This document shows positions 1-64,000 of a DNA stretch of 64,000 nt, piece after piece. A program made the translations under genes and the position numbers. The notes under the pieces are model-generated. The model was not told the DNA's origin. It did not search any database and saw only the letters and a program-made list of their open reading frames with translations. The first letter of the stretch is position 1; every line of letters begins with the position of its first letter. Source of the DNA: Actinomadura sp. DC4 (lineage in GTDB: Bacteria; Actinomycetota; Actinomycetes; Streptosporangiales; Streptosporangiaceae); the NCBI RefSeq assembly GCF_030406325.1, contig NZ_JAUEQY010000027.1, forward strand, positions 1 through 64,000. Reading direction: 5' to 3'.

Positions 1-1
1 G

Positions 2-127
2 GACATCCGCGACTGGATCGCGGCCTGGAACACCGACCCCAGGCCCTACGTATGGACCAAGACCGCTGATGAGATCCTCGAACGCCTCGCCGGATATCTG
101 AACAGAATTCCCAACTCAGGACACTAG
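2..127 (+). CDS. IS630-like transposase, C-terminal end (cut by window edge)
   Basis: The first 41 codons form an open frame ending in TAG. They contain the segment DWIAAWNTDPRPYVWTKTAD followed by EILERLAGYL, which is characteristic of the C terminus of IS630-family DDE transposases. The catalytic residues would lie upstream of the window, so it cannot be judged whether the element is intact. No terminal inverted repeat was identified downstream before the ABC transporter gene. The right end of the element may lie between about 128 and 170. Confidence 0.75.
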   Translation, partial: DIRDWIAAWNTDPRPYVWTKTADEILERLAGYLNRIPNSGH

Positions 128-174
128 CGTTTCTCGACAGCCGCACGAGAACCGCATCCCCCGAGGTAACGGAC

Positions 175-1092
175 ATGATCAAGGCCGAGGGCCTGACGAA
201 ACGCTACGGCGACAAGACCGCCGTGGACGACCTGACGTTCACCGTCGAACCCGGCGTCGTGACCGGCTTCCTGGGCCCCAACGGCGCCGGGAAGTCGACC
301 ACGATGCGCATGATCCTCGGCCTCGACCGGCCCGCCGCCGGTTCGGTCACCGTGAACGGACGCGCGTACGCCGGGCTCCCCGCGCCGCTGCACGAGGTCG
401 GGGCGCTCCTGGAGGCCAAGGCCGTCCACACGGGCCGGACCGCCCGTGACCACCTGCTCGCCCTGGCCGCCACCACCGGCATCCCGCGCCGCCGGGTCGA
501 GGCGGTCATCGACCTCGTCGGCCTGCACGACGTGGCGCGCAAGCGGGCCGGCGGCTTCTCCCTCGGCATGGGGCAGCGGCTCGGGATCGCCTCCGCGCTG
601 CTGGGCGACCCCAAGACGCTGATCCTCGACGAGCCGGTCAACGGCCTGGACCCCGAGGGCATCCTCTGGATCCGCAACCTGCTCAAGGAGCTGGCCGCGG
701 AGGGGCGCACCGTCTTCGTCTCCTCGCACCTGATGAGCGAGATGGCGCTGACCGCCGAGCACCTCATCGTCATCGGGCGCGGCAGGCTGATCGCGGACAC
801 CTCGGTGACCGCGTTCATCGAGCGCGCCTCGGCCGGGCGGGTCAGAGTACGGTCGCCGCAGGCGGCGCGGCTCGTCGAGCTGCTCGCCGCCCCGGACGTG
901 ACCGTGGCGAGCGCCGGGGAGGGGACGCTGCTGGTCAGCGGCCTGCTCAGCGACAAGATCGGCCAGATCGCCTCCGACAACGGCATCACGCTGTTCGAGC
1001 TGGCCTCGCAGCAGGCCTCGCTCGAAGAGGCGTTCATGGAGCTGACCGGCGCCTCCGTCGAGTACCGCGCATCGGAAAGGCCCGCGGCATGA
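175..1092 (+). CDS. ABC transporter ATP-binding protein
   Basis: A 305-residue ATPase subunit of an ABC-2 type exporter. Walker A GPNGAGKST lies at residues 34-42. The signature is the variant SLGMGQRL near residue 125. Walker B LILDEP and a switch histidine (SSHLMSE) follow. The C-terminal extension after residue 215 is typical of drug, antibiotic or bacitracin-type exporter ATPases. The start follows a GAGG ribosome site. The stop overlaps the next start by 4 nt (ATGA), so it is translationally coupled to the permease. The substrate cannot be read from the sequence. The adjacent two-component system fits a stress- or drug-induced exporter. Confidence 0.92.
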   Translation: MIKAEGLTKRYGDKTAVDDLTFTVEPGVVTGFLGPNGAGKSTTMRMILGLDRPAAGSVTVNGRAYAGLPAPLHEVGALLEAKAVHTGRTARDHLLALAATTGIPRRRVEAVIDLVGLHDVARKRAGGFSLGMGQRLGIASALLGDPKTLILDEPVNGLDPEGILWIRNLLKELAAEGRTVFVSSHLMSEMALTAEHLIVIGRGRLIADTSVTAFIERASAGRVRVRSPQAARLVELLAAPDVTVASAGEGTLLVSGLLSDKIGQIASDNGITLFELASQQASLEEAFMELTGASVEYRASERPAA

Positions 1093-1883
1093 CCACCGCC
1101 ACCGTCACCCAGGCACGCGTCCTCAACTCTGAGTGGATCAAGCTCAGAACCCTGCACTCGACCTTCTGGTCGCTGCTCGCCGCGACCGCCGCCACGTTCG
1201 GTCTCGGGCTGCTGTTCAGCTGGGGTTTCGCCGGCCGGCTCGCCGACCCCAAGCGTCACATCGACGACGCCGCGAGCCTCGCGGTGATCGTGCCGCTCCG
1301 GTCGTACGCCGTCGCCCAGCTCGCCGTCGGCGTGCTCGGCGTCATGGTGATCACCGGGGAGTACTCCACCGGGACGATCCGCGCCACGCTCGCCTCCGTA
1401 CCCCGCCGGCTGCCCGTCCTGTGGGCCAAGGCCGCGGTCTTCGGCGCGGTCGTGCTGGTGCTCATGGAGGCCGTGTCCTTCGTGACCTTCTTCGGCGGCC
1501 AGGCGATCCTGTCGACGCGGCACGTCCAGGCCACGCTGTCCTCGCCGCAGGCGCTGCGGATCGTCATCGGGGTCGGCCTCTACCTCACCGTCGTGGGCCT
1601 GCTGGGCACGGCGCTCGGCACCATCATCCGCAGCACCGCGGGCGCCATCGCGGCGCTCTTCGGCATCCTGCTGGTGCTGCCGGGCATGGGCGAGGTCCTC
1701 GACCTGACCTCGTGGGGCCGGCACATCACGCCGTACCTGCCGAGCAACGCGGGCGGCGCCCTGCTCACCAACGAGCCCGACCCCGGCTCGCTCGGCCCGT
1801 GGACCGGCTTCGGGTACTTCGCCTCCTACACCGTGATCGCGATGGCGGTCGCGGCGTACCTCCTCAAACGCCGGGACGCCTGA
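1089..1883 (+). CDS. ABC-2 type transporter permease
   Basis: A 264-residue membrane protein with about six hydrophobic segments, the first near residues 23-45. It begins with the SEWIKLRTLHSTFW stretch seen in actinomycete ABC-2 permeases encoded next to bacitracin-type ATPases. It overlaps the ATPase gene by 4 nt and should form the membrane channel of that exporter. The substrate is unknown. The histidine kinase gene starts 5 nt downstream, so exporter and regulator are probably one transcript. Confidence 0.88.
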   Translation: MTTATVTQARVLNSEWIKLRTLHSTFWSLLAATAATFGLGLLFSWGFAGRLADPKRHIDDAASLAVIVPLRSYAVAQLAVGVLGVMVITGEYSTGTIRATLASVPRRLPVLWAKAAVFGAVVLVLMEAVSFVTFFGGQAILSTRHVQATLSSPQALRIVIGVGLYLTVVGLLGTALGTIIRSTAGAIAALFGILLVLPGMGEVLDLTSWGRHITPYLPSNAGGALLTNEPDPGSLGPWTGFGYFASYTVIAMAVAAYLLKRRDA

Positions 1884-1888
1884 GACCC

Positions 1889-3090
1889 ATGTCCGGTTCG
1901 CCCGTTCCCGGCCCCGGTGCTCTTCTCGCGCGCCGGGGTTCCGGGCTGCGTACGCTCGCGGCGCGGCATCCGGCCTCGGCCGACGCCGCGTCCGCCCTCG
2001 CGCTGCTGGCCTTCGGCGCGATCCACCTGCTCAAGGATCCGCCGCCGCACCCGCCGGCCGCCTGGACGCTGGAGGTCGCCATCTACGCGCCGCTGGCCTG
2101 GCGGCGGCGCGTCCCGTTCACCGCCTTCGCCGCGGTCGCCGGAGTGGCGTTCGTCCAGTGGCTCAGCGGAACTCTCCTCGCGACCGGGGACATCGCCCTG
2201 CTCATCGCGCTGTACTCGGTCGCCGCGCACTCCTCGCTGCGCCGCCTGTTCGTGGCCGCAAGCGTCATGGAGGCCGGCGTCGCGCTGGCCACCGTCCAGT
2301 GGGCGTCCGGGATGGCGGCCGCGCGGGCGTTCGTGCTGCTGTCCGGGATGTCCACGGCCGCCGCGGTCCTCGGCCTGAACCTGCGGACCCGCCGCGCCTA
2401 TCTCTCGTCGCTGGAGGACCGCGCGGCCCGGCTCGAACGCGAACGCGACCAGCAGGCCCGGATCGTCGTGGGGAGGAGCGGGCCAGGATCGCCCGCGACG
2501 TCCACGATATTGTCACGCACAGTCTCTCGGTCATGGTCGCGCTCACCGACGGCGCCGCGTACACGCTCCCGGCCTCGCCGGAACGCGCCGCCGACGCCGT
2601 CGGCAAGGCGTCGGACATCGGGCGCCAGGCGATCGCGGAGATGCAGCGTGTCCTGGACGTGCTGCGAGACGACGGCCCGGACCGGCGGCCCCAGCCCGGG
2701 CTGGGGCAGTTGGACACGCTGTTCACGGAGGTGCGCGCCGCGGGCCTGCCGGTGGAGTTCGCCGTGACGGGACGGCCGCCGGCCCTGACGTCCGGCGCCG
2801 AGCTCGCCGTCTACCGTGTCATCCAGGAGGCGCTCACCAACGTCCGCAAGCACACCGTTCCCGGCACCACGGCCCGGGTACGGCTCGGACACTCCGACGA
2901 GCGAGTCGAGATCGAGATCACCGACGACGGCCCCGCCGTGCTCGTCACCACCGCCGCCGAGCGCGCCGGGCACGGCCTCGCCGGCATGCGCGAACGCGTC
3001 GCGGTGTACGGCGGCCGGCTCGAGGCCGGGCCGCTGCCGGGCGGCGGCTGGCGCGTGTACGCCCGTCTCGAATCCGGAGGCACCCGGTGA
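1889..3090 (+). pseudogene. Sensor histidine kinase, frameshifted
   Basis: The N-terminal half (ATG at 1889) has about four to five hydrophobic segments and ends in a coiled stretch (LEDRAARLERERDQQAR). The catalytic half is in another frame: HisKA_3 box ERARIARDVHD with the phosphoacceptor His codon at 2503-2505, then a HATPase region with EALTNVRKH, ITDDG and GLAGMRERV. The frames join at the GGGG run at 2470-2473. One missing G there (or two extra bases) explains the break, because restoring it gives an uninterrupted NarL-type kinase of about 400 residues. It could be a sequencing error in a homopolymer or a real inactivation. The stop overlaps the response-regulator start, the usual coupled arrangement. 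Confidence 0.85.
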
Positions 3091-3746
3091 CCGGCGTCCT
3101 TCTCGTCGACGACCAGCCGCTGCTGCGCATGGGCTTCCGGCTCGTACTGGAGGCCCAGCCCGGCATGACGGTCGTCGGGGAGGCCGGCGAGGGCGCCGAG
3201 GCCGTGAGCCAGGTGGCCGCGCTCGCTCCGGACGTGGTGCTGATGGACGTACGGATGCCGGGCATGGACGGCATCGAGGCCACCGAGCTGATCACCCGCG
3301 ACCACCCGGCCTCGCGCGTGCTGATCCTGACGACGTTCGACCTGGACGAGTACGCGTTCGCCGCGCTCCACGCGGGCGCGGCCGGCTTCCTGCTCAAGAA
3401 CGTCCAGCCCGCCGAGCTGATCGCGGGCATCCGCACGGTCGCGGCCGGAGACGGCGTCGTCGCCCCGCGGCTCACCCGGCGGCTGATCGAGACGTTCACG
3501 CGACAGCACGGCGTACGGCCGGGCACGGCCGACGACGCACGCCTGGACCGCCTGACCGGCCGCGAGCGCGAGGTCCTGATCGAGATGGCCAAGGGCCACT
3601 CCAACGCGGAGATCGCGGCCACGCTCGGCCTGTCGGAGGCGACGGTGAAGACGCACGTCAGCCGCATCCTGCCCAAGCTCGGCCTCCGCGACCGTGTCCA
3701 GGCGGTCGTCCTCGCCTACCAGACCGGGCTGATCCGCCCGCTGTGA
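3087..3746 (+). CDS. NarL/LuxR-family response regulator
   Basis: A 219-residue regulator. The receiver domain (1-120) has the acidic pair D8-D9, phosphoacceptor D54 (VLMDVRMPG), a Thr in LILTT and a Lys in FLLKN. The LuxR-type HTH (about 150-212) contains LTGREREVLIEMAKG and EATVKTHVSRI. The GTG start overlaps the kinase stop. It is the cognate regulator of the upstream kinase and probably controls the ABC exporter. If the kinase is truly broken, the regulator may rely on other phosphodonors. Confidence 0.93.
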   Translation: MTGVLLVDDQPLLRMGFRLVLEAQPGMTVVGEAGEGAEAVSQVAALAPDVVLMDVRMPGMDGIEATELITRDHPASRVLILTTFDLDEYAFAALHAGAAGFLLKNVQPAELIAGIRTVAAGDGVVAPRLTRRLIETFTRQHGVRPGTADDARLDRLTGREREVLIEMAKGHSNAEIAATLGLSEATVKTHVSRILPKLGLRDRVQAVVLAYQTGLIRPL

Positions 3747-3794
3747 CGTGAGAATCCACGTAAGCGGATCCAGGCCCGAAAGCGTGTACGGGTT

Positions 3795-4286
3795 GTGAAG
3801 CAGCGGGAGTTCCAGGAGTTCTACGAGTCCAGCCGGGACGCGTGCCTGCGGGCGGTGGTCGCGGGGGTCGGTGACCGGCAACTGGCCGAGGATCTGGTCG
3901 CCGAGGCGTTCACCCGGGCGTGGGTGGCGTGGCACAGCGTCCGGCGTCATCCCGCGCCGTCCGCGTGGATCGTGCGGACGGCGCTCAACACCAGGGTCTC
4001 CTGGTGGCGCCGGCGACGGCGGGAGGTCGCGCTGGACGACGGCCACGACGTCGCCGCGGCCGGCGGCGACCCCGATCTGGATCCCGCGCTGCTCACCGCG
4101 CTGCGCCGGCTGCCGCAGCGGCAGCGGGAGGTGATCGTGTACCGGGTCTTCCTGGACCTGGACACCCAGACCACAGCGAAGGTGCTGGGTATCGCCCCGG
4201 GCACCGTCACCGCCCACCTGTCGCGGGCCGTCACGACGCTGCGCGCCCATCTCATCACCGTCGACACCCCGGAGGCCGGGTCATGA
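3795..4286 (+). CDS. ECF-type RNA polymerase sigma factor (SigE-like)
   Basis: A 163-residue sigma-70 family protein. Region 2 (about 10-75) has AEDLVAEAFTRAWVAW and a WIVRTALN segment. Region 4 (about 100-155) has LPQRQREVIVYRVFLDL and the helix-turn-helix APGTVTAHLSRAVTTLR. The GTG start at 3795 is the first in-frame start that keeps all of region 2, and its ribosome site is weak. The gene overlaps the next start by 4 nt (ATGA), typical for a sigma factor and its membrane partner. Confidence 0.88.
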   Translation: MKQREFQEFYESSRDACLRAVVAGVGDRQLAEDLVAEAFTRAWVAWHSVRRHPAPSAWIVRTALNTRVSWWRRRRREVALDDGHDVAAAGGDPDLDPALLTALRRLPQRQREVIVYRVFLDLDTQTTAKVLGIAPGTVTAHLSRAVTTLRAHLITVDTPEAGS

Positions 4287-4960
4287 ACACACACGAGACA
4301 GAAGTAGCGTCCGCGCTGAAGGACTCCCTGGAGGACGTCACGATGCACACGCCGGTCAACGAGATCGTCGGCGCGGGCCGGGCGCGCCGCCGCAGGCGCC
4401 ACCTCACCTTCGCGGCCACGGGCGTCGTGGCGGTCACCGGCGTCGCGCTCGGCGTGCCCGCCCTCAGCCACCCCTCGACCGCCCCGCCCGGACCCGGGGT
4501 GAGCGCGGGCGGAGTTCACATCCGTACGGCCGCGTTCTCCCTGGACACCCAGGCCGACGGCACGCTGCGGGTGACCTGGGACAAGGAGAAGTACTTCGCC
4601 GACCACGCGGGACTGCAGCGCGCCCTGCGCGCGGCGGGCTTCCCCGTCCTGGTCAAGGACGGCGTCTTCTGCCGGGGACCCCAGGACGACGGCTACCTGA
4701 GCCCGAGCGGCAGCGGTCACGGAGTCGAGCGCGTCGTGCACGGCGAGCGCCAGGGTGACGGCAGGGTCAACCTCGTCTTCGACCCCGCCGCCATGCCCCG
4801 CGGCAAGCAACTGTTCATCGGCTACCTGTCCCCGGCCCAGCTCGCCGCCGTCAACGGCAACCCCGGCTCCGTCGAACGCCTCGTGCCGGTCTCCGGGGCG
4901 CTGACGTGCGACACCCAGGCGCCGCCGCCCCACATCCGGGGTGAGGGCAAGGGCGACTGA
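4283..4960 (+). CDS. Membrane-anchored sigma-factor partner (putative)
   Basis: A 225-residue protein with a short cytosolic N terminus (about 40 residues, with VNEIVGAGRARRRRRH), one membrane segment near residues 45-62 and an extracellular domain. Position and topology resemble partner proteins of SigE-type ECF sigma factors in actinomycetes. No zinc-binding anti-sigma motif (HxxxCxxC) is visible, so an anti-sigma role is inferred from context only. Two cysteines in the outer domain (FCRGP and LTCDT) could form a disulfide. The start overlaps the sigma-factor stop. Confidence 0.7.
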   Translation: MNTHETEVASALKDSLEDVTMHTPVNEIVGAGRARRRRRHLTFAATGVVAVTGVALGVPALSHPSTAPPGPGVSAGGVHIRTAAFSLDTQADGTLRVTWDKEKYFADHAGLQRALRAAGFPVLVKDGVFCRGPQDDGYLSPSGSGHGVERVVHGERQGDGRVNLVFDPAAMPRGKQLFIGYLSPAQLAAVNGNPGSVERLVPVSGALTCDTQAPPPHIRGEGKGD

Positions 4961-5033
4961 ACGGCCACGGCACGGCGATCCGGCCGGCGGCGGGGCGAAA
5001 ACCCGTCCGCCGGCCGGACGTCGTTGCGCCAGA

Positions 5034-6851
5034 ATGACTCCTGTGGACAAATCAGAATCAGGCGGCGGCAAAGCGTCTTTAGGGGCCGGCTGTAATCGCT
5101 TGGTGCTGTTGGCGTACCTGGTCTTATGGGACCTCGAACCGGCGCATCGGATCGAGCGGGCACTGCGCGTCGTCCGGCGTCGTGCCACCTGGGAGCAGGG
5201 GGACGGCCTCCGGCGGCGCGTGCTGAGACGCTGCGTCCGCACGAAGCACGGCGGCGAGTACCGGCCGCGCGGCTGGCCGGCGATGCGTCCGGCCGACGCC
5301 ACGCTCGACGCCGGAATGGCCGAGGCGATCAGGCGGCTGTCCCGCGAGGAGCGCGTCGCGTACGTCCTGCAGCGGGTCGAGGGCCTGACCCTCGATGAGA
5401 CGGTGGCGGAGCTGCGGCGCCTGCGGGTTCCCGAGTCCGGCGCCGTCGCCCGCCGGGCGGTCCGCTCCGTCGACTCCGTCGCGGAGCCGGACGCGCAGCG
5501 TACGGTGATCCTCGCCCTGGACCTGGAGACGGTCGCCCTGTCCCCGCGCTGGCCGTCGCGCCCGTCCCGCGGCCGGTGGGCGGTCGTGCTCGCGGGCGTG
5601 CTGGCGATGGCCGTGGCCGCGGCGGGCGTGGTGCTGTGGCTGCCGGAGGACCGGGCCCGGCTGCGCGTGAACACCCGCGTCGACGATGACGCCGTCGACC
5701 TCGACGAGTGGCCGGCCCGCGGGGATCGCGTGCACGACGGCGCGCTGCTCGGCCGCGCGCGCGACGCGTGGGAGGGCGTGCCGTACCGCCCCGGCGAGGA
5801 CGGGAGCCGGTACGGCTCGGTCACGCTGTACGGCCTCGGCGAGGTGCCCCACCCCCGGCCGGGACCGGGCACGCTCGTCGTGCTGTTCGCCGGCACCGTC
5901 GGGCCGGCCCGTACGGTGCTGCTCAGCGACGGCGGGCTCTTCGCGCTGTACTCCGAGGGCACTCGCGTCGGCAGGTCCCTGACCGTCGAGACCGCCCCGC
6001 TGGTGCCCGCGGGCCCGCTCGCCGTCGGCCCGCCGGAATTCGACCAGGGGACGCGGCAGGCGTACCTGCTTCCCCCCGGCACCCGGCACGCGGAGATCGC
6101 GACCCTCGCGGACACGCGGCCCGCGTGGCGGTCCGTGACGACGCGGGACGGGGTGGTCATCGTGCCGAACGTCCGTGGTTCTTCCGGCTGCCGCCGGACG
6201 CTGTTCCGCGTGTCCCGGCCGACGGTCTCCGGCGGCGCCGACTTCACCAGCGTCTACGCCGGCCTGGAGAACCCGGTGACGACCACGCGGATCGTGTGGC
6301 AGGCGCCGGGCGCCGAGACCGCTGCTCTTGACACCCGCCTGGCCCGCGACGTGATCTGCGAGGACGAGTACTTCTCCGCGCTCCACACGAGATCCGTCGC
6401 GCAGGTGGACGCGAAGACCTTCTGGCACGGCGCGCTTCCCGAGGGGCGCCATCGCGGCGCCTTCGTCAGCCTCGTCCTCACCTACGGCGCGGGGCAGCCC
6501 GACCCGCCGAAGAACCTGCCGGTCGAGAGCGAGGAGGGCCAGACCGTCTTCGTCGACCAGCCGCCGGACGCGCCTGGAACGGTGACGACCGAGGAGAGCG
6601 AGACCGACGAGAGCGGCGGGGACGCCGCGTACGCGACCGCCTCGTGGCACGGCGCGTCCGGCCGCTGGTACATGATCGCCGGCGGCGCGCCCGCCATCGC
6701 CCGCATGTGGACCTGGGGCAGGCGGAACGAGAAGGCGAACGGCCGGACCCTGATCGTCCGCGGCCCGATGAGCCACGCCACGGAGGAGCCGGAGTGGGAC
6801 CTACGCGTCGACGCCGTGACCGCGTCCGGCGAGCCGGGAAGCCTCCAGTGA
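5034..6851 (+). CDS. Large membrane protein with sigma-region-4-like N terminus
   Basis: About 605 residues from the ATG at 5034. The cytosolic N-terminal part contains AEAIRRLSREERVAYVLQRV and EGLTLDETVAEL, which looks like degenerate sigma-70 region 4. A single strong membrane segment follows (about residues 180-203), then a long extracellular part of roughly 400 residues ending near TASGEPGSLQ. The topology recalls fused sigma/anti-sigma or sigma-like sensor proteins, but no region 2 is recognisable. The extracellular part matches no family I can name. The sigma and partner genes just upstream suggest a shared signalling role. Confidence 0.7.
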   Translation: MTPVDKSESGGGKASLGAGCNRLVLLAYLVLWDLEPAHRIERALRVVRRRATWEQGDGLRRRVLRRCVRTKHGGEYRPRGWPAMRPADATLDAGMAEAIRRLSREERVAYVLQRVEGLTLDETVAELRRLRVPESGAVARRAVRSVDSVAEPDAQRTVILALDLETVALSPRWPSRPSRGRWAVVLAGVLAMAVAAAGVVLWLPEDRARLRVNTRVDDDAVDLDEWPARGDRVHDGALLGRARDAWEGVPYRPGEDGSRYGSVTLYGLGEVPHPRPGPGTLVVLFAGTVGPARTVLLSDGGLFALYSEGTRVGRSLTVETAPLVPAGPLAVGPPEFDQGTRQAYLLPPGTRHAEIATLADTRPAWRSVTTRDGVVIVPNVRGSSGCRRTLFRVSRPTVSGGADFTSVYAGLENPVTTTRIVWQAPGAETAALDTRLARDVICEDEYFSALHTRSVAQVDAKTFWHGALPEGRHRGAFVSLVLTYGAGQPDPPKNLPVESEEGQTVFVDQPPDAPGTVTTEESETDESGGDAAYATASWHGASGRWYMIAGGAPAIARMWTWGRRNEKANGRTLIVRGPMSHATEEPEWDLRVDAVTASGEPGSLQ

Positions 6852-7140
6852 GACGTCCCCAGAGGGCGGCGATGGGCGCCAGGACCTGGTCGGCGAAGTC
6901 GGCGAACGCGGCGGTCGGCTCGCCCACCGGCACCCGGGGCGGATGACCAGCACGAGCGAGACGCCCATCGCGCAGCTCCGCGGCGCGGCCTCGGCGATGA
7001 GCGTGACCTCGCCGGGGTCGCGCCGGGCCTCGGGCGCCGCGCGGCGGCACTCGGCGAAGAGCGGGGCCGGGTCGGCGACGGCCGGGCGGAACCCGTCCGC
7101 CGGCCGGCCGTGCGGCGGGCCGCCGCCACGCTGTGGCCGC
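6852..7140 (-). pseudogene. Possible decayed gene remnant in a 326-nt gap
   Basis: The stretch between the convergent neighbours has no intact gene. The minus strand reads GEVTLIAEAAPRSCAMGVSL followed by VLVIRP, then shifts frame near 6935-6942 into VPVGEPTAAFADFADQVLA. The joined reading looks like the end of a substrate-binding, LysR-like domain, and the 5' part is missing. It is a weak call based on amino-acid flavour and one frameshift. Confidence 0.3.
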
Positions 7141-7177
7141 CCATGACCAGCGGGGTCGGGAGACGGCAGGCCGGCCC

Positions 7178-8683
7178 TCATGCGGCGTCGTTCCGTCCGC
7201 CGAGGGAGCCGGCGAGCAGGCCGCCGAGGCGGTCGGCGACCGCGATCGTCGTCAGGTGGGTGTTCGCGCGGGGGATCAGCGGCATCAGCGAGGCGTCGGC
7301 GACATAGACGTTCGCCAGGCCGTGCACCCGCCCACGCTCGTCCGCCACGGACAGCGGGTCCGCCTCCGGGCCCATGGCGCAGGTCCCGACCGGGTGCCAG
7401 TAGCCGCTCGCGTCGGCGAGCACGGCCGAGTGCGCCCGCCGCCCGTCCCCCCACGGCGTCAGCCCGGCGAGCCCGGCCAGCGAGGCGGACCCGGCGAACT
7501 CGTGGGCCAGGTCGATGGCCTCCAGGACCACGCGCTCGTCGTGGCCGGCCGGGTCGGTGAAGAATCCGTGGTCGATCCGCGGCGGTGCCATCGGGTCCAG
7601 GGAGGCGGCCCGTACGGCGCCGCGCGAGCGGGGCGCCATCACGTACACGTGGAGCGAGGCCGACATCGGCCCGGTGTAGCGGCCCCGCGCGTCGAGGGCC
7701 GGGCCGGCCGCGGGCACCATGTGGACGTCCCAGTACTCGTCGGAGGCCAGGCTGGAGCGCGCCTTGACCAGGGTCTGGGCGAAGTAGGACTCCGCCGCGT
7801 CCGGCATCGCCGCGGCCAGGCCCGGCAGCGGGTCCAGCACCAGCGCGAGCGAGCCGTGGTCGATGAGGTTCGCCCCGACTCCGGGGAGCGGCTGCGTCAC
7901 CGGGGCGCCCAGGTCGCGCAGCGCCCGCTCGGGCCCGACGCCGCTGCGCATCAGCAGCGGCGGGTTGCCGTACGTCCCGCAGCACAGCGCGATGACGTCG
8001 GCGCTCAGCCGCCGCTCGCCGCCGTCCCCGACGGTGACCAGGCCGGTCGCCCGGTCGCCGGCGAACTCCAGCCGCGCGGCGTGGGAGTCGGCGATCACCT
8101 GGAGGTTCGGGCGGTCGCGGGCCGGATCGAGGTAGGCGAACCCCGCGTGCCAGCGGACGGAGCCGACCGCGTTGAGCGGCACCCAGCCGGCGCCCTCGTG
8201 GCCGGTCTCGTCGTTGACGTCCTCGAGGAAGGGCAGGCCGAGCCGGCCGGCGGTCTCGACGACCGCCTCGTGCCAGGGCGTGCGGTCGTGCGCCTCCGCC
8301 GGCCGTACGCGCAGCGTCCTCATCGCGTCGTGCAGGTGGGGGCGCAGCGTCCGGTCGTTCAGGGTGCCGCGGGAGTACGGCGACCACGCGTCGTAGTCCG
8401 GCGGCGCGCCCAGCGTCGCCCAGCAGCCGTTGTGCGCCGAGGACCCGCCGATCACGCGGGCGCGGGCGCAGCAGGGTTCGCCGGCGTCCCAGTCGTGCCC
8501 GCGCGCCGGCACACGCGCGTCGAGCAGTTCCGCAGGCCAGCGCCGGACGTCGAAGCGCCCGTAGTCCGGTCCAGCCTCGACCAGGCCGACACTGGTGCGC
8601 TCGTCCTCGCTGAGCCGGTTGGCCAGGACGCATCCCGCCGCACCGCCGCCGACGATGAGCACGTTGAAGTGCGTGGTTCGCAA
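7178..8683 (-). CDS. GMC-family FAD-dependent oxidoreductase
   Basis: A 501-residue flavoenzyme of the glucose-methanol-choline family. The FAD-binding Rossmann motif VGGGAAGCVLANRLSE begins near residue 9. The GMC signature region contains RVIGGSSAHNG. The C terminus has the catalytic histidine in WHPVGTC and the second active-site segment PRANTHLTTIAVADR. The TTG start at 8683 is chosen because a GGGAG ribosome site sits just upstream and it leaves 19 nt after the preceding gene. Other starts would overlap that gene. It is last in the four-gene minus operon and probably oxidises an alcohol of the cyclitol or sugar intermediate. Confidence 0.85.
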   Translation of the reverse strand: MRTTHFNVLIVGGGAAGCVLANRLSEDERTSVGLVEAGPDYGRFDVRRWPAELLDARVPARGHDWDAGEPCCARARVIGGSSAHNGCWATLGAPPDYDAWSPYSRGTLNDRTLRPHLHDAMRTLRVRPAEAHDRTPWHEAVVETAGRLGLPFLEDVNDETGHEGAGWVPLNAVGSVRWHAGFAYLDPARDRPNLQVIADSHAARLEFAGDRATGLVTVGDGGERRLSADVIALCCGTYGNPPLLMRSGVGPERALRDLGAPVTQPLPGVGANLIDHGSLALVLDPLPGLAAAMPDAAESYFAQTLVKARSSLASDEYWDVHMVPAAGPALDARGRYTGPMSASLHVYVMAPRSRGAVRAASLDPMAPPRIDHGFFTDPAGHDERVVLEAIDLAHEFAGSASLAGLAGLTPWGDGRRAHSAVLADASGYWHPVGTCAMGPEADPLSVADERGRVHGLANVYVADASLMPLIPRANTHLTTIAVADRLGGLLAGSLGGRNDAA

Positions 8684-8702
8684 GAATGTTCTCCCAGGGA
8701 GG

Positions 8703-9806
8703 TCAGACGGGTTCCAGATCGGCCAGGCCGGTGCGCGGGCTCCGTACGTCCTCACCGGCCGCCGCCACCGCGCCGCTCAGGCGCACGCCGGCCCGGACAC
8801 GGGCGTCGGGCAGCACCACCGACCGCTCCACCTCCGCGCCGGGCTCCACGACGCAGCCGGGGAAGAGCACGCTGGAGCGCACCGACGCGCCGGACGGCAC
8901 GTCGACGTCGCCGCCGACCAGGCTGCCCAGATCGGGGTCGAACCGCGGCGGGCCGCCGGTCAGCGTGCGCGGCAGGTCCCCGGGCGGCAGCGGGTGCGGC
9001 CGGTCGAGCAGCCGCATCTGCTCCAGGTGGTAGCGCTCCACGGTGCCGATGTCGGCCCAGTAGCCCGAGATCGGGTACGCCAGCACGTGCCGTCCCTCCT
9101 CGATCATCCGGGGCAGCACGTCGCGGCTGACGTCGTGCTGCCAGCCGTCCTCGCCGAGCGCGGCGAGCGAGGCGAGCACTTCCTCCAGCACCTCGGTACG
9201 GAACAGGCAGAACGCGGTGAACACCAGGTCCGAGGTCGGCTCGGCGGGCTTTTCGACCAGCGCGCGCACGCGCAGGTCCGCGTCGACCTCGACCATGCCG
9301 AACAGCCGGACGAAGCGCCGCTCGATGCGCTGCACGCCGATCGTCACGTCCGCGCCGGCCCGGCGGTGCGCCGCGAGCATCGGGCCGTAGTCGAAGGTGT
9401 AGACGTGGTCCGCGTGCTGGACGAGGACGTCGCGCGCGCCCGGCGCGAACAGGTATTCGGCGTTGTTGAGCAGGGCGTCGGCGGTGCCCGACTCGGCCGG
9501 CCGCGGCGGCAGGGGAGCGCCCGGCGGCGCGCCGCCGGAGCGCACCAGCGCGTCGTGCGGGCCGAAGTTGACCCGGATGCCGTTGCCGTCCCAGTGCGAG
9601 GCGAGATAGTCGAGCAGGTCCCGTTCGCGGTGCATCGACAGCAGCACCACCTCCGGGACGCCGGAGCGGACCGCGTTCGCCATGCTGAAGTCCAGCAGAT
9701 GGCAGGAGGCCGCGTACGGCACGAGCGGCTTGCACGTCTCGTCGGTCAGCCGGCCCATCCGCTCGCCGAGCCCGCCCGCGAGCAGCGCGGCGCGTACGTC
9801 CTGCAT
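8703..9806 (-). CDS. GlgC-like sugar (cyclitol) phosphate nucleotidyltransferase
   Basis: A 367-residue protein resembling ADP-glucose pyrophosphorylase. The nucleotide-binding loop LLAGGLGERMGRLTDE and the lysine in CKPLVP lie in residues 8-27. Mid-protein motifs are QHADHVYTFDY and GYWADIGTVERYH. The C terminus has a short left-handed beta-helix (VDVPSGASVRSSVLFPG and following). In validamycin-type pathways a GlgC homologue (ValB/VldB) makes the NDP-activated cyclitol. The setting between a cyclase/kinase and an OtsA-like transferase supports that role over glycogen synthesis. The ATG at 9806 is preceded by AGAGGA and lies 22 nt after the upstream stop. Confidence 0.82.
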   Translation of the reverse strand: MQDVRAALLAGGLGERMGRLTDETCKPLVPYAASCHLLDFSMANAVRSGVPEVVLLSMHRERDLLDYLASHWDGNGIRVNFGPHDALVRSGGAPPGAPLPPRPAESGTADALLNNAEYLFAPGARDVLVQHADHVYTFDYGPMLAAHRRAGADVTIGVQRIERRFVRLFGMVEVDADLRVRALVEKPAEPTSDLVFTAFCLFRTEVLEEVLASLAALGEDGWQHDVSRDVLPRMIEEGRHVLAYPISGYWADIGTVERYHLEQMRLLDRPHPLPPGDLPRTLTGGPPRFDPDLGSLVGGDVDVPSGASVRSSVLFPGCVVEPGAEVERSVVLPDARVRAGVRLSGAVAAAGEDVRSPRTGLADLEPV

Positions 9807-9828
9807 GGTTCCTCTCCGATCAGGATAA

Positions 9829-11790
9829 CTACCACGTACGACCCTGCGGGCTGCTCTGCGGCAGCAGGTCCCGCAGGAGGCGTACGGAGCCGGCGACGCT
9901 CTGCTCCCGAGGCAGCAGGGCGTCCTCGTGTTCGACGTAGAGCACGCCGCGGAAGTTGTCGTCCAGGAGCGCCGAAACGATCTGCGGCCACGGCAGGTCG
10001 CCGGCACCCAGGGCGCGGAAGCGGATCGGCGGGCCGGGGCCGTACCGGGACCAGCCCGCGCCGGGCGGCGCGTCCGCGCCGTGCCAGCGCTGCAGGTCCT
10101 TCGCGTGCGCCGCGCCGAGGCCGTCGCCCCAGCCGCGGACCGCCTCGACCGGGTCGTGCCCGGTGGCGGCCAGGTTGGCCGGGTCCACGCACAACCGGAC
10201 CGGCGCGTCCCCGGCCGCGTCGAGGAGCTGACGTGCGCTGATCCGGTCGTAGACGACCTGCTTGGGGTGCGGCTCGACGAGCACCGTGACGCCGTGCTCG
10301 GCGGCCAGCGCCAGGATCGGCGCCGCCTCCTCGCGCCAGGCGGCGATGTTGTCGGCCCAGCTCACGTCGCTGTGCCACCACGAGAGCCAGCGCGCGACGT
10401 CCGGCACGCCGAACATCAGCCGTGCGTGCCGCGCGCCGAGGTCGGCGGCCAGCCGTACGGTGTCCAGGCCGTGGCGCAGCGCGTGCTCGCGCTTGGCCGC
10501 GGCCGTGCCGGAGAGCACCGGGTCGGTGTGCGGGCCGTGCGGCCCGAGCAGCAGCTGGGTGTCCCTGCTGTTGCTCACGCAGTCCACGTGGGCGTCCGCG
10601 ACGGCCGCGCGCAGCTCGGCGCGGTGGTCGTCCTCGCGCGCCCAGCGCGCCAGGTCGACCAGGCCCGACGTGGTGTCGGTCGGCAGGTCGACCACGTCCG
10701 CCCCGACCCGCGCGGCGTGGTCGAGGGCGTCGACCAGCCCGGACCCGCCCCAGGCGGCCAGGCAGAGGCCGAGCGCGATGGGCGGGTCGCCGTCGTCGCG
10801 GCGGGCCGGCGGACGGGACCGCGCGGCGCGCGGCGGCGGGTCCAGGCCGACCAGCCACGCGGCGCCGGGCGGAGGCCGTACCTCCCCGTCCTGTACGCGG
10901 CTGCGCAGCGCCGCGTGCACCGAGGCCACCGGCTCGGTGACCGGCACGACCTCGGCCACGGACAGCTCGCCGCGCAGCCGCCGGTCGAGCTCGGCGAACA
11001 GCGGCGGGCAGCCGCGCAGCACGCCGCCGCCGGCGGCCACGGACCACGCGCCGGTGAGCCCGGCGCGGTCGCGCCCGGCACGTACGCCGAGGACGAGCTC
11101 GCCGACCGCCGTGGAGACCAGCTCGGCGGCCCACGCGTCGCCGTCCAGCCAGGCGTCGCAGACGGCCGGCGCGAGGGCGGCCACCGCGGCCTTGGGGAAC
11201 GCCTCGGCGGCCAGCTCGCGGGCGAGCTCGGCCGGCGAGCGGCCCGCGGTCAGCTCGGTGAGCCGGGCCCCGATCGCGGTCGCGGGCCCACGGCCGTCGC
11301 CGGCACGTACGGCGGCGCGCAGCCCGGCCAGGCCGAGCGCGAAGGCGCTGCCCTCGTCGCTGCCGAGGTACTCACACCCGCCGACCCGGCACGGGGCGCT
11401 CACGCCGTCGGAGGCGATGAACCCCGAGCCGGTGCCGCAGACCAGCACCACGCCGCGCCCCGCGAGCGGCGGCGCGACCAGCCACGGCACGGAGTCGTTG
11501 GAGACGAGCAGCCGCCCGCGCACGCCCGCCGCGCGGGCCAGGTCGCGCAGCCGGTCCGGTTCACCGCCGGCCTCGGCGAGGTCGACGGCCGCGGTGGCGA
11601 TCCACCCCGTACCCGGCTCGCCGCCGAGCGCCGCGGCGACGTCGCCGAGCAGCGCGCGCAGCGTCCGCGCCGCGGCCTCCGTGCCGACCGAGGCGGGGTT
11701 GACCGAGCCGTAGGTCCGCCGGGCGGTGGAGCCCGGGACGATCGCCGTCGTCGTGCTCCCGCCCGCGTCCACCGCCCAGAGTGAGGTCAC
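9829..11790 (-). CDS. Bifunctional BadF/BcrA-type kinase fused to sugar-isomerase TIM barrel
   Basis: A 653-residue fusion. Residues 1 to about 320 are a BadF/BadG-type (ASKHA fold) kinase: phosphate loop VDAGGSTTT near the start, second phosphate loop LVCGTGSGF, then GSDEGSAFALG and adenosine motif VAAGGGVL. Residues about 345-650 are an AP-endonuclease-2/xylose-isomerase-like barrel with candidate metal ligands in VLVEPHPKQ, LCVDPANLA, GAAHAKD and LYVEHED. The GTG start at 11790 overlaps the cyclase stop (GTGA), so both are coupled. Inference: the kinase phosphorylates the cyclitol made by the cyclase and the barrel isomerises or epimerises it. A Pro/Arg-rich linker joins the halves and no frameshift is seen. 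Confidence 0.8.
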   Translation of the reverse strand: MTSLWAVDAGGSTTTAIVPGSTARRTYGSVNPASVGTEAAARTLRALLGDVAAALGGEPGTGWIATAAVDLAEAGGEPDRLRDLARAAGVRGRLLVSNDSVPWLVAPPLAGRGVVLVCGTGSGFIASDGVSAPCRVGGCEYLGSDEGSAFALGLAGLRAAVRAGDGRGPATAIGARLTELTAGRSPAELARELAAEAFPKAAVAALAPAVCDAWLDGDAWAAELVSTAVGELVLGVRAGRDRAGLTGAWSVAAGGGVLRGCPPLFAELDRRLRGELSVAEVVPVTEPVASVHAALRSRVQDGEVRPPPGAAWLVGLDPPPRAARSRPPARRDDGDPPIALGLCLAAWGGSGLVDALDHAARVGADVVDLPTDTTSGLVDLARWAREDDHRAELRAAVADAHVDCVSNSRDTQLLLGPHGPHTDPVLSGTAAAKREHALRHGLDTVRLAADLGARHARLMFGVPDVARWLSWWHSDVSWADNIAAWREEAAPILALAAEHGVTVLVEPHPKQVVYDRISARQLLDAAGDAPVRLCVDPANLAATGHDPVEAVRGWGDGLGAAHAKDLQRWHGADAPPGAGWSRYGPGPPIRFRALGAGDLPWPQIVSALLDDNFRGVLYVEHEDALLPREQSVAGSVRLLRDLLPQSSPQGRTW

Positions 11791-12959
11791 CGGCCCCCCA
11801 CCGGGACGTCGGCGGAGACGTTGCGCAGGAGCGCGGCCCGCACCTCGTCCTCGGTGACGTCCTCGGCGATCAGCGTGGTGCCCAGCTCGACCGGGAGCAC
11901 GAAGCGCAGGCTGCCGTCCCGGATCTCGCGGATCTTGTCCAGCGCGCCGAGCACGTCCTCCACCGGAGGCACGGACCGGAGCTGTTCCAGGCGTACCGGC
12001 AGGCCGAGACCGGTGATCAGGCCGACGATGCGGTCGGCGAGCGCGGGGTCGAGCAGGCCGCGGGCGCGGGCGATGTCCACCGCGATGACCATGCCGAACG
12101 CGACCGCCTCGCCGTGCAGCACGGGGCCGTACCCGGTGGTCGTCTCGACGGCGTGACCGACGGTGTGCCCGAAGTTGAGCGGGCGGCGCAGGTCCACCTC
12201 GTACGGGTCGCGGCCGACGAGTTCGGTCTTGATCGTGCTGGCCGCGCTCACGAGCGGGCCGACCGCCGAAGAATGGCACTGAACCAGCGCGCCGGCGTGT
12301 CGCTCGATGTATTCGAAGAGCTCGGGCGAGGCGATTATCGCCTTTTTCAAAGCCTCGGCCAGACCGGCGCGCGCCTGCCGCGGGCCGAGGGTCTGCAGGA
12401 ACTCCAGGCAGGAAATGACGGCGCGTGGCTGGTAGAACGCGCCGACGAGGTTCTTGGCCGCATTGTGGTCGACCGCGACCTTGCCGCCGATGCCGGCGTC
12501 GACCTGGGCGAGCAGCGTCGTGGGAACGTTGACGTACGGGACGCCGCGCATGAAGGCGCTCGCGACCCAGCCGACGGTGTCCATGATCATTCCGCCGCCG
12601 AGCGCGACGACGACGTCGCGCCGCGCGAAGCCGATCTGGGCGAGCCAGTCGATGAGAGCGTAGGCCGTGTCGAGGCTCTTGCTCTTCTCGCCCGGGTCGA
12701 CGATCTTGCTGCCCAGCAGCAGCCCGCGCTCGCCGAGCGTCTCGGTGAGCCGGTACGCGGGCAGGGCGGCGACGGTCCGGTCGGTGATGACCGCGGCCCG
12801 GCGGCCGTCGAGTTCACCGAGCAGCACCTCGGCCGCCGCGGCGGTGTCGGGCACGACGTGGATGCGGTAGGTGTCCAGCCGTTCGAGGTTCACCTCGATG
12901 GCGGACGAGGTGGCCGACAAGGGGATCCGATCGCGAACGACGTAGCTTTTCTCGGCCAT
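11787..12959 (-). CDS. Sugar-phosphate cyclase of the dehydroquinate-synthase superfamily (2-epi-5-epi-valiolone-synthase-like)
   Basis: A 390-residue NAD/metal enzyme of the DHQS fold. Visible motifs are VPTTLLAQVDAGIGGKVAVD, NLVGAFYQP, GLAEALKKAI, KTELVGRDP and LNFGHTVGHAVE with LHGEAVAFG carrying the metal ligands. Near the C terminus, where dehydroquinate synthases carry a DKK segment, this protein reads IRE, which argues against ordinary shikimate function. Beside a kinase, a nucleotidyltransferase and an OtsA-like transferase, cyclisation of sedoheptulose 7-phosphate to a C7 cyclitol is the best reading. A secondary-metabolite DHQS cannot be excluded. The ATG at 12959 follows GGGAG. It is first in the minus operon. 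Confidence 0.83.
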   Translation of the reverse strand: MAEKSYVVRDRIPLSATSSAIEVNLERLDTYRIHVVPDTAAAAEVLLGELDGRRAAVITDRTVAALPAYRLTETLGERGLLLGSKIVDPGEKSKSLDTAYALIDWLAQIGFARRDVVVALGGGMIMDTVGWVASAFMRGVPYVNVPTTLLAQVDAGIGGKVAVDHNAAKNLVGAFYQPRAVISCLEFLQTLGPRQARAGLAEALKKAIIASPELFEYIERHAGALVQCHSSAVGPLVSAASTIKTELVGRDPYEVDLRRPLNFGHTVGHAVETTTGYGPVLHGEAVAFGMVIAVDIARARGLLDPALADRIVGLITGLGLPVRLEQLRSVPPVEDVLGALDKIREIRDGSLRFVLPVELGTTLIAEDVTEDEVRAALLRNVSADVPVGGR

Positions 12960-13179
12960 CCGTCTCCCTAACAAGATCAACTAAACGGGTCAGGCTGGGT
13001 TAGGCGCCACCTCGGCCGGTGCGAGATTTATCTTCTCGGATAAATGTTTATCAAACACGATATCCGGCCAAAGACGTGATGATGCATGCGAAGGCAGGCG
13101 CGGTTACCGGCGCCAGACGACTGTTCTCCCCGGTACGTACGGCAATCGCCGGACGTAGCCGATCAAGATCAAAGAACGA
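12960..13179. promoter_or_regulatory. Divergent promoter region of the cyclitol cluster
   Basis: A 220-nt AT-richer spacer between the two divergent biosynthetic operons. It holds the tandem dyads at 13027-13064 and probably both promoters. No cluster regulator gene lies nearby in the window. Confidence 0.6.
13027..13064. promoter_or_regulatory. Two tandem TTTATC-N6-GATAAA-type dyads (operator candidate)
   Basis: TTTATC ttctcg GATAAA at 13027-13044 (extended by one pair to ATTTATC/GATAAAT at 13026-13045) is followed by TTTATC aaacac GATATC at 13047-13064. The dyad centres are 20 bp apart, two helical turns, so two dimers could bind side by side on one face. The regulator is unknown. Confidence 0.55.
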
Positions 13180-14127
13180 ATGGCCGCCGCGATCCTCCGG
13201 GGCCGGCCCGTGCTGACGATGATCGTCGGCAGCGGCTATCTCGGCGGGCGCATCGGAGCCCGCATGCGCGCGCTCGGCGACCGGACGGTGCTCTGCTCCC
13301 GTCGCCCCGCGGGTACGGCTGCGCAGTGGCACGAGCTGGACGTACGCGACGCGCGGGCCTGCCGGGAGACCGTACGCGACGTCGCGCCCGACGCCCTGGT
13401 CGTCGTGCACGGGCCCTCCGACATCACCTGGTGCGAGGCGCACCCCGAGGAGACGATGGCCGCCCACGAGGCCGGCGCCGCGAACCTCGCGGCGGCCGCC
13501 GGCGGCCGTCACATCCTGCTGATCTCGACCGACAACGTCTTCGCCGGCGACCGGCACAGCTACGGCGAGTCCGACGAGCCCGCGCCCGTCAACGCGTACG
13601 GCCGCGCCAAGCTCGCCGGCGAGCGGACCCTGCTCGACACCGGCACCGCGCTGGCGCTGCGCGTCAGCCTCGTCTACGGCTGGGACCCCGACGGGCACCG
13701 GCCCAACTACTTCACCACCTGCGTACGCGACCTGCGCGCCGGCCGTACGGTCGCCGCGCCCGCCGACCACTGGAACACCCCCGTCCTGGTGGACGACGTC
13801 GCCGCGTGGTCCGCCGCGCTGCTGCGCGCCGGGCGTACGGGCGTGCTCCACCTGGGCGGACCCGAGCGCCTGTCCCGCCACGAGTGGGCCGGCCGGATCG
13901 CCAAGGGCCTCGGACTGGACGACGCCCGGATCCGCCCGGCCGGCAAGGCCGGGACCGCGTACGCCTGCCGGCCCGACAACGCCTGCCTGCACAGCGAGCG
14001 GGCCGAGAGTCTGCCCGAACTCGCCGGGCTGCGGCCCGTGGACGTCGACGAGGGGACCCGCCGCCTGGCCGCGGCGGCGCTCGCCGGCGGAACGGCCGCC
14101 CCCGAACCTCGATCCGTGGAGGAATGA
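13180..14127 (+). CDS. NAD(P)-dependent sugar reductase/epimerase (RmlD-like)
   Basis: A 315-residue extended short-chain dehydrogenase. The Rossmann loop is MIVGSGYLGGRIGARM. An ISTDNVFAGD strand and the catalytic YxxxK in NAYGRAKLAGE (Tyr near residue 139) follow, as in dTDP-4-dehydrorhamnose reductases. It probably reduces or epimerises a keto intermediate of the cyclitol/sugar pathway. The ATG at 13180 has only a weak ribosome site. GTG 13210 and ATG 13219 are alternatives that would still keep the nucleotide-binding motif. It is first gene of the plus-strand biosynthetic operon, ending with a GGAGGA that serves the next gene. Confidence 0.8.
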   Translation: MAAAILRGRPVLTMIVGSGYLGGRIGARMRALGDRTVLCSRRPAGTAAQWHELDVRDARACRETVRDVAPDALVVVHGPSDITWCEAHPEETMAAHEAGAANLAAAAGGRHILLISTDNVFAGDRHSYGESDEPAPVNAYGRAKLAGERTLLDTGTALALRVSLVYGWDPDGHRPNYFTTCVRDLRAGRTVAAPADHWNTPVLVDDVAAWSAALLRAGRTGVLHLGGPERLSRHEWAGRIAKGLGLDDARIRPAGKAGTAYACRPDNACLHSERAESLPELAGLRPVDVDEGTRRLAAAALAGGTAAPEPRSVEE

Positions 14128-14129
14128 GA

Positions 14130-15554
14130 GTGAGCAAGCGCGTCTTCCTCGCCAGCAAGCGCGCGGTGGTCAGCTACGCCCCTGAGCCGGACACCGGCCA
14201 GCTGCGCGCGTGGCTCGCCCCCGGCGGCACCGGCAACGTGGTCGCCGAACAGGCCGGCTACCTGGACGTGGCCTGGATCGTCAGCGCGGACAGCGACGAC
14301 GACCACCGGGCCGCCGTGGAGAACCCCGACGGCATGCGCATCGAGCTGCCCTCGGGGCGCGGCGTACGGCTCCACCAGCTGCGCCACGACCGCGAGACCT
14401 TCCGCGTCGTCCAGAACTTCCTGACCGCCGAGCTGATGTGGGCCGGCAACAACTACGGCTGGGACCGCTGGACCCGGCCATCCTTCGGCGCGGAGACCTA
14501 TGCGGCCTGGGAGCGGTTCGGGGAGTTCACCGAGGACTTCGCCGCCGAGATGCTGCGTCGCTCGGCGGACGAGCCCGACCCGGTCTTCCTCGTCCACGAC
14601 TACCAGCTCGTCTGCGTGCCGGCGCGGCTGCGGGCGCGGCGCCCGGACGCGCCGATCCTGTTGTTCGTGCACATCCCGTGGCCGTCCGCGGACTACTGGC
14701 GCATCCTGCCGCGGGCGATGCGGACCGGTGTGCTGGAGGGGATGCTCGCCGCCGACACGATCGGCTTCTTCGCCCGCCGCTGGAGCGCGAACTTCCTGGC
14801 CTCCGTCGCCGACCTGCTGCCCGACGCCGAGGTCGACGTCGCGGCGGGCACCGTACGGCGGAACGGCCACGTCACGAACGTGCGCACCCAGCCGCTCGGC
14901 TACAGCCCCGAGACGCTGCACCGCCGCGAGGCGCGGCTGCCCGACGGCATCGCCGAGTGGGCCGGCGACCGGCGGCTCGTCGTGCACTCCGGGCGTACCG
15001 ACCCGATCAAGAACGGCGAGCGCGCGGTCCAGGCGTTCGTCCTGGCGGTCCAGGGGGACGAGCGGCTGCGCGACGTGCGGATGCTGGTGCGGATGAACCC
15101 CAACCGGCTCTACGTCGAGGCCAACGCCGAATACCAGCGGCGCGTGGAGAAGGCCGTCGCCGAGGCCAACGCCGAGCTGGGCCCCGACACCGTGCGCGTG
15201 CACTGCGACAACGAGGTCGGCCACACGTTCGGCTGCTTCGAACGGGCCGACCTGCTGGTGTTCAACTCGACCGTGGACGGCCAGAACCTCAGTGTCTTCG
15301 AGGCGCCGCTCGTCAACGAGCGCGACGCCGACGTCGTGCTCTCGGAGATGGCGGGCGCGGCCGAGATCCTCGCCCCGGTGTGCCGTACGGTCAACCCGTA
15401 CGACCTCGTGGAGCAGGCCGACGCGATCGCCGCCGGTCTGCTGGCCCCGGCGGAGGAACGCGCCGAGGCGGCGCGCGCACGCCGGGAGACCGCGCGGCCG
15501 TGGACGCTGGAGGCGTGGGTCACCGAGCAGCTCGCGAGCCTGGACGTACGGTGA
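14130..15554 (+). CDS. GT20 trehalose-6-phosphate-synthase-like (pseudo)glycosyltransferase
   Basis: A 474-residue GT-B enzyme related to OtsA and to the pseudoglycosyltransferases ValL/VldE. Donor-side motifs are kept: VHDYQL, VHIPWPSADYW, SGRTDPIKN (Arg and Lys that hold the donor phosphates in OtsA) and DGQNLSVFEAPL followed by LSEMAGAAE. The acceptor-side segment, WAGNNYGWDRWTRPSF, departs from the usual T6PS sequence. In validamycin biosynthesis such an enzyme joins an NDP-cyclitol to an aminocyclitol phosphate without an ordinary glycosidic bond, which fits this neighbourhood. GTG 14130 is preferred to ATG 14124 because GGAGGA at 14118-14123 would touch the ATG but is 6 nt from the GTG. 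Confidence 0.82.
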   Translation: MSKRVFLASKRAVVSYAPEPDTGQLRAWLAPGGTGNVVAEQAGYLDVAWIVSADSDDDHRAAVENPDGMRIELPSGRGVRLHQLRHDRETFRVVQNFLTAELMWAGNNYGWDRWTRPSFGAETYAAWERFGEFTEDFAAEMLRRSADEPDPVFLVHDYQLVCVPARLRARRPDAPILLFVHIPWPSADYWRILPRAMRTGVLEGMLAADTIGFFARRWSANFLASVADLLPDAEVDVAAGTVRRNGHVTNVRTQPLGYSPETLHRREARLPDGIAEWAGDRRLVVHSGRTDPIKNGERAVQAFVLAVQGDERLRDVRMLVRMNPNRLYVEANAEYQRRVEKAVAEANAELGPDTVRVHCDNEVGHTFGCFERADLLVFNSTVDGQNLSVFEAPLVNERDADVVLSEMAGAAEILAPVCRTVNPYDLVEQADAIAAGLLAPAEERAEAARARRETARPWTLEAWVTEQLASLDVR

Positions 15555-16813
15555 TGGACGCCACCGACGCCCGGCGGTTCGCCTACTACGAGCTCGGTGA
15601 CGCCGAGCTCGTCCACGGCGAGGGAGTGCGGGTCTGGGACACCGAGGACCATGAGTACCTCGACTGCGTGTCCGGCACGTTCAACCTCGTCCTGGGGCAC
15701 AACCACCCCGCCGTGCTGGCCGCGGTCCGCGGCCAGCTCGACGACCTGGTGTTCGCCAGCTCGTCGTTCCGCACCTCCGCCACCGACGAGGTGATGCGGC
15801 TGCTCGTGGAGATGAGCCCGCCCGAGCTCACCCGCGTGAACCTCCGCAGCTCCGGAGGCTCCACGGCCAACGAGGGCGCCATCAAGATCGCACAGTGGCT
15901 CACCGGGAAGCGGGACGTCATCGTGCCCTTCCGCGGGCACGTGGGCCAGAGCATGGCCGCCACCAGCTACAACGGCACGTCGCGGATGCGCGCGCCGTTC
16001 CCGGCGCAGATGCCCGGCGCGCTGCACGTCCCCGGGCCGTACTGCTTCCGCTGCTTCTACCGGCAGACTCCGGACACCTGCGGCATGTGGTGCGTCGACC
16101 GGATCGAGGACTTCATCACGTACGCGAGCTCGGGCAGCGTCGCGGCGATGATCATCGAGCCGATCAGCGGGGTGGGCGGCAACGTCGTGCCGCCGCAGGG
16201 CTACCTGGAGGCGCTCAAGGAGTTCTGCGAGGAGCGCGAGATCATCCTGATCTTCGACGAGAACCAGACCGGGCTGGGCCGTACGGGCGAGCTGTTCGCC
16301 GCCGACCACTTCGCTGTGACGCCGCACGTCATGACACTGTCCAAGGGGCTGACCGGCAGCGGCTTCCCGCTCGCGGCGATCCTCACCGAGGAACGCCTGG
16401 TCGGCATGCCGCGCTCGATGCACGGGTTCACCTACGGCGGCCACACGCTGTCGGCGGCGGCCGCCGTGGCGACGCTGAACGAGGTGCGGAAGCCGGCGTT
16501 CCTCGCCGGGGTGCGCGCCTCGGGGACCGTGCTCCTGGACCGCCTCCGCGCGCTGCGGCCCGACTTCCCCTGCGTCGGCGACGCGCGCGGCGTCGGCCTC
16601 ATGCTCGGCGTCGAGCTGGTCGAGCCCGACGGCGGCCCGTCGCCCCGGCTCGCCACCGCCCTCAACAAGGCGCTGACCGACCTGAGGGTGATCACGCGGG
16701 TGTCGGAGCACGGCCAGGGCAACGTCATCGAGCTGCGCCCGCCGCTGGTGCTGTCGGTCGAGGACGCGAACCTGGTCGCGGACCGCTTCGGCGAGGCGCT
16801 GGAGACGCTTTGA
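15554..16813 (+). CDS. Class III PLP-dependent aminotransferase
   Basis: A 419-residue fold-type I aminotransferase. The PLP-binding motif is LIFDENQTGLGRTG followed by the Schiff-base lysine near residue 264 in TLSKGLTGSG. A four-cysteine insert (C164, C167, C176, C180) is of the kind found in some members of this class. It should transfer an amino group to a keto-cyclitol or keto-sugar, the role of ValM in validamycin biosynthesis. The ATG at 15554 overlaps the transferase stop; GTG 15551 is an alternative. The stop overlaps the TTG start of the dehydrogenase, so all four genes are coupled. Confidence 0.85.
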   Translation: MDATDARRFAYYELGDAELVHGEGVRVWDTEDHEYLDCVSGTFNLVLGHNHPAVLAAVRGQLDDLVFASSSFRTSATDEVMRLLVEMSPPELTRVNLRSSGGSTANEGAIKIAQWLTGKRDVIVPFRGHVGQSMAATSYNGTSRMRAPFPAQMPGALHVPGPYCFRCFYRQTPDTCGMWCVDRIEDFITYASSGSVAAMIIEPISGVGGNVVPPQGYLEALKEFCEEREIILIFDENQTGLGRTGELFAADHFAVTPHVMTLSKGLTGSGFPLAAILTEERLVGMPRSMHGFTYGGHTLSAAAAVATLNEVRKPAFLAGVRASGTVLLDRLRALRPDFPCVGDARGVGLMLGVELVEPDGGPSPRLATALNKALTDLRVITRVSEHGQGNVIELRPPLVLSVEDANLVADRFGEALETL

Positions 16814-17859
16814 CCCGGTCCCAGGAGACCGGACCGGCGACGCGGGAGACCGCGCCGACGAGCGTCGAGCTGACCCCGTCGGGGCCGCGGCTCTCCCACG
16901 GGCCGCCCCGGCGCCCCGACACCGCCGACGCCGTCCTGGTCGAGCCCGCGCTGGTCGGCGTCTGCCGCTCCGACCTCAAGGAGATCGGCGGACGCCGGCC
17001 CGGGCCCAGCCAGTTCGGGCATGAGCTGGTCGGCGTGGTGACGGACAGCTCGACGCCGCTGCTGCCGGCCGGATCACGGGTCTGCCTGGACCCGAACGTC
17101 CCGCTGGACCGCGGGACCGGCTTCGCCCGCCGGATGTGGGCGGGCGGCTCGCCCGGCGCGCTCGTACGGGCCCTCCCGGTCGCGCCGGCCGGGACGGGGG
17201 AGCGGCGCCTGGTCTTCGCCGAGCCGCTGGCCTGCGCCGCGCACTGCCTCACGATGGCCGGCCGCCACCTGCGCGCCGGCGGCCTGCGCGGCCTACGGGT
17301 GTGCGTGCTCGGCGCGGGGATGGCCGGCGTCCTGATCGCCCGCCTGGCCGAGACGGCCGGCGCCGAGGTGCTCATCGCGAACCGCGACGCCGACCGGCTG
17401 GACTTCCTCCGCGCGCGGGACATGCTCCCGTCGCTGGGCGGGGCGCGGCTCGGCGAGGCGGACCCGGGCCACGACGTCGTCGTGGTGGCGACCAGCTTCG
17501 TCCTGCCCGAACTCCTCGAACGCGCGCTTAACCTCCTACGCCGGGACGGGCTCGTGATGCTGTACGGCGGCACGGCCGCCGGCGACCGGCTGCCGGGCCT
17601 TTCCTGCGACCTGGACCGGGTGCGGCGGGCGGAGCTGGTGCGGGAGACGTCGTGGCGGGGCCGCCCGGTGCGGGTGGGAGGCAGCTACGGCACGACGAGC
17701 GAGGACTTCGCCGACGCGTTGCGCGTCCTGGCCGACACCCCCGACGGCCTGGGCGTGGAACGCCTGATCACCGCCGAGGTCTCACTGCCGGGCCTGCCCG
17801 ACACCCTGCGCCGCCTGGCGTCGGACCGCCACCTCGGCAAGGTCCTGGTGCGCCCGTAA
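16810..17859 (+). CDS. Zinc-type medium-chain alcohol dehydrogenase
   Basis: A 349-residue dehydrogenase. Catalytic zinc ligands are the Cys in GVCRSDLKE and the His-Glu in FGHELVG. The NAD-binding motif is VCVLGAGMAGVLIARLAE. The four-cysteine structural zinc lobe is missing. It starts at TTG 16810, overlapping the aminotransferase stop (TTGA) with a GGAG ribosome site, so it is translated with that enzyme. A cyclitol dehydrogenase (ValN-like) that supplies a ketone or reduces a double bond is a plausible role. It is last gene of the plus operon. Confidence 0.8.
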   Translation: MTRSQETGPATRETAPTSVELTPSGPRLSHGPPRRPDTADAVLVEPALVGVCRSDLKEIGGRRPGPSQFGHELVGVVTDSSTPLLPAGSRVCLDPNVPLDRGTGFARRMWAGGSPGALVRALPVAPAGTGERRLVFAEPLACAAHCLTMAGRHLRAGGLRGLRVCVLGAGMAGVLIARLAETAGAEVLIANRDADRLDFLRARDMLPSLGGARLGEADPGHDVVVVATSFVLPELLERALNLLRRDGLVMLYGGTAAGDRLPGLSCDLDRVRRAELVRETSWRGRPVRVGGSYGTTSEDFADALRVLADTPDGLGVERLITAEVSLPGLPDTLRRLASDRHLGKVLVRP

Positions 17860-17886
17860 CGCCTGCGTACGGAACGAAGGCGGGGA

Positions 17887-17907
17887 CCCGCGCCGGCTCG
17901 GCGCGGG
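17887..17907 (+). terminator. Hairpin after the plus biosynthetic operon
   Basis: CCCGCGCC (17887-17894), a 5-nt loop and GGCGCGGG (17900-17907) form an 8-bp GC stem 27 nt after the last stop. No T run follows, as is usual in high-GC actinomycetes. Confidence 0.45.
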
Positions 17908-18076
17908 ATCCGCCGGGCGGCGGACCCGTCCGGCGCGCTCGCGCGATCCGCGCACTCCGGTCGCGGCGCGGCGGCGGGCCGTACGGCGGCGGGGCCGGGC
18001 GCCTCGGGCGGCCCGGTGTTCGCGGACGTGGCCCTGCCGGCCCGGGACCGGTCGGGGTGCCGGCTGTGGCGGGGGG

Positions 18077-18745
18077 TCAGGGGGTGCCGACGAGGCGGAG
18101 GACGGCGGCGAGGCCGCGGGGCGTACGGGCGTCGCGTTCGGTCGGCAGCAGGTAGACCGGAAGGCCCGCGCGCACCGCCGCGCCGTCCTTCACCGGGTCG
18201 TCGCCGACGTAGAGGGTCCGGCCCGGCTCCGTGCCCAGCCGCGCGCATGCCAGCGCGAACAGGGCGGGGTCGGGCTTGGCGAGGCCGTGCTCGCAGGACA
18301 GGACGACCGCGTCCAGCGCGGCCAGCGCGCCCACCCGGCCGAACGCCGGCCGGATGTCCCAGCCGATGTTGCTCAGCACCCCGACCGGGACGTTCCTGCC
18401 GTGCAGCTCCTCCAGCACCGGCACCGTGTCCGGGTAGGGCCGCCACGCGCCAGGGTCGGTCAGGCACTCGTACAGCGCCTCGGTCAGCTCGGGCCCCAGG
18501 CCGGACTCGGCGATGAGCTTCGTCCAGATCGTCCGGTGCGCCTCCTGGGACAGGTCGCAGCCCTCACGGGCCGCGAAGCCCTCGGGGGAGTCCACGTGCG
18601 CGAGCGCCTGGCGGATGACCTCGCCGGCCGCCGCCTCGTCCAGCGACACCCCGTGCCGGGACGCGGCGGCGACGAGAGCCGGCGGGCCGAGCACCCCCGT
18701 GTCGTCGAACAGCGTCCCGGAGAAGTCGAACAGGACCGCTTCCAC
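18077..18745 (-). CDS. HAD-superfamily phosphatase
   Basis: A 222-residue HAD-IA hydrolase. Motif I FDFSGTLFDD lies near the N terminus with the nucleophile Asp. Motif II is in VLSNIG, motif III Lys in GLAKPDP, and motif IV in YVGDDPVKDG. GTG 18745 is chosen because a GGAG lies 7 nt upstream; GTG 18751 and 18760 are alternatives. It sits convergent to the cyclitol operon. A HAD phosphatase (ValO/VldH) removes phosphate after pseudoglycosyl transfer in validamycin synthesis, so it may belong to the cluster. Its separate transcription leaves that open. Confidence 0.82.
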   Translation of the reverse strand: MEAVLFDFSGTLFDDTGVLGPPALVAAASRHGVSLDEAAAGEVIRQALAHVDSPEGFAAREGCDLSQEAHRTIWTKLIAESGLGPELTEALYECLTDPGAWRPYPDTVPVLEELHGRNVPVGVLSNIGWDIRPAFGRVGALAALDAVVLSCEHGLAKPDPALFALACARLGTEPGRTLYVGDDPVKDGAAVRAGLPVYLLPTERDARTPRGLAAVLRLVGTP

Positions 18746-18951
18746 GCTCACTCCGTTCACGGCGACAGCATAAGGAACGCCTTCACTGACACAAGGCCGA
18801 AGGTGACCGCGACTACCGTCCGCCGCCGAACCGGCCGGTAGCGGCCATCGGCGCGTCATCGGCCATTGCCGTGAATCACCATCAACTCGTTTATAAACAC
18901 CAGGCCAAGTGGTGACTGTTCCGAGGAGCCCGCCGCGGCGGGGGTCGGCGC

Positions 18952-19740
18952 GTGGCACCGCTGGATAGGCTGTCGCCGCGAGAGCAGGTCGAGCGGGTCA
19001 GGGGCAGAGGATGGCCGGGTTGGCCGGTGGACATTAACCGCAGCGTCCGCGTCTGGGGACTCCTGGCGGACGAGGCCCGCAGGCGCGGGGGGCCGCTCTC
19101 CGTCGGCGTGGCGTGCCACGCCGCGGCGCGGGTTCTCTCGGCCGAAGGGGTGTCGGTGGCGACGGTCGCACCCGGTGACGTCTACGTGTCGGTCTTCGCC
19201 ACCAACGGCCTCGGGCGGCGGCTCGAAGAGCTCCAGTCCACGCTGGGAGAGGGGCCCGGTCTCCAGTCCTACGTCGACGGCGCGCCCGTCCTCACCTCCG
19301 ACCTCGACACGGGCGACAAGCGCTGGCCGCTGTTCGGCTCGGGCGCGGTCGAGATGGGCGTACGGGCGCTGTTCGCCTTTCCCCTGCGGTCGGGAACCGT
19401 CTCGATCGGTGTGTTCGAAGTCCATCGCGGAGGGCCGGGGCCCATGACCCCGGTCGAACTCGGCGACGCCCTCGTGCTCGCCGACGTGATCTCGATCCTC
19501 CTGCTGTCCCCCGAGTCCTCCGGCGGCCGTGACTTCATCGACGACGCGATCTCCTCCGACCATCATGCCGAGGTCTACCAGGCCACCGGCATGGTGTCGG
19601 TGCATCTCGGCGTGAGCCTGGCCGACGCGCTCGCTCGCCTGCGGGGGTACGCCTTCGTCCATTCGCAGTCCATTTCCGCCGTCGCCCACGAGATCGTGCT
19701 GGGCCGCCTGCGGCTAGACGAAAGTGAGACCGATGACTGA
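18952..19740 (+). CDS. GAF-ANTAR domain regulator (first of three)
   Basis: A 262-residue protein with a GAF-like sensor (about residues 40-185) and a C-terminal ANTAR RNA-binding domain (about 205-255) that includes EVYQATGMVSVHLGVSLADA. ANTAR proteins bind paired hairpins in nascent RNA and prevent termination. The GTG start has no strong ribosome site, so a slightly later start is possible. Two similar genes follow on the same strand, 42 nt and 125 nt apart. Confidence 0.8.
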   Translation: MAPLDRLSPREQVERVRGRGWPGWPVDINRSVRVWGLLADEARRRGGPLSVGVACHAAARVLSAEGVSVATVAPGDVYVSVFATNGLGRRLEELQSTLGEGPGLQSYVDGAPVLTSDLDTGDKRWPLFGSGAVEMGVRALFAFPLRSGTVSIGVFEVHRGGPGPMTPVELGDALVLADVISILLLSPESSGGRDFIDDAISSDHHAEVYQATGMVSVHLGVSLADALARLRGYAFVHSQSISAVAHEIVLGRLRLDESETDD

Positions 19741-19782
19741 GCCAGCGCACCGCGCACCACGGCGTCCGGTCGTTCAGGGGAG

Positions 19783-20523
19783 ATGAGTGTGCGGACTCAC
19801 GACGAGAGCCTTTCCGAGGTCTTCGCGGAACTCATACGCGGGGTCGGGGGCGCGCCTGTCACACAGGCGCTCGAACTCCTCACCCGCCGCAGTGTCGACC
19901 TGCTCGGCGTCTCCTCCGCAGGCATTCTCGTCGCCGACTTCCGCGGGGCGTACCGCATCCTGGCCTCCTCGGACGAGCAAGGCGACTTCGCCGAGTTCTT
20001 CCAGGCCCTCGAACGCGAGGGGCCGGCGGTCGAGGTGGTCGGCTCGGGCCGCGCGCTGACGGTCGACCTGAACCTCGCCGACGGCCGCTGGCCGAGCTTC
20101 ACCCCGGCGGCCCGCGGGGCCGGGATCGCCTGGGTGCACGCGCTCCCGATCTCCCTCGACAGCATGACCGTCGGCGCGCTGATCCTCTTCCGCCTCAACA
20201 CGGGCGGGGGCGTGCCGGACCACGCGCTCAGCGAGGTGCTGTGCGGCCTGGTCTCGATCGCCCTGGCCCAGGAACGGCCCGCCCGGCGGGCCGAGCGCCT
20301 GACGGAGCGCATCCAGCAGATCCTCAACGACCGCGGGCGCATCGAGCAGGTCAAGGGGATCATCGCGGCGCACATGGGCGTGCCCCCGGCGCAGGCGTAC
20401 TCCGTGCTGATCCATCACGCGCGAGCCCACGACGTCCTCATCGTGCAGGTCGCCGGGGACGTGATCGGAGGCCGTACCGACCCGCTGGCCATGATCGCCG
20501 CCTGGCGTGAGAACGCGGAGTGA
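19783..20523 (+). CDS. GAF-ANTAR domain regulator (second of three)
   Basis: A 246-residue protein. The GAF domain (about 15-160) contains GISSAGILVADF-like sequence (here GVSSAGILVADF). The C-terminal ANTAR domain (about 170-235) contains IQQILNDRGRIEQVKG and GVPPAQAYSVLIHHAR. The ATG is preceded by AGGGGAG. It is a likely cytosolic sensor acting by transcription antitermination. GTG 19789 is an alternative start. It is probably cotranscribed with the preceding paralogue. Confidence 0.87.
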   Translation: MSVRTHDESLSEVFAELIRGVGGAPVTQALELLTRRSVDLLGVSSAGILVADFRGAYRILASSDEQGDFAEFFQALEREGPAVEVVGSGRALTVDLNLADGRWPSFTPAARGAGIAWVHALPISLDSMTVGALILFRLNTGGGVPDHALSEVLCGLVSIALAQERPARRAERLTERIQQILNDRGRIEQVKGIIAAHMGVPPAQAYSVLIHHARAHDVLIVQVAGDVIGGRTDPLAMIAAWRENAE

Positions 20524-20648
20524 CCCGGAGCTCACGGGTAGTATCGGAGCACCGAGAGTTCGTCGTGAGCGCAGGAAGTTCCGATCGCGTTCCGTTCCCG
20601 GCGCTGTGAGACAGCCGGGGCCGATCCTCGGCAAAGGGACCCTGTCAC

Positions 20649-21284
20649 ATGGAGGCTCTCGACCTTCTCACCGGGATCAGCCGCCTCATCTGTAACGCCA
20701 TCGAGGGCGTCGACGGCTGCGGGATCACCCTGCTGTACGAGGGCGTGCCGCTGACCACGGCCTTCCCCGCCGAGCTGGCCGCCCTCGACGACGAGTTCCA
20801 GCGCACGGCCGGCGACGGCCCGTGCGTGGAGGCGCTCTGGAGCCAGTCGGTCGTGGAGTGCCGCGACCTCTCCGAAGAGCTCCGCTGGGGCGCGTACCCC
20901 GCCGCCGCGCTCGGCTGCGGAATGCGCTCGGTGCTCTCAGTTCCCGTGGACGCCCGCGCGGCGGGCCACGGCGCGCTCAACCTCTACTCCCGTACGGCCG
21001 CCGGCTTCGACGACGACGACCGCCGGGAGGCTCTGGAGTTCGCGGACGTCACCGCGACCGTACTGGCGGAGAGACGCAAGGACGACGCGTCCGGCATGGC
21101 CCGTGGGTGGCGCGAGTCGCTCGCACGCCGCACCGCCGTGGCCCAGGCGGTCGGCGTCTTGATGGCGCGCCGGGCGTGCGGCCGCGACGAGGCGTTCGAA
21201 CTCCTGGTGGGGGCGAGCCGCGAGCGCGGCGAGGAGATCCACCTGACGGCGGCCCGGATCGGCGCGGGTTCAGCCGGGAGTTAG
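20649..21284 (+). CDS. GAF-ANTAR domain regulator (third of three)
   Basis: A 211-residue protein. The GAF domain spans about residues 1-135 (GDGPCVEALW and SVLSVPVDARAAG). A compact ANTAR domain follows (about 150-205), with SLARRTAVAQAVGVLMARRA and EAFELLVGASRERG. An imperfect hairpin lies just upstream at 20597-20619. The trio differs in length and sequence, so it is an old duplication or assembly rather than a recent copy. Confidence 0.87.
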   Translation: MEALDLLTGISRLICNAIEGVDGCGITLLYEGVPLTTAFPAELAALDDEFQRTAGDGPCVEALWSQSVVECRDLSEELRWGAYPAAALGCGMRSVLSVPVDARAAGHGALNLYSRTAAGFDDDDRREALEFADVTATVLAERRKDDASGMARGWRESLARRTAVAQAVGVLMARRACGRDEAFELLVGASRERGEEIHLTAARIGAGSAGS

Positions 21285-21373
21285 CGCACGGGTCAATCTC
21301 CTGTGCAGGGGCTTCGCGATGGACGTTCTTTTGTGTCTTGACCGCCGTGGTCAGGCGTTAGAGCCTGGCAGGA

Positions 21374-21393
21374 GTACGCCCCTCCGGGCGTAC
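21374..21393 (+). promoter_or_regulatory. Hairpin ahead of the STAS gene
   Basis: GTACGCCC, loop CTCC, GGGCGTAC: an 8-bp perfect stem in the 148-nt gap before the STAS gene. A weaker 5-bp stem lies at 21339-21353. It could terminate the GAF-ANTAR transcript or act as a leader structure. The loops do not fit the six-base ANTAR target. Confidence 0.4.
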
Positions 21394-21432
21394 GTGGTCC
21401 GTCAGCTCCCGACGCTGTGAGGCGGTGGAGGC

Positions 21433-21807
21433 ATGCCCGCGATCCCCCAGTTGCCGCTGTCGATCACTGAGACGTCCGGCGTCAGCGTCTGCGCCTTCCC
21501 CGCCGAGGTGGACGTGACCAACGCGGGCGCGATCCGCGATCAGTTGCTGCGGCTGCTCGACGACGGCGCGGGCCCGCTGATCCTGGACCTGTCGGCGACG
21601 CGGTTCTGCGACTGCGCGGGAGTGGGCGCCATCATGCGCGTCCGGCGCCGGGCCGCCGAGCGGCGCATGCGCCTGTGCGTCGTCCTGCCCTCAGGCGGTG
21701 CCGTCCGGCGGATCGCCGTGATGACGGGCCTCACGCGGCGGCTGCCGAGCGCAGGCAGCCTGAGCGCGGCGCACCGGGCACTCGGCACGCGCGCCGTCCT
21801 GGGGTGA
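21433..21807 (+). CDS. STAS-domain anti-sigma factor antagonist
   Basis: A 124-residue single STAS domain (SpoIIAA/RsbV type). LILDLSATRFCDCAGVGAIM carries the phospho-site region; where canonical antagonists have D-S, this one reads D-C-A, so the phosphoserine position is altered. It acts in partner-switching control of sigma factors. No anti-sigma kinase is encoded beside it. It follows the three GAF-ANTAR genes. Confidence 0.82.
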   Translation: MPAIPQLPLSITETSGVSVCAFPAEVDVTNAGAIRDQLLRLLDDGAGPLILDLSATRFCDCAGVGAIMRVRRRAAERRMRLCVVLPSGGAVRRIAVMTGLTRRLPSAGSLSAAHRALGTRAVLG

Positions 21808-21858
21808 ACTCCGCGGTCGCCGGGAGCCGTGTTCCTTAGGAGCGACGGCGGGAGGCCG

Positions 21859-22296
21859 ATGGTGGAGGACACTCCGTTCGACGGCTGGGCCGACCTGGGC
21901 GCCCAACGCCAGGCCGACGACGAGGCGCTGGTCCAGCGCTACGCCGCGGGGGAGGGCCGGGGCCAGGACATGCGCCCGGTACGCGGCTTCGTCCAGCACG
22001 TCCGCCGGGACATCGGCCCGAAGGGCGTGATCAGCCAGGTCCGTATGACGGTCCAGGACGGCGGCCACGAGATCTGCGTGTGGTTCTACTTTCCGCAGGA
22101 CGGCCGCCCCGTACGCCCGCAGACGGCCAGCGTGACGGACGGCCGGCTGACCGCCACCGAACCGGCCCCGGGAGGCCTGGCGTCCCTGTCCCGTCCGTCC
22201 ACCGCGGCCCCGCCGTCCCCGGTACGTGCTCCCTCGCCCCAGACGGCCCCGGGAACCGGGGGTACGGCCGGCGGCTCGGCGCCCTCGCAAGCCTGA
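21859..22296 (+). CDS. Small hypothetical protein with disordered tail
   Basis: About 145 residues from the ATG at 21859, chosen because GGGAGG lies just upstream; GTG 21829 would add ten residues. Residues 1-95 look like a compact alpha/beta domain (MRPVRGFVQHVRRDIG and EICVWFYFP). The last 50 residues are a Pro/Ser/Thr/Ala-rich tail without predicted fold. I do not recognise the family. Confidence 0.6.
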   Translation: MVEDTPFDGWADLGAQRQADDEALVQRYAAGEGRGQDMRPVRGFVQHVRRDIGPKGVISQVRMTVQDGGHEICVWFYFPQDGRPVRPQTASVTDGRLTATEPAPGGLASLSRPSTAAPPSPVRAPSPQTAPGTGGTAGGSAPSQA

Positions 22297-22514
22297 CCTG
22301 AGGCAGCGCCGCGCCGCGTCGGCTCGGCGGGCGCGGGAGCCGAGCCGAATATCCGGCATTCTCGCCGACTCTGAAACGGCTTTCCTGAAACGTATCAGCC
22401 GGGTAAGAACCCCCGTAACAGAGGCTCGGGCACGCCAGAGCCGATGCCTGTCCCGCCGCTGAGGTTCCGTCATACTATCCTTGCTCAGGCACGTCCCCGA
22501 GAAAGGAACACTTA

Positions 22515-22877
22515 GTGGCAACCAGGGTCATCATGGTAGATGATTTCGACGGTCATGACGCAGAGGACGTCTCCAAGCGTGATTTCGAGATCGCCGAGAC
22601 GACCTACACCATCGACCTCGGTGATGAGAACTTCAAGAAACTGCAAGAGGCGATCGAGGTGCTCACGCCGTATCTTGAGAAGGCGAAGCGGGTGAAGCAG
22701 GCCGGTCGGGCTCGGCGCCCGGCCGACACGGCACCTCGCCTGCGCGGTTACTCTAACAGTGATGTGCGCGAATGGGCCCGGCAGGAAGGCGTCGAGGTCA
22801 GCTCACGGGGGAAGATCGGTGATGAGGTCTATGAAAAGTTCATAGCCGCTCATCCCGATGCCAACCCGGATGACTGA
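22515..22877 (+). CDS. lsr2: Lsr2-family nucleoid-associated protein (first copy)
   Basis: A 120-residue H-NS-like xenogeneic silencer. The N-terminal dimerisation domain (1-60) contains YTIDLGDENFKKLQEAIEVL. The C-terminal DNA-binding domain contains VREWARQEGVEVSSRGKIGD. The AT-hook-like RGR of canonical Lsr2 is RGK here, which may lower affinity or change specificity. GTG start. A GAGAAAGGAAC ribosome-site region precedes it. The second lsr2 starts 31 nt downstream. Confidence 0.9.
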   Translation: MATRVIMVDDFDGHDAEDVSKRDFEIAETTYTIDLGDENFKKLQEAIEVLTPYLEKAKRVKQAGRARRPADTAPRLRGYSNSDVREWARQEGVEVSSRGKIGDEVYEKFIAAHPDANPDD

Positions 22878-22908
22878 CCGGCCCTAAGACAGTGCAGGAG
22901 ACAATCAG

Positions 22909-23307
22909 ATGGCACAGGAAACGATCGTCCGGCTCCTCGATGACATCGACGGCAAGCCGGCCGACGAGACGGTGACCTTTTCGCTTGACGGGATCACCTA
23001 CGAAATCGATCTCAGAGCGAAAAACGCGGACAAGCTTCGCAAGGTGTTCGCACCGTACGTTGAGAAGGGGCGTAAGGCCGGTGCTCGCCGGGCCGGGCGC
23101 GGTGGCCGCGGAGGCGGCCGTACGGCGCACAACCGGGAGCGGGCGGCCGACATTCGCGGTTGGGCGAAGGAACACGGGATCACGATCAATGACCGTGGCC
23201 GGATTCCCGCCGAGATCGTGCAGGCATACGAGTCGAAGGACCCGGGCAGGGCGAAGAACGCGGGTGCGAAAGTCCCCCAGCCGAAGTTCCAGTCGGCCGG
23301 CCGCTGA
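22909..23307 (+). CDS. lsr2: Lsr2-family nucleoid-associated protein (second copy)
   Basis: A 132-residue Lsr2. The dimerisation domain contains YEIDLRAKNADKLRKVFAPY. A basic Gly/Arg linker follows (about 60-78). The DNA-binding domain contains IRGWAKEHGITINDRGRIP with the canonical RGR minor-groove motif. It binds AT-rich DNA and silences acquired genes. The short gap after the first copy makes a bicistronic unit likely, so the two proteins could form heterodimers. Confidence 0.93.
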   Translation: MAQETIVRLLDDIDGKPADETVTFSLDGITYEIDLRAKNADKLRKVFAPYVEKGRKAGARRAGRGGRGGGRTAHNRERAADIRGWAKEHGITINDRGRIPAEIVQAYESKDPGRAKNAGAKVPQPKFQSAGR

Positions 23308-24297
23308 TCCGCGCGTACGACCCGCGTCGACGCGAGGAGCGCACGGCCGGGCCGGGCGGTGAGTGAGCGCCCGGTACGCGAATTTACCGAACCAAAAGAG
23401 AGTGACGGAGCCGCGGCGACCGCGGCTTGGGCTCGATGGGCCACCTCTTTGCCCGCGGGGGGCGGGGGCCGCGACCTTCGGAGAAACCGAATTGGCCGCG
23501 CGGCCCGTACGACGCGCGATGGCCGGCCGGCCATTCGCCTGTACGAGAGGCGGCCCGTCCGGCGCGGAAACGCAAGCGGCTCACTGCCGGAAACACCTCC
23601 CGGCAGGGGGCATCTCCTGCATAAACGACGGCCTGGTCTCGCGTGAGTCAACGCGAGACCAGGCCGTGAGTTTCGGCATCGCAGTGACGGGCTTGGACGC
23701 GGGAGAACGCCGCGCCCGCCGGGGATACGTATACCGGCCGACCGTTTCAACCCAGGTTCCGGGCCCCGTCAGAACGGCTTGGGCGGCCATTGAGAGCGAT
23801 CAGGCCGGCGGCCTGTGCCGATGCCATTGCTACGGAACGTCGGCTGTTGTCGGGGTTTGCCGATATTTCCGGGCGTCGTGTCGCCGACTGAGTGGCCAGA
23901 ACGCCACTGAAAATGCGGATTGTCATAAGAAATCACCCGGGGGGTCGTCAACACGGGCGGGCGAACGCGAATGCGAGAGTGCGCTGAGGAAGGGTGCCGG
24001 CGCGTCTCCAGTGCCGGCGTTCATTACGATCCAGATGGCCGGCGGCAGACGGGATCGAGACCGGTGGCGAGGGTGTCCACGTGGCCTTTCTTCCGGCCGG
24101 TACCGCGCGACCGGGCTCCACCGCCGCCCGGAACGGCGGCGTGCCCCGTGCGGATCGGTGCCCCGTGCGGGCCCGCGCCCCGTCTCGCCCGGCCGGTCCT
24201 CGGCCATGACGCCGCCGGCGGCCTCCGCCTCGCGCGTACCGCCGGAGTCGAGCAGGGCCCTGCGCCGGACCCGTACGGTCGCCGCCCCTAAACGGCA
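23308..24297. other. Gene-poor interval of about 1 kb
   Basis: No convincing gene on either strand: open frames here have irregular composition, no family motifs and poor codon bias. The interval contains two clear inverted repeats, CTGCCGG/CCGGCAG at 23584-23606 and the long hairpin at 23630-23665. It may hold long untranslated regions for the lsr2 pair or a non-coding RNA. Confidence 0.5.
23630..23665 (+). terminator. 14-bp perfect hairpin
   Basis: GGCCTGGTCTCGCG at 23630-23643 pairs perfectly with CGCGAGACCAGGCC at 23652-23665 around an 8-nt loop. It lies 320 nt after lsr2. Such stability suggests a factor-independent terminator of the high-GC type (no U run), or the end of a small RNA. 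Confidence 0.55.
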
Positions 24298-24334
24298 GTG
24301 ACGCGCCGCCCCGGATCCACAGGCGGCGCGTCAC
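24298..24334 (-). terminator. Terminator of the NlpC/P60-like gene
   Basis: GTGACGCGCCGCC (24298-24310) pairs with GGCGGCGCGTCAC (24322-24334) around an 11-nt loop. It begins 14 nt past the stop of the minus-strand gene. Confidence 0.65.
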
Positions 24335-24347
24335 CTCCGAAATGGCG

Positions 24348-24881
24348 TTAGTTAAGAACTCTCGGGTGGTAGGGGTGGAATTGGCTGCTCGCGCTGAGGC
24401 CGTACGTCAGAATTCGGTGGTCGGTGCCGTATCCGCCGCGCTGCTCATAGGCCCAATACGAGGAATGGTTCGGGTTGGCCCATCTCTGGAAAATGACGAC
24501 ATGACGGGTATTGCTGTCACCCGTCGAGTCGATGAGAAGGTCGCCCGTCGCCAGCGCGCTGAGCGGAATCGGCGTGCTGACCGACCGCGACGCGAGGCCG
24601 ACCGTGTTGGTGCCCGGTGCCGGGAGGCCGAGGGCCATCGACGCGTAGCCCGAGCAGTCGGTGCGGTATCCGTTGTGGTAGGCGCCCTGGTTGTAGGGGA
24701 TCCGCTGCGGGGTGTGCGGGTGCCAGGTCTCGGCACGGGCCATCACCTGCGGGCCCGTGATCGCCGGCAGGTGTGCGACGGCCGGCGCGGACGCCGAGGC
24801 CGGCGCCGAGGTCAACGTGAGTGGCGTGAACACCGCTGCGGCGGCCAATGCGAGCGCGCCAATGGACGAACGTGCAGACAT
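24348..24881 (-). CDS. Secreted NlpC/P60-like peptidase (putative)
   Basis: A 177-residue protein. The signal peptide is about 1-33 (SSIGALALAAAAVFTPL and an A-S-A cleavage region). The mature part has the Cys nucleophile motif TDCSGYASMALGLP, then TGDLLIDS and a histidine in RHVVIFQRW, the order expected of NlpC/P60 or CHAP cysteine peptidases acting on peptidoglycan. It is short for that family and contains only the catalytic core. The ATG at 24881 follows AAGGAG. It is monocistronic, with its own terminator. Confidence 0.78.
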   Translation of the reverse strand: MSARSSIGALALAAAAVFTPLTLTSAPASASAPAVAHLPAITGPQVMARAETWHPHTPQRIPYNQGAYHNGYRTDCSGYASMALGLPAPGTNTVGLASRSVSTPIPLSALATGDLLIDSTGDSNTRHVVIFQRWANPNHSSYWAYEQRGGYGTDHRILTYGLSASSQFHPYHPRVLN

Positions 24882-25024
24882 GAGAGAACTCCTTCGCGGG
24901 GTCACATCCGTACGCGTTGCACGATAGGGGGCACGAAAGGGTTCCGCCATTACCTCAGTCGTTCAAAGGTGACCGGGTCGTCAGGTAATTTGCGACATTA
25001 ATGACAAGCCATGACAACAATTTC

Positions 25025-27067
25025 TCAGCGGCGCGTGATGACGCGCGCGATGCCGGCGGCGATGGTCGTGGCGAGGATCCAGCCGCCCGAGACGAGGACG
25101 TAGGAGAACCACTGCTCCGCGCCGGCCGGGTTGAACGCGCTCTGCTGCCCCAGGTCGACGATCGGCAGCAGCAGGTCGAGCGTGTAGACGACGGGGTTGA
25201 AGTGCGGCGCCTCGCCGGCCTTCAGCGCCTGCGGCGGCGAGATCCCGTACAGCACGCTGCCGAGCGCCAGCAGCAGGGCCAGCCACAGCATCGCCCGCCA
25301 GGGCCGGTAGCCGTACCCCACGGTGACGTCCTGCAGCGCGCTCCAGAACCGGCCGACCGTCGTCTTACCCTCACGCTGGCGCAGCTCCCGGGCGTAGAGG
25401 ACCCGGCGGCCCTCGACCGGCTGGCCCATCCGGGCATAGAGGTCGGCGAGCTGCTCGTACGGCTGGGGCGGGCAGCCGTCCGGGTCGCGGGACAGCCATT
25501 CGAGCCTGCGGCCGGCGGGCAGCCTCGGCTCCAGCGCCTCGTAGGTGAGCCCGTCGAGGTACAGCACGGCCGGCCAGCGGTCCGGGTCGTCGCGCAGCAC
25601 GCCGATGCGGGCGTGGTGCAGCTCGACCGCGCCCTCGACCGCGGCCCGCAGGGTCAGCTCGCCGGCGCGCAGCGCCCGTCCGTCGAAGGCGACGCCTGAC
25701 GGGTTGACCAGCCGGGCCTCGTGCAGGGTCAGGTGGCGCTCGATCCGGGCGCCGGTCAGCTTCACCCTGCCCTCGGCGGTCATGTACGGGCAGAACACGT
25801 CGGCGCCGACCTCGGTGCGCGACAGCCGCAGCGCCGTGTCGGAGGAGGACAACTCGGCCCGTACGAGCGAGATCCGCCCGCTGATCCGCGCGGTGCGGAT
25901 CACCATGGAGCCGCGGGCGCGCAGCTCGTCCATCAGCAGCGCCTGGGCGCTCAGCCCGTCCGCGAACAGGGCCGTGCCGTCCACGCCGTCGGAGAGGCGG
26001 GCGCGTTCGAGGTTCAGCCGGCCGCCGATCTCGGTACCCGCCAGGCGGACCTGCCCGCCCGTCACGGTGAGCCCGGGGGCGTCCAGCTCGCCGAGGACGG
26101 CCCGGTCCAGGTTCAGCGCGGTGCCGCCGGGGTTGCTCAGGCCCGCCTCCGTCAGCGTCAGGTTGCCGCCGAGCCGCGCGCCGACCAGGCGCGTCTCGCC
26201 CTCGGCCGTGTAGCCGAGGTGGCACCACAGGCCCCCGCCGACGCTCAGGCCGCCTCCGCCGAGCGCGGTGCGGCCCGGATTGCGCAGGACGGAGCCGGAC
26301 AGGTCGAACCAGCCCGCGATCCGGGCGTTGGTCACGCCGAACTCCCCGTCCACCACCGCGCGCCGGGCGATGAACCAGCCGTCGACGGACAGGTTCCGCG
26401 CGTCGAGGGCGACCGGCCCCGGGCCGCCCAGACGCGCGTCGTCCATGTTCAGGGAGCCGGTGAGCCGGGCGCCGCGTATCCGGACCAGGCCGTCCGCGGT
26501 GAAGCCCTCGTTGCACTCGACGTTGCCGTCCACGGCGAGCCCGTCGGCCGCGACCGCCAGGCCGTCGGGGTCGCTTCCCACCGTGGCCCCGCGCAGCGTC
26601 ACCTCGCCGGTGACCTTCGCCCGGTCGAGCCGGAGCCCCTCGGTGATCCGGCTGCGGAAGAAGTTGAGGATGCCGTCCGCCCGCATCCGCGCGCCGTTGA
26701 AGGACGGCAGGCGGCTGCCGACGACGCGCACCGTCTTGGTCGTCGACTCGACGAAGCGCAGCGGCTCCTCGAAGTAACAGTCCTCGCACACCAGGGCGTA
26801 CCCGACCGTGGCCCCCATCAGGTCCAGCCGCCCGGTCACCCGCGCCCCGCGCAGCCGTACCGCAGGGTGGCGTCCCGGCTCCAGGCCGCCCGCGCCGAGC
26901 AGGAGCGCCCGGATCGTCTTCGCCCCGACCGTACGCTCCGGGCCCCACGCGGCCCCGCCGTCGACGTCGTCCTCGTCCGGTTCGCCGGTACGCAGGTCGG
27001 CCCACCCACCGGACGGGAAGGCCTTCCAGAGCAGACTCTCGGCCTCGGTGGGCTCATCCGGCGTCAC
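25025..27067 (-). CDS. Beta-helix (pentapeptide-like) membrane protein at the end of the mce operon
   Basis: A 680-residue protein. Residues about 50-500 are a chain of 20-25-residue units of the type GARLTGSLNMDDARL, suggesting a right-handed beta-helix like pentapeptide-repeat proteins. Residues about 565-680 contain two to three membrane segments (MLWLALLLALGSVLYGI, then a C-terminal pair). No signal peptide is seen, so the helix is probably cytosolic. GTG start after AGGATGAG. It begins 57 nt after the last Mce-associated gene on the same strand and is likely cotranscribed. Similar actinomycete proteins are often labelled membrane-associated oxidoreductase, but no cofactor motif is visible. 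Confidence 0.7.
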   Translation of the reverse strand: MTPDEPTEAESLLWKAFPSGGWADLRTGEPDEDDVDGGAAWGPERTVGAKTIRALLLGAGGLEPGRHPAVRLRGARVTGRLDLMGATVGYALVCEDCYFEEPLRFVESTTKTVRVVGSRLPSFNGARMRADGILNFFRSRITEGLRLDRAKVTGEVTLRGATVGSDPDGLAVAADGLAVDGNVECNEGFTADGLVRIRGARLTGSLNMDDARLGGPGPVALDARNLSVDGWFIARRAVVDGEFGVTNARIAGWFDLSGSVLRNPGRTALGGGGLSVGGGLWCHLGYTAEGETRLVGARLGGNLTLTEAGLSNPGGTALNLDRAVLGELDAPGLTVTGGQVRLAGTEIGGRLNLERARLSDGVDGTALFADGLSAQALLMDELRARGSMVIRTARISGRISLVRAELSSSDTALRLSRTEVGADVFCPYMTAEGRVKLTGARIERHLTLHEARLVNPSGVAFDGRALRAGELTLRAAVEGAVELHHARIGVLRDDPDRWPAVLYLDGLTYEALEPRLPAGRRLEWLSRDPDGCPPQPYEQLADLYARMGQPVEGRRVLYARELRQREGKTTVGRFWSALQDVTVGYGYRPWRAMLWLALLLALGSVLYGISPPQALKAGEAPHFNPVVYTLDLLLPIVDLGQQSAFNPAGAEQWFSYVLVSGGWILATTIAAGIARVITRR

Positions 27068-27124
27068 AGAGTCTCATCCTGGAGTGAACCACCGCGAAGC
27101 GCCACTACCCGGGGCGTACGAGCG

Positions 27125-27682
27125 TTACTTCGGGACGTTCAGGGTGTCGATGTTGGTGATCTTCCAGGCGCCGTGCTGCCGCGCCGCGTCGACGGCGAGC
27201 ATCGCCGCCGCGTACGTCGCGTCCTTGCCGCCCGTCCGCGTGTTGCGCTGGTCGGCGAAAATGAGCAGCCGGGCCCGGTCGCCCTCGAGCATCTCGACGG
27301 CGCTGTCGGTGACCGTCGTGGTGAGCACGAGCTTCTGGGCCGGCGCCTGCTGACGCACCTGCGCGAGCATGCCGTCGTACTGGCCGACCGCCCGGCCGCT
27401 CAACAGGGTCGCCTCGGCCTGCTGCGTCTTCGCGGTGTCGGCGTAGTCGTAGGAGAACAGCGCGTTGACCGCGTCGGTGACCTGACCGGTGACCTCGCTC
27501 GTACGGGCCGGGTCGGTCAGCGCGACGTTGGCCGCGCCGGCCCGCCCGCGCACGGCGTCCGCCTCGTCGGCGAACCACACCGCCAGGCCGCCGAGCAGCA
27601 CGGTCGCCAGGCCGAGGATGACGGGCAGGCGCCGGACCCGCGTGCCGCCGGTGAGGCGCTGGGGAAGGCGGAGCGAAGGCAT
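27125..27682 (-). CDS. Mce-associated membrane protein
   Basis: A 185-residue protein with a basic N terminus, one membrane helix (about 20-40, LPVILGLATVLLGGLAVWF) and an extracellular domain ending in WKITNIDTLNVPK. Length, topology and position match the Mas proteins that follow mce genes and stabilise or assist the transporter. It is fourth of four such genes and 27 nt after the previous one. Confidence 0.8.
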   Translation of the reverse strand: MPSLRLPQRLTGGTRVRRLPVILGLATVLLGGLAVWFADEADAVRGRAGAANVALTDPARTSEVTGQVTDAVNALFSYDYADTAKTQQAEATLLSGRAVGQYDGMLAQVRQQAPAQKLVLTTTVTDSAVEMLEGDRARLLIFADQRNTRTGGKDATYAAAMLAVDAARQHGAWKITNIDTLNVPK

Positions 27683-27709
27683 TGGGGGAGTCCTCTCGGG
27701 AGTACGGGC

Positions 27710-28519
27710 TCAGCCGCCGTTGGCGGTGGTGCCGACCGGGGCCTGGCCGAGCGCGCTGAGCTTCCAGCCGGACGACGTACGGGTGAGCTGGGCCCGCATG
27801 CGGCTCTGCTTCGTCGTGGGCGCGCCGGTCGGTGGCGTGACCGTGATCTGCACGCCGACGATCACACCGGCCTTGCCGGTCCGGTCGTCCAGCTCGGTCA
27901 CCGCGGCGTCCATGATCTTGGCGGTGGTGACCGTCTTGGCGAGCTGGACCTGCGAGGTGAACTGCGCGCGGCCCTGGACCAGCTCCTGGTGCAGGGCGCC
28001 GGTCGAGGACGCCTCCCAGGAGGCGAGCCCCTGGTCGACCTTGCGGTAGTCCAGGGTGTTCATGTTCTGCACGCCCTGCTCGGCGGCGCGCAGGACGGTG
28101 TCGCGGGTGCGGGAGTAGGCCAGCGAGTCGTCGTGCGCCGCGCTGTACCAGGACCAGCCGAAGTACGCCGCGCAGGCGCCCGCGAGGACGACCAGCACGG
28201 CAGCGGTCAGCAGCACCGGATCGGAGATCCGGGGCGACCTCGGGCGCCGCCGGTCCGTCGCCGTGACGTCCGCGTCCTCCTCGTCGGTCACCGTGTCCCC
28301 GGCGGGAGCCTCCTCGTCCTCGGCCGGCGCGTCCTCGGGCGCGGGCGTCTTCTCGTCCGTGACCGTGTCCCCGGCGGGGGTCGGCTCTTCGTCCGGTACC
28401 TCCTCCTCGGCGGCCGGGGCCTTCTCGTCCGTGACCGTCTCCTCGGCGGGGGCCGCCTCTTCGGCGGGTTCGGTCTCCGCGCCTTCCGTGGCCCGTTTCG
28501 CGGCCGTGGTCCGTGCCAC
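27710..28519 (-). CDS. Mce-associated membrane protein with acidic repeat N terminus
   Basis: About 269 residues from GTG 28519. An AGGTG lies 6 nt upstream of this start; GTG 28528 is an alternative. The cytosolic N terminus (about 95 residues) is strongly acidic and carries three copies of TVTDE(K/E) embedded in Pro/Glu/Ala-rich spacers. One membrane helix (about 100-122) and an extracellular Mas domain follow, ending in SGWKLSALGQAPVGTTANGG. Probably an accessory factor of the Mce complex. The repeats suggest in-frame expansion. Confidence 0.78.
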   Translation of the reverse strand: MARTTAAKRATEGAETEPAEEAAPAEETVTDEKAPAAEEEVPDEEPTPAGDTVTDEKTPAPEDAPAEDEEAPAGDTVTDEEDADVTATDRRRPRSPRISDPVLLTAAVLVVLAGACAAYFGWSWYSAAHDDSLAYSRTRDTVLRAAEQGVQNMNTLDYRKVDQGLASWEASSTGALHQELVQGRAQFTSQVQLAKTVTTAKIMDAAVTELDDRTGKAGVIVGVQITVTPPTGAPTTKQSRMRAQLTRTSSGWKLSALGQAPVGTTANGG

Positions 28520-28550
28520 CTGTGTCACCTCTCGCGTGCGGAAGGGGGAG

Positions 28551-29207
28551 TTATCTGGCGTGGATGTCGGCGATCCGCCAGTGGCCGCCGTCGAGCCGGG
28601 CGGACACCGAGAGTTGCGCCGCCGCGGACATGCCCTTGGGCTTGTCCTTGCGGACGATGATCTGGTCCAGGAAGACCAGGAGTTGCGCGGTACGGCCCGA
28701 CAGCCGGACGACCCCGGCCCGTACGACATGGGTCGTCACCGTCAGGTGTTCGGCCGCCGCGTGCTCCTTGACCTGCGCGAACAGTGTCCGGTACTCACTC
28801 GCGGCGCTCCCGGTGAGGATCTCGGCGGCGGCCTGCTCGGTGGTCGCGGTGCTGTCCGGCGCGTACGAGAAGATCTTGCTGAGCCCGTTGCTGACGTCGC
28901 CGATCACGACCGAGGTCGCCTCGGTGTCGACCAGCGCCCGGTTGTCGCCCGCCCGGTCCGGCCGGCCTCGGTGCGCCAGCACCTGCAGCACCCCGCCGGC
29001 CAGCGCGAACAGCACGGCGACCGCCACCGCCCGCCGGAACCACCGGCCCGGCCGGGGCGCGTCCTCCTCGACCGGCCCGTCCTCCGAGGTCTCTGCCGTC
29101 TCCGCGGCCTCCGCGCCTTCCTCGGCCTCCGGGTCCGGTGCGTCCGGCTCGGCGTTCTCGGCTTCCGGTGCCTGCTCGGCGGTCTCCGGCTCTCCGGTGA
29201 CGTTCAC
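28551..29207 (-). CDS. Mce-associated membrane protein
   Basis: A 218-residue protein. It has an acidic N terminus (about 1-50, rich in Glu, Ala and Pro), a membrane helix (AVAVAVLFALAGGVLQVL, about 60-78) and an extracellular Mas domain with YRTLFAQVKEHAAAEHLTV, ending in WRIADIHAR. The GTG start is preceded by AAGGAGG. It lies in the mce operon 13 nt after the preceding gene. Confidence 0.82.
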   Translation of the reverse strand: MNVTGEPETAEQAPEAENAEPDAPDPEAEEGAEAAETAETSEDGPVEEDAPRPGRWFRRAVAVAVLFALAGGVLQVLAHRGRPDRAGDNRALVDTEATSVVIGDVSNGLSKIFSYAPDSTATTEQAAAEILTGSAASEYRTLFAQVKEHAAAEHLTVTTHVVRAGVVRLSGRTAQLLVFLDQIIVRKDKPKGMSAAAQLSVSARLDGGHWRIADIHAR

Positions 29208-29220
29208 GTTCGCCTCCTTC

Positions 29221-29709
29221 TTACTTCGCGCCGACCGGCACCGCGGTGAGCGAGGTGAGTTTCCAGCCCGCCTTGGTACGGGCCAGCACGGCGGTGAACC
29301 GCTTGCGTTCCGTCCCGGCCGTGGCGAGCTTGACCTGCACCGTCGCGATGACCTGCGCCGTACCCGCTCGCGTGTCGAGCTCGGTCACCGCCAGGTCGGT
29401 GACCGTGCCCTCGGCGGAGGTGTGCGCCTGCGCGGCCTGCTGCCGGTTCTGTGCCGAGGTGCGCCGCAGCTCGTCGTGCAGCGCCCCGGTCGAGGCGTCC
29501 AGCCAGCGGTTCAGCCCGGCGTCGCCCTGACGAGGGTCGAGGGTGTTGAGCGTGGCGATCTCCTGCCGCCCGGCCCGCTGCACGTCGTCGCGGGCCTGCG
29601 CGAACCGTACGGACGAGGAGTGCGTGCTCTGCCGGTACGACCAGCCGGACCACGCGCAGAAGGCCACGGCCGCCACCACCAGGACTGCGCCGAGCAGCCG
29701 TCGTCTCAC
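29221..29709 (-). CDS. Mce-associated membrane protein
   Basis: A 162-residue protein with a short N-terminal anchor (LLGAVLVVAAVAFCAWSGW, about 5-23) and an extracellular Mas domain (NTLDPRQGDAGLNRWLDAST, ending WKLTSLTAVPVGAK). The GTG start overlaps the MceF stop by 4 nt, so it is translated directly after MceF. It is the first of four Mas genes in a row. Confidence 0.82.
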   Translation of the reverse strand: MRRRLLGAVLVVAAVAFCAWSGWSYRQSTHSSSVRFAQARDDVQRAGRQEIATLNTLDPRQGDAGLNRWLDASTGALHDELRRTSAQNRQQAAQAHTSAEGTVTDLAVTELDTRAGTAQVIATVQVKLATAGTERKRFTAVLARTKAGWKLTSLTAVPVGAK

Positions 29710-30944
29710 CGTCCCAGCCCCAGCAGGTCGCGCATGGACGCCTCGCCGGACGGCACCGAGGGCAGGCCGAGCGCCCCGGGCAGCGCCGCGCTCGAGGCGG
29801 CGGAACCGCCCGGCCGTATGGGATCCGGCACCCCGCCGCCGTACGGCGCGTTGGCCGAGCCGCGTACGTCGACGCCGCTGGAGGCGGGCATCCGGCACGC
29901 CGCGGCGGTGTTCAGCGGCGGCCCGGGCGTCGTCGTCAGCCCGTTCCGGTAGGTGGTGCCGCCGTACCCCGTCGTGCAGGGGAGCGGAGAGAAGAACGTC
30001 AACGCCATGCCGAAGTCGACCCCGTGAGAGTTGATCGCCGTCGAGCCCGCCGCGACCACCTGCGGCAGGCGTACGAGGAGCTCCTCCAGGCCGCGCTGCC
30101 GGGTGAGCGTGAGGTCGGAGGTGGTGGTCAGGTTCGCGAGCAGCACGCTCAGGCTCGGGTCCAGGTCGCGCAGCAGCCCGCTGATCTCGCTCGCGGCGAC
30201 CGGCGCGGTGGTGATGAGCCGCCGCAGGTCCGCGTCGGAGCGGTCGAGCTGCCCGGCGAGCAGCCGCGCGCCGCGTGCGAAGGACAGCAGCGCGTCGCCC
30301 TCCTCGCGCTGGGTCCGAAGGACCGTCTGCCCGTCGAAGATGAGCTGGTTCGTCTCGGGCGCGGCATCGTCGGCGGCGGCCGTGAGGTCGCTCGCGCTGT
30401 CCAGCAGCGTCTGGAGGTCCTCGCCGCGCCCCTGGAACGCCGTGCCGAACTCCTCCACCACGGTCCGCAGGGAGTTCAGCGGCACCGAGGAGGCCAGGTC
30501 GTTGACGTTGGTGAGCAGGTTCGTCACCGGGGGCGGGACCTGCGTGGCGCTGCGCGGGATGGTGCCGCCGTCGGCGAGGTACGGGCCGCCGCCACGCGAC
30601 GGGCGCAGGTCGACGTACTCCTCGCCGACCGCCGACAGGTTGGCCACGACGGCCTGGAGGTCGGTCGGGATCCTCGGCGCGGAGTCGTCGATGTGCAGGT
30701 CGGCCCGTACGCCGGTCGCGGTCAGGTGCAGCGCGCCGACCCGCCCGACCGAGACGCCCCGGTAGGTCACGTCCGAGCCGGGGAACAGCCCGCCGGTCTC
30801 GGGCAGGTCCATCCCCACGACGTAGTAGCCGCGCAATCCGACGAGGCGCCCGAGGTCGGCGTAGCGGAACCCGATGTAGCCGATGACGAGCACGCCGATG
30901 ATGAGGAAGGCGATGTTCTTCAGCCGGGTGCCGAGCGTGAGCAT
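29706..30944 (-). CDS. mceF: MCE family protein (sixth, MceF position)
   Basis: A 412-residue protein. N-terminal membrane helix about 8-28. MlaD/MCE domain about 38-115 (GLFPGSDVTYRGVSVGRVG). A long helical needle region follows (about 150-320), then a Pro/Gly-rich C terminus. Mce proteins assemble as hexamers forming a hydrophobic tunnel for lipids or sterols across the envelope. It overlaps both neighbours by 4 nt. Confidence 0.92.
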   Translation of the reverse strand: MLTLGTRLKNIAFLIIGVLVIGYIGFRYADLGRLVGLRGYYVVGMDLPETGGLFPGSDVTYRGVSVGRVGALHLTATGVRADLHIDDSAPRIPTDLQAVVANLSAVGEEYVDLRPSRGGGPYLADGGTIPRSATQVPPPVTNLLTNVNDLASSVPLNSLRTVVEEFGTAFQGRGEDLQTLLDSASDLTAAADDAAPETNQLIFDGQTVLRTQREEGDALLSFARGARLLAGQLDRSDADLRRLITTAPVAASEISGLLRDLDPSLSVLLANLTTTSDLTLTRQRGLEELLVRLPQVVAAGSTAINSHGVDFGMALTFFSPLPCTTGYGGTTYRNGLTTTPGPPLNTAAACRMPASSGVDVRGSANAPYGGGVPDPIRPGGSAASSAALPGALGLPSVPSGEASMRDLLGLGR

Positions 30945-32203
30945 CAGCCACCCCCGTTGGAGACGGACGGCGTCGCCGTCGGTGAGACGGCGGGCGGTAC
31001 GGACCCGGGCGGCGACGAGGCCGGCGGGGCGGAGCCCGGGGGCGTGGACCCCGGCGGCGAACCCGTGGAGCCCGGAGGCGGCGAGCCGGGAAGCGTCGTG
31101 CCGGCGGTCGGCGTGGAGCTCACCCCGCCCACGGGCGGCAGCGGGAACGGCATCGGCGCGGCCTTCGGGTTGCGGCGGGCGGCGGTCAGGTCCGCCGGCG
31201 GTGTGAGCGGCGGGATGACCGTCGTGCCGGGCACGGCGGTCACCGACAGGTAGATGTTGAGGTAGTCGCCCTTGATCCCCTTCAGCACCTCGTCGGTGAA
31301 GGGATAGGTCAGCAGCACCTGCAGCGACTGCGGCAGGTCGCGCCCGGCGTCGGCGAGGTTGCCCAGGACCGGCGCGAGCGACTGCAGGTCCGCGACCATG
31401 TCGGCCTTGCTCTTGTTGATCGTGCTGACCGCGACGCCGGAGAGGTTCTCCAGCGCCCGCAGCATCGTGACCAGCGAGCCGCGCTGCTCCTCCAGGATCT
31501 TCAGGCCGGGTCCGAGGTCGTCCAGGACGACGCCGATCTGCCGCTTGCGGGAGGCGAGCGTGGCCGAGAGCCGGTCCAGCCCGTCGATGGCGTCGGTGAT
31601 GTCCTTGCGGTGGCCGTTGAGGTCCGAGACCAGGGTGTCGACGCGGCCCAGCATCTGCCGGATCTGCGGCTCGTTGCCGCCGAGCGCCTTGTTGAGCTCA
31701 CTGGTGATCGTACGGAGCTGGGCGATGCCGCCGCCGTTCAGCAGCAGGGACAGGGCGCCGAACACCTCCTCGACCTCCGGGTCGCGGTTGGTCCGCGACA
31801 TCGGGATCATCGAGCCGTCGGCGAGCGTGCCCTGGCCGCCGCCCGCCGGCGCGCTGAGCTGGATGTACTTCTCACCGAGCAGGCTGGACTGGGCGAGCTG
31901 GGCGTACGCGTCGGCGGGCAGGTGCACCTTGCCGTTGACCTGCATGACGACGCTCGCGGTCCAGCCGTTGCGCGGCAGAGTGATCGTGGAGACCCGGCCG
32001 ACCGCAACGTCGTTGACCTTCACCGCCGCCTGCGGCACCAGGTCGTGGACGTTCGCGAACTCGGCGGTGACCTTGTACGGGTGGTCGCCCAGGTCGGCGC
32101 CGCCCGGCAGCGGCACGCCGTACACGCCGCCGAACCCGCCCGAACCGCAGCCCGCCAGCGTCATCGAGACGACGGCCAGGGCCGCCGGCCTCACGGCGCG
32201 CAT
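30944..32203 (-). CDS. mceE: MCE family lipoprotein (fifth, MceE/LprK position)
   Basis: A 419-residue protein. A signal peptide with lipobox LAGC (SMTLAGCGSGG near residue 20) marks a lipoprotein, as expected for the fifth gene of mce operons. MCE domain about 45-125 (VTAEFANVHDLVPQAAVKVN). A helical region follows to about 345. The C-terminal 75 residues are Pro/Ser/Gly-rich with PPGST-like repeats. The ATG at 32203 overlaps the preceding stop (ATGA); more upstream starts would lose the lipobox position. Confidence 0.92.
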   Translation of the reverse strand: MRAVRPAALAVVSMTLAGCGSGGFGGVYGVPLPGGADLGDHPYKVTAEFANVHDLVPQAAVKVNDVAVGRVSTITLPRNGWTASVVMQVNGKVHLPADAYAQLAQSSLLGEKYIQLSAPAGGGQGTLADGSMIPMSRTNRDPEVEEVFGALSLLLNGGGIAQLRTITSELNKALGGNEPQIRQMLGRVDTLVSDLNGHRKDITDAIDGLDRLSATLASRKRQIGVVLDDLGPGLKILEEQRGSLVTMLRALENLSGVAVSTINKSKADMVADLQSLAPVLGNLADAGRDLPQSLQVLLTYPFTDEVLKGIKGDYLNIYLSVTAVPGTTVIPPLTPPADLTAARRNPKAAPMPFPLPPVGGVSSTPTAGTTLPGSPPPGSTGSPPGSTPPGSAPPASSPPGSVPPAVSPTATPSVSNGGG

Positions 32204-33375
32204 CAGCGGCCACCCGTCCCGTACACGTCGCCCACCGGCGGCAGCGGCAGCGGCGGCAGGGAGGGCCGCCGGGACGAGGGCACCGGTGTCAGGCCGGCGG
32301 AGCCCTTCGCGTACTTCTCGCACAGCGAGGCGAGCTTCTTGGCGGCGCCGGTGAGGGAGCAGAGCCGGCCGCCGGCGGCCGGCGCCGAGGCGGTCGTGAG
32401 CGGACCGCCCATACTCAGCTCGTTGAGGTCACCGCGGCCGTCGAGGGTCTGGTTGACCGGGTCGTAGGCGTTCAGCACGTTGTCGGCGGCGAGCGGCGCG
32501 GTGTCCAGCACCTCGGCCAGGGACCGCCGCTGGTTCACCAGGATCTGCGTGATCGAGGCGAGCTTGGTGACGTTCGACTTCAGCCGCGCCCGGTTGTCGT
32601 GGATGAAGCGCTGGATCTCGCCGAGGGCGGTGGCGAGCTCCTGGAGCGCGGCGCCGAGGTTCTGCCGGTCGTCGGACAGGAAACCGGTCACCTGCGAGAG
32701 CTGCTGTTCGGCCAGGCGGACCTGCCCGTCGTTGGCCTTGAGCATCGTGGTGAACTTCTGCAGGTTCGTCAGGGTCGCGAACAGGTCGTTCTCCGAGCCG
32801 GACAGGGTCTTGGTCGCCTGCCCGAAGTCGTCGATCAGGTCGCCGATGTCCTTCCCGTTGCCGGCCAGGTTGGCGGCGCCGGCGTCCAGCGCGTCCGACA
32901 GCGCGCCCTTGCGGTTGGCGCCGTTCGGGCCGAGCGCGGTGGCGAGCCTGCTGATGCTCGCGTACAGCTGGTCGATCTCGACGGGCGTCGCGGTGCGCGT
33001 GGCCGGGATGACGGCGTGGTCGCGGAGGCGCGGGCCACTGGTGTAGGCGGGAGAGAGCTGGATGTAGCGGTCGGCGACGACGCTCGGCGCCACGGCGACG
33101 GCGACCGCGCCGGCCGGCACGGCCACGCCGTGGTCGATCGTCATCGTGACCCGCACCTGCCGGCCCTCGGGGCGAATGGAGTCGACCGTGCCCACTTTGA
33201 CGCCGAGGACGCGCAGGTCCGAGCCGGAGTAGACGCCGACCGCCTGGCCGAAGTACGCGGTGACCCTCGTCCCGCTCTGCCACGTGAGCGCGACCAGCGC
33301 GCCGGTGAACATCAGGATCAGGACGAGCCCGCCCGCCATGATCGTGCGCCGGGACCGGATGGTGGGTCTGGACAT
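32203..33375 (-). CDS. mceD: MCE family protein (fourth, MceD position)
   Basis: A 390-residue protein. Membrane helix about 12-32 (MAGGLVLILMFTGALVAL). MCE domain about 38-115 (AVGVYSGSDLRVLGVKVGTV). A long helical region follows. The C-terminal tail ends in a Pro/Leu-rich segment. ATG 33375 is chosen for its ATGA overlap with the upstream stop. It is a subunit of the envelope lipid-transport tunnel. Confidence 0.92.
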   Translation of the reverse strand: MSRPTIRSRRTIMAGGLVLILMFTGALVALTWQSGTRVTAYFGQAVGVYSGSDLRVLGVKVGTVDSIRPEGRQVRVTMTIDHGVAVPAGAVAVAVAPSVVADRYIQLSPAYTSGPRLRDHAVIPATRTATPVEIDQLYASISRLATALGPNGANRKGALSDALDAGAANLAGNGKDIGDLIDDFGQATKTLSGSENDLFATLTNLQKFTTMLKANDGQVRLAEQQLSQVTGFLSDDRQNLGAALQELATALGEIQRFIHDNRARLKSNVTKLASITQILVNQRRSLAEVLDTAPLAADNVLNAYDPVNQTLDGRGDLNELSMGGPLTTASAPAAGGRLCSLTGAAKKLASLCEKYAKGSAGLTPVPSSRRPSLPPLPLPPVGDVYGTGGR

Positions 33376-34388
33376 CAGCGGCCGTCCTCCTGCTTCGGCG
33401 GCATGCACCCGGTCGCCGGCGGGGTGCCCGGCGGCAGATAGTCCTTGGGTATGACGCCGCACAGATAGCTGTCGAACCAGCGGCCGTTGCCGAGCGTGTT
33501 GCCGATCAACCGGTAGTACGGCCCGGCCACCGCGAGCGCGTGGTCGAGGCTGCCCTGGTTGCGCCGCAGCATCCCGGTCACCTGGTCCAGCGCGCGCAGC
33601 GTCGGGTCCAGCTGGGCCTGGTTGTCCTTGACCAGCCCGCTGAGCTGCGTGGACAGCTGCTGGGTGCCGGTCAGCAGCTCGTGGATGGCATACCTCCTGC
33701 GCCCGATCTCGCCGAGCAGCAGGTTGCCGTCGCGCAGCAGCGACTCGAAGTTCTCGTTCTGCCCGGCCAGGGTGGCGGTGATCTTGCGGGTGCCGGCCAG
33801 CAGCCGGGCGAGCCGCGCGTCGCGCGAGGAGATCGTCTTCGACAGCGCCGACAGGCCCTGGACCGCCGAGCGGACGTTCGGCGCGGTGTCGCGGAACGTG
33901 TCGGCGATCGTCTGGAGGCTCTGCCCGAGCTTGTCGGTGTCGAGCTCCCCGAACGTGGTGCCGAGCTGGTTGAACGCCTGGGTCACGTCGTACGGCGAGG
34001 TCGTACGGCTGACCGGGATGCGACGCGAGGGGTTCTGCGCGGCGGTGCCCAGCGGGTCCACCGCGAGGTACTTCTCGCCGAGCAACGTCTTGATCATGAT
34101 CGAGGCCCGGGAGGCGTCGCCCACCCAGGTGTCCTTGACGCGGAAGGAGACCTTCACCCGCCCCCGGTCCAGGGACACCCCGGTGACCTTGCCGACCTTC
34201 ACCCCGGCGACCCGTACCTCGTTGCCGGAGTGCAGGCCCGCCGACTCGGTGAAGTCCGCGTTGTAGGTCGTGCCGCCGCCGATGACGGGCAGGTCGTCGG
34301 CGGCGTACGCGGCCGAGCCCAGCCCGAGCAGGATCACCAGGCCGACCACGGCGACGGCGACGGGACTGCGTTCGCGGATCGGCTTCAC
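33375..34388 (-). CDS. mceC: MCE family protein (third, MceC position)
   Basis: A 337-residue protein. Membrane helix about 10-28 (VAVAVVGLVILLGLGSAAYA). MCE domain about 38-115 (ESAGLHSGNEVRVAGVKVG). The helical region to about 300 contains several QN/L-rich heptads. Ends in CGVIPKDYLPPG and a Cys-containing tail. GTG 34388 gives the GTGA overlap seen between its neighbours; GTG 34397 is possible. Confidence 0.91.
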   Translation of the reverse strand: MKPIRERSPVAVAVVGLVILLGLGSAAYAADDLPVIGGGTTYNADFTESAGLHSGNEVRVAGVKVGKVTGVSLDRGRVKVSFRVKDTWVGDASRASIMIKTLLGEKYLAVDPLGTAAQNPSRRIPVSRTTSPYDVTQAFNQLGTTFGELDTDKLGQSLQTIADTFRDTAPNVRSAVQGLSALSKTISSRDARLARLLAGTRKITATLAGQNENFESLLRDGNLLLGEIGRRRYAIHELLTGTQQLSTQLSGLVKDNQAQLDPTLRALDQVTGMLRRNQGSLDHALAVAGPYYRLIGNTLGNGRWFDSYLCGVIPKDYLPPGTPPATGCMPPKQEDGR

Positions 34389-35431
34389 GATGTGCACCTC
34401 GATTCGGTGACCGGGATGCCCGTCGGCGGCGGGCCGGGCGGCTCGGGGCCGTCCTGGTCCCAGGAGACCCCGGACACGGTGGCCTGGCAGAGATAGAGGT
34501 TCAGCCACGAGCCGTACGAGGCGATGCGCGCGATGGCGTTCATCTTGGCGGGCAGTCTCCGCACGAAGCCCTCGACGAGGGGCTGGTCGCGGTCGAGGTT
34601 GGACGACAGCCGCCCGAGGTCGCGGATGTCGCGGCGCAGCGGGTCACGGGCCAGGCCGAGGAGCCCGCCGGTGCTGGTCGTCAGGCCGGAGAGCGCGTCG
34701 ATCGCCTCGCCGATCGGCTTGCGGTCGGCGGCGAACCCGTGCACGAGCTGCTGGAGCGTGGTGATGAGCTGGTCGAACCGGCCCTCGCGGGAGTTGACGG
34801 TCTCCACGACGGTCGTCAGGTTGTCGATCACCCGGCCGATCACCTGGTCCTTGCCCGCCAGCGTGCTCGTCAGCGAGCCGACCGTGGCGATGAGGTCGTC
34901 CACGGTCGTGCCCTCGCCCTGAAGCACCTGGATGATCTCCCCGGAGAGCTGGTTGACGTCCTTGGGGGACAGGGCCTGGAACAGCGGCTGGAAGCCGTTG
35001 AAGAGCTGGGTGAGGTTGAGCGCGGGCGCGGTCCGCTCCACCGGGATCGTGCCGCCCGGCCGCAGCGAGGCGCCGACCGCGCCGACGCCCTGGTCGAGCT
35101 CGACGTAACGCTGCCCGACGAGGTTGAGGTACTTGATCGACGCGGTGACCGAGCCGGGCAGCGTGCGGCCCGACACCACCGAGAACCGCACCCGGGCCAG
35201 CCGCCGGTTCGTCACGGCGATGTGCTCGACCTGGCCGACGCGCACCCCGGCGATGCGCACGCTGTCCCCGGTGTTCAGCCCGGTCACGTCGGTGAAGGTG
35301 GCGTTGTAGGCCGCGGTGCGGCCGACGCCGGTGCCGGCGATGCTGAGCGCCAGGACCGCGGTGGCCAGCGTCGTGACGACGATGAACACGGCCGACTTGG
35401 CCAGCGGCCCGGCGATGCTCTTGCGCCTCAC
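34385..35431 (-). CDS. mceB: MCE family protein (second, MceB position)
   Basis: A 348-residue protein. Membrane helix about 12-32. MCE domain about 42-118 (VTGLNTGDSVRIAGVRVGQV). A helical needle region follows to about 305. The C-terminal SYGSWLNLYLCQA segment is typical of Mce subunits. GTG start overlapping the MceA stop. Confidence 0.92.
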   Translation of the reverse strand: MRRKSIAGPLAKSAVFIVVTTLATAVLALSIAGTGVGRTAAYNATFTDVTGLNTGDSVRIAGVRVGQVEHIAVTNRRLARVRFSVVSGRTLPGSVTASIKYLNLVGQRYVELDQGVGAVGASLRPGGTIPVERTAPALNLTQLFNGFQPLFQALSPKDVNQLSGEIIQVLQGEGTTVDDLIATVGSLTSTLAGKDQVIGRVIDNLTTVVETVNSREGRFDQLITTLQQLVHGFAADRKPIGEAIDALSGLTTSTGGLLGLARDPLRRDIRDLGRLSSNLDRDQPLVEGFVRRLPAKMNAIARIASYGSWLNLYLCQATVSGVSWDQDGPEPPGPPPTGIPVTESRCTS

Positions 35432-36654
35432 TTGACCGTCACCTCCGTGCCCCGGTAGATCGGGCCGACCAGCACGCTGCTCCAGTCGGGCAGGGTCTTC
35501 GACGGCGATGTCGCGGTGGGCGTCAGCAACTCGTTGACCAGGTCGTTCTCGCCGGGGGAGTTGGCCACCCCGAGGCCGCCCGCGCCCGGCCGGTACGGCA
35601 CGGAGTAGCAGCGCGGCCCGCCGCCGGCGGTGTAGGCGGGCGTGTCGCGGCCGGGAACGTACTTGCCCAGCGACGGCACCGCGTGCAGGGTCACGTGCAG
35701 GCCGTGCCGGTCGGTGCCCTTGCCGAGCGCGCGGTCCATCGTGGGCACGAAGTCACTCAGCATCTTCAGCGTGCAGGGGAACGACGGCGAGTAGCGTGCC
35801 AGCTTCTCCAGCGTCGGCCGGCTGTCGGCGGACAGCCGGATGATGTTGCCGGAGTTGCGCCGCAGGAAGTCGGCGATGTCGTTCGAGGAGTCGGTGACCG
35901 AGTCGTACAGCGCGCCGAGGTTCTCGCGCTGGTCGACGATGGTGCGGCTGGTCGTGGTGAAGTCCGTGAGCGCCTGCACGATGTCCGGCGCGGCCTGGTC
36001 GTACTCCCGGGTGACCCGCACGAGCTCCTCGATGTCGCGGTTCAGCGCGGGCAGCTGCGGGTTCAGCTTGCCGAGGTAGTCGTTGAAACGCACCATCGTC
36101 TGGCCGAGCTCCTCGCCGCGCCCGTCCAGCGCCTGGGCGAGCGCGGTCAGCGTGGCCGACAGCTTCTCGGGCTTGACCGCGGTCAGCAGCGGAAGGACGT
36201 TCTGCAGCACCTTCTCCAGCTCGATCGCGTTGGCGCTGCGGTCCTGCCCGATCACGTCGCCGGCGGAGAGCGCCACCGGCAGTGGGTCGGGCGGCGGGAT
36301 GAGGGCGACGTACCGCTCGCCGAACAGCGTCGTCGGCAGCATCTGCGCGGTGACGTTCCGCGGGAGGTCCTTCATCGCCCCGGGCTGGAGCGCCAGCCGC
36401 AGCCGGGCGCCGGACCCGTCGGCGGTGATGTCGCGGACCTCGCCGACGACCCGTCCGCGCAGCTTCACGTCCGCGTGCGGATGCATCTCGTTGCCGACGC
36501 TGCTCGTACGCAGCGTCACCATGGCGGCGTCGCTGAAGCGTTTCTGGTAGACCGCGATCGACAGCCAGACCAGCAGGCAGAGGACGAGCAGGAAGGCCAG
36601 CCCGGTCAGCCGCCGCCGTGCCTTGACCCCGGGCGGGTCCTCGACGCTGATCAT
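35428..36654 (-). CDS. mceA: MCE family protein (first, MceA position)
   Basis: A 408-residue protein. Membrane helix about 16-36 (LTGLAFLLVLCLLVWLSIAV). MCE domain about 42-120 (NEMHPHADVKLRGRVVGEV). A long helical region follows. The C-terminal part has a CTLKMLSDF segment and a Pro/Gly-rich tail. The ATG at 36654 overlaps the permease stop by 4 nt. Confidence 0.92.
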   Translation of the reverse strand: MISVEDPPGVKARRRLTGLAFLLVLCLLVWLSIAVYQKRFSDAAMVTLRTSSVGNEMHPHADVKLRGRVVGEVRDITADGSGARLRLALQPGAMKDLPRNVTAQMLPTTLFGERYVALIPPPDPLPVALSAGDVIGQDRSANAIELEKVLQNVLPLLTAVKPEKLSATLTALAQALDGRGEELGQTMVRFNDYLGKLNPQLPALNRDIEELVRVTREYDQAAPDIVQALTDFTTTSRTIVDQRENLGALYDSVTDSSNDIADFLRRNSGNIIRLSADSRPTLEKLARYSPSFPCTLKMLSDFVPTMDRALGKGTDRHGLHVTLHAVPSLGKYVPGRDTPAYTAGGGPRCYSVPYRPGAGGLGVANSPGENDLVNELLTPTATSPSKTLPDWSSVLVGPIYRGTEVTVK

Positions 36655-37487
36655 CCGGCCACCTTCACGGTGGTCGTCGCACCCCAGATCGCGAGGCTGA
36701 GGAAGAAGTCGGTAAGGCTGATCAGCACGATCGAGGTCCGTACGGCGCGGCCGACGGCGATGCCGACCCCGGCGGGACCACCCGAGGCGCGGTAGCCGTA
36801 GTAGCAGTGCGCCAGGATCACCATCACGCTGAAGATCAGCACCTTGCCGAACGACCAGAGTACGTCCACCGAGGCCAGGAACTGGCTGAAGTAGTGGTCG
36901 TACGTGCCGGCCGACTGCCCGTTGAACAGCACCGTGATCTCGCGCGAGGAGACGTAGGAGCTGAGCAGGCCGATGCCGTACAGCGGGACGATGGCGACCA
37001 CGCCCGCCGCGATCCGCGTGGTGACGAGGTAGGGCAGGCTCGGCACGCCCATGCCCTCCAGCGCGTCGACCTCCTCGGAGATCCGCATCGCGCCGAGCTG
37101 CGCGGTGAACCCGGCGCCGACGGTCGCCGACAGGGCCAGCCCGGCGACGAGCGGCGCGATCTCGCGGGTGTTGAAGTACGCCGAGACGAAGCCGGTGAAG
37201 GCGGCCGTGCCGATCTGGTTGAGCGCGGCGTACCCCTGCAGGCCGACGACCGTGCCGGTGAACAGCGTCATCGCGATCATCACGCCGATGGTGCCGCCGA
37301 TGACGCCGAGCGCCCCGCTGCCGAAGGTCACCTCGGCGAGCAGGCGGCGGATCTCCCGCAGGTAGCGCCGCAGCGCACGGGGCGTCCACAGCAGCGCGCG
37401 CACGTAGAACGTGAGCTGGTCCCCGAGGGTGTCCAGCCAGGACAGCCGCCGGTCGAGGTCGAGGCGGGGAACCGTCTTGAAGGCCAC
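36651..37487 (-). CDS. YrbE/MlaE-type permease (second)
   Basis: A 278-residue integral membrane protein of the MlaE family. It has an N-terminal amphipathic stretch and about five membrane helices. The conserved segment ISEEVDALEGMGVPSLPYLV is the EQ-loop-like coupling motif that contacts the ATPase. It pairs with the upstream permease as the heterodimeric membrane core of the Mce importer. GTG start 3 nt after the upstream stop. Confidence 0.92.
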   Translation of the reverse strand: MAFKTVPRLDLDRRLSWLDTLGDQLTFYVRALLWTPRALRRYLREIRRLLAEVTFGSGALGVIGGTIGVMIAMTLFTGTVVGLQGYAALNQIGTAAFTGFVSAYFNTREIAPLVAGLALSATVGAGFTAQLGAMRISEEVDALEGMGVPSLPYLVTTRIAAGVVAIVPLYGIGLLSSYVSSREITVLFNGQSAGTYDHYFSQFLASVDVLWSFGKVLIFSVMVILAHCYYGYRASGGPAGVGIAVGRAVRTSIVLISLTDFFLSLAIWGATTTVKVAG

Positions 37488-37490
37488 GGC

Positions 37491-38279
37491 TCAGCTTCCC
37501 TTCGGGGGGACGACCTGCAGGTAGATGGCCGTGAGCACGAGGTTCACGAAGAACAGCAGCAGGAAGGCGATGACGACCGACTGGTTGACCGCGTCGCCGA
37601 CGCCCTTGGGGCCGCCGCGCGGGTTGAGCCCGCGGTGCGCGGCGACCGCGCCGGCGATGAAGCCGAAGAGCAGCGCCTTGAACTCGCTGATGTACAGGTC
37701 CGGCAGGTGGGCGAGGGCGGAGAAGCTGGCGAGGTAGGCGCCGGGGGTGCCGCCCTGCATGATCACGTTGAAGAAGTAGCCGCCGAGCACGCCGACGACC
37801 GAGACCAGGCCGTTGAGGAAGACGGCGACGAGCATGGCCGCGAGCACCCGGGGGGCGACCAGCCGCTGGATGGGCGAGACGCCCATCACGACCATCGCGT
37901 CGATCTCTTCGCGGATCGTACGGGAGCCGATGTCGGCGCAGATCGCCGAGCCGCCCGCGCCGGCGATCAGCAGCGCCACGATCAGCGGGCTGGCCTGCTG
38001 GATGACGGCGAGAACGCTGGCCGCGCCGGTGAAGGACTGCGCGCCGAGCTGCTGGGTGAGCGAGCCGACCTGCAGCGCGATCACCGCGCCGAACGGCACG
38101 GACACGAGCGCGGTCGGCAGGATCGTCACGCTGGCGATGAACCAGAACTGCTCGACCAGCTCCCGGCCCTGGAACGGGCGCCGGAACATCGCGGCGAGCA
38201 CGGCCGCGGCGAGCGCGAAGAGCCTGCCGGTCTCACGGAGCGCCGCGGTTCCGGGGACGTTCGTCGCCGGGGTCGTCAC
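37491..38279 (-). CDS. YrbE/MlaE-type permease (first)
   Basis: A 262-residue MlaE-family permease with about five membrane helices. The coupling segment TIREEIDAMVVMGVSPIQRL and the GGSAICADIGSRT stretch are diagnostic. The GTG start overlaps the ATPase stop by 4 nt. It is part of the Mce lipid importer. Confidence 0.92.
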   Translation of the reverse strand: MTTPATNVPGTAALRETGRLFALAAAVLAAMFRRPFQGRELVEQFWFIASVTILPTALVSVPFGAVIALQVGSLTQQLGAQSFTGAASVLAVIQQASPLIVALLIAGAGGSAICADIGSRTIREEIDAMVVMGVSPIQRLVAPRVLAAMLVAVFLNGLVSVVGVLGGYFFNVIMQGGTPGAYLASFSALAHLPDLYISEFKALLFGFIAGAVAAHRGLNPRGGPKGVGDAVNQSVVIAFLLLFFVNLVLTAIYLQVVPPKGS

Positions 38280-39238
38280 CGGCGCTCCCGGATGCTTTGG
38301 AGGATCGCCTGCTGCGCGGCGTACGGCAGCTCGTGCAGCATGCCCATGACGCGGGCCCGGCGGCGCTCGACCGCCTGACGCGGGGGCAGGCCGGGGCTCG
38401 GCTTGAGCTGGGGCACGATCGGCGGCAGGCCCTCGTCGTCGAAGTCGGCCGCCTCGAGCGCGATGGTGGCCTGGTCCTTCTCCTCGGACATGCCGATCGG
38501 GCCGTGCTTGCGGCCCTGCAGGAACTGCGCGACGACCGGCTCCTCGCTCGTCAGCAGGACCTCGCGCGGGCCGAAGGTGACCAGCTTGCGGAGGAACAGC
38601 ATGCCGATGTTGTCCGGCACGGTCGAGGCGACCTGGATGTTGTGCGTGACGATGAGGATGGTCGCGTCGATCCGCGCGTTCAGGTCGATCAGCAGCTGGG
38701 ACAGGTAGGCCGTACGGACGGGGTCCAGGCCGGAGTCCGGCTCGTCGCAGAGGATGATCTGCGGGTCGAGCACGAGCGCCCGTGCCAGGCCCGCGCGCTT
38801 GCGCATGCCGCCGGAGATCTCACCGGGGAGCTTGCCCTCGGTGCCGGCGAGCCCCACCAGATCCATCTTCTCCAGCACGATGCGCCGGATCTCCGGCTCG
38901 TTCTTGTTCGTGTGCTCCCGCAGGGGGAACGCGATGTTCTCGAACAGGTTGAGGGAGCCGAACAGCGCGCCGTCCTGGAACACGATGCCGAACAGCTTGC
39001 GGATCTCGTGCAGTTTCCGCTCGGGGCTGCTGACCATGTCGACGCCGTCGATGAGGACCCGTCCTCGCTCCGGCTTGAGCAGGCCGATGAGCGATTTGAG
39101 GAAGACCGTCTTCCCGGTACCCGAGGGCCCCAGCATCACGCTGACCTCGCCGGCCGGAAGTGTGAGCGTCACGTCCTGCCAGATGGTCTGCTTGCCGAAG
39201 GACTTCGTCAGTCCTTCGACCACGACTTCAATTCCCAT
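38276..39238 (-). CDS. Mce/Mla-type ABC transporter ATPase
   Basis: A 320-residue ATPase. Walker A GPSGTGKT near residue 37, Q-loop FQDGALFGSL, signature SGGMRKRAGLARAL, Walker B IILCDEPDSGLDP, and a switch His in VTHNIQ. The last 60 residues form the extra tail seen in actinobacterial Mkl proteins. The ATG at 39238 starts the protein at MGIEVVVEGL; longer readings include non-conserved residues. Most mce operons keep the ATPase elsewhere in the genome. Here it leads the operon, giving a self-contained importer. Confidence 0.92.
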   Translation of the reverse strand: MGIEVVVEGLTKSFGKQTIWQDVTLTLPAGEVSVMLGPSGTGKTVFLKSLIGLLKPERGRVLIDGVDMVSSPERKLHEIRKLFGIVFQDGALFGSLNLFENIAFPLREHTNKNEPEIRRIVLEKMDLVGLAGTEGKLPGEISGGMRKRAGLARALVLDPQIILCDEPDSGLDPVRTAYLSQLLIDLNARIDATILIVTHNIQVASTVPDNIGMLFLRKLVTFGPREVLLTSEEPVVAQFLQGRKHGPIGMSEEKDQATIALEAADFDDEGLPPIVPQLKPSPGLPPRQAVERRRARVMGMLHELPYAAQQAILQSIRERR

Positions 39239-39354
39239 TACGCAGAGCCAACCATCGGAATGTTTCCCAACTTCGGCCCCCGGATATGAAGAGCCCGAAT
39301 ATTTGCGCCGGACCATATTCCGGTCCGCCGGATTGGTTCGGGCGCTACCTTTGC

Positions 39355-39366
39355 TACTGGCGGGTA
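39355..39366. promoter_or_regulatory. Shared motif site A (mce operon)
   Basis: TACTGGCGGGTA, 117 nt upstream of the mce ATPase start. One of four copies of the motif TAC(T/C)(G/T)GCGnGTA upstream of minus-strand genes between 39 and 43.3 kb. TAC and GTA form the dyad ends. Confidence 0.6.
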
Positions 39367-39509
39367 TCATACTTATCGTCAACAGCGATGAGCAAGACAT
39401 TCCGTGTCATTGCCGAGGTCGCACGAAATGTCTTGTCATCGATTGACAACCAAGGCTTCCGGTTTTGTCCGCCGATGAGTACGGCGGCGGACGTGACCGC
39501 TCCTACCGG

Positions 39510-40445
39510 CTATGACTTCGCGGCGGAGTGCCAGAAGGCGGCCAGCCGCCGCCCGGCGCCGGGCGCGAATGAGGTCGGGTCGTACAGGCCGCCGAGATAG
39601 GTCGACGGGCTGTTCAGCACCAGTTTGTTGTTGCCCGCGGCCGAGGGGAGCCCGGTCTTGAGGTTGACCGCGGCGTCGAGCAGGCCGAGGCCGCCGCAGC
39701 CGGTCGCGCCGGGCACGGCGAAGGAGTCATCGCCCTGAGACGCCCCGCCGGTGTCGATCCTGAGCAGGTCGCCGTTGTCGGCGTCGGGGGTCCCGTCTCC
39801 GTCGAACCGGGCGAAGTCCGTCGCCGGCACGGCCAGGTTCCTCGGCTTCAGCAGGATCGGGTGCGAGTTCGAGCCGATCGTGCAGGTGGAGGCGAGGAAC
39901 GGGTTCTGCAGGTGGATCTTGACCGGCAGCGTGATGATCGGGTCGCCGCTGCCGAGCCCGGCGGCCAGGTCGAAGTCCGACGGAGTGCCGGCCGGCTGGA
40001 TGGTGGCGATGACGTTGTTGAGCGTGTTGTCGCTGATGGACCGGCAGATCTGCGTGATCACCGGCACCTTGCTCGGGCACATCAGCCCGAGCAGGCCGCC
40101 GGGGATCTTCACGGGGTCGGCCACGAGAGCGCCCCCGGAGGGCGTGACCAGCGACAGCGTCGACGCGGAGAGCACCCCGGCCTGCAGGTCGGTGGCGCCG
40201 GTGGTCGCGGTGGTCGTGCCCAGCTTGATCGAGCCGCTGGACGAGTGCGAGGCCAGGCACGTGTCCGTGGCCGAGACGCCGTCCGCGGCCAGCATCGCCG
40301 GATCGTCCACCGGGCAGCGCGTGAACGGCGCCCACGAGCCTTTCAGGGTCGCCGCCGACGCCGAACCGGCGGGGATGAGCGTCGTCGCGAGTGCGGTGAC
40401 CGCACCGGCGGCCACGAGGCGTGCCCGCTTACGGGAAGGACTCAT
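39510..40445 (-). CDS. Secreted protein of unknown function
   Basis: A 311-residue protein. Signal peptide about 1-31 (LVAAGAVTALATTLIPAGSA, then A-S-A). The mature protein is beta-rich with six or more cysteines (FTRCPVDD, DTCLASH, LMCPSKVP, QICRSIS, STCTIGS, TGCGGLG), suggesting disulfides in the envelope. No membrane anchor. I do not recognise a named family. It shares an upstream motif with the mce operon and faces the same way, which suggests a role in envelope lipid handling. Confidence 0.75.
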   Translation of the reverse strand: MSPSRKRARLVAAGAVTALATTLIPAGSASAATLKGSWAPFTRCPVDDPAMLAADGVSATDTCLASHSSSGSIKLGTTTATTGATDLQAGVLSASTLSLVTPSGGALVADPVKIPGGLLGLMCPSKVPVITQICRSISDNTLNNVIATIQPAGTPSDFDLAAGLGSGDPIITLPVKIHLQNPFLASTCTIGSNSHPILLKPRNLAVPATDFARFDGDGTPDADNGDLLRIDTGGASQGDDSFAVPGATGCGGLGLLDAAVNLKTGLPSAAGNNKLVLNSPSTYLGGLYDPTSFAPGAGRRLAAFWHSAAKS

Positions 40446-40503
40446 TTCTCGGTCCCTTTCTCCAGGCCGGACCGACGGTCCGAAATTCCGCCCCCGATTT
40501 CAC

Positions 40504-40515
40504 TACTGGCGCGTA
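40504..40515. promoter_or_regulatory. Shared motif site B
   Basis: TACTGGCGCGTA, 59 nt upstream of the secreted-protein gene that ends at 39510. Second copy of the four-site motif. Confidence 0.6.
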
Positions 40516-40624
40516 CGGTAACTTTGCCCGCCGAGAAGGGCAATAGAAGCTCTTCCGGCACGGAATCTATTGCCACCGGATGACAATTTCCCTGGCCGAA
40601 TTCATCGGCGGGCGAGCATGCCGG

Positions 40625-42061
40625 TCATGGCTGGGGCCGCGGCCGGTCGATCGGGTCGCAGTTGACGGGGTCCTGGTCCGGCGGGCGGGTGCAGGGAACG
40701 CCCTGGATCAGCTTCATGAAGTTGCCCGGACCGGAGATCGACGCGGTGAAGAGAGGATCGAGATCCTCACCCACTCCGCAGCCGCCGAACGCCGGGAACG
40801 TGGCGTAGCCGGTCAGTGGCCCGCCGGTGTTCACGGTGTACTCCGGGGACTTTCCGGTCAACGTGACCGCCACCGGTGTGACGGTCTGGCAGTGCGGGCC
40901 CACCTCGAGCGGTTTCCCATTGACCAGCACATCGTGAATGCGAACCCAGAAGGGGGACGTGACCGTCGATTCCTCGTGGAAATCGGTGCCGTCGAAGAAC
41001 GAGTGGCTGTCGACCTCGACGTCGGTGCCCTCGGGTTCGGTCAGCTCCATCGTCGCGGTGGTCGGCATGAAGCCGAAGGTCAGGAAGGTGGCCTGCGTGG
41101 GCGGCAGCTGATGCCGTCCGTGGTAGTCGAGCAGCCCCCGGCTCAGCACGTCGAAGCTGCTGTCGGTGGCGCAGAGGTTGAGAATGACGCGGTAGGCGAG
41201 CTCCAGCAGGACGTGGCCGGTGGTCTCCCCGTTCTCCACGCCGAGCCGGGTCGCGCCGTCGAGCTTCTTGACGTTCGAGTAGCCCGCCATGTACGCCTCG
41301 CCGGGCACCGGATCGAGGTCCTCCACGAGGAGGCACGGATCGTCGTCCAGCGGCTGCCGGGCCGTGCGGGGGAGGGCCGTGGCGGCGCCCGCGCCGGGAG
41401 AGCGGGCGGCGGAGCCGGACGGCCCGGCGACCGGCACGTGCGCCAGGATCGCGCCGGGGCCGAGTCCGATCCTGCAGTTGAGCGGGATGCTCGGCGGGTT
41501 CGTCGCACCGCCGTCCGCCTTGTGCGGCGTGAGGACGAACGTGAGGGGGCCCGCGATGAAGGCCGCCGAGCCGGTCGCCTCGGCCGTGACCGGCGACACC
41601 ATGGCGGGCCCGGGCAGGGGCAGGTCCCCGGAACCGGGGATCGGCGTGGACGGGGTCCGGCTCGACCAGACGCTGGTGGAGGAGGTGCCCTTCTGCGCCA
41701 CGGTGACGGTCATCCGCGCCGACGCGGTGACCGACGTCGCGTCCAGCCCGGTGAGGTCGGCGAGCGCGGCGCGCGACAGGGTCGGCGTCATCGTGACGTG
41801 GCGGGGCCAGAGGCGGTCGCCGACCGCGCGGGCGGAGGGAAAGGTGCCCGCGACCTTGACGGTGACCTGGCGGGCGCCGGCGGGAAACGGGCAGGTGTAG
41901 GCCAGGGCGGCGTCTATGGCCTGCGCGCCGGCCGGGGCCTCACCGGCCGAGGACTGACCGGCGGAGGACTCGGCGCCGGAGATCAGGCTCACCGCGATCA
42001 GGACCACGCCGGCGGCGGCGACCCGTGCGATTGTGCGAGGCGTCCAGCGCATGATGCTCAT
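40625..42061 (-). CDS. Secreted protein, DUF6801-like N-terminal region
   Basis: A 478-residue exported protein. Signal peptide about 1-35. The next region, beginning AYTCPFPAGARQVTVKV, resembles the DUF6801-type beta-sandwich of actinomycete secreted proteins (recalled, not searched). A linker rich in Ala/Gly/Pro follows around residues 225-245. A C-terminal domain of about 230 residues contains several cysteines (DPCLLVED, NLCATDS, PHCQTVT, GGCGVGE, VPCTRPP). Its function is unknown. A copy of the shared motif lies upstream. Confidence 0.72.
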   Translation of the reverse strand: MSIMRWTPRTIARVAAAGVVLIAVSLISGAESSAGQSSAGEAPAGAQAIDAALAYTCPFPAGARQVTVKVAGTFPSARAVGDRLWPRHVTMTPTLSRAALADLTGLDATSVTASARMTVTVAQKGTSSTSVWSSRTPSTPIPGSGDLPLPGPAMVSPVTAEATGSAAFIAGPLTFVLTPHKADGGATNPPSIPLNCRIGLGPGAILAHVPVAGPSGSAARSPGAGAATALPRTARQPLDDDPCLLVEDLDPVPGEAYMAGYSNVKKLDGATRLGVENGETTGHVLLELAYRVILNLCATDSSFDVLSRGLLDYHGRHQLPPTQATFLTFGFMPTTATMELTEPEGTDVEVDSHSFFDGTDFHEESTVTSPFWVRIHDVLVNGKPLEVGPHCQTVTPVAVTLTGKSPEYTVNTGGPLTGYATFPAFGGCGVGEDLDPLFTASISGPGNFMKLIQGVPCTRPPDQDPVNCDPIDRPRPQP

Positions 42062-42196
42062 CCACGTTCACCCGTCGTGCGAGTCGGCGATGCCGAAGCC
42101 TGCGGCGGAACCCTTTCCCCGCGGTGAAGGCCGAGCATCGGAAGACCACATCCAAAAGTCGTCGGCCCCGGAATGACAGATCGCCTCGCAGTTTTC

Positions 42197-42208
42197 TACT
42201 GGCGAGTA
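42197..42208. promoter_or_regulatory. Shared motif site C
   Basis: TACTGGCGAGTA, flanked to give CTACT-GGCG-AGTAG, a perfect 5-bp dyad. It lies 136 nt upstream of the start at 42061. This copy shows the symmetry of the motif best. Confidence 0.62.
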
Positions 42209-42331
42209 GCGTAGTTGTGGTGTCGTGGGAGGGGCAAGCGGTCGTGTCCTAAGCGCAATCCGGCGCCGCACTTTTGTCACCGCGTTATAAAACCCGGCCG
42301 GCCCATTGTCCGATGCTGAGTCCGAACGCGA

Positions 42332-42361
42332 AAGCCGGCCGGGGGTTCACCCGGCCGGCTT
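42332..42361 (-). terminator. Terminator of the 219-residue secreted-protein gene
   Basis: AAGCCGGCCGGG (42332-42343) and CCCGGCCGGCTT (42350-42361) form a perfect 12-bp stem with a 6-nt loop, 18 nt after the stop at 42380. On the minus strand it ends in TTT. Confidence 0.75.
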
Positions 42362-42379
42362 CGGCGGCTGGTCGTCAGA

Positions 42380-43039
42380 TCACGGGGTGGGCGTGATGCT
42401 GAGGCCGGGGGGAGTGGGGCTGCTGACCACATAGGTGGCCGCGAAGGTGACGAGGTCGTTGGCCTTGATCAGGCCCAGGCAGGTGCCGGTGGTGCCGGTG
42501 ATCTTCAGCTGCTGCGGGGCGGCGTCCGCGGGGACGGTGAGCGTCCCGGTGGAGTTCGCGAACGTGTCGTTGTTGGCCGTGCCGACGTTGCCCGCGACGG
42601 TCCCGTTGCAGGTCCCCAGGATGCTCTTGATCGTGAGGGTGGCGTTGATGCCGCTGATGTTGCCGCTGACCGTGCCGGTGGTCGCGTTGTACGACACGGC
42701 GTTGAGGCCGCCCGAGGTGATGGAGGCGGTCCCGGTGCTGCTCAGCGGGCCGGTGCAGGTGCTGAACGTGCCGCTGCCGATGTTGGCGACGGGGTTGGCG
42801 AGGCCGCTGCCCGAGGGCGCGGTGCCGTTGATCGTCGAGGCGCTGCAGGTGAAGGTCTGGTTGGTGGTCACGTCCTTGAACGTGACGGTCGTGCCCGACT
42901 TCAGCCCCACGGTGAAGGATCCGCTGGCGTTGGAGTTGCTGACGGTCCAGCCGGCCGCGAAGGCCGCCTGGGAGCTGAGCACGATCGCGCCGACGGCGGC
43001 GGCACCGACGAGGACCGAGCTTCCCACGAGTTTACGCAT
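42380..43039 (-). CDS. Secreted Thr/Ser/Gly-rich protein of unknown function
   Basis: A 219-residue protein. Signal peptide about 1-29 (VLVGAAAVGAIVLSSQAAFA). The mature part is rich in Thr, Ser, Gly and Asn with repeated beta-strand-like patterns and four cysteines (FTCSAST, STCTGPL, GTCNGTV, GTCLGLI) evenly spaced. Ends in a Pro-rich tail. The ATG follows GGAGGAAG. Function unknown. It shares motif site D and is probably exported to the cell surface with the two downstream secreted proteins. Confidence 0.75.
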   Translation of the reverse strand: MRKLVGSSVLVGAAAVGAIVLSSQAAFAAGWTVSNSNASGSFTVGLKSGTTVTFKDVTTNQTFTCSASTINGTAPSGSGLANPVANIGSGTFSTCTGPLSSTGTASITSGGLNAVSYNATTGTVSGNISGINATLTIKSILGTCNGTVAGNVGTANNDTFANSTGTLTVPADAAPQQLKITGTTGTCLGLIKANDLVTFAATYVVSSPTPPGLSITPTP

Positions 43040-43544
43040 GTCTTTCTTCCTCCACGGACTGCGGCCGGTGTGCGCGGTAAAGCCGGCCGGCGGAAATGGT
43101 CTTCAAATTGATGGGTCCGGCGATGTTCCAAGGGCAGCCTCCTTAGACCCGCATGCGGCCAGCGGGATTTCGGTAAGGGTGTCGGTGTCTGCGGCGATCG
43201 AACGATCGCGGAAGATGATCTTTATGTGCTAAGGTATCGGGGAACTGTTTACTACCTGCGAGTAGGTTAAGCGGGCGTTACGGTCGAAGCAAGAGCGAAA
43301 TTGACATTTCCGGCGAGTTATCATTGTGTGCGAAAAGGCGAGTCCGTCTTTATCGAAAAGTGATTAAGGCGCTCGCCTTTATGGCCTTTGACATGGGAGA
43401 ACGGTCACACGCATCACGAGATGTCGCCGGGCAAGTGCAGAGGGTAAATGTCGTCGCCGGGCGGTGTGAACCTCGCTCGTCCTGGTTAGCCTCACTATGT
43501 TCCAGATCACGTTCCGCCGGCCGGGCAGAGGGAGAAGAGCGACG
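43040..43544. other. 505-nt divergent spacer
   Basis: No gene is supported. It contains motif site D, a TTGACA at 43301-43306 without a clear partner -10, and an inverted repeat AAAGGCGAG (43334-43342)/CTCGCCTTT (43372-43380). The region is AT-richer than its surroundings, as expected for promoters of the two divergent genes. Confidence 0.5.
43253..43264. promoter_or_regulatory. Shared motif site D
   Basis: TACCTGCGAGTA inside the imperfect dyad ACTAC-ctgcga-GTAGGT, 214 nt upstream of the start at 43039 and 280 nt upstream of the CdaR-like gene. It differs at two core positions from sites A-C. Confidence 0.5.
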
Positions 43545-44762
43545 GTGTGGCTCGAACAGGAGACGGGAAGGCGGGAGCTCGCCGGCCTGCTGCGGTCCGA
43601 GATGGACGGGCTCGCCGGTGAGATCTGCGCCGAGATCAGCGAGGCCGTCCCGGAGTACGCGACGCCGTGTCAGTGCGAGTCCGGGCCGGTCATGCGGCCC
43701 GCCGTCGAGCAGGCGATCGTCACCTTCGTCGACCGCATCGCCGAGCCGTCCGCGTCGTCACGCCGGCTGATCGACGTCTACCGCCTGCTCGGGCAGAACG
43801 AGGCGCACCACGACCGGAACCTCAACGCGCTGCAGGCGGCGTTCCGCGTGGCCTTCAGGGTCGCCTGGCACCGGACCACGAACATCTGCGCCCGTCATGA
43901 GCTCCCGTCCGAGATCGTCGCCGGGCTGGCCGAGGCGCAGCTGGAGTACATGGACGAGCTCGCCTCGATCTCCGTGGAGGGCTACCTGGAGGCCAGCGCG
44001 CACTCGCCGGAAGAACTCGCCGAGCTGCGCCTTCGCCTCCTGCGGCTGATCCTGGAACGCCCGGCCGCACCACGGCAGGCGATCACCGAACTCGCCGGGC
44101 GCGCCGACTGGACGGTGCCCGCGGAGGTGACCCCGGTGGTCGTGCGCCCCGGCGTGCGCCTCGTCCGTACGGCGCTGTCCGACGACGTCCTCGCCGACCT
44201 CGACGGTCCCGGCCCCCGGCTGCTGCTGCCCGGCCGGTTCACCGCGGCGCGGCGCTCGATGATCGAGGCCGCGGTGCCCCGCGAGCGGATCGTCGTCGGG
44301 GTCACCGTGCCGTTGGAGGAGGTCGCGGACTCGTTCCGCTGGGCCGAGCGCGCCCTCGACCTGATCGCCGAGGGCATCGTCGCCGACACCCGGCTGACGC
44401 TCTGCGAGGACCATCTGCTGACGTTATGGCTGATGTCGGACCCGCAGCTGATCGACGAGCTCGCGCGGCAGCGGCTCGCCCAGCTCGCGGAGATGCCGGC
44501 CGCCAAGCAGAAGGCGCTGACCGAGACGCTCCGGGTGTGGCTCGAGAGCTGGAGTACCGCGGCCGAGGTCGGGAACCGGCTGCACGTGCACCCGCAGACC
44601 GTGCGCTACCGCCTGAACCAGCTCAAGGAGAGCCTGGGCGAGCGGTTCACCGACCCGGAGTCGAGGTTCGGCCTGGAGCTCGTGCTGCGGGCGCAACGGT
44701 TGCGAGATCGTGCGGCGCGCCCGGGAGGCGGACGTACCGGAAGGTCCTCACAGGCGTCATAA
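43545..44762 (+). CDS. CdaR/PucR-type transcriptional regulator (first of a pair)
   Basis: About 405 residues from GTG 43545, chosen because GGGAGAAG lies 10 nt upstream; ATG 43497 would add 16 basic residues. An N-terminal RsbRD-like helical sensor (about 1-150) is followed by a central domain and a C-terminal PucR-type HTH (VHPQTVRYRLNQLKESLGER, near residue 345). Related to the gene that follows. Its position between the secreted-protein/mce block and its paralogue makes it a candidate regulator of that block. Confidence 0.82.
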   Translation: MWLEQETGRRELAGLLRSEMDGLAGEICAEISEAVPEYATPCQCESGPVMRPAVEQAIVTFVDRIAEPSASSRRLIDVYRLLGQNEAHHDRNLNALQAAFRVAFRVAWHRTTNICARHELPSEIVAGLAEAQLEYMDELASISVEGYLEASAHSPEELAELRLRLLRLILERPAAPRQAITELAGRADWTVPAEVTPVVVRPGVRLVRTALSDDVLADLDGPGPRLLLPGRFTAARRSMIEAAVPRERIVVGVTVPLEEVADSFRWAERALDLIAEGIVADTRLTLCEDHLLTLWLMSDPQLIDELARQRLAQLAEMPAAKQKALTETLRVWLESWSTAAEVGNRLHVHPQTVRYRLNQLKESLGERFTDPESRFGLELVLRAQRLRDRAARPGGGRTGRSSQAS

Positions 44763-45067
44763 GTGCTTTTATCATCGGATCACAAAAACAATGTCGTGCT
44801 GTCCGAAATCGAAATGAGCATACGACCACTTACGGAACGTGTTGAGGGGTCGGGCAATAGGCGTAAATCCTTGCCGGACACTGTTCTCTGCTCTACGGTC
44901 ACGTTGTCCTAGATCACGGTCCTCGCGGCAGACACAGGGGTCCCCCGCTCAGTGTTCCGCGCGTGGCCCGAGGTCACCGGCGAAGCGCCACCTGACGGCC
45001 GATATGAATAAGGGCGACCCCGCCCAGCGACGCACCGGCTCCGACGGTGGCGGTGGGAGGTAGACGC
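44763..45067. other. 305-nt spacer with promoter candidate
   Basis: No gene. TTGCCG (44871-44876), 17 nt, TACGGT (44894-44899) could be a promoter for the second regulator. The first 150 nt are AT-rich. No terminator hairpin is obvious. Confidence 0.4.
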
Positions 45068-46300
45068 ATGCCTCGAACGCTCGAACCGGACGGCCTGAAC
45101 AGGTCGCGACCCGAGCTGGCCGAGCGGCTGATGGCGATCATGCGGCGAGAGCTGCCCAGCCTCGTGGACGAGATCGTGGGTGAGATCCGCGACACCATTC
45201 CGGACTACGCCCGCCCCATCGACGGCCCGTACGGCCGGACGCTTCGCTCCGGGGTCGAGCGCGCCCTCGCCGGATTCGTCGAGTGGCTCAGCTCGCCGAG
45301 CGCGCCGCTGGACGACATCTGTTACAAGCTCGGCCGCTTCGAGGCGTACGAGGGCCGTCAGCTCGACACCCTGCAGTCCGCCTACCGGATCGGCGCGCAG
45401 ACGGGCTGGCGCCGGGTGATGGCCCTGCACCAGCGGCACGACCTCGCCCCGGCGACCGTCTCGGTGCTGGCGGACGCCCTGTTCGCCTACATGGAGGAGC
45501 TGGCGTCATCGTCGGTACGGGGCTATCTGGAGGCCAAGAGGCAGCTCGACGACGAGCTGCAGGCCGGCCACCGCAGGCTCCTGCGGCTGATCGTGGACGG
45601 GGCACCGCGCGACCTGCTCGCCGAGCACGCCGCGTCGGTCCGCTGGGTGCTTCCGGACCAGGTCACCGTGGTCGTGCTGCGGCCGAGCGCGCCGATCGTC
45701 CGCACGCTGCTGGACGATGATCTGCTGACCGACCTCGACGGCACCGACCCCTATCTCCTGGTGCCCGGCCCGCTGACGGCCGACCGCCGCGCGATGCTCG
45801 AGCTCGCGGTGGCCGAGTCCAAGGCCGCGGCCGGGCTGACCGTCGCGCTGGACCGCGCGCCCGACTCGCTGCGCTGGGCCCGGCAGGCGCTCGGCCTGGT
45901 GCACGAGGAGGTCATCGACGACGGCCCGCTGACCCTCTGCGCGAACCACCTGGAGACCCTCTGGCTGTTCGCGGACGCGCCGCTGATCGACCAGATGGCG
46001 CGCCGGCAGCTCGCCTGCGTGGACCACCTGACCAAGCGGCAGCGCGAGCGGCTCATCGAGACCCTGCGCGTGTGGCTGCGCACGCGTGGCACCGCCGCGC
46101 AGGTCGGTGAGGAGCTGGGCGTGCACCCGCAGACCGTGCGCTACCGGATGCGGCAGATCGAGCACGCCCTCGGCGACGACCTCGCCGACGCGGACACGCG
46201 CTTCGCGATCGAGGTGGCCCTGCGCGCTCTGTGGCTGCGCGAACAGACGCCGTCGCCCGGCGCCTACGACGAACCGGACGGCCGCTCCGGACGGCGGTGA
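45068..46300 (+). CDS. CdaR/PucR-type transcriptional regulator (second of a pair)
   Basis: A 410-residue paralogue of the preceding gene with the same layout: helical sensor (RRELPSLVDEIVGEIRDTIP), central domain with VLPDQVTVVVLRPSAP, and C-terminal HTH VHPQTVRYRMRQIEHALGDD. The ATG at 45068 follows GGGAGG. Both members conserve the HTH more than the sensor, so they may read different signals and bind related sites. Confidence 0.84.
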   Translation: MPRTLEPDGLNRSRPELAERLMAIMRRELPSLVDEIVGEIRDTIPDYARPIDGPYGRTLRSGVERALAGFVEWLSSPSAPLDDICYKLGRFEAYEGRQLDTLQSAYRIGAQTGWRRVMALHQRHDLAPATVSVLADALFAYMEELASSSVRGYLEAKRQLDDELQAGHRRLLRLIVDGAPRDLLAEHAASVRWVLPDQVTVVVLRPSAPIVRTLLDDDLLTDLDGTDPYLLVPGPLTADRRAMLELAVAESKAAAGLTVALDRAPDSLRWARQALGLVHEEVIDDGPLTLCANHLETLWLFADAPLIDQMARRQLACVDHLTKRQRERLIETLRVWLRTRGTAAQVGEELGVHPQTVRYRMRQIEHALGDDLADADTRFAIEVALRALWLREQTPSPGAYDEPDGRSGRR

Positions 46301-46476
46301 CGGCTCTCGCGGCCACGAAATTCATTCGACACGCTAATTCGGGACACCTGGTACACCGCGAATTGCGCAACCGGTGATAGCGCTGCGCGCCCTGCTTGAT
46401 CGGACGCCGCTTTCCGTGTTCGCATGATCCGTACCCGCCGGAAAGGAATGGCGGTACGGAATGCGGAGGTCACCGA

Positions 46477-47406
46477 GTGCTGTCCAGATCGAACAGAAAG
46501 CCGATCTTTGTCGCACTCGGCACGGCGACGCTTCTCACTTTGGGGCCGGTGGCGCTTCCGTCGGCGGCCCTGGCCGCCGATCCGTCGCCGACGGCCGGCG
46601 ACGATCCCTCGCCCGACCCGTCGAACTCGGCCCCGGCCGGCGACCCGCCGAGCGACCCGCCGCCGGACACCCCGCCCCCGGACACGCCCCCGCCACCCCG
46701 GTCATCGCCGGCGCCGCCGCAGTCGGCGCCGTCCCTGTCGCTCCGGCTGGTGCTGTCGCCGGGCAGGGCCGCTCCCGGCGGATCGGTGACGGCCACGGCC
46801 CACGTACGGGCGCTGCGGGCGGTCGCGCACCACGCGGTGGTGCGGTTCTCGGCGTCGAGCGCGAGCGTCGGCGGTCCCGTCTCGCTGGGCGACCTCAGCG
46901 CGGGGGAGCGCTCCGCGACGAGCGTGGTCCACATCCCCGCGAGCCATGGCGCAGGCTCGGTCACGGTGACCGCCTCGCTGAGCGCCGACCGGGCCGGTGC
47001 CCGGTCCGACACCGGCAAGATCACCGTGTCCTCGTCGGCGGCCGACGCCGCGGCGGAGGCGGCGGCCGCAGCGGGCGGTGTACCCCTGGCCCCGTCCCTG
47101 CAGATCCCGGGCCTGCCCGGCTCGGGCGCGGCCGTGGGCGGCGGCCCGCCCCAGGCGCAGCTCCCGCTGATCAGCCAGCAGCCCGCCGTCGCGCCGGACG
47201 AACTCCCGGCCGTACGCCCGGTCTCGCTCCGTACGCGGACCTCGCCGCTCGGCCTCGACCCGATCTCCTACCGGCTGCTCTGGACACAGGTGGCCTGGCT
47301 GGCCGCGCTCCTCGTCGGCATCTCGCTGCTCCTGACCCAGCTCCGGATCAACCGCCGCCGGGTCCCGGTCCGCCCGGCCGGACGACGCGGACCCCGCCGC
47401 TCGTAG
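46477..47406 (+). CDS. Secreted, C-terminally anchored Pro-rich protein
   Basis: A 309-residue protein from GTG 46477 (GGAGG 8 nt upstream). Signal peptide about 1-33 (FVALGTATLLTLGPVALPSA). A disordered Pro/Asp-rich segment spans about 35-85. One beta-sandwich-like domain follows (about 88-190, LSLRLVLSPGRAAPGGSVTA). A linker leads to a C-terminal membrane helix (VAWLAALLVGISLLLTQL) and an Arg-rich tail. The layout fits a surface protein displayed on the membrane. Family not recognised. Confidence 0.68.
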   Translation: MLSRSNRKPIFVALGTATLLTLGPVALPSAALAADPSPTAGDDPSPDPSNSAPAGDPPSDPPPDTPPPDTPPPPRSSPAPPQSAPSLSLRLVLSPGRAAPGGSVTATAHVRALRAVAHHAVVRFSASSASVGGPVSLGDLSAGERSATSVVHIPASHGAGSVTVTASLSADRAGARSDTGKITVSSSAADAAAEAAAAAGGVPLAPSLQIPGLPGSGAAVGGGPPQAQLPLISQQPAVAPDELPAVRPVSLRTRTSPLGLDPISYRLLWTQVAWLAALLVGISLLLTQLRINRRRVPVRPAGRRGPRRS

Positions 47407-47492
47407 GTCTCCGCCGCGTGGTGACCGCGCGCGTCCGTGGATAATCGGTGATGCCATGACGTGATGCGGATTACGACCACCTGAGGAGCTCG

Positions 47493-50400
47493 ATGTTCGG
47501 CAAGGTCTTGGTGGCCAACCGTGGTGAGATCGCGATCCGGGCGTTTCGCGCGGCGTTCGAGCTCGGCATTTCCACCGTCGCCGTCTACCCCTATGAGGAC
47601 CGCAACTCGCTGCACCGCGCGAAGGCGGACGAGTCGTACCAGATCGGCGAGCCGGGCCGTCCCGTACGCGCCTACCTGTCGGTTGACGAGGTGGTCAAGG
47701 CCGCCCGTACGGCCGGCGCCGACGCGATCTACCCCGGCTACGGCTTCCTGTCGGAGAACCCCGGCCTGGCGACCGCCTGCGCGGAGGCGGGCATCACCTT
47801 CATCGGGCCGCCGGCCTCGGTGCTGCACCTGACCGGCAACAAGGCGCGGGCGGTCGCCGCGGCGCGCGAGGCCGGCCTCCCGGTGCTGAAGTCCTCCGAG
47901 CCGACGACGGACGTCGACGCGCTGCTCGCCGCCGCCGGCGACATCGGGTTCCCGGTGTTCGTCAAGGCCGTCGCCGGAGGCGGCGGACGCGGCATGCGGC
48001 GGGTGGCCGAGCCAGGCGACCTGCGCGAGTCGATCGACGCCGCGATGCGCGAGGCGGAGTCGGCGTTCGGCGACGCGACGGTCTTCCTGGAGCAGGCCGT
48101 GGTGAACCCGCGCCACATCGAGGTGCAGATCCTCGCCGACGCCGAGGGCAACGTCGTCCACCTGTACGAGCGCGACTGCTCGATGCAGCGGCGGCACCAG
48201 AAGGTCATCGAGATCGCGCCCGCCCCCAACCTCGACCCGGACCTGCGGGATCGGATCTGCGCGGACGCCGTGGCGTTCGCCCGGCACATCGGCTACGTCA
48301 ACGCGGGCACGGTGGAGTTCCTCGTCGACGAGCGCGGCAACCACGTCTTCATCGAGATGAACCCCCGCATCCAGGTCGAGCACACGGTGACCGAGCAGGT
48401 CACCGACCGCGACCTGGTGATCGCGCAGCTGCGTATCGCCGCCGGGCGCACGCTGCCGGAGCTGCGCCTGACCCAGGACGTCATCACCCTGACCGGCGCG
48501 GCGATGCAGTGCCGCATCACGACCGAGGACCCGGCCAACGGCTTCCGCCCCGACACGGGCACCATCTCGGCGTACCGCTCGCCGGGCGGGCCGGGCGTGC
48601 GCCTCGACGGCGGCACCGTGCACACCGGCGCCGAGGTGTCGGCGCACTTCGACTCGATGCTCGTCAAGCTCACCTGCCACGGGCACGACTTCACCAACGC
48701 CGCGCGCCGGGCGAGGCGCGCGATCGCCGAGTTCCGCATCCGCGGCGTGGCCACCAACCTGCCCTTCCTCGGCGCGGTGCTCGACGACCCCGACTTCCGC
48801 GCCGGCCGGATCACGACGAGCTTCATCGACGAGCGCCCGGACCTCGTGCACGCCCGTCCCTCGGCCGACCGGGGCAGCCGTGTCCTGCGCTTCCTCGCCG
48901 AGACGACGGTCAACCGGCCGCACGGGCCGCGGCCCGTGGTCGTCGAACCCGTCGACAAGCTGCCCGCCGTGAACCTCGGTGAGACGCCGGCGGAAGGTTC
49001 GCGGCAGCGCCTCGCCGCCCTCGGGCCGGAGGGGTTCGCCGCCGACCTGCGCGCCCGCGAGTCCGTCGCCGTCACCGACACGACGTTCCGCGACGCGCAC
49101 CAGTCGCTGCTGGCCACCCGCGTGCGCACGCGCGACCTGACCGCGGTCGCGCCCCACGTCGCGCGTACGGCGCCGCAGCTGCTGAGCCTGGAGTGCTGGG
49201 GCGGCGCGACGTACGACGTGGCGCTGCGGTTCCTCGCCGAAGACCCGTGGGAGCGCCTGGCGGCGCTGCGCGAGGCGGTGCCGAACATCTGCACGCAGAT
49301 GCTGCTGCGCGGCCGCAACACCGTCGGCTACACCCCGTACCCCACGGAGGTCACCGACGCGTTCGTCGCCGAGGCCGCGGCCACCGGGATGGACATCTTC
49401 CGCATCTTCGACGCGCTGAACGACGTGTCGCAGATGCGCCCGGCCATCGACGCCGTACGCGCCACCGGGACCGCGGTCGCCGAGGTCGCGCTCTGCTACA
49501 CGGGCGACCTGTCCGACCCCGCCGAGACGCTCTACACGCTCGACTACTACCTGCGGCTCGCCGAGGAGATCGTCGAGGCCGGCGCCCACGTCCTGGCGAT
49601 CAAGGACATGGCCGGCCTGCTGCGCCCGCCGGCCGCCCGTACGCTCGTGACCGCGCTGCGCGCGCGGTTCGACCTGCCGGTGCACCTGCACACCCACGAC
49701 ACGGCCGGGGGGCAGCTCGCCACGCTGATCGCCGCCATCTACGCGGGCGTCGACGCGGTCGACGCGGCGGTGGCGTCGATGGCCGGGACGACGTCGCAGC
49801 CGTCTCTGTCCGCGCTGGTCGCCGCGACCGACCACACCGACCGGGCCACGGGCCTGTCGCTGCAGGCCGTCGGCGACCTGGAGCCGTACTGGGAGGCCGT
49901 CCGGAAGGTCTACGCGCCGTTCGAGTCGGGCCTGGCGTCGCCGACCGGGCGCGTCTACCACCACGAGATCCCGGGCGGCCAGCTGTCGAACCTGCGCCAG
50001 CAGGCCATCGCGCTCGGCCTGGGGGACCGGTTCGAGCTGATCGAGGACTGCTACGCCGCCGCCGACCGCATGCTCGGCCGCCTGGTGAAGGTCACGCCGT
50101 CGTCCAAGGTCGTCGGCGACCTGGCGCTGCACCTCGTCGGCGCGGGCGTCTCGGCCGCCGACTTCGAGTCCGACCCGGGCAAGTTCGACGTGCCGGACTC
50201 GGTGATCGGCTTCCTGCGCGGCGAGCTGGGCGTCCCGCCCGGCGGCTGGCCGGAGCCGTTCCGTACGCGGGCGCTGGAGGGCCGGTCGCCGGAGGCCGAG
50301 GTCGCGTCGCTGACCGCGGAGGACCGCGAGGGCCTGGCCTCGTCGCGCCGCGCCACGCTGAACCGCCTGCTGTTCCCCGGCCCGGCCCGTGAGTTCGCCG

Positions 50401-50870
50401 TCCGCCGCGAGACGTACGGCGACACGTCGGTCCTGTCGACCAAGGACTTCTTCTACGGCCTCGAACCCGAGACCGAGCACACGGTGACCCTCGAACACGG
50501 CGTCTCGCTGCTGATCGAGCTCGAGGCCATCTCGGAGGCCGACGAACGCGGCTACCGCTCGGTGCTGACCACCCTCAACGGCCAGCTCCGCCCGGTCCGC
50601 GTACGCGACGAGTCGGTCGCCACGGACGTCAAGGCCGCCGAGAAGGCCGAGCGCGGCAACGACCGCCACGTCGCGGCCCCGTTCGCCGGCGTCGTGACGC
50701 TCCAGGTGGAGGAGGGCGCGGCGGTGTCGGCGGGTCAGACGGTCGCCACGATCGAGGCGATGAAGATGGAGGCCTCCATCACCGCCCAGCGCGACGGGAC
50801 GGTCACCCGCCTGGCCATCGGCTCGGTCCAGCAGGTCGAGGGCGGCGACCTGCTGATCGAGATCCGCTGA
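47493..50870 (+). CDS. pyc: Pyruvate carboxylase
   Basis: A 1125-residue, full-length biotin enzyme that carboxylates pyruvate to oxaloacetate for anaplerosis. The biotin carboxylase domain (about 1-450) has VKAVAGGGGRGMRRV, EMNPRIQVEHTVTEQ and CSMQRRHQK. The carboxyltransferase barrel (about 525-800) starts at DTTFRDAHQSLLATRVRTRD and has the metal-binding HLHTHDTAGG. The biotin carrier domain at the C terminus has EAMKMEAS with the biotinyl lysine near residue 1091. The ATG follows GAGGAGCTCG. No operon partner except possibly the membrane protein 4 nt downstream. Confidence 0.97.
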   Translation: MFGKVLVANRGEIAIRAFRAAFELGISTVAVYPYEDRNSLHRAKADESYQIGEPGRPVRAYLSVDEVVKAARTAGADAIYPGYGFLSENPGLATACAEAGITFIGPPASVLHLTGNKARAVAAAREAGLPVLKSSEPTTDVDALLAAAGDIGFPVFVKAVAGGGGRGMRRVAEPGDLRESIDAAMREAESAFGDATVFLEQAVVNPRHIEVQILADAEGNVVHLYERDCSMQRRHQKVIEIAPAPNLDPDLRDRICADAVAFARHIGYVNAGTVEFLVDERGNHVFIEMNPRIQVEHTVTEQVTDRDLVIAQLRIAAGRTLPELRLTQDVITLTGAAMQCRITTEDPANGFRPDTGTISAYRSPGGPGVRLDGGTVHTGAEVSAHFDSMLVKLTCHGHDFTNAARRARRAIAEFRIRGVATNLPFLGAVLDDPDFRAGRITTSFIDERPDLVHARPSADRGSRVLRFLAETTVNRPHGPRPVVVEPVDKLPAVNLGETPAEGSRQRLAALGPEGFAADLRARESVAVTDTTFRDAHQSLLATRVRTRDLTAVAPHVARTAPQLLSLECWGGATYDVALRFLAEDPWERLAALREAVPNICTQMLLRGRNTVGYTPYPTEVTDAFVAEAAATGMDIFRIFDALNDVSQMRPAIDAVRATGTAVAEVALCYTGDLSDPAETLYTLDYYLRLAEEIVEAGAHVLAIKDMAGLLRPPAARTLVTALRARFDLPVHLHTHDTAGGQLATLIAAIYAGVDAVDAAVASMAGTTSQPSLSALVAATDHTDRATGLSLQAVGDLEPYWEAVRKVYAPFESGLASPTGRVYHHEIPGGQLSNLRQQAIALGLGDRFELIEDCYAAADRMLGRLVKVTPSSKVVGDLALHLVGAGVSAADFESDPGKFDVPDSVIGFLRGELGVPPGGWPEPFRTRALEGRSPEAEVASLTAEDREGLASSRRATLNRLLFPGPAREFAVRRETYGDTSVLSTKDFFYGLEPETEHTVTLEHGVSLLIELEAISEADERGYRSVLTTLNGQLRPVRVRDESVATDVKAAEKAERGNDRHVAAPFAGVVTLQVEEGAAVSAGQTVATIEAMKMEASITAQRDGTVTRLAIGSVQQVEGGDLLIEIR

Positions 50871-50874
50871 CGCC

Positions 50875-51645
50875 GTGACCGGTGACGAGCACCTCGATCT
50901 CACCGAGCGGCTCCGCCGCCAGGTGACGCGGCTCGAACGCGTCCTGGCGGCGGACGCACGGCTGCCGGTCGAGTTCGAAGAGACGCATCTGCCGGCCTGG
51001 CTGCGCCCGACGGAGGGCGAGCAGCGGCTCACGGTGTCGCTGGCGGTGCTGGCGGCGATCGCGCTGCAGGTCGTGCTGCCCAGCGAGTTCGCCCTCCGGC
51101 CGCACCTGCTGCTGCCCGCGTTGGAGGTCGCGCTGCTGATCGGGCTGTTCGCGGCGAACCCGGTACGGATCACCCGGGAGTCGAGGCTGCTGCGGAGCAC
51201 CAGCCTGAGCATGATCGCCGTGATCAGCCTGGGCAACGCGATCTCGGCGGTCCTGCTCGTACGGCACCTGGTCGACGGCAGCGCCGGGAACAGCGCGGGC
51301 ACGCTGTTGGCCACCGGCGCGACGATCTGGGGGACGAACGTCATCACGTTCGCCCTCTGGTACTGGGAGCTGGACCGCGGTGGCCCGGCCGCCCGCGCCA
51401 AGGGCGGCAATCCCTATCCGGACTTCCTGTTCACCCAGATGACCGCGCCCGAGCTCTCACCGCCGAACTGGGAACCCGCCTTCCTCGACTACCTGTACCT
51501 GTCGTTCACCAACGCGACCGCGTTCAGCCCCACGGACGTGATGCCGCTCCGCCGCTGGGCGAAGATGCTGATGCTCTGCCAGTCGGCGGTCTCGATCGTG
51601 GCGGTCGCCCTGGTCATCTCCCGCGCGGTGAACATCTTCAAGTAG
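50875..51645 (+). CDS. DUF1345 family membrane protein
   Basis: A 256-residue protein. The cytosolic N-terminal 50 residues are followed by four to five membrane helices (AVLAAIALQVVLP, LLIGLFAANPVR, the last AVSIVAVALVISRAV). The conserved segment YLSFTNATAFSPTDVMPL is diagnostic of DUF1345. Function unknown. The GTG start lies 4 nt after the pyruvate carboxylase stop, so it may be cotranscribed. It converges on the next gene with a 6-nt gap. Confidence 0.8.
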   Translation: MTGDEHLDLTERLRRQVTRLERVLAADARLPVEFEETHLPAWLRPTEGEQRLTVSLAVLAAIALQVVLPSEFALRPHLLLPALEVALLIGLFAANPVRITRESRLLRSTSLSMIAVISLGNAISAVLLVRHLVDGSAGNSAGTLLATGATIWGTNVITFALWYWELDRGGPAARAKGGNPYPDFLFTQMTAPELSPPNWEPAFLDYLYLSFTNATAFSPTDVMPLRRWAKMLMLCQSAVSIVAVALVISRAVNIFK

Positions 51646-51651
51646 CGGCGG

Positions 51652-52821
<1,170 letters not shown>

Positions 52822-52999
52822 TCATCTACCTGTCTGCCCGGCTCGTTGGCCTCCGGACACGCTTTTTCGCACGTCCGGCCATGGTTGAACTCGCGTTCGC
52901 CCACCACACCACCCGGACCTCCAGGCATCCTGAGAGGTTTCGCCGTGATGGCTGAGCGAGACTGCCACGGGTGCTCACTGCCCCTAACCTGGACCGACG

Positions 53000-53464
53000 A
53001 TGCGTTCACCGACCGATGCGATGCGCGGCCCGCTGGGCCGGACCCTGGCCCGATACTTCGTCGGGTCGGTCCTCGCGATGATCGTCAGTGAGGTCACTCT
53101 TCTTCTCGTGTACGGCCTGCACCTCGGCGGCGCGCGGCTCGCGGCGGCGGCGGCCTGGCTCGGCGGCGCGATCGTCAACTACTTCCTCAACCGTAACTGG
53201 GCCTGGCGGCGCCGCGGGCGCGCCCACCCCGGCCGGGAGCTCCTGCCGTACTGGGGCACCGCCGTGGCCGGCCTGCTGCTGTCGATCTGGGCGACGCACG
53301 AGGCCGGGGCGCTCGCGCCGCGGCTCAGCGACGACCACACCGTCGCGACCGCCCTGGTCGGCGCGGCCTACCTCGCCACGTACGGGTTCCTCTTCGTCGC
53401 CAAGTTCCTGCTGTTCCACTTCGTGATCTTCACTGATCGGCGGCCGACGCGAGACCACTCGTGA
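53000..53464 (+). CDS. GtrA family membrane protein
   Basis: A 154-residue protein with four membrane helices in the GtrA pattern: YFVGSVLAMIVSEVTLLLVY, then WLGGAIVNYFLNRNWAWRR (the conserved N-Y-x-L-N-R-x-W), and two more. GtrA-like proteins move lipid-linked sugars such as undecaprenyl-phosphate-glucose, or decaprenyl-phosphate-arabinose, across the membrane. ATG 53021 is an alternative start. The stop overlaps the next GTG start by 4 nt. Confidence 0.85.
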   Translation: MRSPTDAMRGPLGRTLARYFVGSVLAMIVSEVTLLLVYGLHLGGARLAAAAAWLGGAIVNYFLNRNWAWRRRGRAHPGRELLPYWGTAVAGLLLSIWATHEAGALAPRLSDDHTVATALVGAAYLATYGFLFVAKFLLFHFVIFTDRRPTRDHS

Positions 53465-54777
53465 CCGGTCTCGTCCTCCTCGCCGCCCTGGTCCTGGCCG
53501 TCGTCGCCGAACGGCGCGACTGGGCACCGTCCGCGAGGACGGCGCTGCTGACCGGCGCCGTCCTGCGCCTCGCCCTGGTCCTGCTGACGGCCGGCGACCC
53601 GGCACAGCCCTACGACTTCGCCCACGACTTCCGGCAGACCGCGGAGAACATCCTCACCGGGCACGATCCGGTGCTGAGCATCCGCGAGGGCGGCTGGCAC
53701 TTCCTGCCACTGATGGCCTACCTTTTCGCCGGGGCGCTGCGCCTGGGCGAGCTGCTCGGCGTCTCCTGGGGCGTCATGGGCCGGCTGGTCACGGTCACGG
53801 CCGACCTCGTGCTCGTCCCACTGGTGGGGCGGCTCGCGCCCGAGCGGCGGGCGCTGCGCCGCTTCCAGTACGCCTGCGCGCCGCTCGCCCTGATGATCAG
53901 CGGCATCCACGGCCAGATCGAGCCGGTCGCGCTGGCCTTCGGCGTGGCCGCGCTCCTGGCCGCACGACGGCACCGCCCCGGAGCGGCCGGGCTGCTGCTC
54001 GGCCTGGCCGTCACGGCGGGGAGCTGGCCCGTGCTCCTGGCCCCCGGCGTGCTGGTCGCGCTCGGCACGGCCCGCCGCCGGCTCGCCGCGCTGGTGCCGG
54101 CCGTCGCCGTCCCCGCCGTGTTCTTCCTGACCACACCGCTGGTCGTCGGCGAGAGCCCGCGGTTCCTGACGCCGGCCGCCAAGGAGCTGCTCTCCACCCG
54201 CCCGGTCGTCGGCGACTGGGGCTGGACTCCGTGGTTCACCGGCGGCGCCGAGGCCCTCTCCCCGGCGCTCGCCAAGGCCGGCACCGTGCTGCTGGTCCTC
54301 GGCCTGCTCGCCGCCGGCTACGTGTGGCGGCGCGCCGAACCCGCCGACCTGACGATGGCCCTGCTCATGGCGTTCTTGCTGGTCACCGCGCGGTTCGGCA
54401 GTCAGTACCTCGTCTGGGCACTGCCGTACCTCATCGCCCGCCCGACCAGGCGCGCCTGGCCCGCGATGGTGGCGATGAGCCTGTGGGCCGCCTTCGGCTA
54501 CCTCCACATGATGCGCCTGAGCCACGACGGCTGGGTCGACGTGCACGCCTGGTGGTCCTGCTCCTCGGCCGTGGTCGTCCTCCTGATCCTCTGGGCACTG
54601 CCGTGGTCCCGCCGCGCGCCCGCGTCCGGGGAGTGCGGCCCGCCGCGGTCCGAGGACCGCGGCGGGCCTCCTCTCACGAGGTCAGCGCCCGGCCGGTCAG
54701 ACACATCCACGCGTCGAGCCTGGACTCCTTCACCTCGACCCGGACCCGGCGGAATCCGTCCGCGTCACCGTGCTTGA
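53461..54777 (+). CDS. GT-C fold polyprenyl-phosphate glycosyltransferase (putative)
   Basis: A 438-residue polytopic protein with about ten membrane helices. An early loop has YDFAHDFRQTAENILTGHDP, whose acidic residues suit the GT-C catalytic loop, then SGIHGQIEPVALAFG. It probably uses a lipid-linked sugar flipped by the GtrA protein and adds it to an envelope glycan or protein. The last 50 residues are non-hydrophobic and run through a strong terminator hairpin into the 3' end of the opposite gene, so the natural stop may have been lost. It overlaps GtrA by 4 nt. Confidence 0.78.
   Translation: MTGLVLLAALVLAVVAERRDWAPSARTALLTGAVLRLALVLLTAGDPAQPYDFAHDFRQTAENILTGHDPVLSIREGGWHFLPLMAYLFAGALRLGELLGVSWGVMGRLVTVTADLVLVPLVGRLAPERRALRRFQYACAPLALMISGIHGQIEPVALAFGVAALLAARRHRPGAAGLLLGLAVTAGSWPVLLAPGVLVALGTARRRLAALVPAVAVPAVFFLTTPLVVGESPRFLTPAAKELLSTRPVVGDWGWTPWFTGGAEALSPALAKAGTVLLVLGLLAAGYVWRRAEPADLTMALLMAFLLVTARFGSQYLVWALPYLIARPTRRAWPAMVAMSLWAAFGYLHMMRLSHDGWVDVHAWWSCSSAVVVLLILWALPWSRRAPASGECGPPRSEDRGGPPLTRSAPGRSDTSTRRAWTPSPRPGPGGIRPRHRA
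54637..54668. terminator. Bidirectional terminator inside the 3' end of the GT-C gene
   Basis: GGCCCGCCGCGGTCC (54637-54651) pairs with GGACCGCGGCGGGCC (54654-54668), a 15-bp perfect stem. It lies just past the minus-strand stop at 54674 and within the plus-strand reading frame. Confidence 0.7.
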
Positions 54778-56026
54778 CGACGCTCTCCCAGACGAACGTG
54801 GAGACGATGACCCCCAGGTTCGCCGCCGTCTCGGCGAGAGTGCGCTTCAGGACCGGGGCGTCGAGCAGCCGTGCCGCGCAGATGATCGCCTCACCGGAGA
54901 GCCCCATGACGTCCGTGACCACCGGTCCGACGTGGACGGCGAGCCGGAGCTGGATACGTACGGGCTCGCTCGACCGGCGGTTGTGGCGCCTCAGCGCCAC
55001 GGCGAGTCGGCCGGGCAGGCCGTCCAGGACGGCCGTCGTGGGGATGCGGGGCGGCACGATGATCAGCAGGCCGTCCCCGCGGTCCTCCCAGTGGCAGGAC
55101 TCCCACGAGATCCCCGCGTCCTCGAACGCGGCGCGGGTCATGTCGAACAGCTCCCGCCGGACGATCCGGCGGTCCTCGTCGTTGCGCACCTCGGCGCCGA
55201 ACCCCGCGACGTCGGTGAAGACGATGGTGCAGTTCTCCCCGTTGAACGACTCGCCGCCCGCTCCGGCCGGACCCTCGTGCGCCCGCCGCTCGGGGTGCGG
55301 AACGTGCTGCGGCGTGGTGAGCCGTTCGTAGACCTGGCCCTCCACGATGTCGAGGACGCGAGGGTAGGCGCCGACGAACTCGGCGAAGTCCTCGGTCCGA
55401 ACGACGTAGGCCCGTACGGTCTCCAGCGCGATCACGCTCGCGGAGCGCAGGTTCACCTGCAGCGCCGCACGCTCGCCGACCAGCTGTCCGGGCCCGCGCT
55501 CGGCGATGAGCCACTTCGCGCGCCCCGCGCCGACGCAGATCTTGGTCCAGCCCGACCGGATCAGGATGACGTGGTCGGCCGTCTCCCCCTCGCGGAACAG
55601 AGTCGCTCCCCGGGCGAAGCTGCGTTCGCGCGCCATCGACACGAACGCCTCCTTCTCGGCCTCGTCGAGCGAGGACCAGAAGGACGTGGTGGTGGACGGC
55701 GGCGTGCCCTCGTCGCGCGGGCTCTCGAACGGCGTCAGCCGTACGACGGCATGGGCGGCGCAGGCGGCGATGATCACGGCGGCGGCGATGGCCAGGCCGG
55801 CGACACCCGCCAGGATGCAGCATCCGAGCAGCGCGCCGGTGACGATCAGCAGGCCACCCAGAGTGGTGGCCGGGGAAACCGGCCGGGCGGCCGGTCCCGG
55901 GCGGTGCTTTCGCTCGACGGTAAAACGCGGGATGGCTGAGAATATCGACTGACGCCCCTGAGACAGTGCGTCGAAAGTTTCGCCGACAGTGTTACTGCTG
56001 GTTCGAACGGAGTAATGCCTAGGCAT
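54674..56026 (-). CDS. Membrane protein with cNMP-binding and nucleotidyl-cyclase-like domains
   Basis: A 450-residue protein. Two membrane segments lie near residues 53-95 (TLGGLLIVTGALLGCC and IAAAVIIAACAAHAVV). A Crp-like cyclic-nucleotide-binding domain follows (about 118-235: LFREGETADHVILIRSG, GQLVGERAALQ). A class III cyclase-like domain spans about 260-435, with TIVFTDVAGFG and WEDRGDGLLIIVPP. The first metal Asp of FTDV is present. Whether it cyclises ATP/GTP or is a degenerate receptor cannot be told. The ATG at 56026 follows AGGGGA. Confidence 0.8.
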   Translation of the reverse strand: MPRHYSVRTSSNTVGETFDALSQGRQSIFSAIPRFTVERKHRPGPAARPVSPATTLGGLLIVTGALLGCCILAGVAGLAIAAAVIIAACAAHAVVRLTPFESPRDEGTPPSTTTSFWSSLDEAEKEAFVSMARERSFARGATLFREGETADHVILIRSGWTKICVGAGRAKWLIAERGPGQLVGERAALQVNLRSASVIALETVRAYVVRTEDFAEFVGAYPRVLDIVEGQVYERLTTPQHVPHPERRAHEGPAGAGGESFNGENCTIVFTDVAGFGAEVRNDEDRRIVRRELFDMTRAAFEDAGISWESCHWEDRGDGLLIIVPPRIPTTAVLDGLPGRLAVALRRHNRRSSEPVRIQLRLAVHVGPVVTDVMGLSGEAIICAARLLDAPVLKRTLAETAANLGVIVSTFVWESVVKHGDADGFRRVRVEVKESRLDAWMCLTGRALTS

Positions 56027-56133
56027 CGCTTATCCCCTGAGTGTTCGAAACGTGTCGAGCCGCGGCGTCGGACGCCGATCTACGGCGTTATTGCAGGTCT
56101 CAGTGATCGCGGATGTCCAAAGGTAATAGCCCC

Positions 56134-56162
56134 TTGGTGCGCACCCTGTTCGCGGCTAGACT
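56134..56162 (+). promoter_or_regulatory. Sigma-70-type promoter
   Basis: TTGGTG, exactly 17 nt, TAGACT. This is a close match to the housekeeping -35/-10 pattern, with no gene directly downstream. Confidence 0.55.
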
Positions 56163-56168
56163 TGGGGG

Positions 56169-56396
56169 AGTCCGTCAGGACGTTTTTCCTGGTCAGCGTA
56201 GACGTGGAGCGAGTTACCGCGCTTTCGTACGTCGCACGCAGCCGTGCCGGCGAGAAGCACTCTTCCGAGTGTCCGTCGCCATTGCGGCAAGATCCTGGAT
56301 TAGTCGTCCTGCGGTCTGGATGGGGTCGCCCCTTCTTCCGCGGTCCATGTGGCTGGTGACCGAGTGACCGGGGAAGGTCGGGCGACCTCGTTTTTT
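56169..56396 (+). ncRNA. Candidate small RNA or attenuated leader (about 230 nt)
   Basis: The interval runs from about 7 nt past the TAGACT box to the T6 run. It contains several local inverted repeats and no conserved reading frame; open frames of 84-114 codons exist in two phases but show no family features. It could be a free small RNA or a leader that terminates before the XRE gene. Confidence 0.4.
56375..56396 (+). terminator. Intrinsic terminator with T6 run
   Basis: AGGTCG (56375-56380), GG, CGACCT (56383-56388), CG and TTTTTT (56391-56396). It is one of the few U-tract terminators in this GC-rich window. Confidence 0.65.
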
Positions 56397-56807
56397 GTTG
56401 TGCGAGTGTCTTTTCCTCGTGCCGATCGTCACGGCCTCCCGCATTTCGGTACGGCTTTTAATCAGTTAGGCGCTGACCGAAGAGAGCGCCGCCCCGTCTT
56501 GCCGCCCCACCCCGGCTTCGGTGACTCTCGGTCAGGAATATTTGAGCCTAACATGGTACTTCGTAACGTGCTAGCACGAGATGGTGCACTATGACACCTT
56601 GCACATTAGATGTTTTACGCGAGCGAGCACAGGGGGAACCGGCCGTCGGCCACCTGTCCACCTGCGACCTGTCGGGCAGGGCTCGCCGAACGCGCCGACG
56701 CCCCGGCGAGGGCTGTTCTGTGGACCGATGGTATCCACTAGAATGCCATGACGCATTTCGCTGGGAATCATCTTGACCGCTTTGACTACGGAGTGTAAGG
56801 AATTATC

Positions 56808-57680
56808 ATGGCCACCGACCAGGGACCAGTCGTCCAGAGTGCCCTACTCCGTAGTGATCTGACGCGTCTACGCAAGGAGAAGCGGCTGACCCAGGAGATG
56901 GTCGCGAGAGAGCTGGAGTGGTCCCCGTCGAAGCTGATCCGGGTCGAGGGCGGACGCAGTGCGATCACAAAAACCGACCTTGACGCGCTGCTCACGCACT
57001 ACGAGGTCACCTCGGCGGACCAGCGCGAACGCCTTCACACGCTCAACCGAGGTGCACGCGAGGCGGCCTGGTGGTCCAAGTACAGAGGCGAGATCTCCGT
57101 GCCGTACCTGAGTTTCGTCGGGTACGAGGCCGGGGCGGCGTTCGTCCGCCAGTTTCAGGGGGCGGTCATTCCCGGCCTGCTCCAGACGCTGGAGTACGCC
57201 GAGGTGCTCACCTCTGGCAGCGTGGACCCCATGCGGGTCGCCCCGGTGGTCAAGCTGCGCATGGAACGCCAGGTCGAGCTCGCCAAGCGCGCCAACCCTC
57301 CGCGCCAGTACTACGTCGTCGACGAGGCGGCGATCCGGCGGCATGTCGGGATCAAGAAGGATCCGTCGGTCATGCCCGATCAGCTGCGGCACGTCGTCGA
57401 CGTCGTGGAGCGGGACGAGCGCGTCAGCTTCCGGGTGATCCCTTTCAGTGCCGGCGCGCACATGGGGATGCTGGGTTCGTTCACGCTGCTGGAGTTCGAC
57501 GGAGACCTCCCGGACGTCCTCCACCTCGAGCGGCGGGGAGAGTCGGAGAATCTCGTGACCGGCGAGGACCCGCAGATCGTGGAGTGCGCCGACGCCTTCG
57601 AGTCCATGCTCGGCGAAGAGGCGCTCTCCGACGAGGAGTCGTTGGAGTTCGTCCGCTCCGTGGCGGAGGAGATGTCATGA
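56808..57680 (+). CDS. XRE-family regulator with DUF5753 domain
   Basis: A 290-residue protein. The N-terminal helix-turn-helix (about 12-70) contains LRSDLTRLRKEKRLTQEMVA and ELEWSPSKLIRVEGG. The C-terminal DUF5753 (about 95-280) contains FQGAVIPGLLQTLEYAEVL and MERQVELAKRANPPRQYYVV. Such proteins in actinomycetes usually precede a small DUF397 partner and are treated as antitoxin-like regulators. Here the expected partner is absent and only a 12-codon frame overlaps the stop. The ribosome site is AAGGAAT. Confidence 0.9.
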   Translation: MATDQGPVVQSALLRSDLTRLRKEKRLTQEMVARELEWSPSKLIRVEGGRSAITKTDLDALLTHYEVTSADQRERLHTLNRGAREAAWWSKYRGEISVPYLSFVGYEAGAAFVRQFQGAVIPGLLQTLEYAEVLTSGSVDPMRVAPVVKLRMERQVELAKRANPPRQYYVVDEAAIRRHVGIKKDPSVMPDQLRHVVDVVERDERVSFRVIPFSAGAHMGMLGSFTLLEFDGDLPDVLHLERRGESENLVTGEDPQIVECADAFESMLGEEALSDEESLEFVRSVAEEMS

Positions 57681-57715
57681 TTTATCGCCTGTCGTCATTT
57701 GCATTTTCCGGCTGA
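57677..57715 (+). CDS. 12-codon open frame coupled to the XRE gene (possible DUF397 remnant)
   Basis: ATG overlaps the XRE stop (ATGA) and encodes MIYRLSSFAFSG before TGA. The spacing is what a DUF397 partner would have, but the peptide does not resemble one. It may be a relic after loss of the partner or a chance frame. Confidence 0.2.
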   Translation: MIYRLSSFAFSG

Positions 57716-58136
57716 TCGAAAACCTCCGACGGCCCAGGCCGGCCCGGTGATCAACGTGATCTTGTGATCATCTGTGGGTCGGCTAAAGCCCAGCCGTTAC
57801 ACTCATGTTCGGGGAAATATCCCGACTGAGGTGTTTCCCCGGGCAACCGCGTAGTTCTTCGCCGAAGACCTCGCGTGGTGGCTGCGGCGAATGGAGGCTC
57901 GTCGGATGGCTGTTCAGTCGAACTGGTATCTCGCGATCACCTGGCGTAAGAGCACTTTCTCCGGGGAAAGTGCCGACTGTGTGCAGGTCGCGCGGTACGA
58001 ACGACCTGCCCCGGCCGGTTCCCCGCGTGAGGACTTCGGGCCGGAGGCTCAGTCGCCTGAGAGTTAGTGCGTTTCTCTGAACGGAGGATCGGTAGCGTTC
58101 TGTCAGTCAACGCATAATGTTTCTTGACCAGATAGG
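57716..58136. other. 421-nt spacer between the XRE and GT2 genes
   Basis: No supported gene. GTGATC occurs three times at 57747, 57756 and 57764, which could be part of a small operator. Short open frames here lack codon bias. Confidence 0.4.
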
Positions 58137-58895
58137 TCAGGACGCTCGGTGGGGGCGCTCGCGCCACCAGGTGCCCGCGACCACGCGGGTGTAGCGCCAG
58201 CCGTACAGCACGTTGTGGCCCTTCTTGCTCTCCCCGGCCGTACGGCGCAGCATCGAGCCCGGCACCTCCAGCACCCGGTGACCGCGGGCGATGACGCCGA
58301 TGAGGAGTTCGGCCGACTGGTACTGCGGCTGGCGCAGCCGGACCTCGCCGGTGATCCCGGCGCGCATCGCGCGCAGGCCGAAGGACGTGTCGGTGACCCG
58401 CTGCCCGCTCAGCCGGCTCATCACCCACGCGAACACACGGACACCCAGATGGCGGACGAGGTCGTCGGTCTCCTGGTGCCCGAGCCGCCGCGAACCGGTG
58501 ACGAAGTCGGCCTCGCCCCGTACGACGGGGGAGAGGACCGCCGGGATCTCGGCCGGGTCGTACTGCCCGTCGGCGTCGATGGTGACGATGTAGGACGCGC
58601 CCGTCGCGCGCGCCAGGGAGTAGCCGAGCCGTAGTGCCGCGCCCTGCCCCCGGTTGACCGGCACGTCGCAGACCAGGGCGCCGTGCTTGCGCGCGACGGC
58701 CGCCGTGTCGTCGTCCGAACCGTCCACGACCACGATCGTGCACGCCGGGAGCCCGCACAGCGTGGCCGGGATCGCGCCGACGACGTCGCCGATGCTGCCC
58801 TCCTCACGGTAGGCCGCCATGATCACGGCGACCGGGGCCAGCGACGTGCCGTACTCGGCGGTGAACTCCTGCCGCGCCCGCTCGTCCACGTTCAT
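58137..58895 (-). CDS. GT2 family glycosyltransferase (DPM1/DPG synthase-like)
   Basis: A 252-residue GT-A enzyme. Nucleotide-binding AVIMAAYREEGSIGDVV and VVVDGSDDDT, the metal-binding DADGQYDPAEIP, and SRRLGHQETDDLVRHLGVRV. The C-terminal part has TDTSFGLRAMRAG. It resembles polyprenyl-phosphate sugar synthases, lacking C-terminal membrane helices. It probably makes a lipid-linked sugar. ATG 58895 overlaps the epimerase stop (ATGA), so both act in one pathway, possibly supplying substrate for the GtrA/GT-C pair. Confidence 0.85.
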   Translation of the reverse strand: MNVDERARQEFTAEYGTSLAPVAVIMAAYREEGSIGDVVGAIPATLCGLPACTIVVVDGSDDDTAAVARKHGALVCDVPVNRGQGAALRLGYSLARATGASYIVTIDADGQYDPAEIPAVLSPVVRGEADFVTGSRRLGHQETDDLVRHLGVRVFAWVMSRLSGQRVTDTSFGLRAMRAGITGEVRLRQPQYQSAELLIGVIARGHRVLEVPGSMLRRTAGESKKGHNVLYGWRYTRVVAGTWWRERPHRAS

Positions 58896-59800
58896 CGGAC
58901 CGTCCCCGGCGCGAACTCCGGCCACGCGGTGGCGAGCCCCGAGGCGAGCGTGTGCCGGGGGGAGTAGCCGAGCGCGCGGGCGGCGGAGATGTCCAGGACG
59001 ACGGCCGGCATCTCGCCCGGTTCGGCGGGCACGTGGGAGACCGGGATCGGCGCGCCGGTGACCGTACGGGCCGCCTCCACCAGGTCGTTCACCGACTTCG
59101 ACCGGCCGGAGCCGACGACCAGCGGGCCGCCGTGCCCGGTGCGCAGCGCGAGCAGGATCGCCTGCACCACGTCGTCCACGTGCACGTAGTCGCGCAGCTG
59201 GGTGCCGTCGCCGTAGATCTGCACGCCGCGGCCCTCGGCGGCGGCCCGCATCAGCCGCGGGACGAAGCTGTCCTTGTGCGCCATGCCGGGCCCGTACACG
59301 TTGGCGAACCGCAGTGCCGCCCCGGTCAGCCCGTAGCTCGCGGAGTAGCCGCTGAGCAGCATCTCCGCCGCCGCCTTGGTCGAGCCGTACGGCGTCAGCG
59401 GCCGCAGCGGGACGTCCTCGCCGATGGGCCGCGCGTCGACGTCACCGGTCACCGCGTTGGTGGAGGCGAGGAGGAAACGCCCGGTGCCGTGGCGGCGGGC
59501 GAGTTCGAGGAGGCCGGCCGTGACCTCGACGTTCATCCGGTGTGTACCGACCGGATCGTCCATGGACCGCAGCACCGAGGTCACCGCGGCGAGATGAACG
59601 ATCACCTCGGTCTCGCCGGTGACGGCGGCGTCACGTACGGTGGGATCGGTGAGGTCACCGGCCACGGTCCGCACCCGCGGGTCCGGAAACTCCCGGTGGT
59701 CGGCCACGGTGACCGTCGCGCCCTCATCCAGCAACGCACGCACCAGGCGGCTGCCGATGAACCCCGAGCCCCCGGTCACCAGCGTCCGTGTTCCCCGCAC
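58892..59800 (-). CDS. NAD-dependent nucleotide-sugar epimerase/dehydratase
   Basis: A 302-residue extended SDR. Rossmann motif TLVTGGSGFIGSRLVRALL near the N terminus. VIVHLAAVTSV, LLASTNAVTG, and catalytic Tyr-Lys in TPYGSTKAAAE. RFANVYGPGM and GDGTQLRDYVHVDDVV are typical of UDP-glucose 4-epimerase relatives. GTG 59800 is chosen because GGAGGAGG lies just upstream; GTG 59818 is possible. It is coupled to the GT2 gene. Confidence 0.86.
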   Translation of the reverse strand: MRGTRTLVTGGSGFIGSRLVRALLDEGATVTVADHREFPDPRVRTVAGDLTDPTVRDAAVTGETEVIVHLAAVTSVLRSMDDPVGTHRMNVEVTAGLLELARRHGTGRFLLASTNAVTGDVDARPIGEDVPLRPLTPYGSTKAAAEMLLSGYSASYGLTGAALRFANVYGPGMAHKDSFVPRLMRAAAEGRGVQIYGDGTQLRDYVHVDDVVQAILLALRTGHGGPLVVGSGRSKSVNDLVEAARTVTGAPIPVSHVPAEPGEMPAVVLDISAARALGYSPRHTLASGLATAWPEFAPGTVR

Positions 59801-59953
59801 GCGGTCCTCCTCCGTCACTCGCTCCACCCCCGGATCGCAGCAACGGTATCCGAACCGCTCGCCGCGACCTGATCGAGACATTCGTTTGGCTTAACAACGG
59901 ATCTGGAGGGCAAGAGAGGGGCGCATCGGTACAAACGAACAGGAGTTCGCGAT

Positions 59954-60220
59954 ATGCATGTCACCGGGATCGTCATGGCGATCATCATTGGTCTCATCAT
60001 CGGCGTACTTGGCCGCCTCGTCGTGCCGGGCCGCCAGAGCATTCCGATCTGGCTGACGATCGTCATCGGTATCGTCGCCGCGCTCATCGGTACCGCCATC
60101 GCGGGCGCCCTCGACGTGGCCGACACCAAGGGCATCGACTGGATCGAACTGCTCATCCAGGTGGTCGTCGCCGGAGTCGGAGTCTCGCTCGCGGCGGGCC
60201 TCTATGGCAGAAGAAGGTAA
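59954..60220 (+). CDS. GlsB/YeaQ/YmgE family membrane protein
   Basis: An 88-residue protein with three membrane helices: IVMAIIIGLIIGVLGRLVVP (with the conserved GRLVVPG turn), WLTIVIGIVAALIGTAIAG and VVVAGVGVSLAAGLYG. It matches the transglycosylase-associated/GlsB family linked to stress. It overlaps the following acyltransferase gene by 17 nt. Confidence 0.88.
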   Translation: MHVTGIVMAIIIGLIIGVLGRLVVPGRQSIPIWLTIVIGIVAALIGTAIAGALDVADTKGIDWIELLIQVVVAGVGVSLAAGLYGRRR

Positions 60221-61301
60221 ACAGGCCGCTGACGGCCCGGAGCCCGATCCCGGCTCCGGGCCCGCGCCGGGCGCCGACTCCACGTCGGAGCCCGGCGCTC
60301 GCTCGGTTCCGGAGCGCGACCCCTACTTCGACAACGCGAAGTTCCTGGCCGTCGCGCTCGTGGTGGTCGGCCACGCCTGGGAGCCGCTGCGGAGCGCCGC
60401 CGTCGGCGGACGGGCGCTGGGGGCGGCGCAGTCGTTCATCTACGCGTTCCACCTGCCGGTCTTCATCGTCATGTGCGGATATTTCTCCCGCGGTTTCAGC
60501 CGCTCGCGAGACCGGACCCGCAAGCTCGTGGCCGCGATCGTGGTCCCATACGTGATCTTCAGCGTCACCTACGTCGTCTACACCGAACTGCTCGCGGGCC
60601 GTCACATGACCTGGGACCCGCTGGAGCCGTACTACCTGACCTGGTTCCTGCCGGCGCTGCTGGCCTGGCGGCTGTCGGTGCCGCTGTGGCAGCAACTGCG
60701 CCTGCCGGCGGCGGCGGCGCTGGCCGTCCTCATCTGGCTCTTCGCCGGTTTCGTCACGCTTCCGCGCATGCTGGACGTGGTCCAGGTGCTGTCGTTCCTG
60801 CCGTTCTTCGTCGCCGGCCTGGTCCTGAGTCCGCGCCACTTCGCGCTGCTGCGGAGGCCGGCCGCCCGTGTCGCGGGCGCCGTCGTCCTGGTGGCCGGGC
60901 TGATCGCCGCGTACGGGCTGGAGACCTTCGTCGACCCGGAATGGGTGCACTGGCGGCGCAGCTTCGCCCAGCTCGGCGTCGGCGCGCCGTCCGGGGTCGG
61001 CTTCCGCGTCCTGGCCCTGGCCGCGGCGGTGGTGCTGACCACGGCCTTCCTGGCGGTGGTCCCCGCCCGGCGCACGTGGTTCAGCGGGCTCGGCGCGGCC
61101 TCGATGTACGCCTACCTGCTGCACGGCTTCGTGACGCTGTTCCTGTCCTACCAGGACTGGTACTACCGGATCTCCGGCTGGGAGGTGCCGGCGCTGACGC
61201 TCGGCTGCGTCGCGCTCGCGGTGGCCCTGATGACCACCCCGGTACGCTTGGCGTTCCACTGGGCGGTGGAGCCCCGCCTCGGCTGGCTGTTCAAGCCCTG
61301 A
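60204..61301 (+). CDS. Acyltransferase 3 family membrane protein
   Basis: A 365-residue protein. The disordered Pro/Glu-rich N terminus (about 1-35) is followed by PYFDNAKFLAVALVVVGHAW (the H of the acyltransferase motif near residue 53) and roughly ten membrane helices. FIYAFHLPVFIVMCGYFSRG is the second family motif. Such enzymes O-acylate envelope sugars or antibiotics. The start overlaps the GlsB gene by 17 nt, so it is likely cotranscribed. The substrate is unknown. Confidence 0.88.
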   Translation: MAEEGKQAADGPEPDPGSGPAPGADSTSEPGARSVPERDPYFDNAKFLAVALVVVGHAWEPLRSAAVGGRALGAAQSFIYAFHLPVFIVMCGYFSRGFSRSRDRTRKLVAAIVVPYVIFSVTYVVYTELLAGRHMTWDPLEPYYLTWFLPALLAWRLSVPLWQQLRLPAAAALAVLIWLFAGFVTLPRMLDVVQVLSFLPFFVAGLVLSPRHFALLRRPAARVAGAVVLVAGLIAAYGLETFVDPEWVHWRRSFAQLGVGAPSGVGFRVLALAAAVVLTTAFLAVVPARRTWFSGLGAASMYAYLLHGFVTLFLSYQDWYYRISGWEVPALTLGCVALAVALMTTPVRLAFHWAVEPRLGWLFKP

Positions 61302-61355
61302 GCCTCCGCCGGAAAGCGGCATTCCTGCCCCTGCCCTGTTCGCTTCGGGTCCGGC

Positions 61356-61937
61356 TCACCAAACGTGGGGGAGGAGCCGAGCGCGGCCTGCTGCGAACTC
61401 GCGGTATCGGTCGCCAAGGGCGGCGGTCAGTGCGTGCTCCTCGATCCGCAGACGGTGGATCAGGGCGATCAGTACCAGGACGACCGCGCCGGCGGCGCTG
61501 AGCCAGTTTCCCACCATCAGGCCAGCGCCGGCGAAGGCGAGTAGGAGACCGGTGTAGCTCGGGTGCCGCAGGACCCGATAGGGGCCGCGGGTCACGACGG
61601 GCTGGTCTTCACTGGTCTCGAGTACGACGGTGAAGTACTTCCCCAGGCTCGCGAACGACCACCAGCGCAGCAGCAGGCCGAGCCACCCGACCGCCACCCC
61701 GAGCCCGAACAGGAATACACCACCACCGATGACCGCGGTCGGAGCGACGGCCCGGCCGAGGGGCAGCAGCAGGATCCCGGCGAAGAACAACGCCCTGAAC
61801 ACGATCTCCGCCCGCAGATTGACGCGCGTCGCACCGTGACGTGACCGGACAGCCTGCACGAGTTCGCCGGCCAGGAAGGCGCCGACACTGACGAGGAAGA
61901 CGACGCGCGCCGGACTCGACAGCTCTTCGTACGGCAT
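61356..61937 (-). CDS. Isoprenylcysteine carboxyl-methyltransferase-family membrane protein
   Basis: A 193-residue protein with four to five membrane helices. The C-terminal region has TRGPYRVLRHPSYTGLLL and RIEEHALTAALGDRYREFA, the SAM-binding pattern of ICMT/phospholipid-methyltransferase proteins. The true substrate in bacteria is unknown. ATG 61937 begins the conserved part; GTG 61943 is an alternative. Convergent with the acyltransferase. Confidence 0.85.
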   Translation of the reverse strand: MPYEELSSPARVVFLVSVGAFLAGELVQAVRSRHGATRVNLRAEIVFRALFFAGILLLPLGRAVAPTAVIGGGVFLFGLGVAVGWLGLLLRWWSFASLGKYFTVVLETSEDQPVVTRGPYRVLRHPSYTGLLLAFAGAGLMVGNWLSAAGAVVLVLIALIHRLRIEEHALTAALGDRYREFAAGRARLLPHVW

Positions 61938-62027
61938 CGGCACGACGCCAGTGTCATCCACGCGTGCCACCGCGGGCAACCCGTTCGCCTGATGGCCGGG
62001 GCATCGCACCAGATCCAGACTGTTGAC

Positions 62028-62071
62028 GTAGTGTAATCGAATGACTACATTCCGTGTTGGAATGTTGTAGT
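62028..62071. promoter_or_regulatory. Inverted-repeat cluster at a divergent promoter
   Basis: GTAGT (62028-62032) and ACTAC (62044-62048) form one dyad. ACTACATTCC (62044-62053) and GGAATGTTGTAGT (62059-62071) form a longer one, with a single extra T. The overlapping sites lie between the methyltransferase-like gene and the ricin-repeat gene. Confidence 0.5.
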
Positions 62072-62094
62072 GACACAACCCCCTGGAGATGGTC

Positions 62095-62640
62095 ATGACC
62101 ACGCAAGAACACGCCGGTCGTTTCATTCTCAAGGTGACCGGCCTGGCGCTGGGCACCCTTCTCGCCGCCGCCGCACCCCTGGCCCTGATCAACACCGCCC
62201 ACGCCGCCGGACCGGCCATGTGCCTGGACGTCGGTCACGGCCGCACGAACGGTGAGCCGGCCAAGATCTGGCAGTGCGCGACCGCCGGGCATCCCAATCA
62301 GACGTTCGTGATCGACCGGGGCGCGATCAAGGTCGCCGAAACCGTCGGCACTCACAGAGAGATGTGCCTGGACGTCGGTCACGCCCGCGCCAACGGTGAG
62401 CGGGCCAAGATCTGGCAGTGCGCCACGGCCGGGCATCCCAATCAGACGTTCGTCATCGACCGGGGCGCGATCAAGGTCGCCGAAACCGTCGGCACTCACA
62501 GAGAGATGTGCCTGGACGTCGGCCACCGTCGCGCCAACGGCGAGCCGGCCAAGATCTGGCAGTGCGCGACCGCCGGGCATCCCAATCAGACGTTCGTCAT
62601 CGACCGAGGCGCGATCAAGGTCGCCGACACCCTGGCTTGA
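62095..62640 (+). CDS. Secreted protein of three near-identical ricin-like repeats
   Basis: A 181-residue protein. Signal peptide about 1-40 (VTGLALGTLLAAAAPLALIN, then A-H-A). The rest is three 48-residue units, each starting MCLDVGH and containing KIWQCATAGHPNQTFVID. The pattern resembles a ricin-type beta-trefoil, where three subdomains form a carbohydrate-binding fold (W-Q-C and N-Q-x-F are typical). The units begin at 62218, 62362 and 62506. ATG 62095 is preferred to 62089 because GGAG lies 6 nt upstream. No catalytic domain is attached. Confidence 0.8.
   Translation: MTTQEHAGRFILKVTGLALGTLLAAAAPLALINTAHAAGPAMCLDVGHGRTNGEPAKIWQCATAGHPNQTFVIDRGAIKVAETVGTHREMCLDVGHARANGERAKIWQCATAGHPNQTFVIDRGAIKVAETVGTHREMCLDVGHRRANGEPAKIWQCATAGHPNQTFVIDRGAIKVADTLA
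62218..62640 (+). repeat. Three tandem 144-nt direct repeats
   Basis: Units start at 62218, 62362 and 62506 and are nearly identical in DNA as well as protein. This indicates recent duplication or gene conversion rather than old divergence. Confidence 0.9.
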
Positions 62641-62695
62641 CCGGTCTCTCGTCTCTGTCGATCCCGCCTGGGACGGAGCGGTGACCGGAGACACC

Positions 62696-62732
62696 GCCGA
62701 TGCCCGGTAGCCGTCGGTTGCCGGGCATCGGC
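62696..62732. terminator. Bidirectional terminator
   Basis: GCCGATGCCCGG (62696-62707) pairs perfectly with CCGGGCATCGGC (62721-62732) between convergent genes. Confidence 0.7.
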
Positions 62733-62773
62733 GCCTCCCCCATCATCGACATGGAGCCCTGTCCCTGCCCTGG

Positions 62774-63553
62774 TCATCTCCGGCGTCCGACGGTCAGGTA
62801 GCCGACGAAGGTCGCGGTCAGGCGGGGGTGGCCGAGGGACTCCAGCCGGTGCCGTACGCGGGTGAGGAACTCGGTTCGCCGCTCCTCACCGAGCGCCTGG
62901 GTGCCCGACTGCGTCGCCAGGTTGGTGAGGTAGTCATCGGCGCTGTAGGGCACCTGAAAGGGGTAGCGCAGGCTCGCCACCTCCTCGAAGAGGCCCCCGG
63001 CCTCGGGCGGGAAGTGCCACGGGCCGATCCCCTCGGGAGGAGGCGGCGGGTCGCCCTCGAACCCCACGGCCCGGTAGTCCTCCTGCACGTCCGTCCAGAA
63101 GGGTTCGGCGCCGGCGGGGCGTGCCCAGAAGCAGCCGGCCACGGCCATGGCGCCCCCGGGCCGCAGCAGCTCGGCGGGCCGGGAGTAACGGAGCCGCGGG
63201 TCGACCCAGTGCAGGGAGTTGACCGCCACCACCGCGGCGGCCGGCGTGTCCGGCGGTGACCAGTCCTCGAACGCGCAGGTCACCACCTCGGCGGCGGGGA
63301 ACGCGGCCAGCCGTTCGCGGGCGATCGCCGCCAGGCCGGCGCCCAGCTCGACGGCGGTCACGGCCAGCCCGCGCTCGGCGAGCGGCACGGTCGCCTGCCC
63401 GGTACCGCAGCCGATCTCGATCACCCGGTCACCCGCCCGGAGCCCGGCCCGCTCGACCAGGTCGTCGAACAGAGAGGGCGGGCAGACCGGCCTGGTGCGC
63501 TCGTAGTCCTCCGCCGCCGTGTCGAACCCCGCGCGCAGGATCTCGCGTTTCAC
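62774..63553 (-). CDS. Class I SAM-dependent methyltransferase
   Basis: A 259-residue protein. SAM motif I is VIEIGCGTGQATVPLAERG (about 44-62), then TAVELGAG and VVAVNSLHWVD. N-terminal FDTAAEDYERTRPVCPPSLF is typical of small-molecule methyltransferases in actinomycetes. The substrate cannot be deduced. It is monocistronic; the upstream stretch 63554-63704 is AT-rich. Confidence 0.85.
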   Translation of the reverse strand: MKREILRAGFDTAAEDYERTRPVCPPSLFDDLVERAGLRAGDRVIEIGCGTGQATVPLAERGLAVTAVELGAGLAAIARERLAAFPAAEVVTCAFEDWSPPDTPAAAVVAVNSLHWVDPRLRYSRPAELLRPGGAMAVAGCFWARPAGAEPFWTDVQEDYRAVGFEGDPPPPPEGIGPWHFPPEAGGLFEEVASLRYPFQVPYSADDYLTNLATQSGTQALGEERRTEFLTRVRHRLESLGHPRLTATFVGYLTVGRRR

Positions 63554-63704
63554 ATGTCTCCATTTCCCTATAAAAACGCTATTTCCGATATGCCTAGTCG
63601 GAAATTGCCCATTTCAGCGAGCCTTCATATTCGAGGCGGCTTGAACAAGAGATTCTTCGTAAATTCTCATCCAAGTTTCAGGTCCGATCCTTAACGTAGA
63701 GCAA

Positions 63705-64000
63705 ATGAATGCGCCGGAACGTCCCATCTTCGTGGTCGGCTGTCCTCGGTCTGGTACGACCATGCTGCAGCTCATGCTGCACGCCCACCCGAGGATCGCG
63801 ATTCCGCCCGAAACGCGCTTTCTCATGGCCGCGTACGACGCCCGGTGCGACTTCGGCGATCTCGCCGAGGAGGCCAACCGCCTGGCGCTCGCCCGCTGGA
63901 TCGTCGACCGGAAGAAGACGCGCTTCGGCGACCTCGGGCTCGACGGTGAAAAGGTGGTCCAGGAGATCGTCGCCGGGCCGCCGACACTCGGCTCGGCCCT
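63705..64000 (+). CDS. Sulfotransferase family protein, N-terminal part (runs off window)
   Basis: About 98 residues from ATG 63705. The PAPS-binding loop FVVGCPRSGTTMLQLMLHAH starts near residue 9, followed by HPRIAIPPETRFL, as in actinobacterial Sulfotransfer proteins. The frame is open at the right edge. It uses PAPS to sulfate an unknown acceptor. No good ribosome site is seen, so the start is approximate. Confidence 0.83.
   Translation, partial: MNAPERPIFVVGCPRSGTTMLQLMLHAHPRIAIPPETRFLMAAYDARCDFGDLAEEANRLALARWIVDRKKTRFGDLGLDGEKVVQEIVAGPPTLGSA

Follow-up and report, generated by a model that had tools for sequence, protein, structure and literature searches.

The window, that is, the whole 64-kb stretch of DNA analysed here, carries a gene cluster whose product is probably a trehalose mimic of the validamycin type, although the first three enzymes of the pathway belong to other protein families than their validamycin counterparts. 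Judged from its encoded proteins, it is likely to be a validoxylamine cluster in variant form, with a different front half, and the predicted product is most likely an unglucosylated validoxylamine-type trehalase inhibitor formed via 2-epi-valiolone. An initial annotation had described a validamycin-type core; the late enzymes are indeed orthologous to those of validamycin biosynthesis, but the cyclase falls in an EVS-like clade and not with the EEVS enzymes.

Organization of the gene cluster

Eight ORFs are arranged in two divergent operons, at positions 7178-12959 on the minus strand and 13180-17859 on the plus strand, with a HAD phosphatase gene adjoining.

7178..8683, minus strand: GMC-family FAD oxidoreductase (Pfam GMC N and C domains); optional partner, putative tailoring
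8703..9806, minus strand: GlgC-like nucleotidyltransferase, putative ValB role (TIGR02091 glgC below cut-off; 48% to the ValB-like gene of locus L027)
9829..11790, minus strand: BadF/NagK-type kinase and AP_endonuc_2 TIM barrel in one ORF (Pfam; 653 aa); kinase part about 10800-11790, TIM barrel part about 9829-10800
11787..12959, minus strand: sugar-phosphate cyclase of an EVS-like clade, putative 2-epi-valiolone synthase (tree, 100/100; loop motif)
12960..13179, no strand: divergent intergenic region, candidate operator (conserved block)
13180..14127, plus strand: RmlD-like NAD(P) reductase, ValK orthologue (Pfam RmlD; 57% to the L027 gene upstream of the GT20)
14124..15554, plus strand: GT20 pseudoglycosyltransferase, ValL/VldE orthologue (match to 3vdm VldE; ligand residues)
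15554..16813, plus strand: class-III PLP aminotransferase, ValM orthologue (Pfam; 69% to L027)
16810..17859, plus strand: zinc-type alcohol dehydrogenase, ValN orthologue, TTG start (Pfam ADH_N; 56% to L027)
18077..18760, minus strand: HAD phosphatase, proposed to remove the 7'-phosphate (Pfam HAD; 15 of the 22 named loci have a homologue)

The genes touch or overlap, with spacings of 19, 22 and -4 bases in the minus operon and of -4, -1 and -4 bases in the plus operon, and the gap between the operons is 220 bases. The coordinates, the frame plot and the Pfam calls all agree with the two divergent operons and nearby phosphatase of the initial annotation, and every enzyme class that it named is present. 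Its count of eight genes is correct for ORFs, but the kinase and the TIM barrel, taken there as two genes, form a single 653-aa ORF. For the GMC gene we chose the TTG start at 8683, the ORF itself opening at 8755; an alternative start at 13219 is possible for the RmlD-like reductase. The four closest loci (nearest Actinoallomurus) share a conserved block in the divergent region 12960-13179, and a search of this region for a sigma-70-like site or promoter consensus found none.

Phylogenetic position of the cyclase

The cyclase set comprised 98 rows, with duplicates where one gene was represented in two loci and with L038, L051 and L053 (AroB, DKK) outside it, and the 86 distinct rows were placed in a tree of the kind that the initial annotation had proposed. 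The window cyclase lay within a separate 22-row EVS-like clade (support 100/100), apart from 46 AroB, 4 aDHQS-like, 2 DOIS-like, 9 EEVS-like and 3 DDGS-like rows, the aDHQS and DOIS labels being based on signature residues and not on named proteins. L114 was left out of a later cyclase tree. All 34 EVS-like rows, 22 of them distinct, carry the loop IRxIR[DA]G, and none of the 46 AroB rows does; the DKK loop was present in 46/46 AroB rows and absent from the window cyclase and every EVS-like row examined. Of four further EVS-like cyclases, two (L141 and L143) match the loop motif only if a single substitution is allowed. The signature residues of the window cyclase are K, D, N, G and H, and the EEVS-like rows occupy another clade. 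On its sequence, the cyclase is not an EEVS, an identity ruled out by these residues and the separate clade; tree position ruled out aDHQS and DOIS.

The cyclase could instead be a duplicated 3-dehydroquinate synthase for aromatic metabolism with coincidental neighbours. It scores just above the cut-off of the AroB model TIGR01357 (309.7 versus 305), keeps the DHQS core residues K250, R264, N268 and H275 and, among the best 50 Foldseek matches listed for its predicted structure, is nearest to DHQS by E-value, ValA standing at rank 15 with the top query TM-score (0.83). This reading is nevertheless extremely unlikely: the clade is separate, the DKK loop is missing, the cyclase keeps the same partners across genera, and an AroB-grouping cyclase is encoded elsewhere in the genome (on C36). 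An AroB paralogue was rejected on these points and a chance neighbourhood on the conserved partners. The grouping with a sole housekeeping AroB, which the initial annotation had named as fatal to its reading, was thus not what we found. Automatic naming would hide clusters of this kind, since EVS-like cyclases pass the threshold of the AroB model.

The cyclase of genome G146 matches that of the window at 68%, and this genome also has the cluster (L132). We take G146 to be Actinosynnema mirum, reportedly the source of the EVS described by Asamizu in 2012. Passages of PMC4426668 and PMC5133447 present EVS as the source of a precursor for which no end product is known, and a passage of the latter places the confirmed EVS clade near DHQS, a description that the clade of the window cyclase fits. 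From these passages and the presumed identity of G146, we infer that the clade probably represents EVS (2-epi-valiolone synthase).

The GT20 protein and the late enzymes

The GT20 protein scored 712 bits against VldE (3vdm; 68% identity) versus 150 against OtsA (5lqd), and 20 of 21 VldE ligand residues are identical, including the guanine-specific R321, N323 and T366 and the acceptor residue N325. The genome encodes four further GT20s, to which the window protein is 25-34% identical and which lack R321, N323, N325 and T366; position 366 is S in one of them and also in six ValL-type rows. A Pfam search of the nine cluster proteins gave no trehalose-phosphatase (otsB) match. VldE similarity, ligand residues and divergence from the other GT20s ruled out a trehalose-phosphate synthase, the second finding that would have undone the initial annotation, and bear out its view of a pseudo-oligosaccharide cluster centred on a VldE-type enzyme. 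By sequence, the window GT20 is a ValL/VldE pseudoglycosyltransferase orthologue, predicted to couple GDP-valienol and validamine 7-phosphate through a C-N bond. The reductase, GT20 (67%), aminotransferase and dehydrogenase genes have the same order in L027, a validamycin cluster of Streptomyces hygroscopicus, and valKLMN are grouped in an operon in S. hygroscopicus (PMC3424136).

Part of PMC12041759 reports that ValL itself also makes 1,1'-bis-valienol 7-phosphate, so the GT20 might form a C-O bond, giving a true trehalose-type or bis-valienol product. We consider this very unlikely, since a class-III aminotransferase gene comes after it in 19 of the 22 named loci and the contigs of the other three end before that point.

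The kinase-TIM barrel fusion

In 18 other loci with both domains, kinase and TIM barrel form a single ORF in nine and separate ORFs in nine. The solved relatives of the fusion are NagK (8zo3) for the kinase and AtHYD (8ro4) for the TIM barrel, whose E-D-H-E residues are invariant (17/17). We propose from sequence that the fusion is a cyclitol 7-kinase joined to a keto-cyclitol 2-epimerase or dehydratase. The TIM barrel may not be an epimerase, because one of its nearest solved relatives, 8ro4, is a 2-hydroxy-3-keto-glucal hydratase and IolE (3cny) is another, weaker one. IolE acts by dehydration on a keto-inositol. A dehydratase converting valiolone to valienone, with epimerisation elsewhere or not needed, is accordingly a serious possibility, though on balance we doubt it: the fold is common to keto-sugar epimerases, with many keto-sugar 3-epimerases among the Foldseek matches, and an EVS cluster elsewhere in the window's genome (L032) has no TIM barrel. 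A single ORF is also as expected for consecutive steps, mirroring AcbM then AcbO in the acarbose pathway as outlined in part of PMC9200736.

The S. hygroscopicus VOC epimerase ValD had no tblastn match in the 64-kb window at 1e-12, as the initial annotation had stated, and tblastn likewise found no ValC-like ROK kinase in the window. The TIM barrel is not the mere addition supposed there: the BadF kinase and TIM barrel occupy the positions that ValC (a ROK kinase) and ValD (a VOC epimerase) have in validamycin biosynthesis.

Related clusters and exchange of modules

Twenty-two named relatives were found with the GT20, from strains including Actinoallomurus iriomotensis, Actinosynnema pretiosum and Streptomyces minutiscleroticus. 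When cluster layout was compared across them, as also suggested at the outset, the same partners were kept: BadF kinase in 19, TIM barrel in 17, aminotransferase in 19 and dehydrogenase in 19. The 19 EVS-type named loci showed neither ROK nor VOC proteins. PfkB occurs in only five of the 22, and no separate 1-kinase was seen in the window cluster. Three named loci (L011, L021 and L023) have GMC homologues, and so have L133 and L152; L134 and L135 add none, their GMC genes being the same as in L023 and L021.

In the late-module tree (L025 left out for too few genes), the EEVS validamycin cluster was nested with Streptomyces EVS clusters (100/100), and EVS monophyly was rejected (AU p=1.3e-5). 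The nucleotidyltransferases of the EVS-type rows formed their own clade and did not follow the late module (AU p=2e-4). A nested late module and a separate nucleotidyltransferase show that whole modules have been exchanged.

Proposed pathway and product

In the proposed route, the EVS-like cyclase would convert sedoheptulose 7-phosphate to 2-epi-valiolone, the BadF kinase domain would phosphorylate C7, and the fused TIM barrel, with its metal-dependent keto-sugar epimerase fold, would invert C2 or perform the dehydration. Dehydration would give valienone 7-phosphate, so that the route would no longer differ from that of validamycin at C5. The reductase and nucleotidyltransferase (putatively cyclitol 1-phosphate to GDP-cyclitol) would supply the GDP-valienol arm, and the alcohol dehydrogenase and aminotransferase the validamine 7-phosphate arm. 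The GT20 would join both arms through a C-N bond, and the HAD enzyme would remove the phosphate. This route does not account for the GMC gene.

A search with the GT2 of L027 gave no ValG homologue in the window; we therefore expect the end product to be a pseudodisaccharide of the validoxylamine type, which would inhibit trehalase. The initial annotation had favoured a different product, perhaps a glycosidase inhibitor. This is not the best reading, since EVS and EEVS clusters have a late module in common and have exchanged it, which points to the same intermediate, valienone 7-phosphate, and makes a validoxylamine-type inhibitor likelier than an unrelated glycosidase inhibitor.

The same enzymes might alternatively keep the C5 hydroxyl of 2-epi-valiolone, giving a pseudodisaccharide with a valiolamine or valiolol unit instead of valienol/validamine. 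Such a product would resemble validoxylamines B and G. EVS and EEVS differ at C5 by product name, the front half has been replaced as a block, and some clusters have GMC oxidoreductase and luciferase-like genes. We nevertheless think this outcome unlikely, given that the GT20 binding site is that of VldE and that two Streptomyces EVS clusters have GT20s with 81 and 83% identity to VldE, a sign that donor and acceptor are unchanged.

The validoxylamine reading gives the EVS-type cyclase, with no known natural product, a plausible concrete setting in named strains. It suggests that one antifungal scaffold is reached via two non-orthologous front halves exchanged as modules and, if true, this exchange would offer new parts for making C7N aminocyclitols.

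EVS clusters with TreT-like proteins

Outside the window, L032, L133 and L150 are EVS clusters with a TreT-like (GT4) trehalose-synthase homologue instead of ValL and with no class-III aminotransferase. Among eight Actinoallomurus genomes, its own included, relatives of the L032 TreT-like protein were found only in the window's genome (1e-30). In a broader, speculative scheme, which we hold to be somewhat less probable than not, EVS opens the pathway of a portable "pseudo-trehalose" cassette that further comprises the BadF kinase, the RmlD-like reductase and, in most cases, the TIM barrel. Combined with an OtsA-like ValL and an aminotransferase, the cassette would yield N-linked validoxylamines; with a TreT-like GT4 and no class-III aminotransferase, O-linked pseudo-trehaloses, in which case pseudoglycosyl or cyclitol-glucosyl transfer would have arisen independently a second time. 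Validamycin would then be a derivative whose EVS front half was replaced by EEVS. If their product is truly of that kind, these clusters bear on a question raised in part of PMC12041759, namely whether pseudo-oligosaccharide clusters without a transaminase exist.

Comparison with known systems

The validamycin A cluster of Streptomyces hygroscopicus (valABCD, valKLMN, valG, MFS) shares with the window the ValK, ValL, ValM and ValN orthologues in one operon, a GlgC-like ValB, a HAD phosphatase gene and a divergent operon pair. It has EEVS, a ROK kinase and a VOC protein, whereas the window has an EVS-like cyclase, a BadF kinase and a TIM barrel, with the GMC gene as an extra. The acarbose cluster (AcbC, AcbM, AcbO, AcbL, AcbN, AcbU, AcbJ, AcbR, AcbS) was likened to the window by pathway descriptions: passages of PMC9200736 and PMC7081202 give the same logic of cyclase, 7-kinase, 2-epimerase, dehydration, GlgC-like nucleotidyltransferase and pseudoglycosyltransferase. 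In these passages, however, AcbS is likened to GT5, whereas the window enzyme is a GT20, and the coupling partner also differs. TreT (GT4) homologues replace the GT20 in L032, L133 and L150, and the window has none. The EVS of Actinosynnema mirum would share the clade of the window cyclase if G146 is that species; the literature passages give that EVS no known end product, whereas the EVS-like cyclase of the window sits in a pseudoglycosyltransferase cluster.

Organization of the cluster

The gene positions proposed in the initial annotation were borne out: the cluster comprises nine genes, with two tightly packed divergent operons and a HAD gene. The minus-strand operon encodes a GMC oxidoreductase, a GlgC-like nucleotidyltransferase, a BadF kinase with an AP_endonuc_2 TIM barrel and a cyclase, and the plus-strand operon encodes an RmlD-like reductase, a GT20 protein, an aminotransferase (AT) and an alcohol dehydrogenase (ADH). 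In the window, a single ORF of 653 aa encodes both the kinase and the TIM barrel; of 18 further loci listed with both, nine have them fused in one ORF and the remaining nine encode them separately. The intergenic region and the downstream flank are as follows:

12960-13179, divergent intergenic region: almost invariant block around ATCTTCTC..TAAATGTTTATCAAACACGA, shared by four Actinoallomurus loci
18952-21807, GAF/ANTAR and STAS domain genes: run directly past the HAD gene

The intergenic block is a candidate operator. The GAF/ANTAR/STAS run marks the edge of the cluster. Elsewhere in the window (29706-39400), Mce/MlaD and MlaE permease genes of the ordinary lipid-transport type occur with an ABC ATPase gene.

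The cyclase

On TIGR01357, the NCBIfam model for AroB (3-dehydroquinate synthase, DHQS), the window cyclase scored 309.7, just above the cut-off of 305, and its nearest solved relatives by sequence were DHQS. DHQS was also nearest by E-value to the predicted structure (pLDDT 85.3); the validamycin-type cyclase (EEVS) ValA ranked 15th and had the highest query TM-score of the best 50 rows. All 16 genes resembling 2-epi-valiolone synthase (EVS) in the loci scored together exceeded the cut-off, as did L132 9570-10793 at 320.9, so that automatic annotation would name them 3-dehydroquinate synthase.

Our tree of 86 distinct cyclases placed the EVS-like rows (n = 22) in one clade (100/100), apart from the set of AroB, aDHQS-like and DOIS-like rows (98/88) and from the EEVS-like and DDGS-like rows (100/100); AroB alone was weakly supported as a group (49/10). 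The cyclase on contig C36 of the same genome grouped with AroB. Since the tree carried a long-branch warning, we make no claim for the side on which the EVS-like clade joins.

The DHQS residues K250, R264, N268, H271 and H275 are kept in the EVS-like rows, with an exception at R264 in L025. The motif IRxIR[DA]G stands in place of the DKK loop in 34/34 EVS-like rows (22 distinct) and in 0/46 AroB, all 46 of which have DKK. Four further EVS-like genes (L125, L141, L143 and L146) lack DKK; two fit the motif and two are one residue off (IKQIRDG and VRKIRDG). Because ValA has HRDG and DDGS has TRDG at the same position, the EVS-like loop resembles that of the sedoheptulose-7-phosphate cyclases.

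According to excerpts of PMC5133447, the confirmed EVS clade would pass for DHQS without biochemical data, and 2-epi-valiolone is a putative precursor of uncharacterised metabolites; an excerpt of PMC4426668 names EVS, with Asamizu 2012 among the citations. Of the four matches to the cyclase family in genome G146, one is EVS-like and lies at 2.216 Mb. The EVS proteins of Asamizu 2012 reportedly came from A. mirum and Stigmatella aurantiaca, the A. mirum gene being Amir_2000; G146 may be A. mirum, in which case the position at 2.216 Mb would fit a gene number of approximately 2000. The cluster in G146 (L132) comprises HAD, ADH, AT, GT20, reductase, MFS, EVS, kinase, TIM barrel and nucleotidyltransferase genes.

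Kinase and TIM barrel

The window kinase belongs to BcrAD_BadFG, and its nearest solved relative is a MurNAc/GlcNAc kinase, whereas the kinase of L027, the validamycin-type cluster of S. hygroscopicus NBRC 13472, is of the ROK family. Residues E159, D189, H215 and E273 of the TIM barrel were invariant (17/17), and their spacing resembles that of the metal site of keto-sugar isomerases. The TIM barrel model (pLDDT 85) matched SCO6571, the hydratase AtHYD, the isomerase Art22 and many 3-epimerases. By analogy with the acarbose 2-epimerase AcbO, this protein may be an epimerase; alternatively, by analogy with AtHYD and IolE, it may be a dehydratase.

GT20 and late module

The window GT20 scored 712 bits (68% identity) against the pseudoglycosyltransferase VldE, versus 150 bits against OtsA 5lqd. 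It was 88-94% identical to GT20 on named Actinoallomurus contigs, and the gene was present in six of eight Actinoallomurus genomes (own included). From this identity and the genome comparison within the genus, we assign the window to Actinoallomurus. An excerpt of PMC3441724 names 21 VldE positions as ligand contacts, of which 20 are identical in the window GT20, the sole change being D362E, a backbone contact. The window GT20 retains the guanine-specific residues R321, N323 and T366 as well as the acceptor residue N325, none of which occurs in this genome's four other GT20s; one of those has serine at 366, as do six ValL-type rows.

L027 was classed as validamycin-type by its ValA (743 bits to 4p53) and VldE (94%), and identities to its counterparts were 57% for the reductase, 69% for the aminotransferase and 56% for the dehydrogenase. 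L027 also carries a ROK kinase, a two-domain glyoxalase-fold protein, a GT2 and an MFS protein. The validamycin genes are grouped as valABCD and valKLMN in an excerpt of PMC3424136; we gave single val letters to L027 genes by order and family.

Distribution of EVS-like cyclases

The BadF kinase was present in 19 and the TIM barrel in 17 of the named loci carrying a VldE-type GT20 (n = 22), the L010 and L012 stretches ending before the TIM barrel position. No ROK or VOC match was found in the 19 BadF-kinase loci (non-overlapping best matches, 1e-12). An EVS-like cyclase lay inside the fetched stretch in 15 of these, farther along the same contig in L021 and L023, and elsewhere in the assembly, on a different contig, in L024 and L026. 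The remaining three (L027, L029 and L030) have an EEVS-like cyclase and a ROK kinase; a VOC protein was seen only in L027, and L029 and L030 gave no match to it. The latter two come from the betaproteobacterium Noviherbaspirillum and represent a relative of the cluster whose VldE-like GT20 is at 48% identity.

EVS-like cyclases were rare, being detected at 1e-75 in 2/394 genomes of the class (own included), 3/392 in the genus of G420 and 14/297 in the family of A. pretiosum. A ValL-like (23) or TreT-like (3) gene lay on the same contig within approximately 20 kb of 26 of 28 EVS-like genes, a count biased towards GT20, the gene by which most loci were located; the other two were on separate contigs of assemblies also holding a ValL-like gene. 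L031, L111 and L025 account, respectively, for the EVS-like genes of G900, G657 and G1100, and cyclase-led surveys brought in L133 and L150. In L134 (6140-15091, Allokutzneria), the stretch between EVS and a PfkB kinase encodes a radical SAM protein, a second class-III aminotransferase, ABC transporter proteins, an APH-like protein and a GT4-type glycosyltransferase.

Clusters with a TreT-like enzyme

A second EVS-like gene of this genome (55% identity) lies on contig C50, in the first of the following clusters, all of them outside the window and the last two from other actinobacteria:

L032 (C50, own genome), 8159-16214: order ADH, EVS, HAD, RmlD and BadF in one ORF, TreT-like GT4, MFS
L133 (genome G420), 7909-18799: MFS, GMC, EVS, TIM barrel and kinase, divergent from RmlD, TreT-like and HAD
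L150 (genome G1058), 4767-10678: six genes in one row, EVS, HAD, RmlD, kinase, TIM barrel, TreT-like

The fetched stretches of all three yielded no GT20 and no homologue of the window aminotransferase or nucleotidyltransferase; a class I/II aminotransferase lies on the opposite strand in L150, approximately 2 kb off. A search of the seven remaining Actinoallomurus genomes for the TreT-like protein of L032 gave no match at 1e-30. The TreT-type rows were not one clade in a cyclase tree of 33 rows, where L125 paired with the GT20-type L085 (99/99); it therefore seems that coupling enzymes were swapped while the front half stayed the same.

Comparison with the validamycin cluster

A tree of concatenated late-module genes (24 taxa) nested L027 in the EVS-type clusters, as sister to L028 and L031 of Streptomyces (100/100), with a nine-row clade at 99/97. 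The single-gene trees of GT20 and AT agreed in placing L027 with L028 and L031 (SH-aLRT 100), but the nucleotidyltransferase disagreed, with the EVS-type rows on one side of a branch (100/100). In AU tests, for which the groups were picked after the trees had been seen and the p-values were not pre-registered, holding the EVS late modules together was rejected (p = 1.3e-5), as was placing L027 with L028 and L031 for the nucleotidyltransferase (p = 2.05e-4). Derivation of validamycin from an EVS-type ancestor is likely, although not proven, in a sample with one actinobacterial EEVS cluster.

Two open-access papers name 2-epi-valiolone synthase, and their accessible portions contained no link of this enzyme to a pseudoglycosyltransferase cluster; the A. 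mirum cluster may have been described before in subscription papers. No open-access paper joining Actinoallomurus and cyclitol was found. An excerpt of PMC12041759 has ValL homologues clustering with cyclases 'similar to valA', with EVS and EEVS not told apart. The window holds a validoxylamine-type cluster, the chemistry of which we infer throughout, and its front half is not orthologous to that of validamycin.
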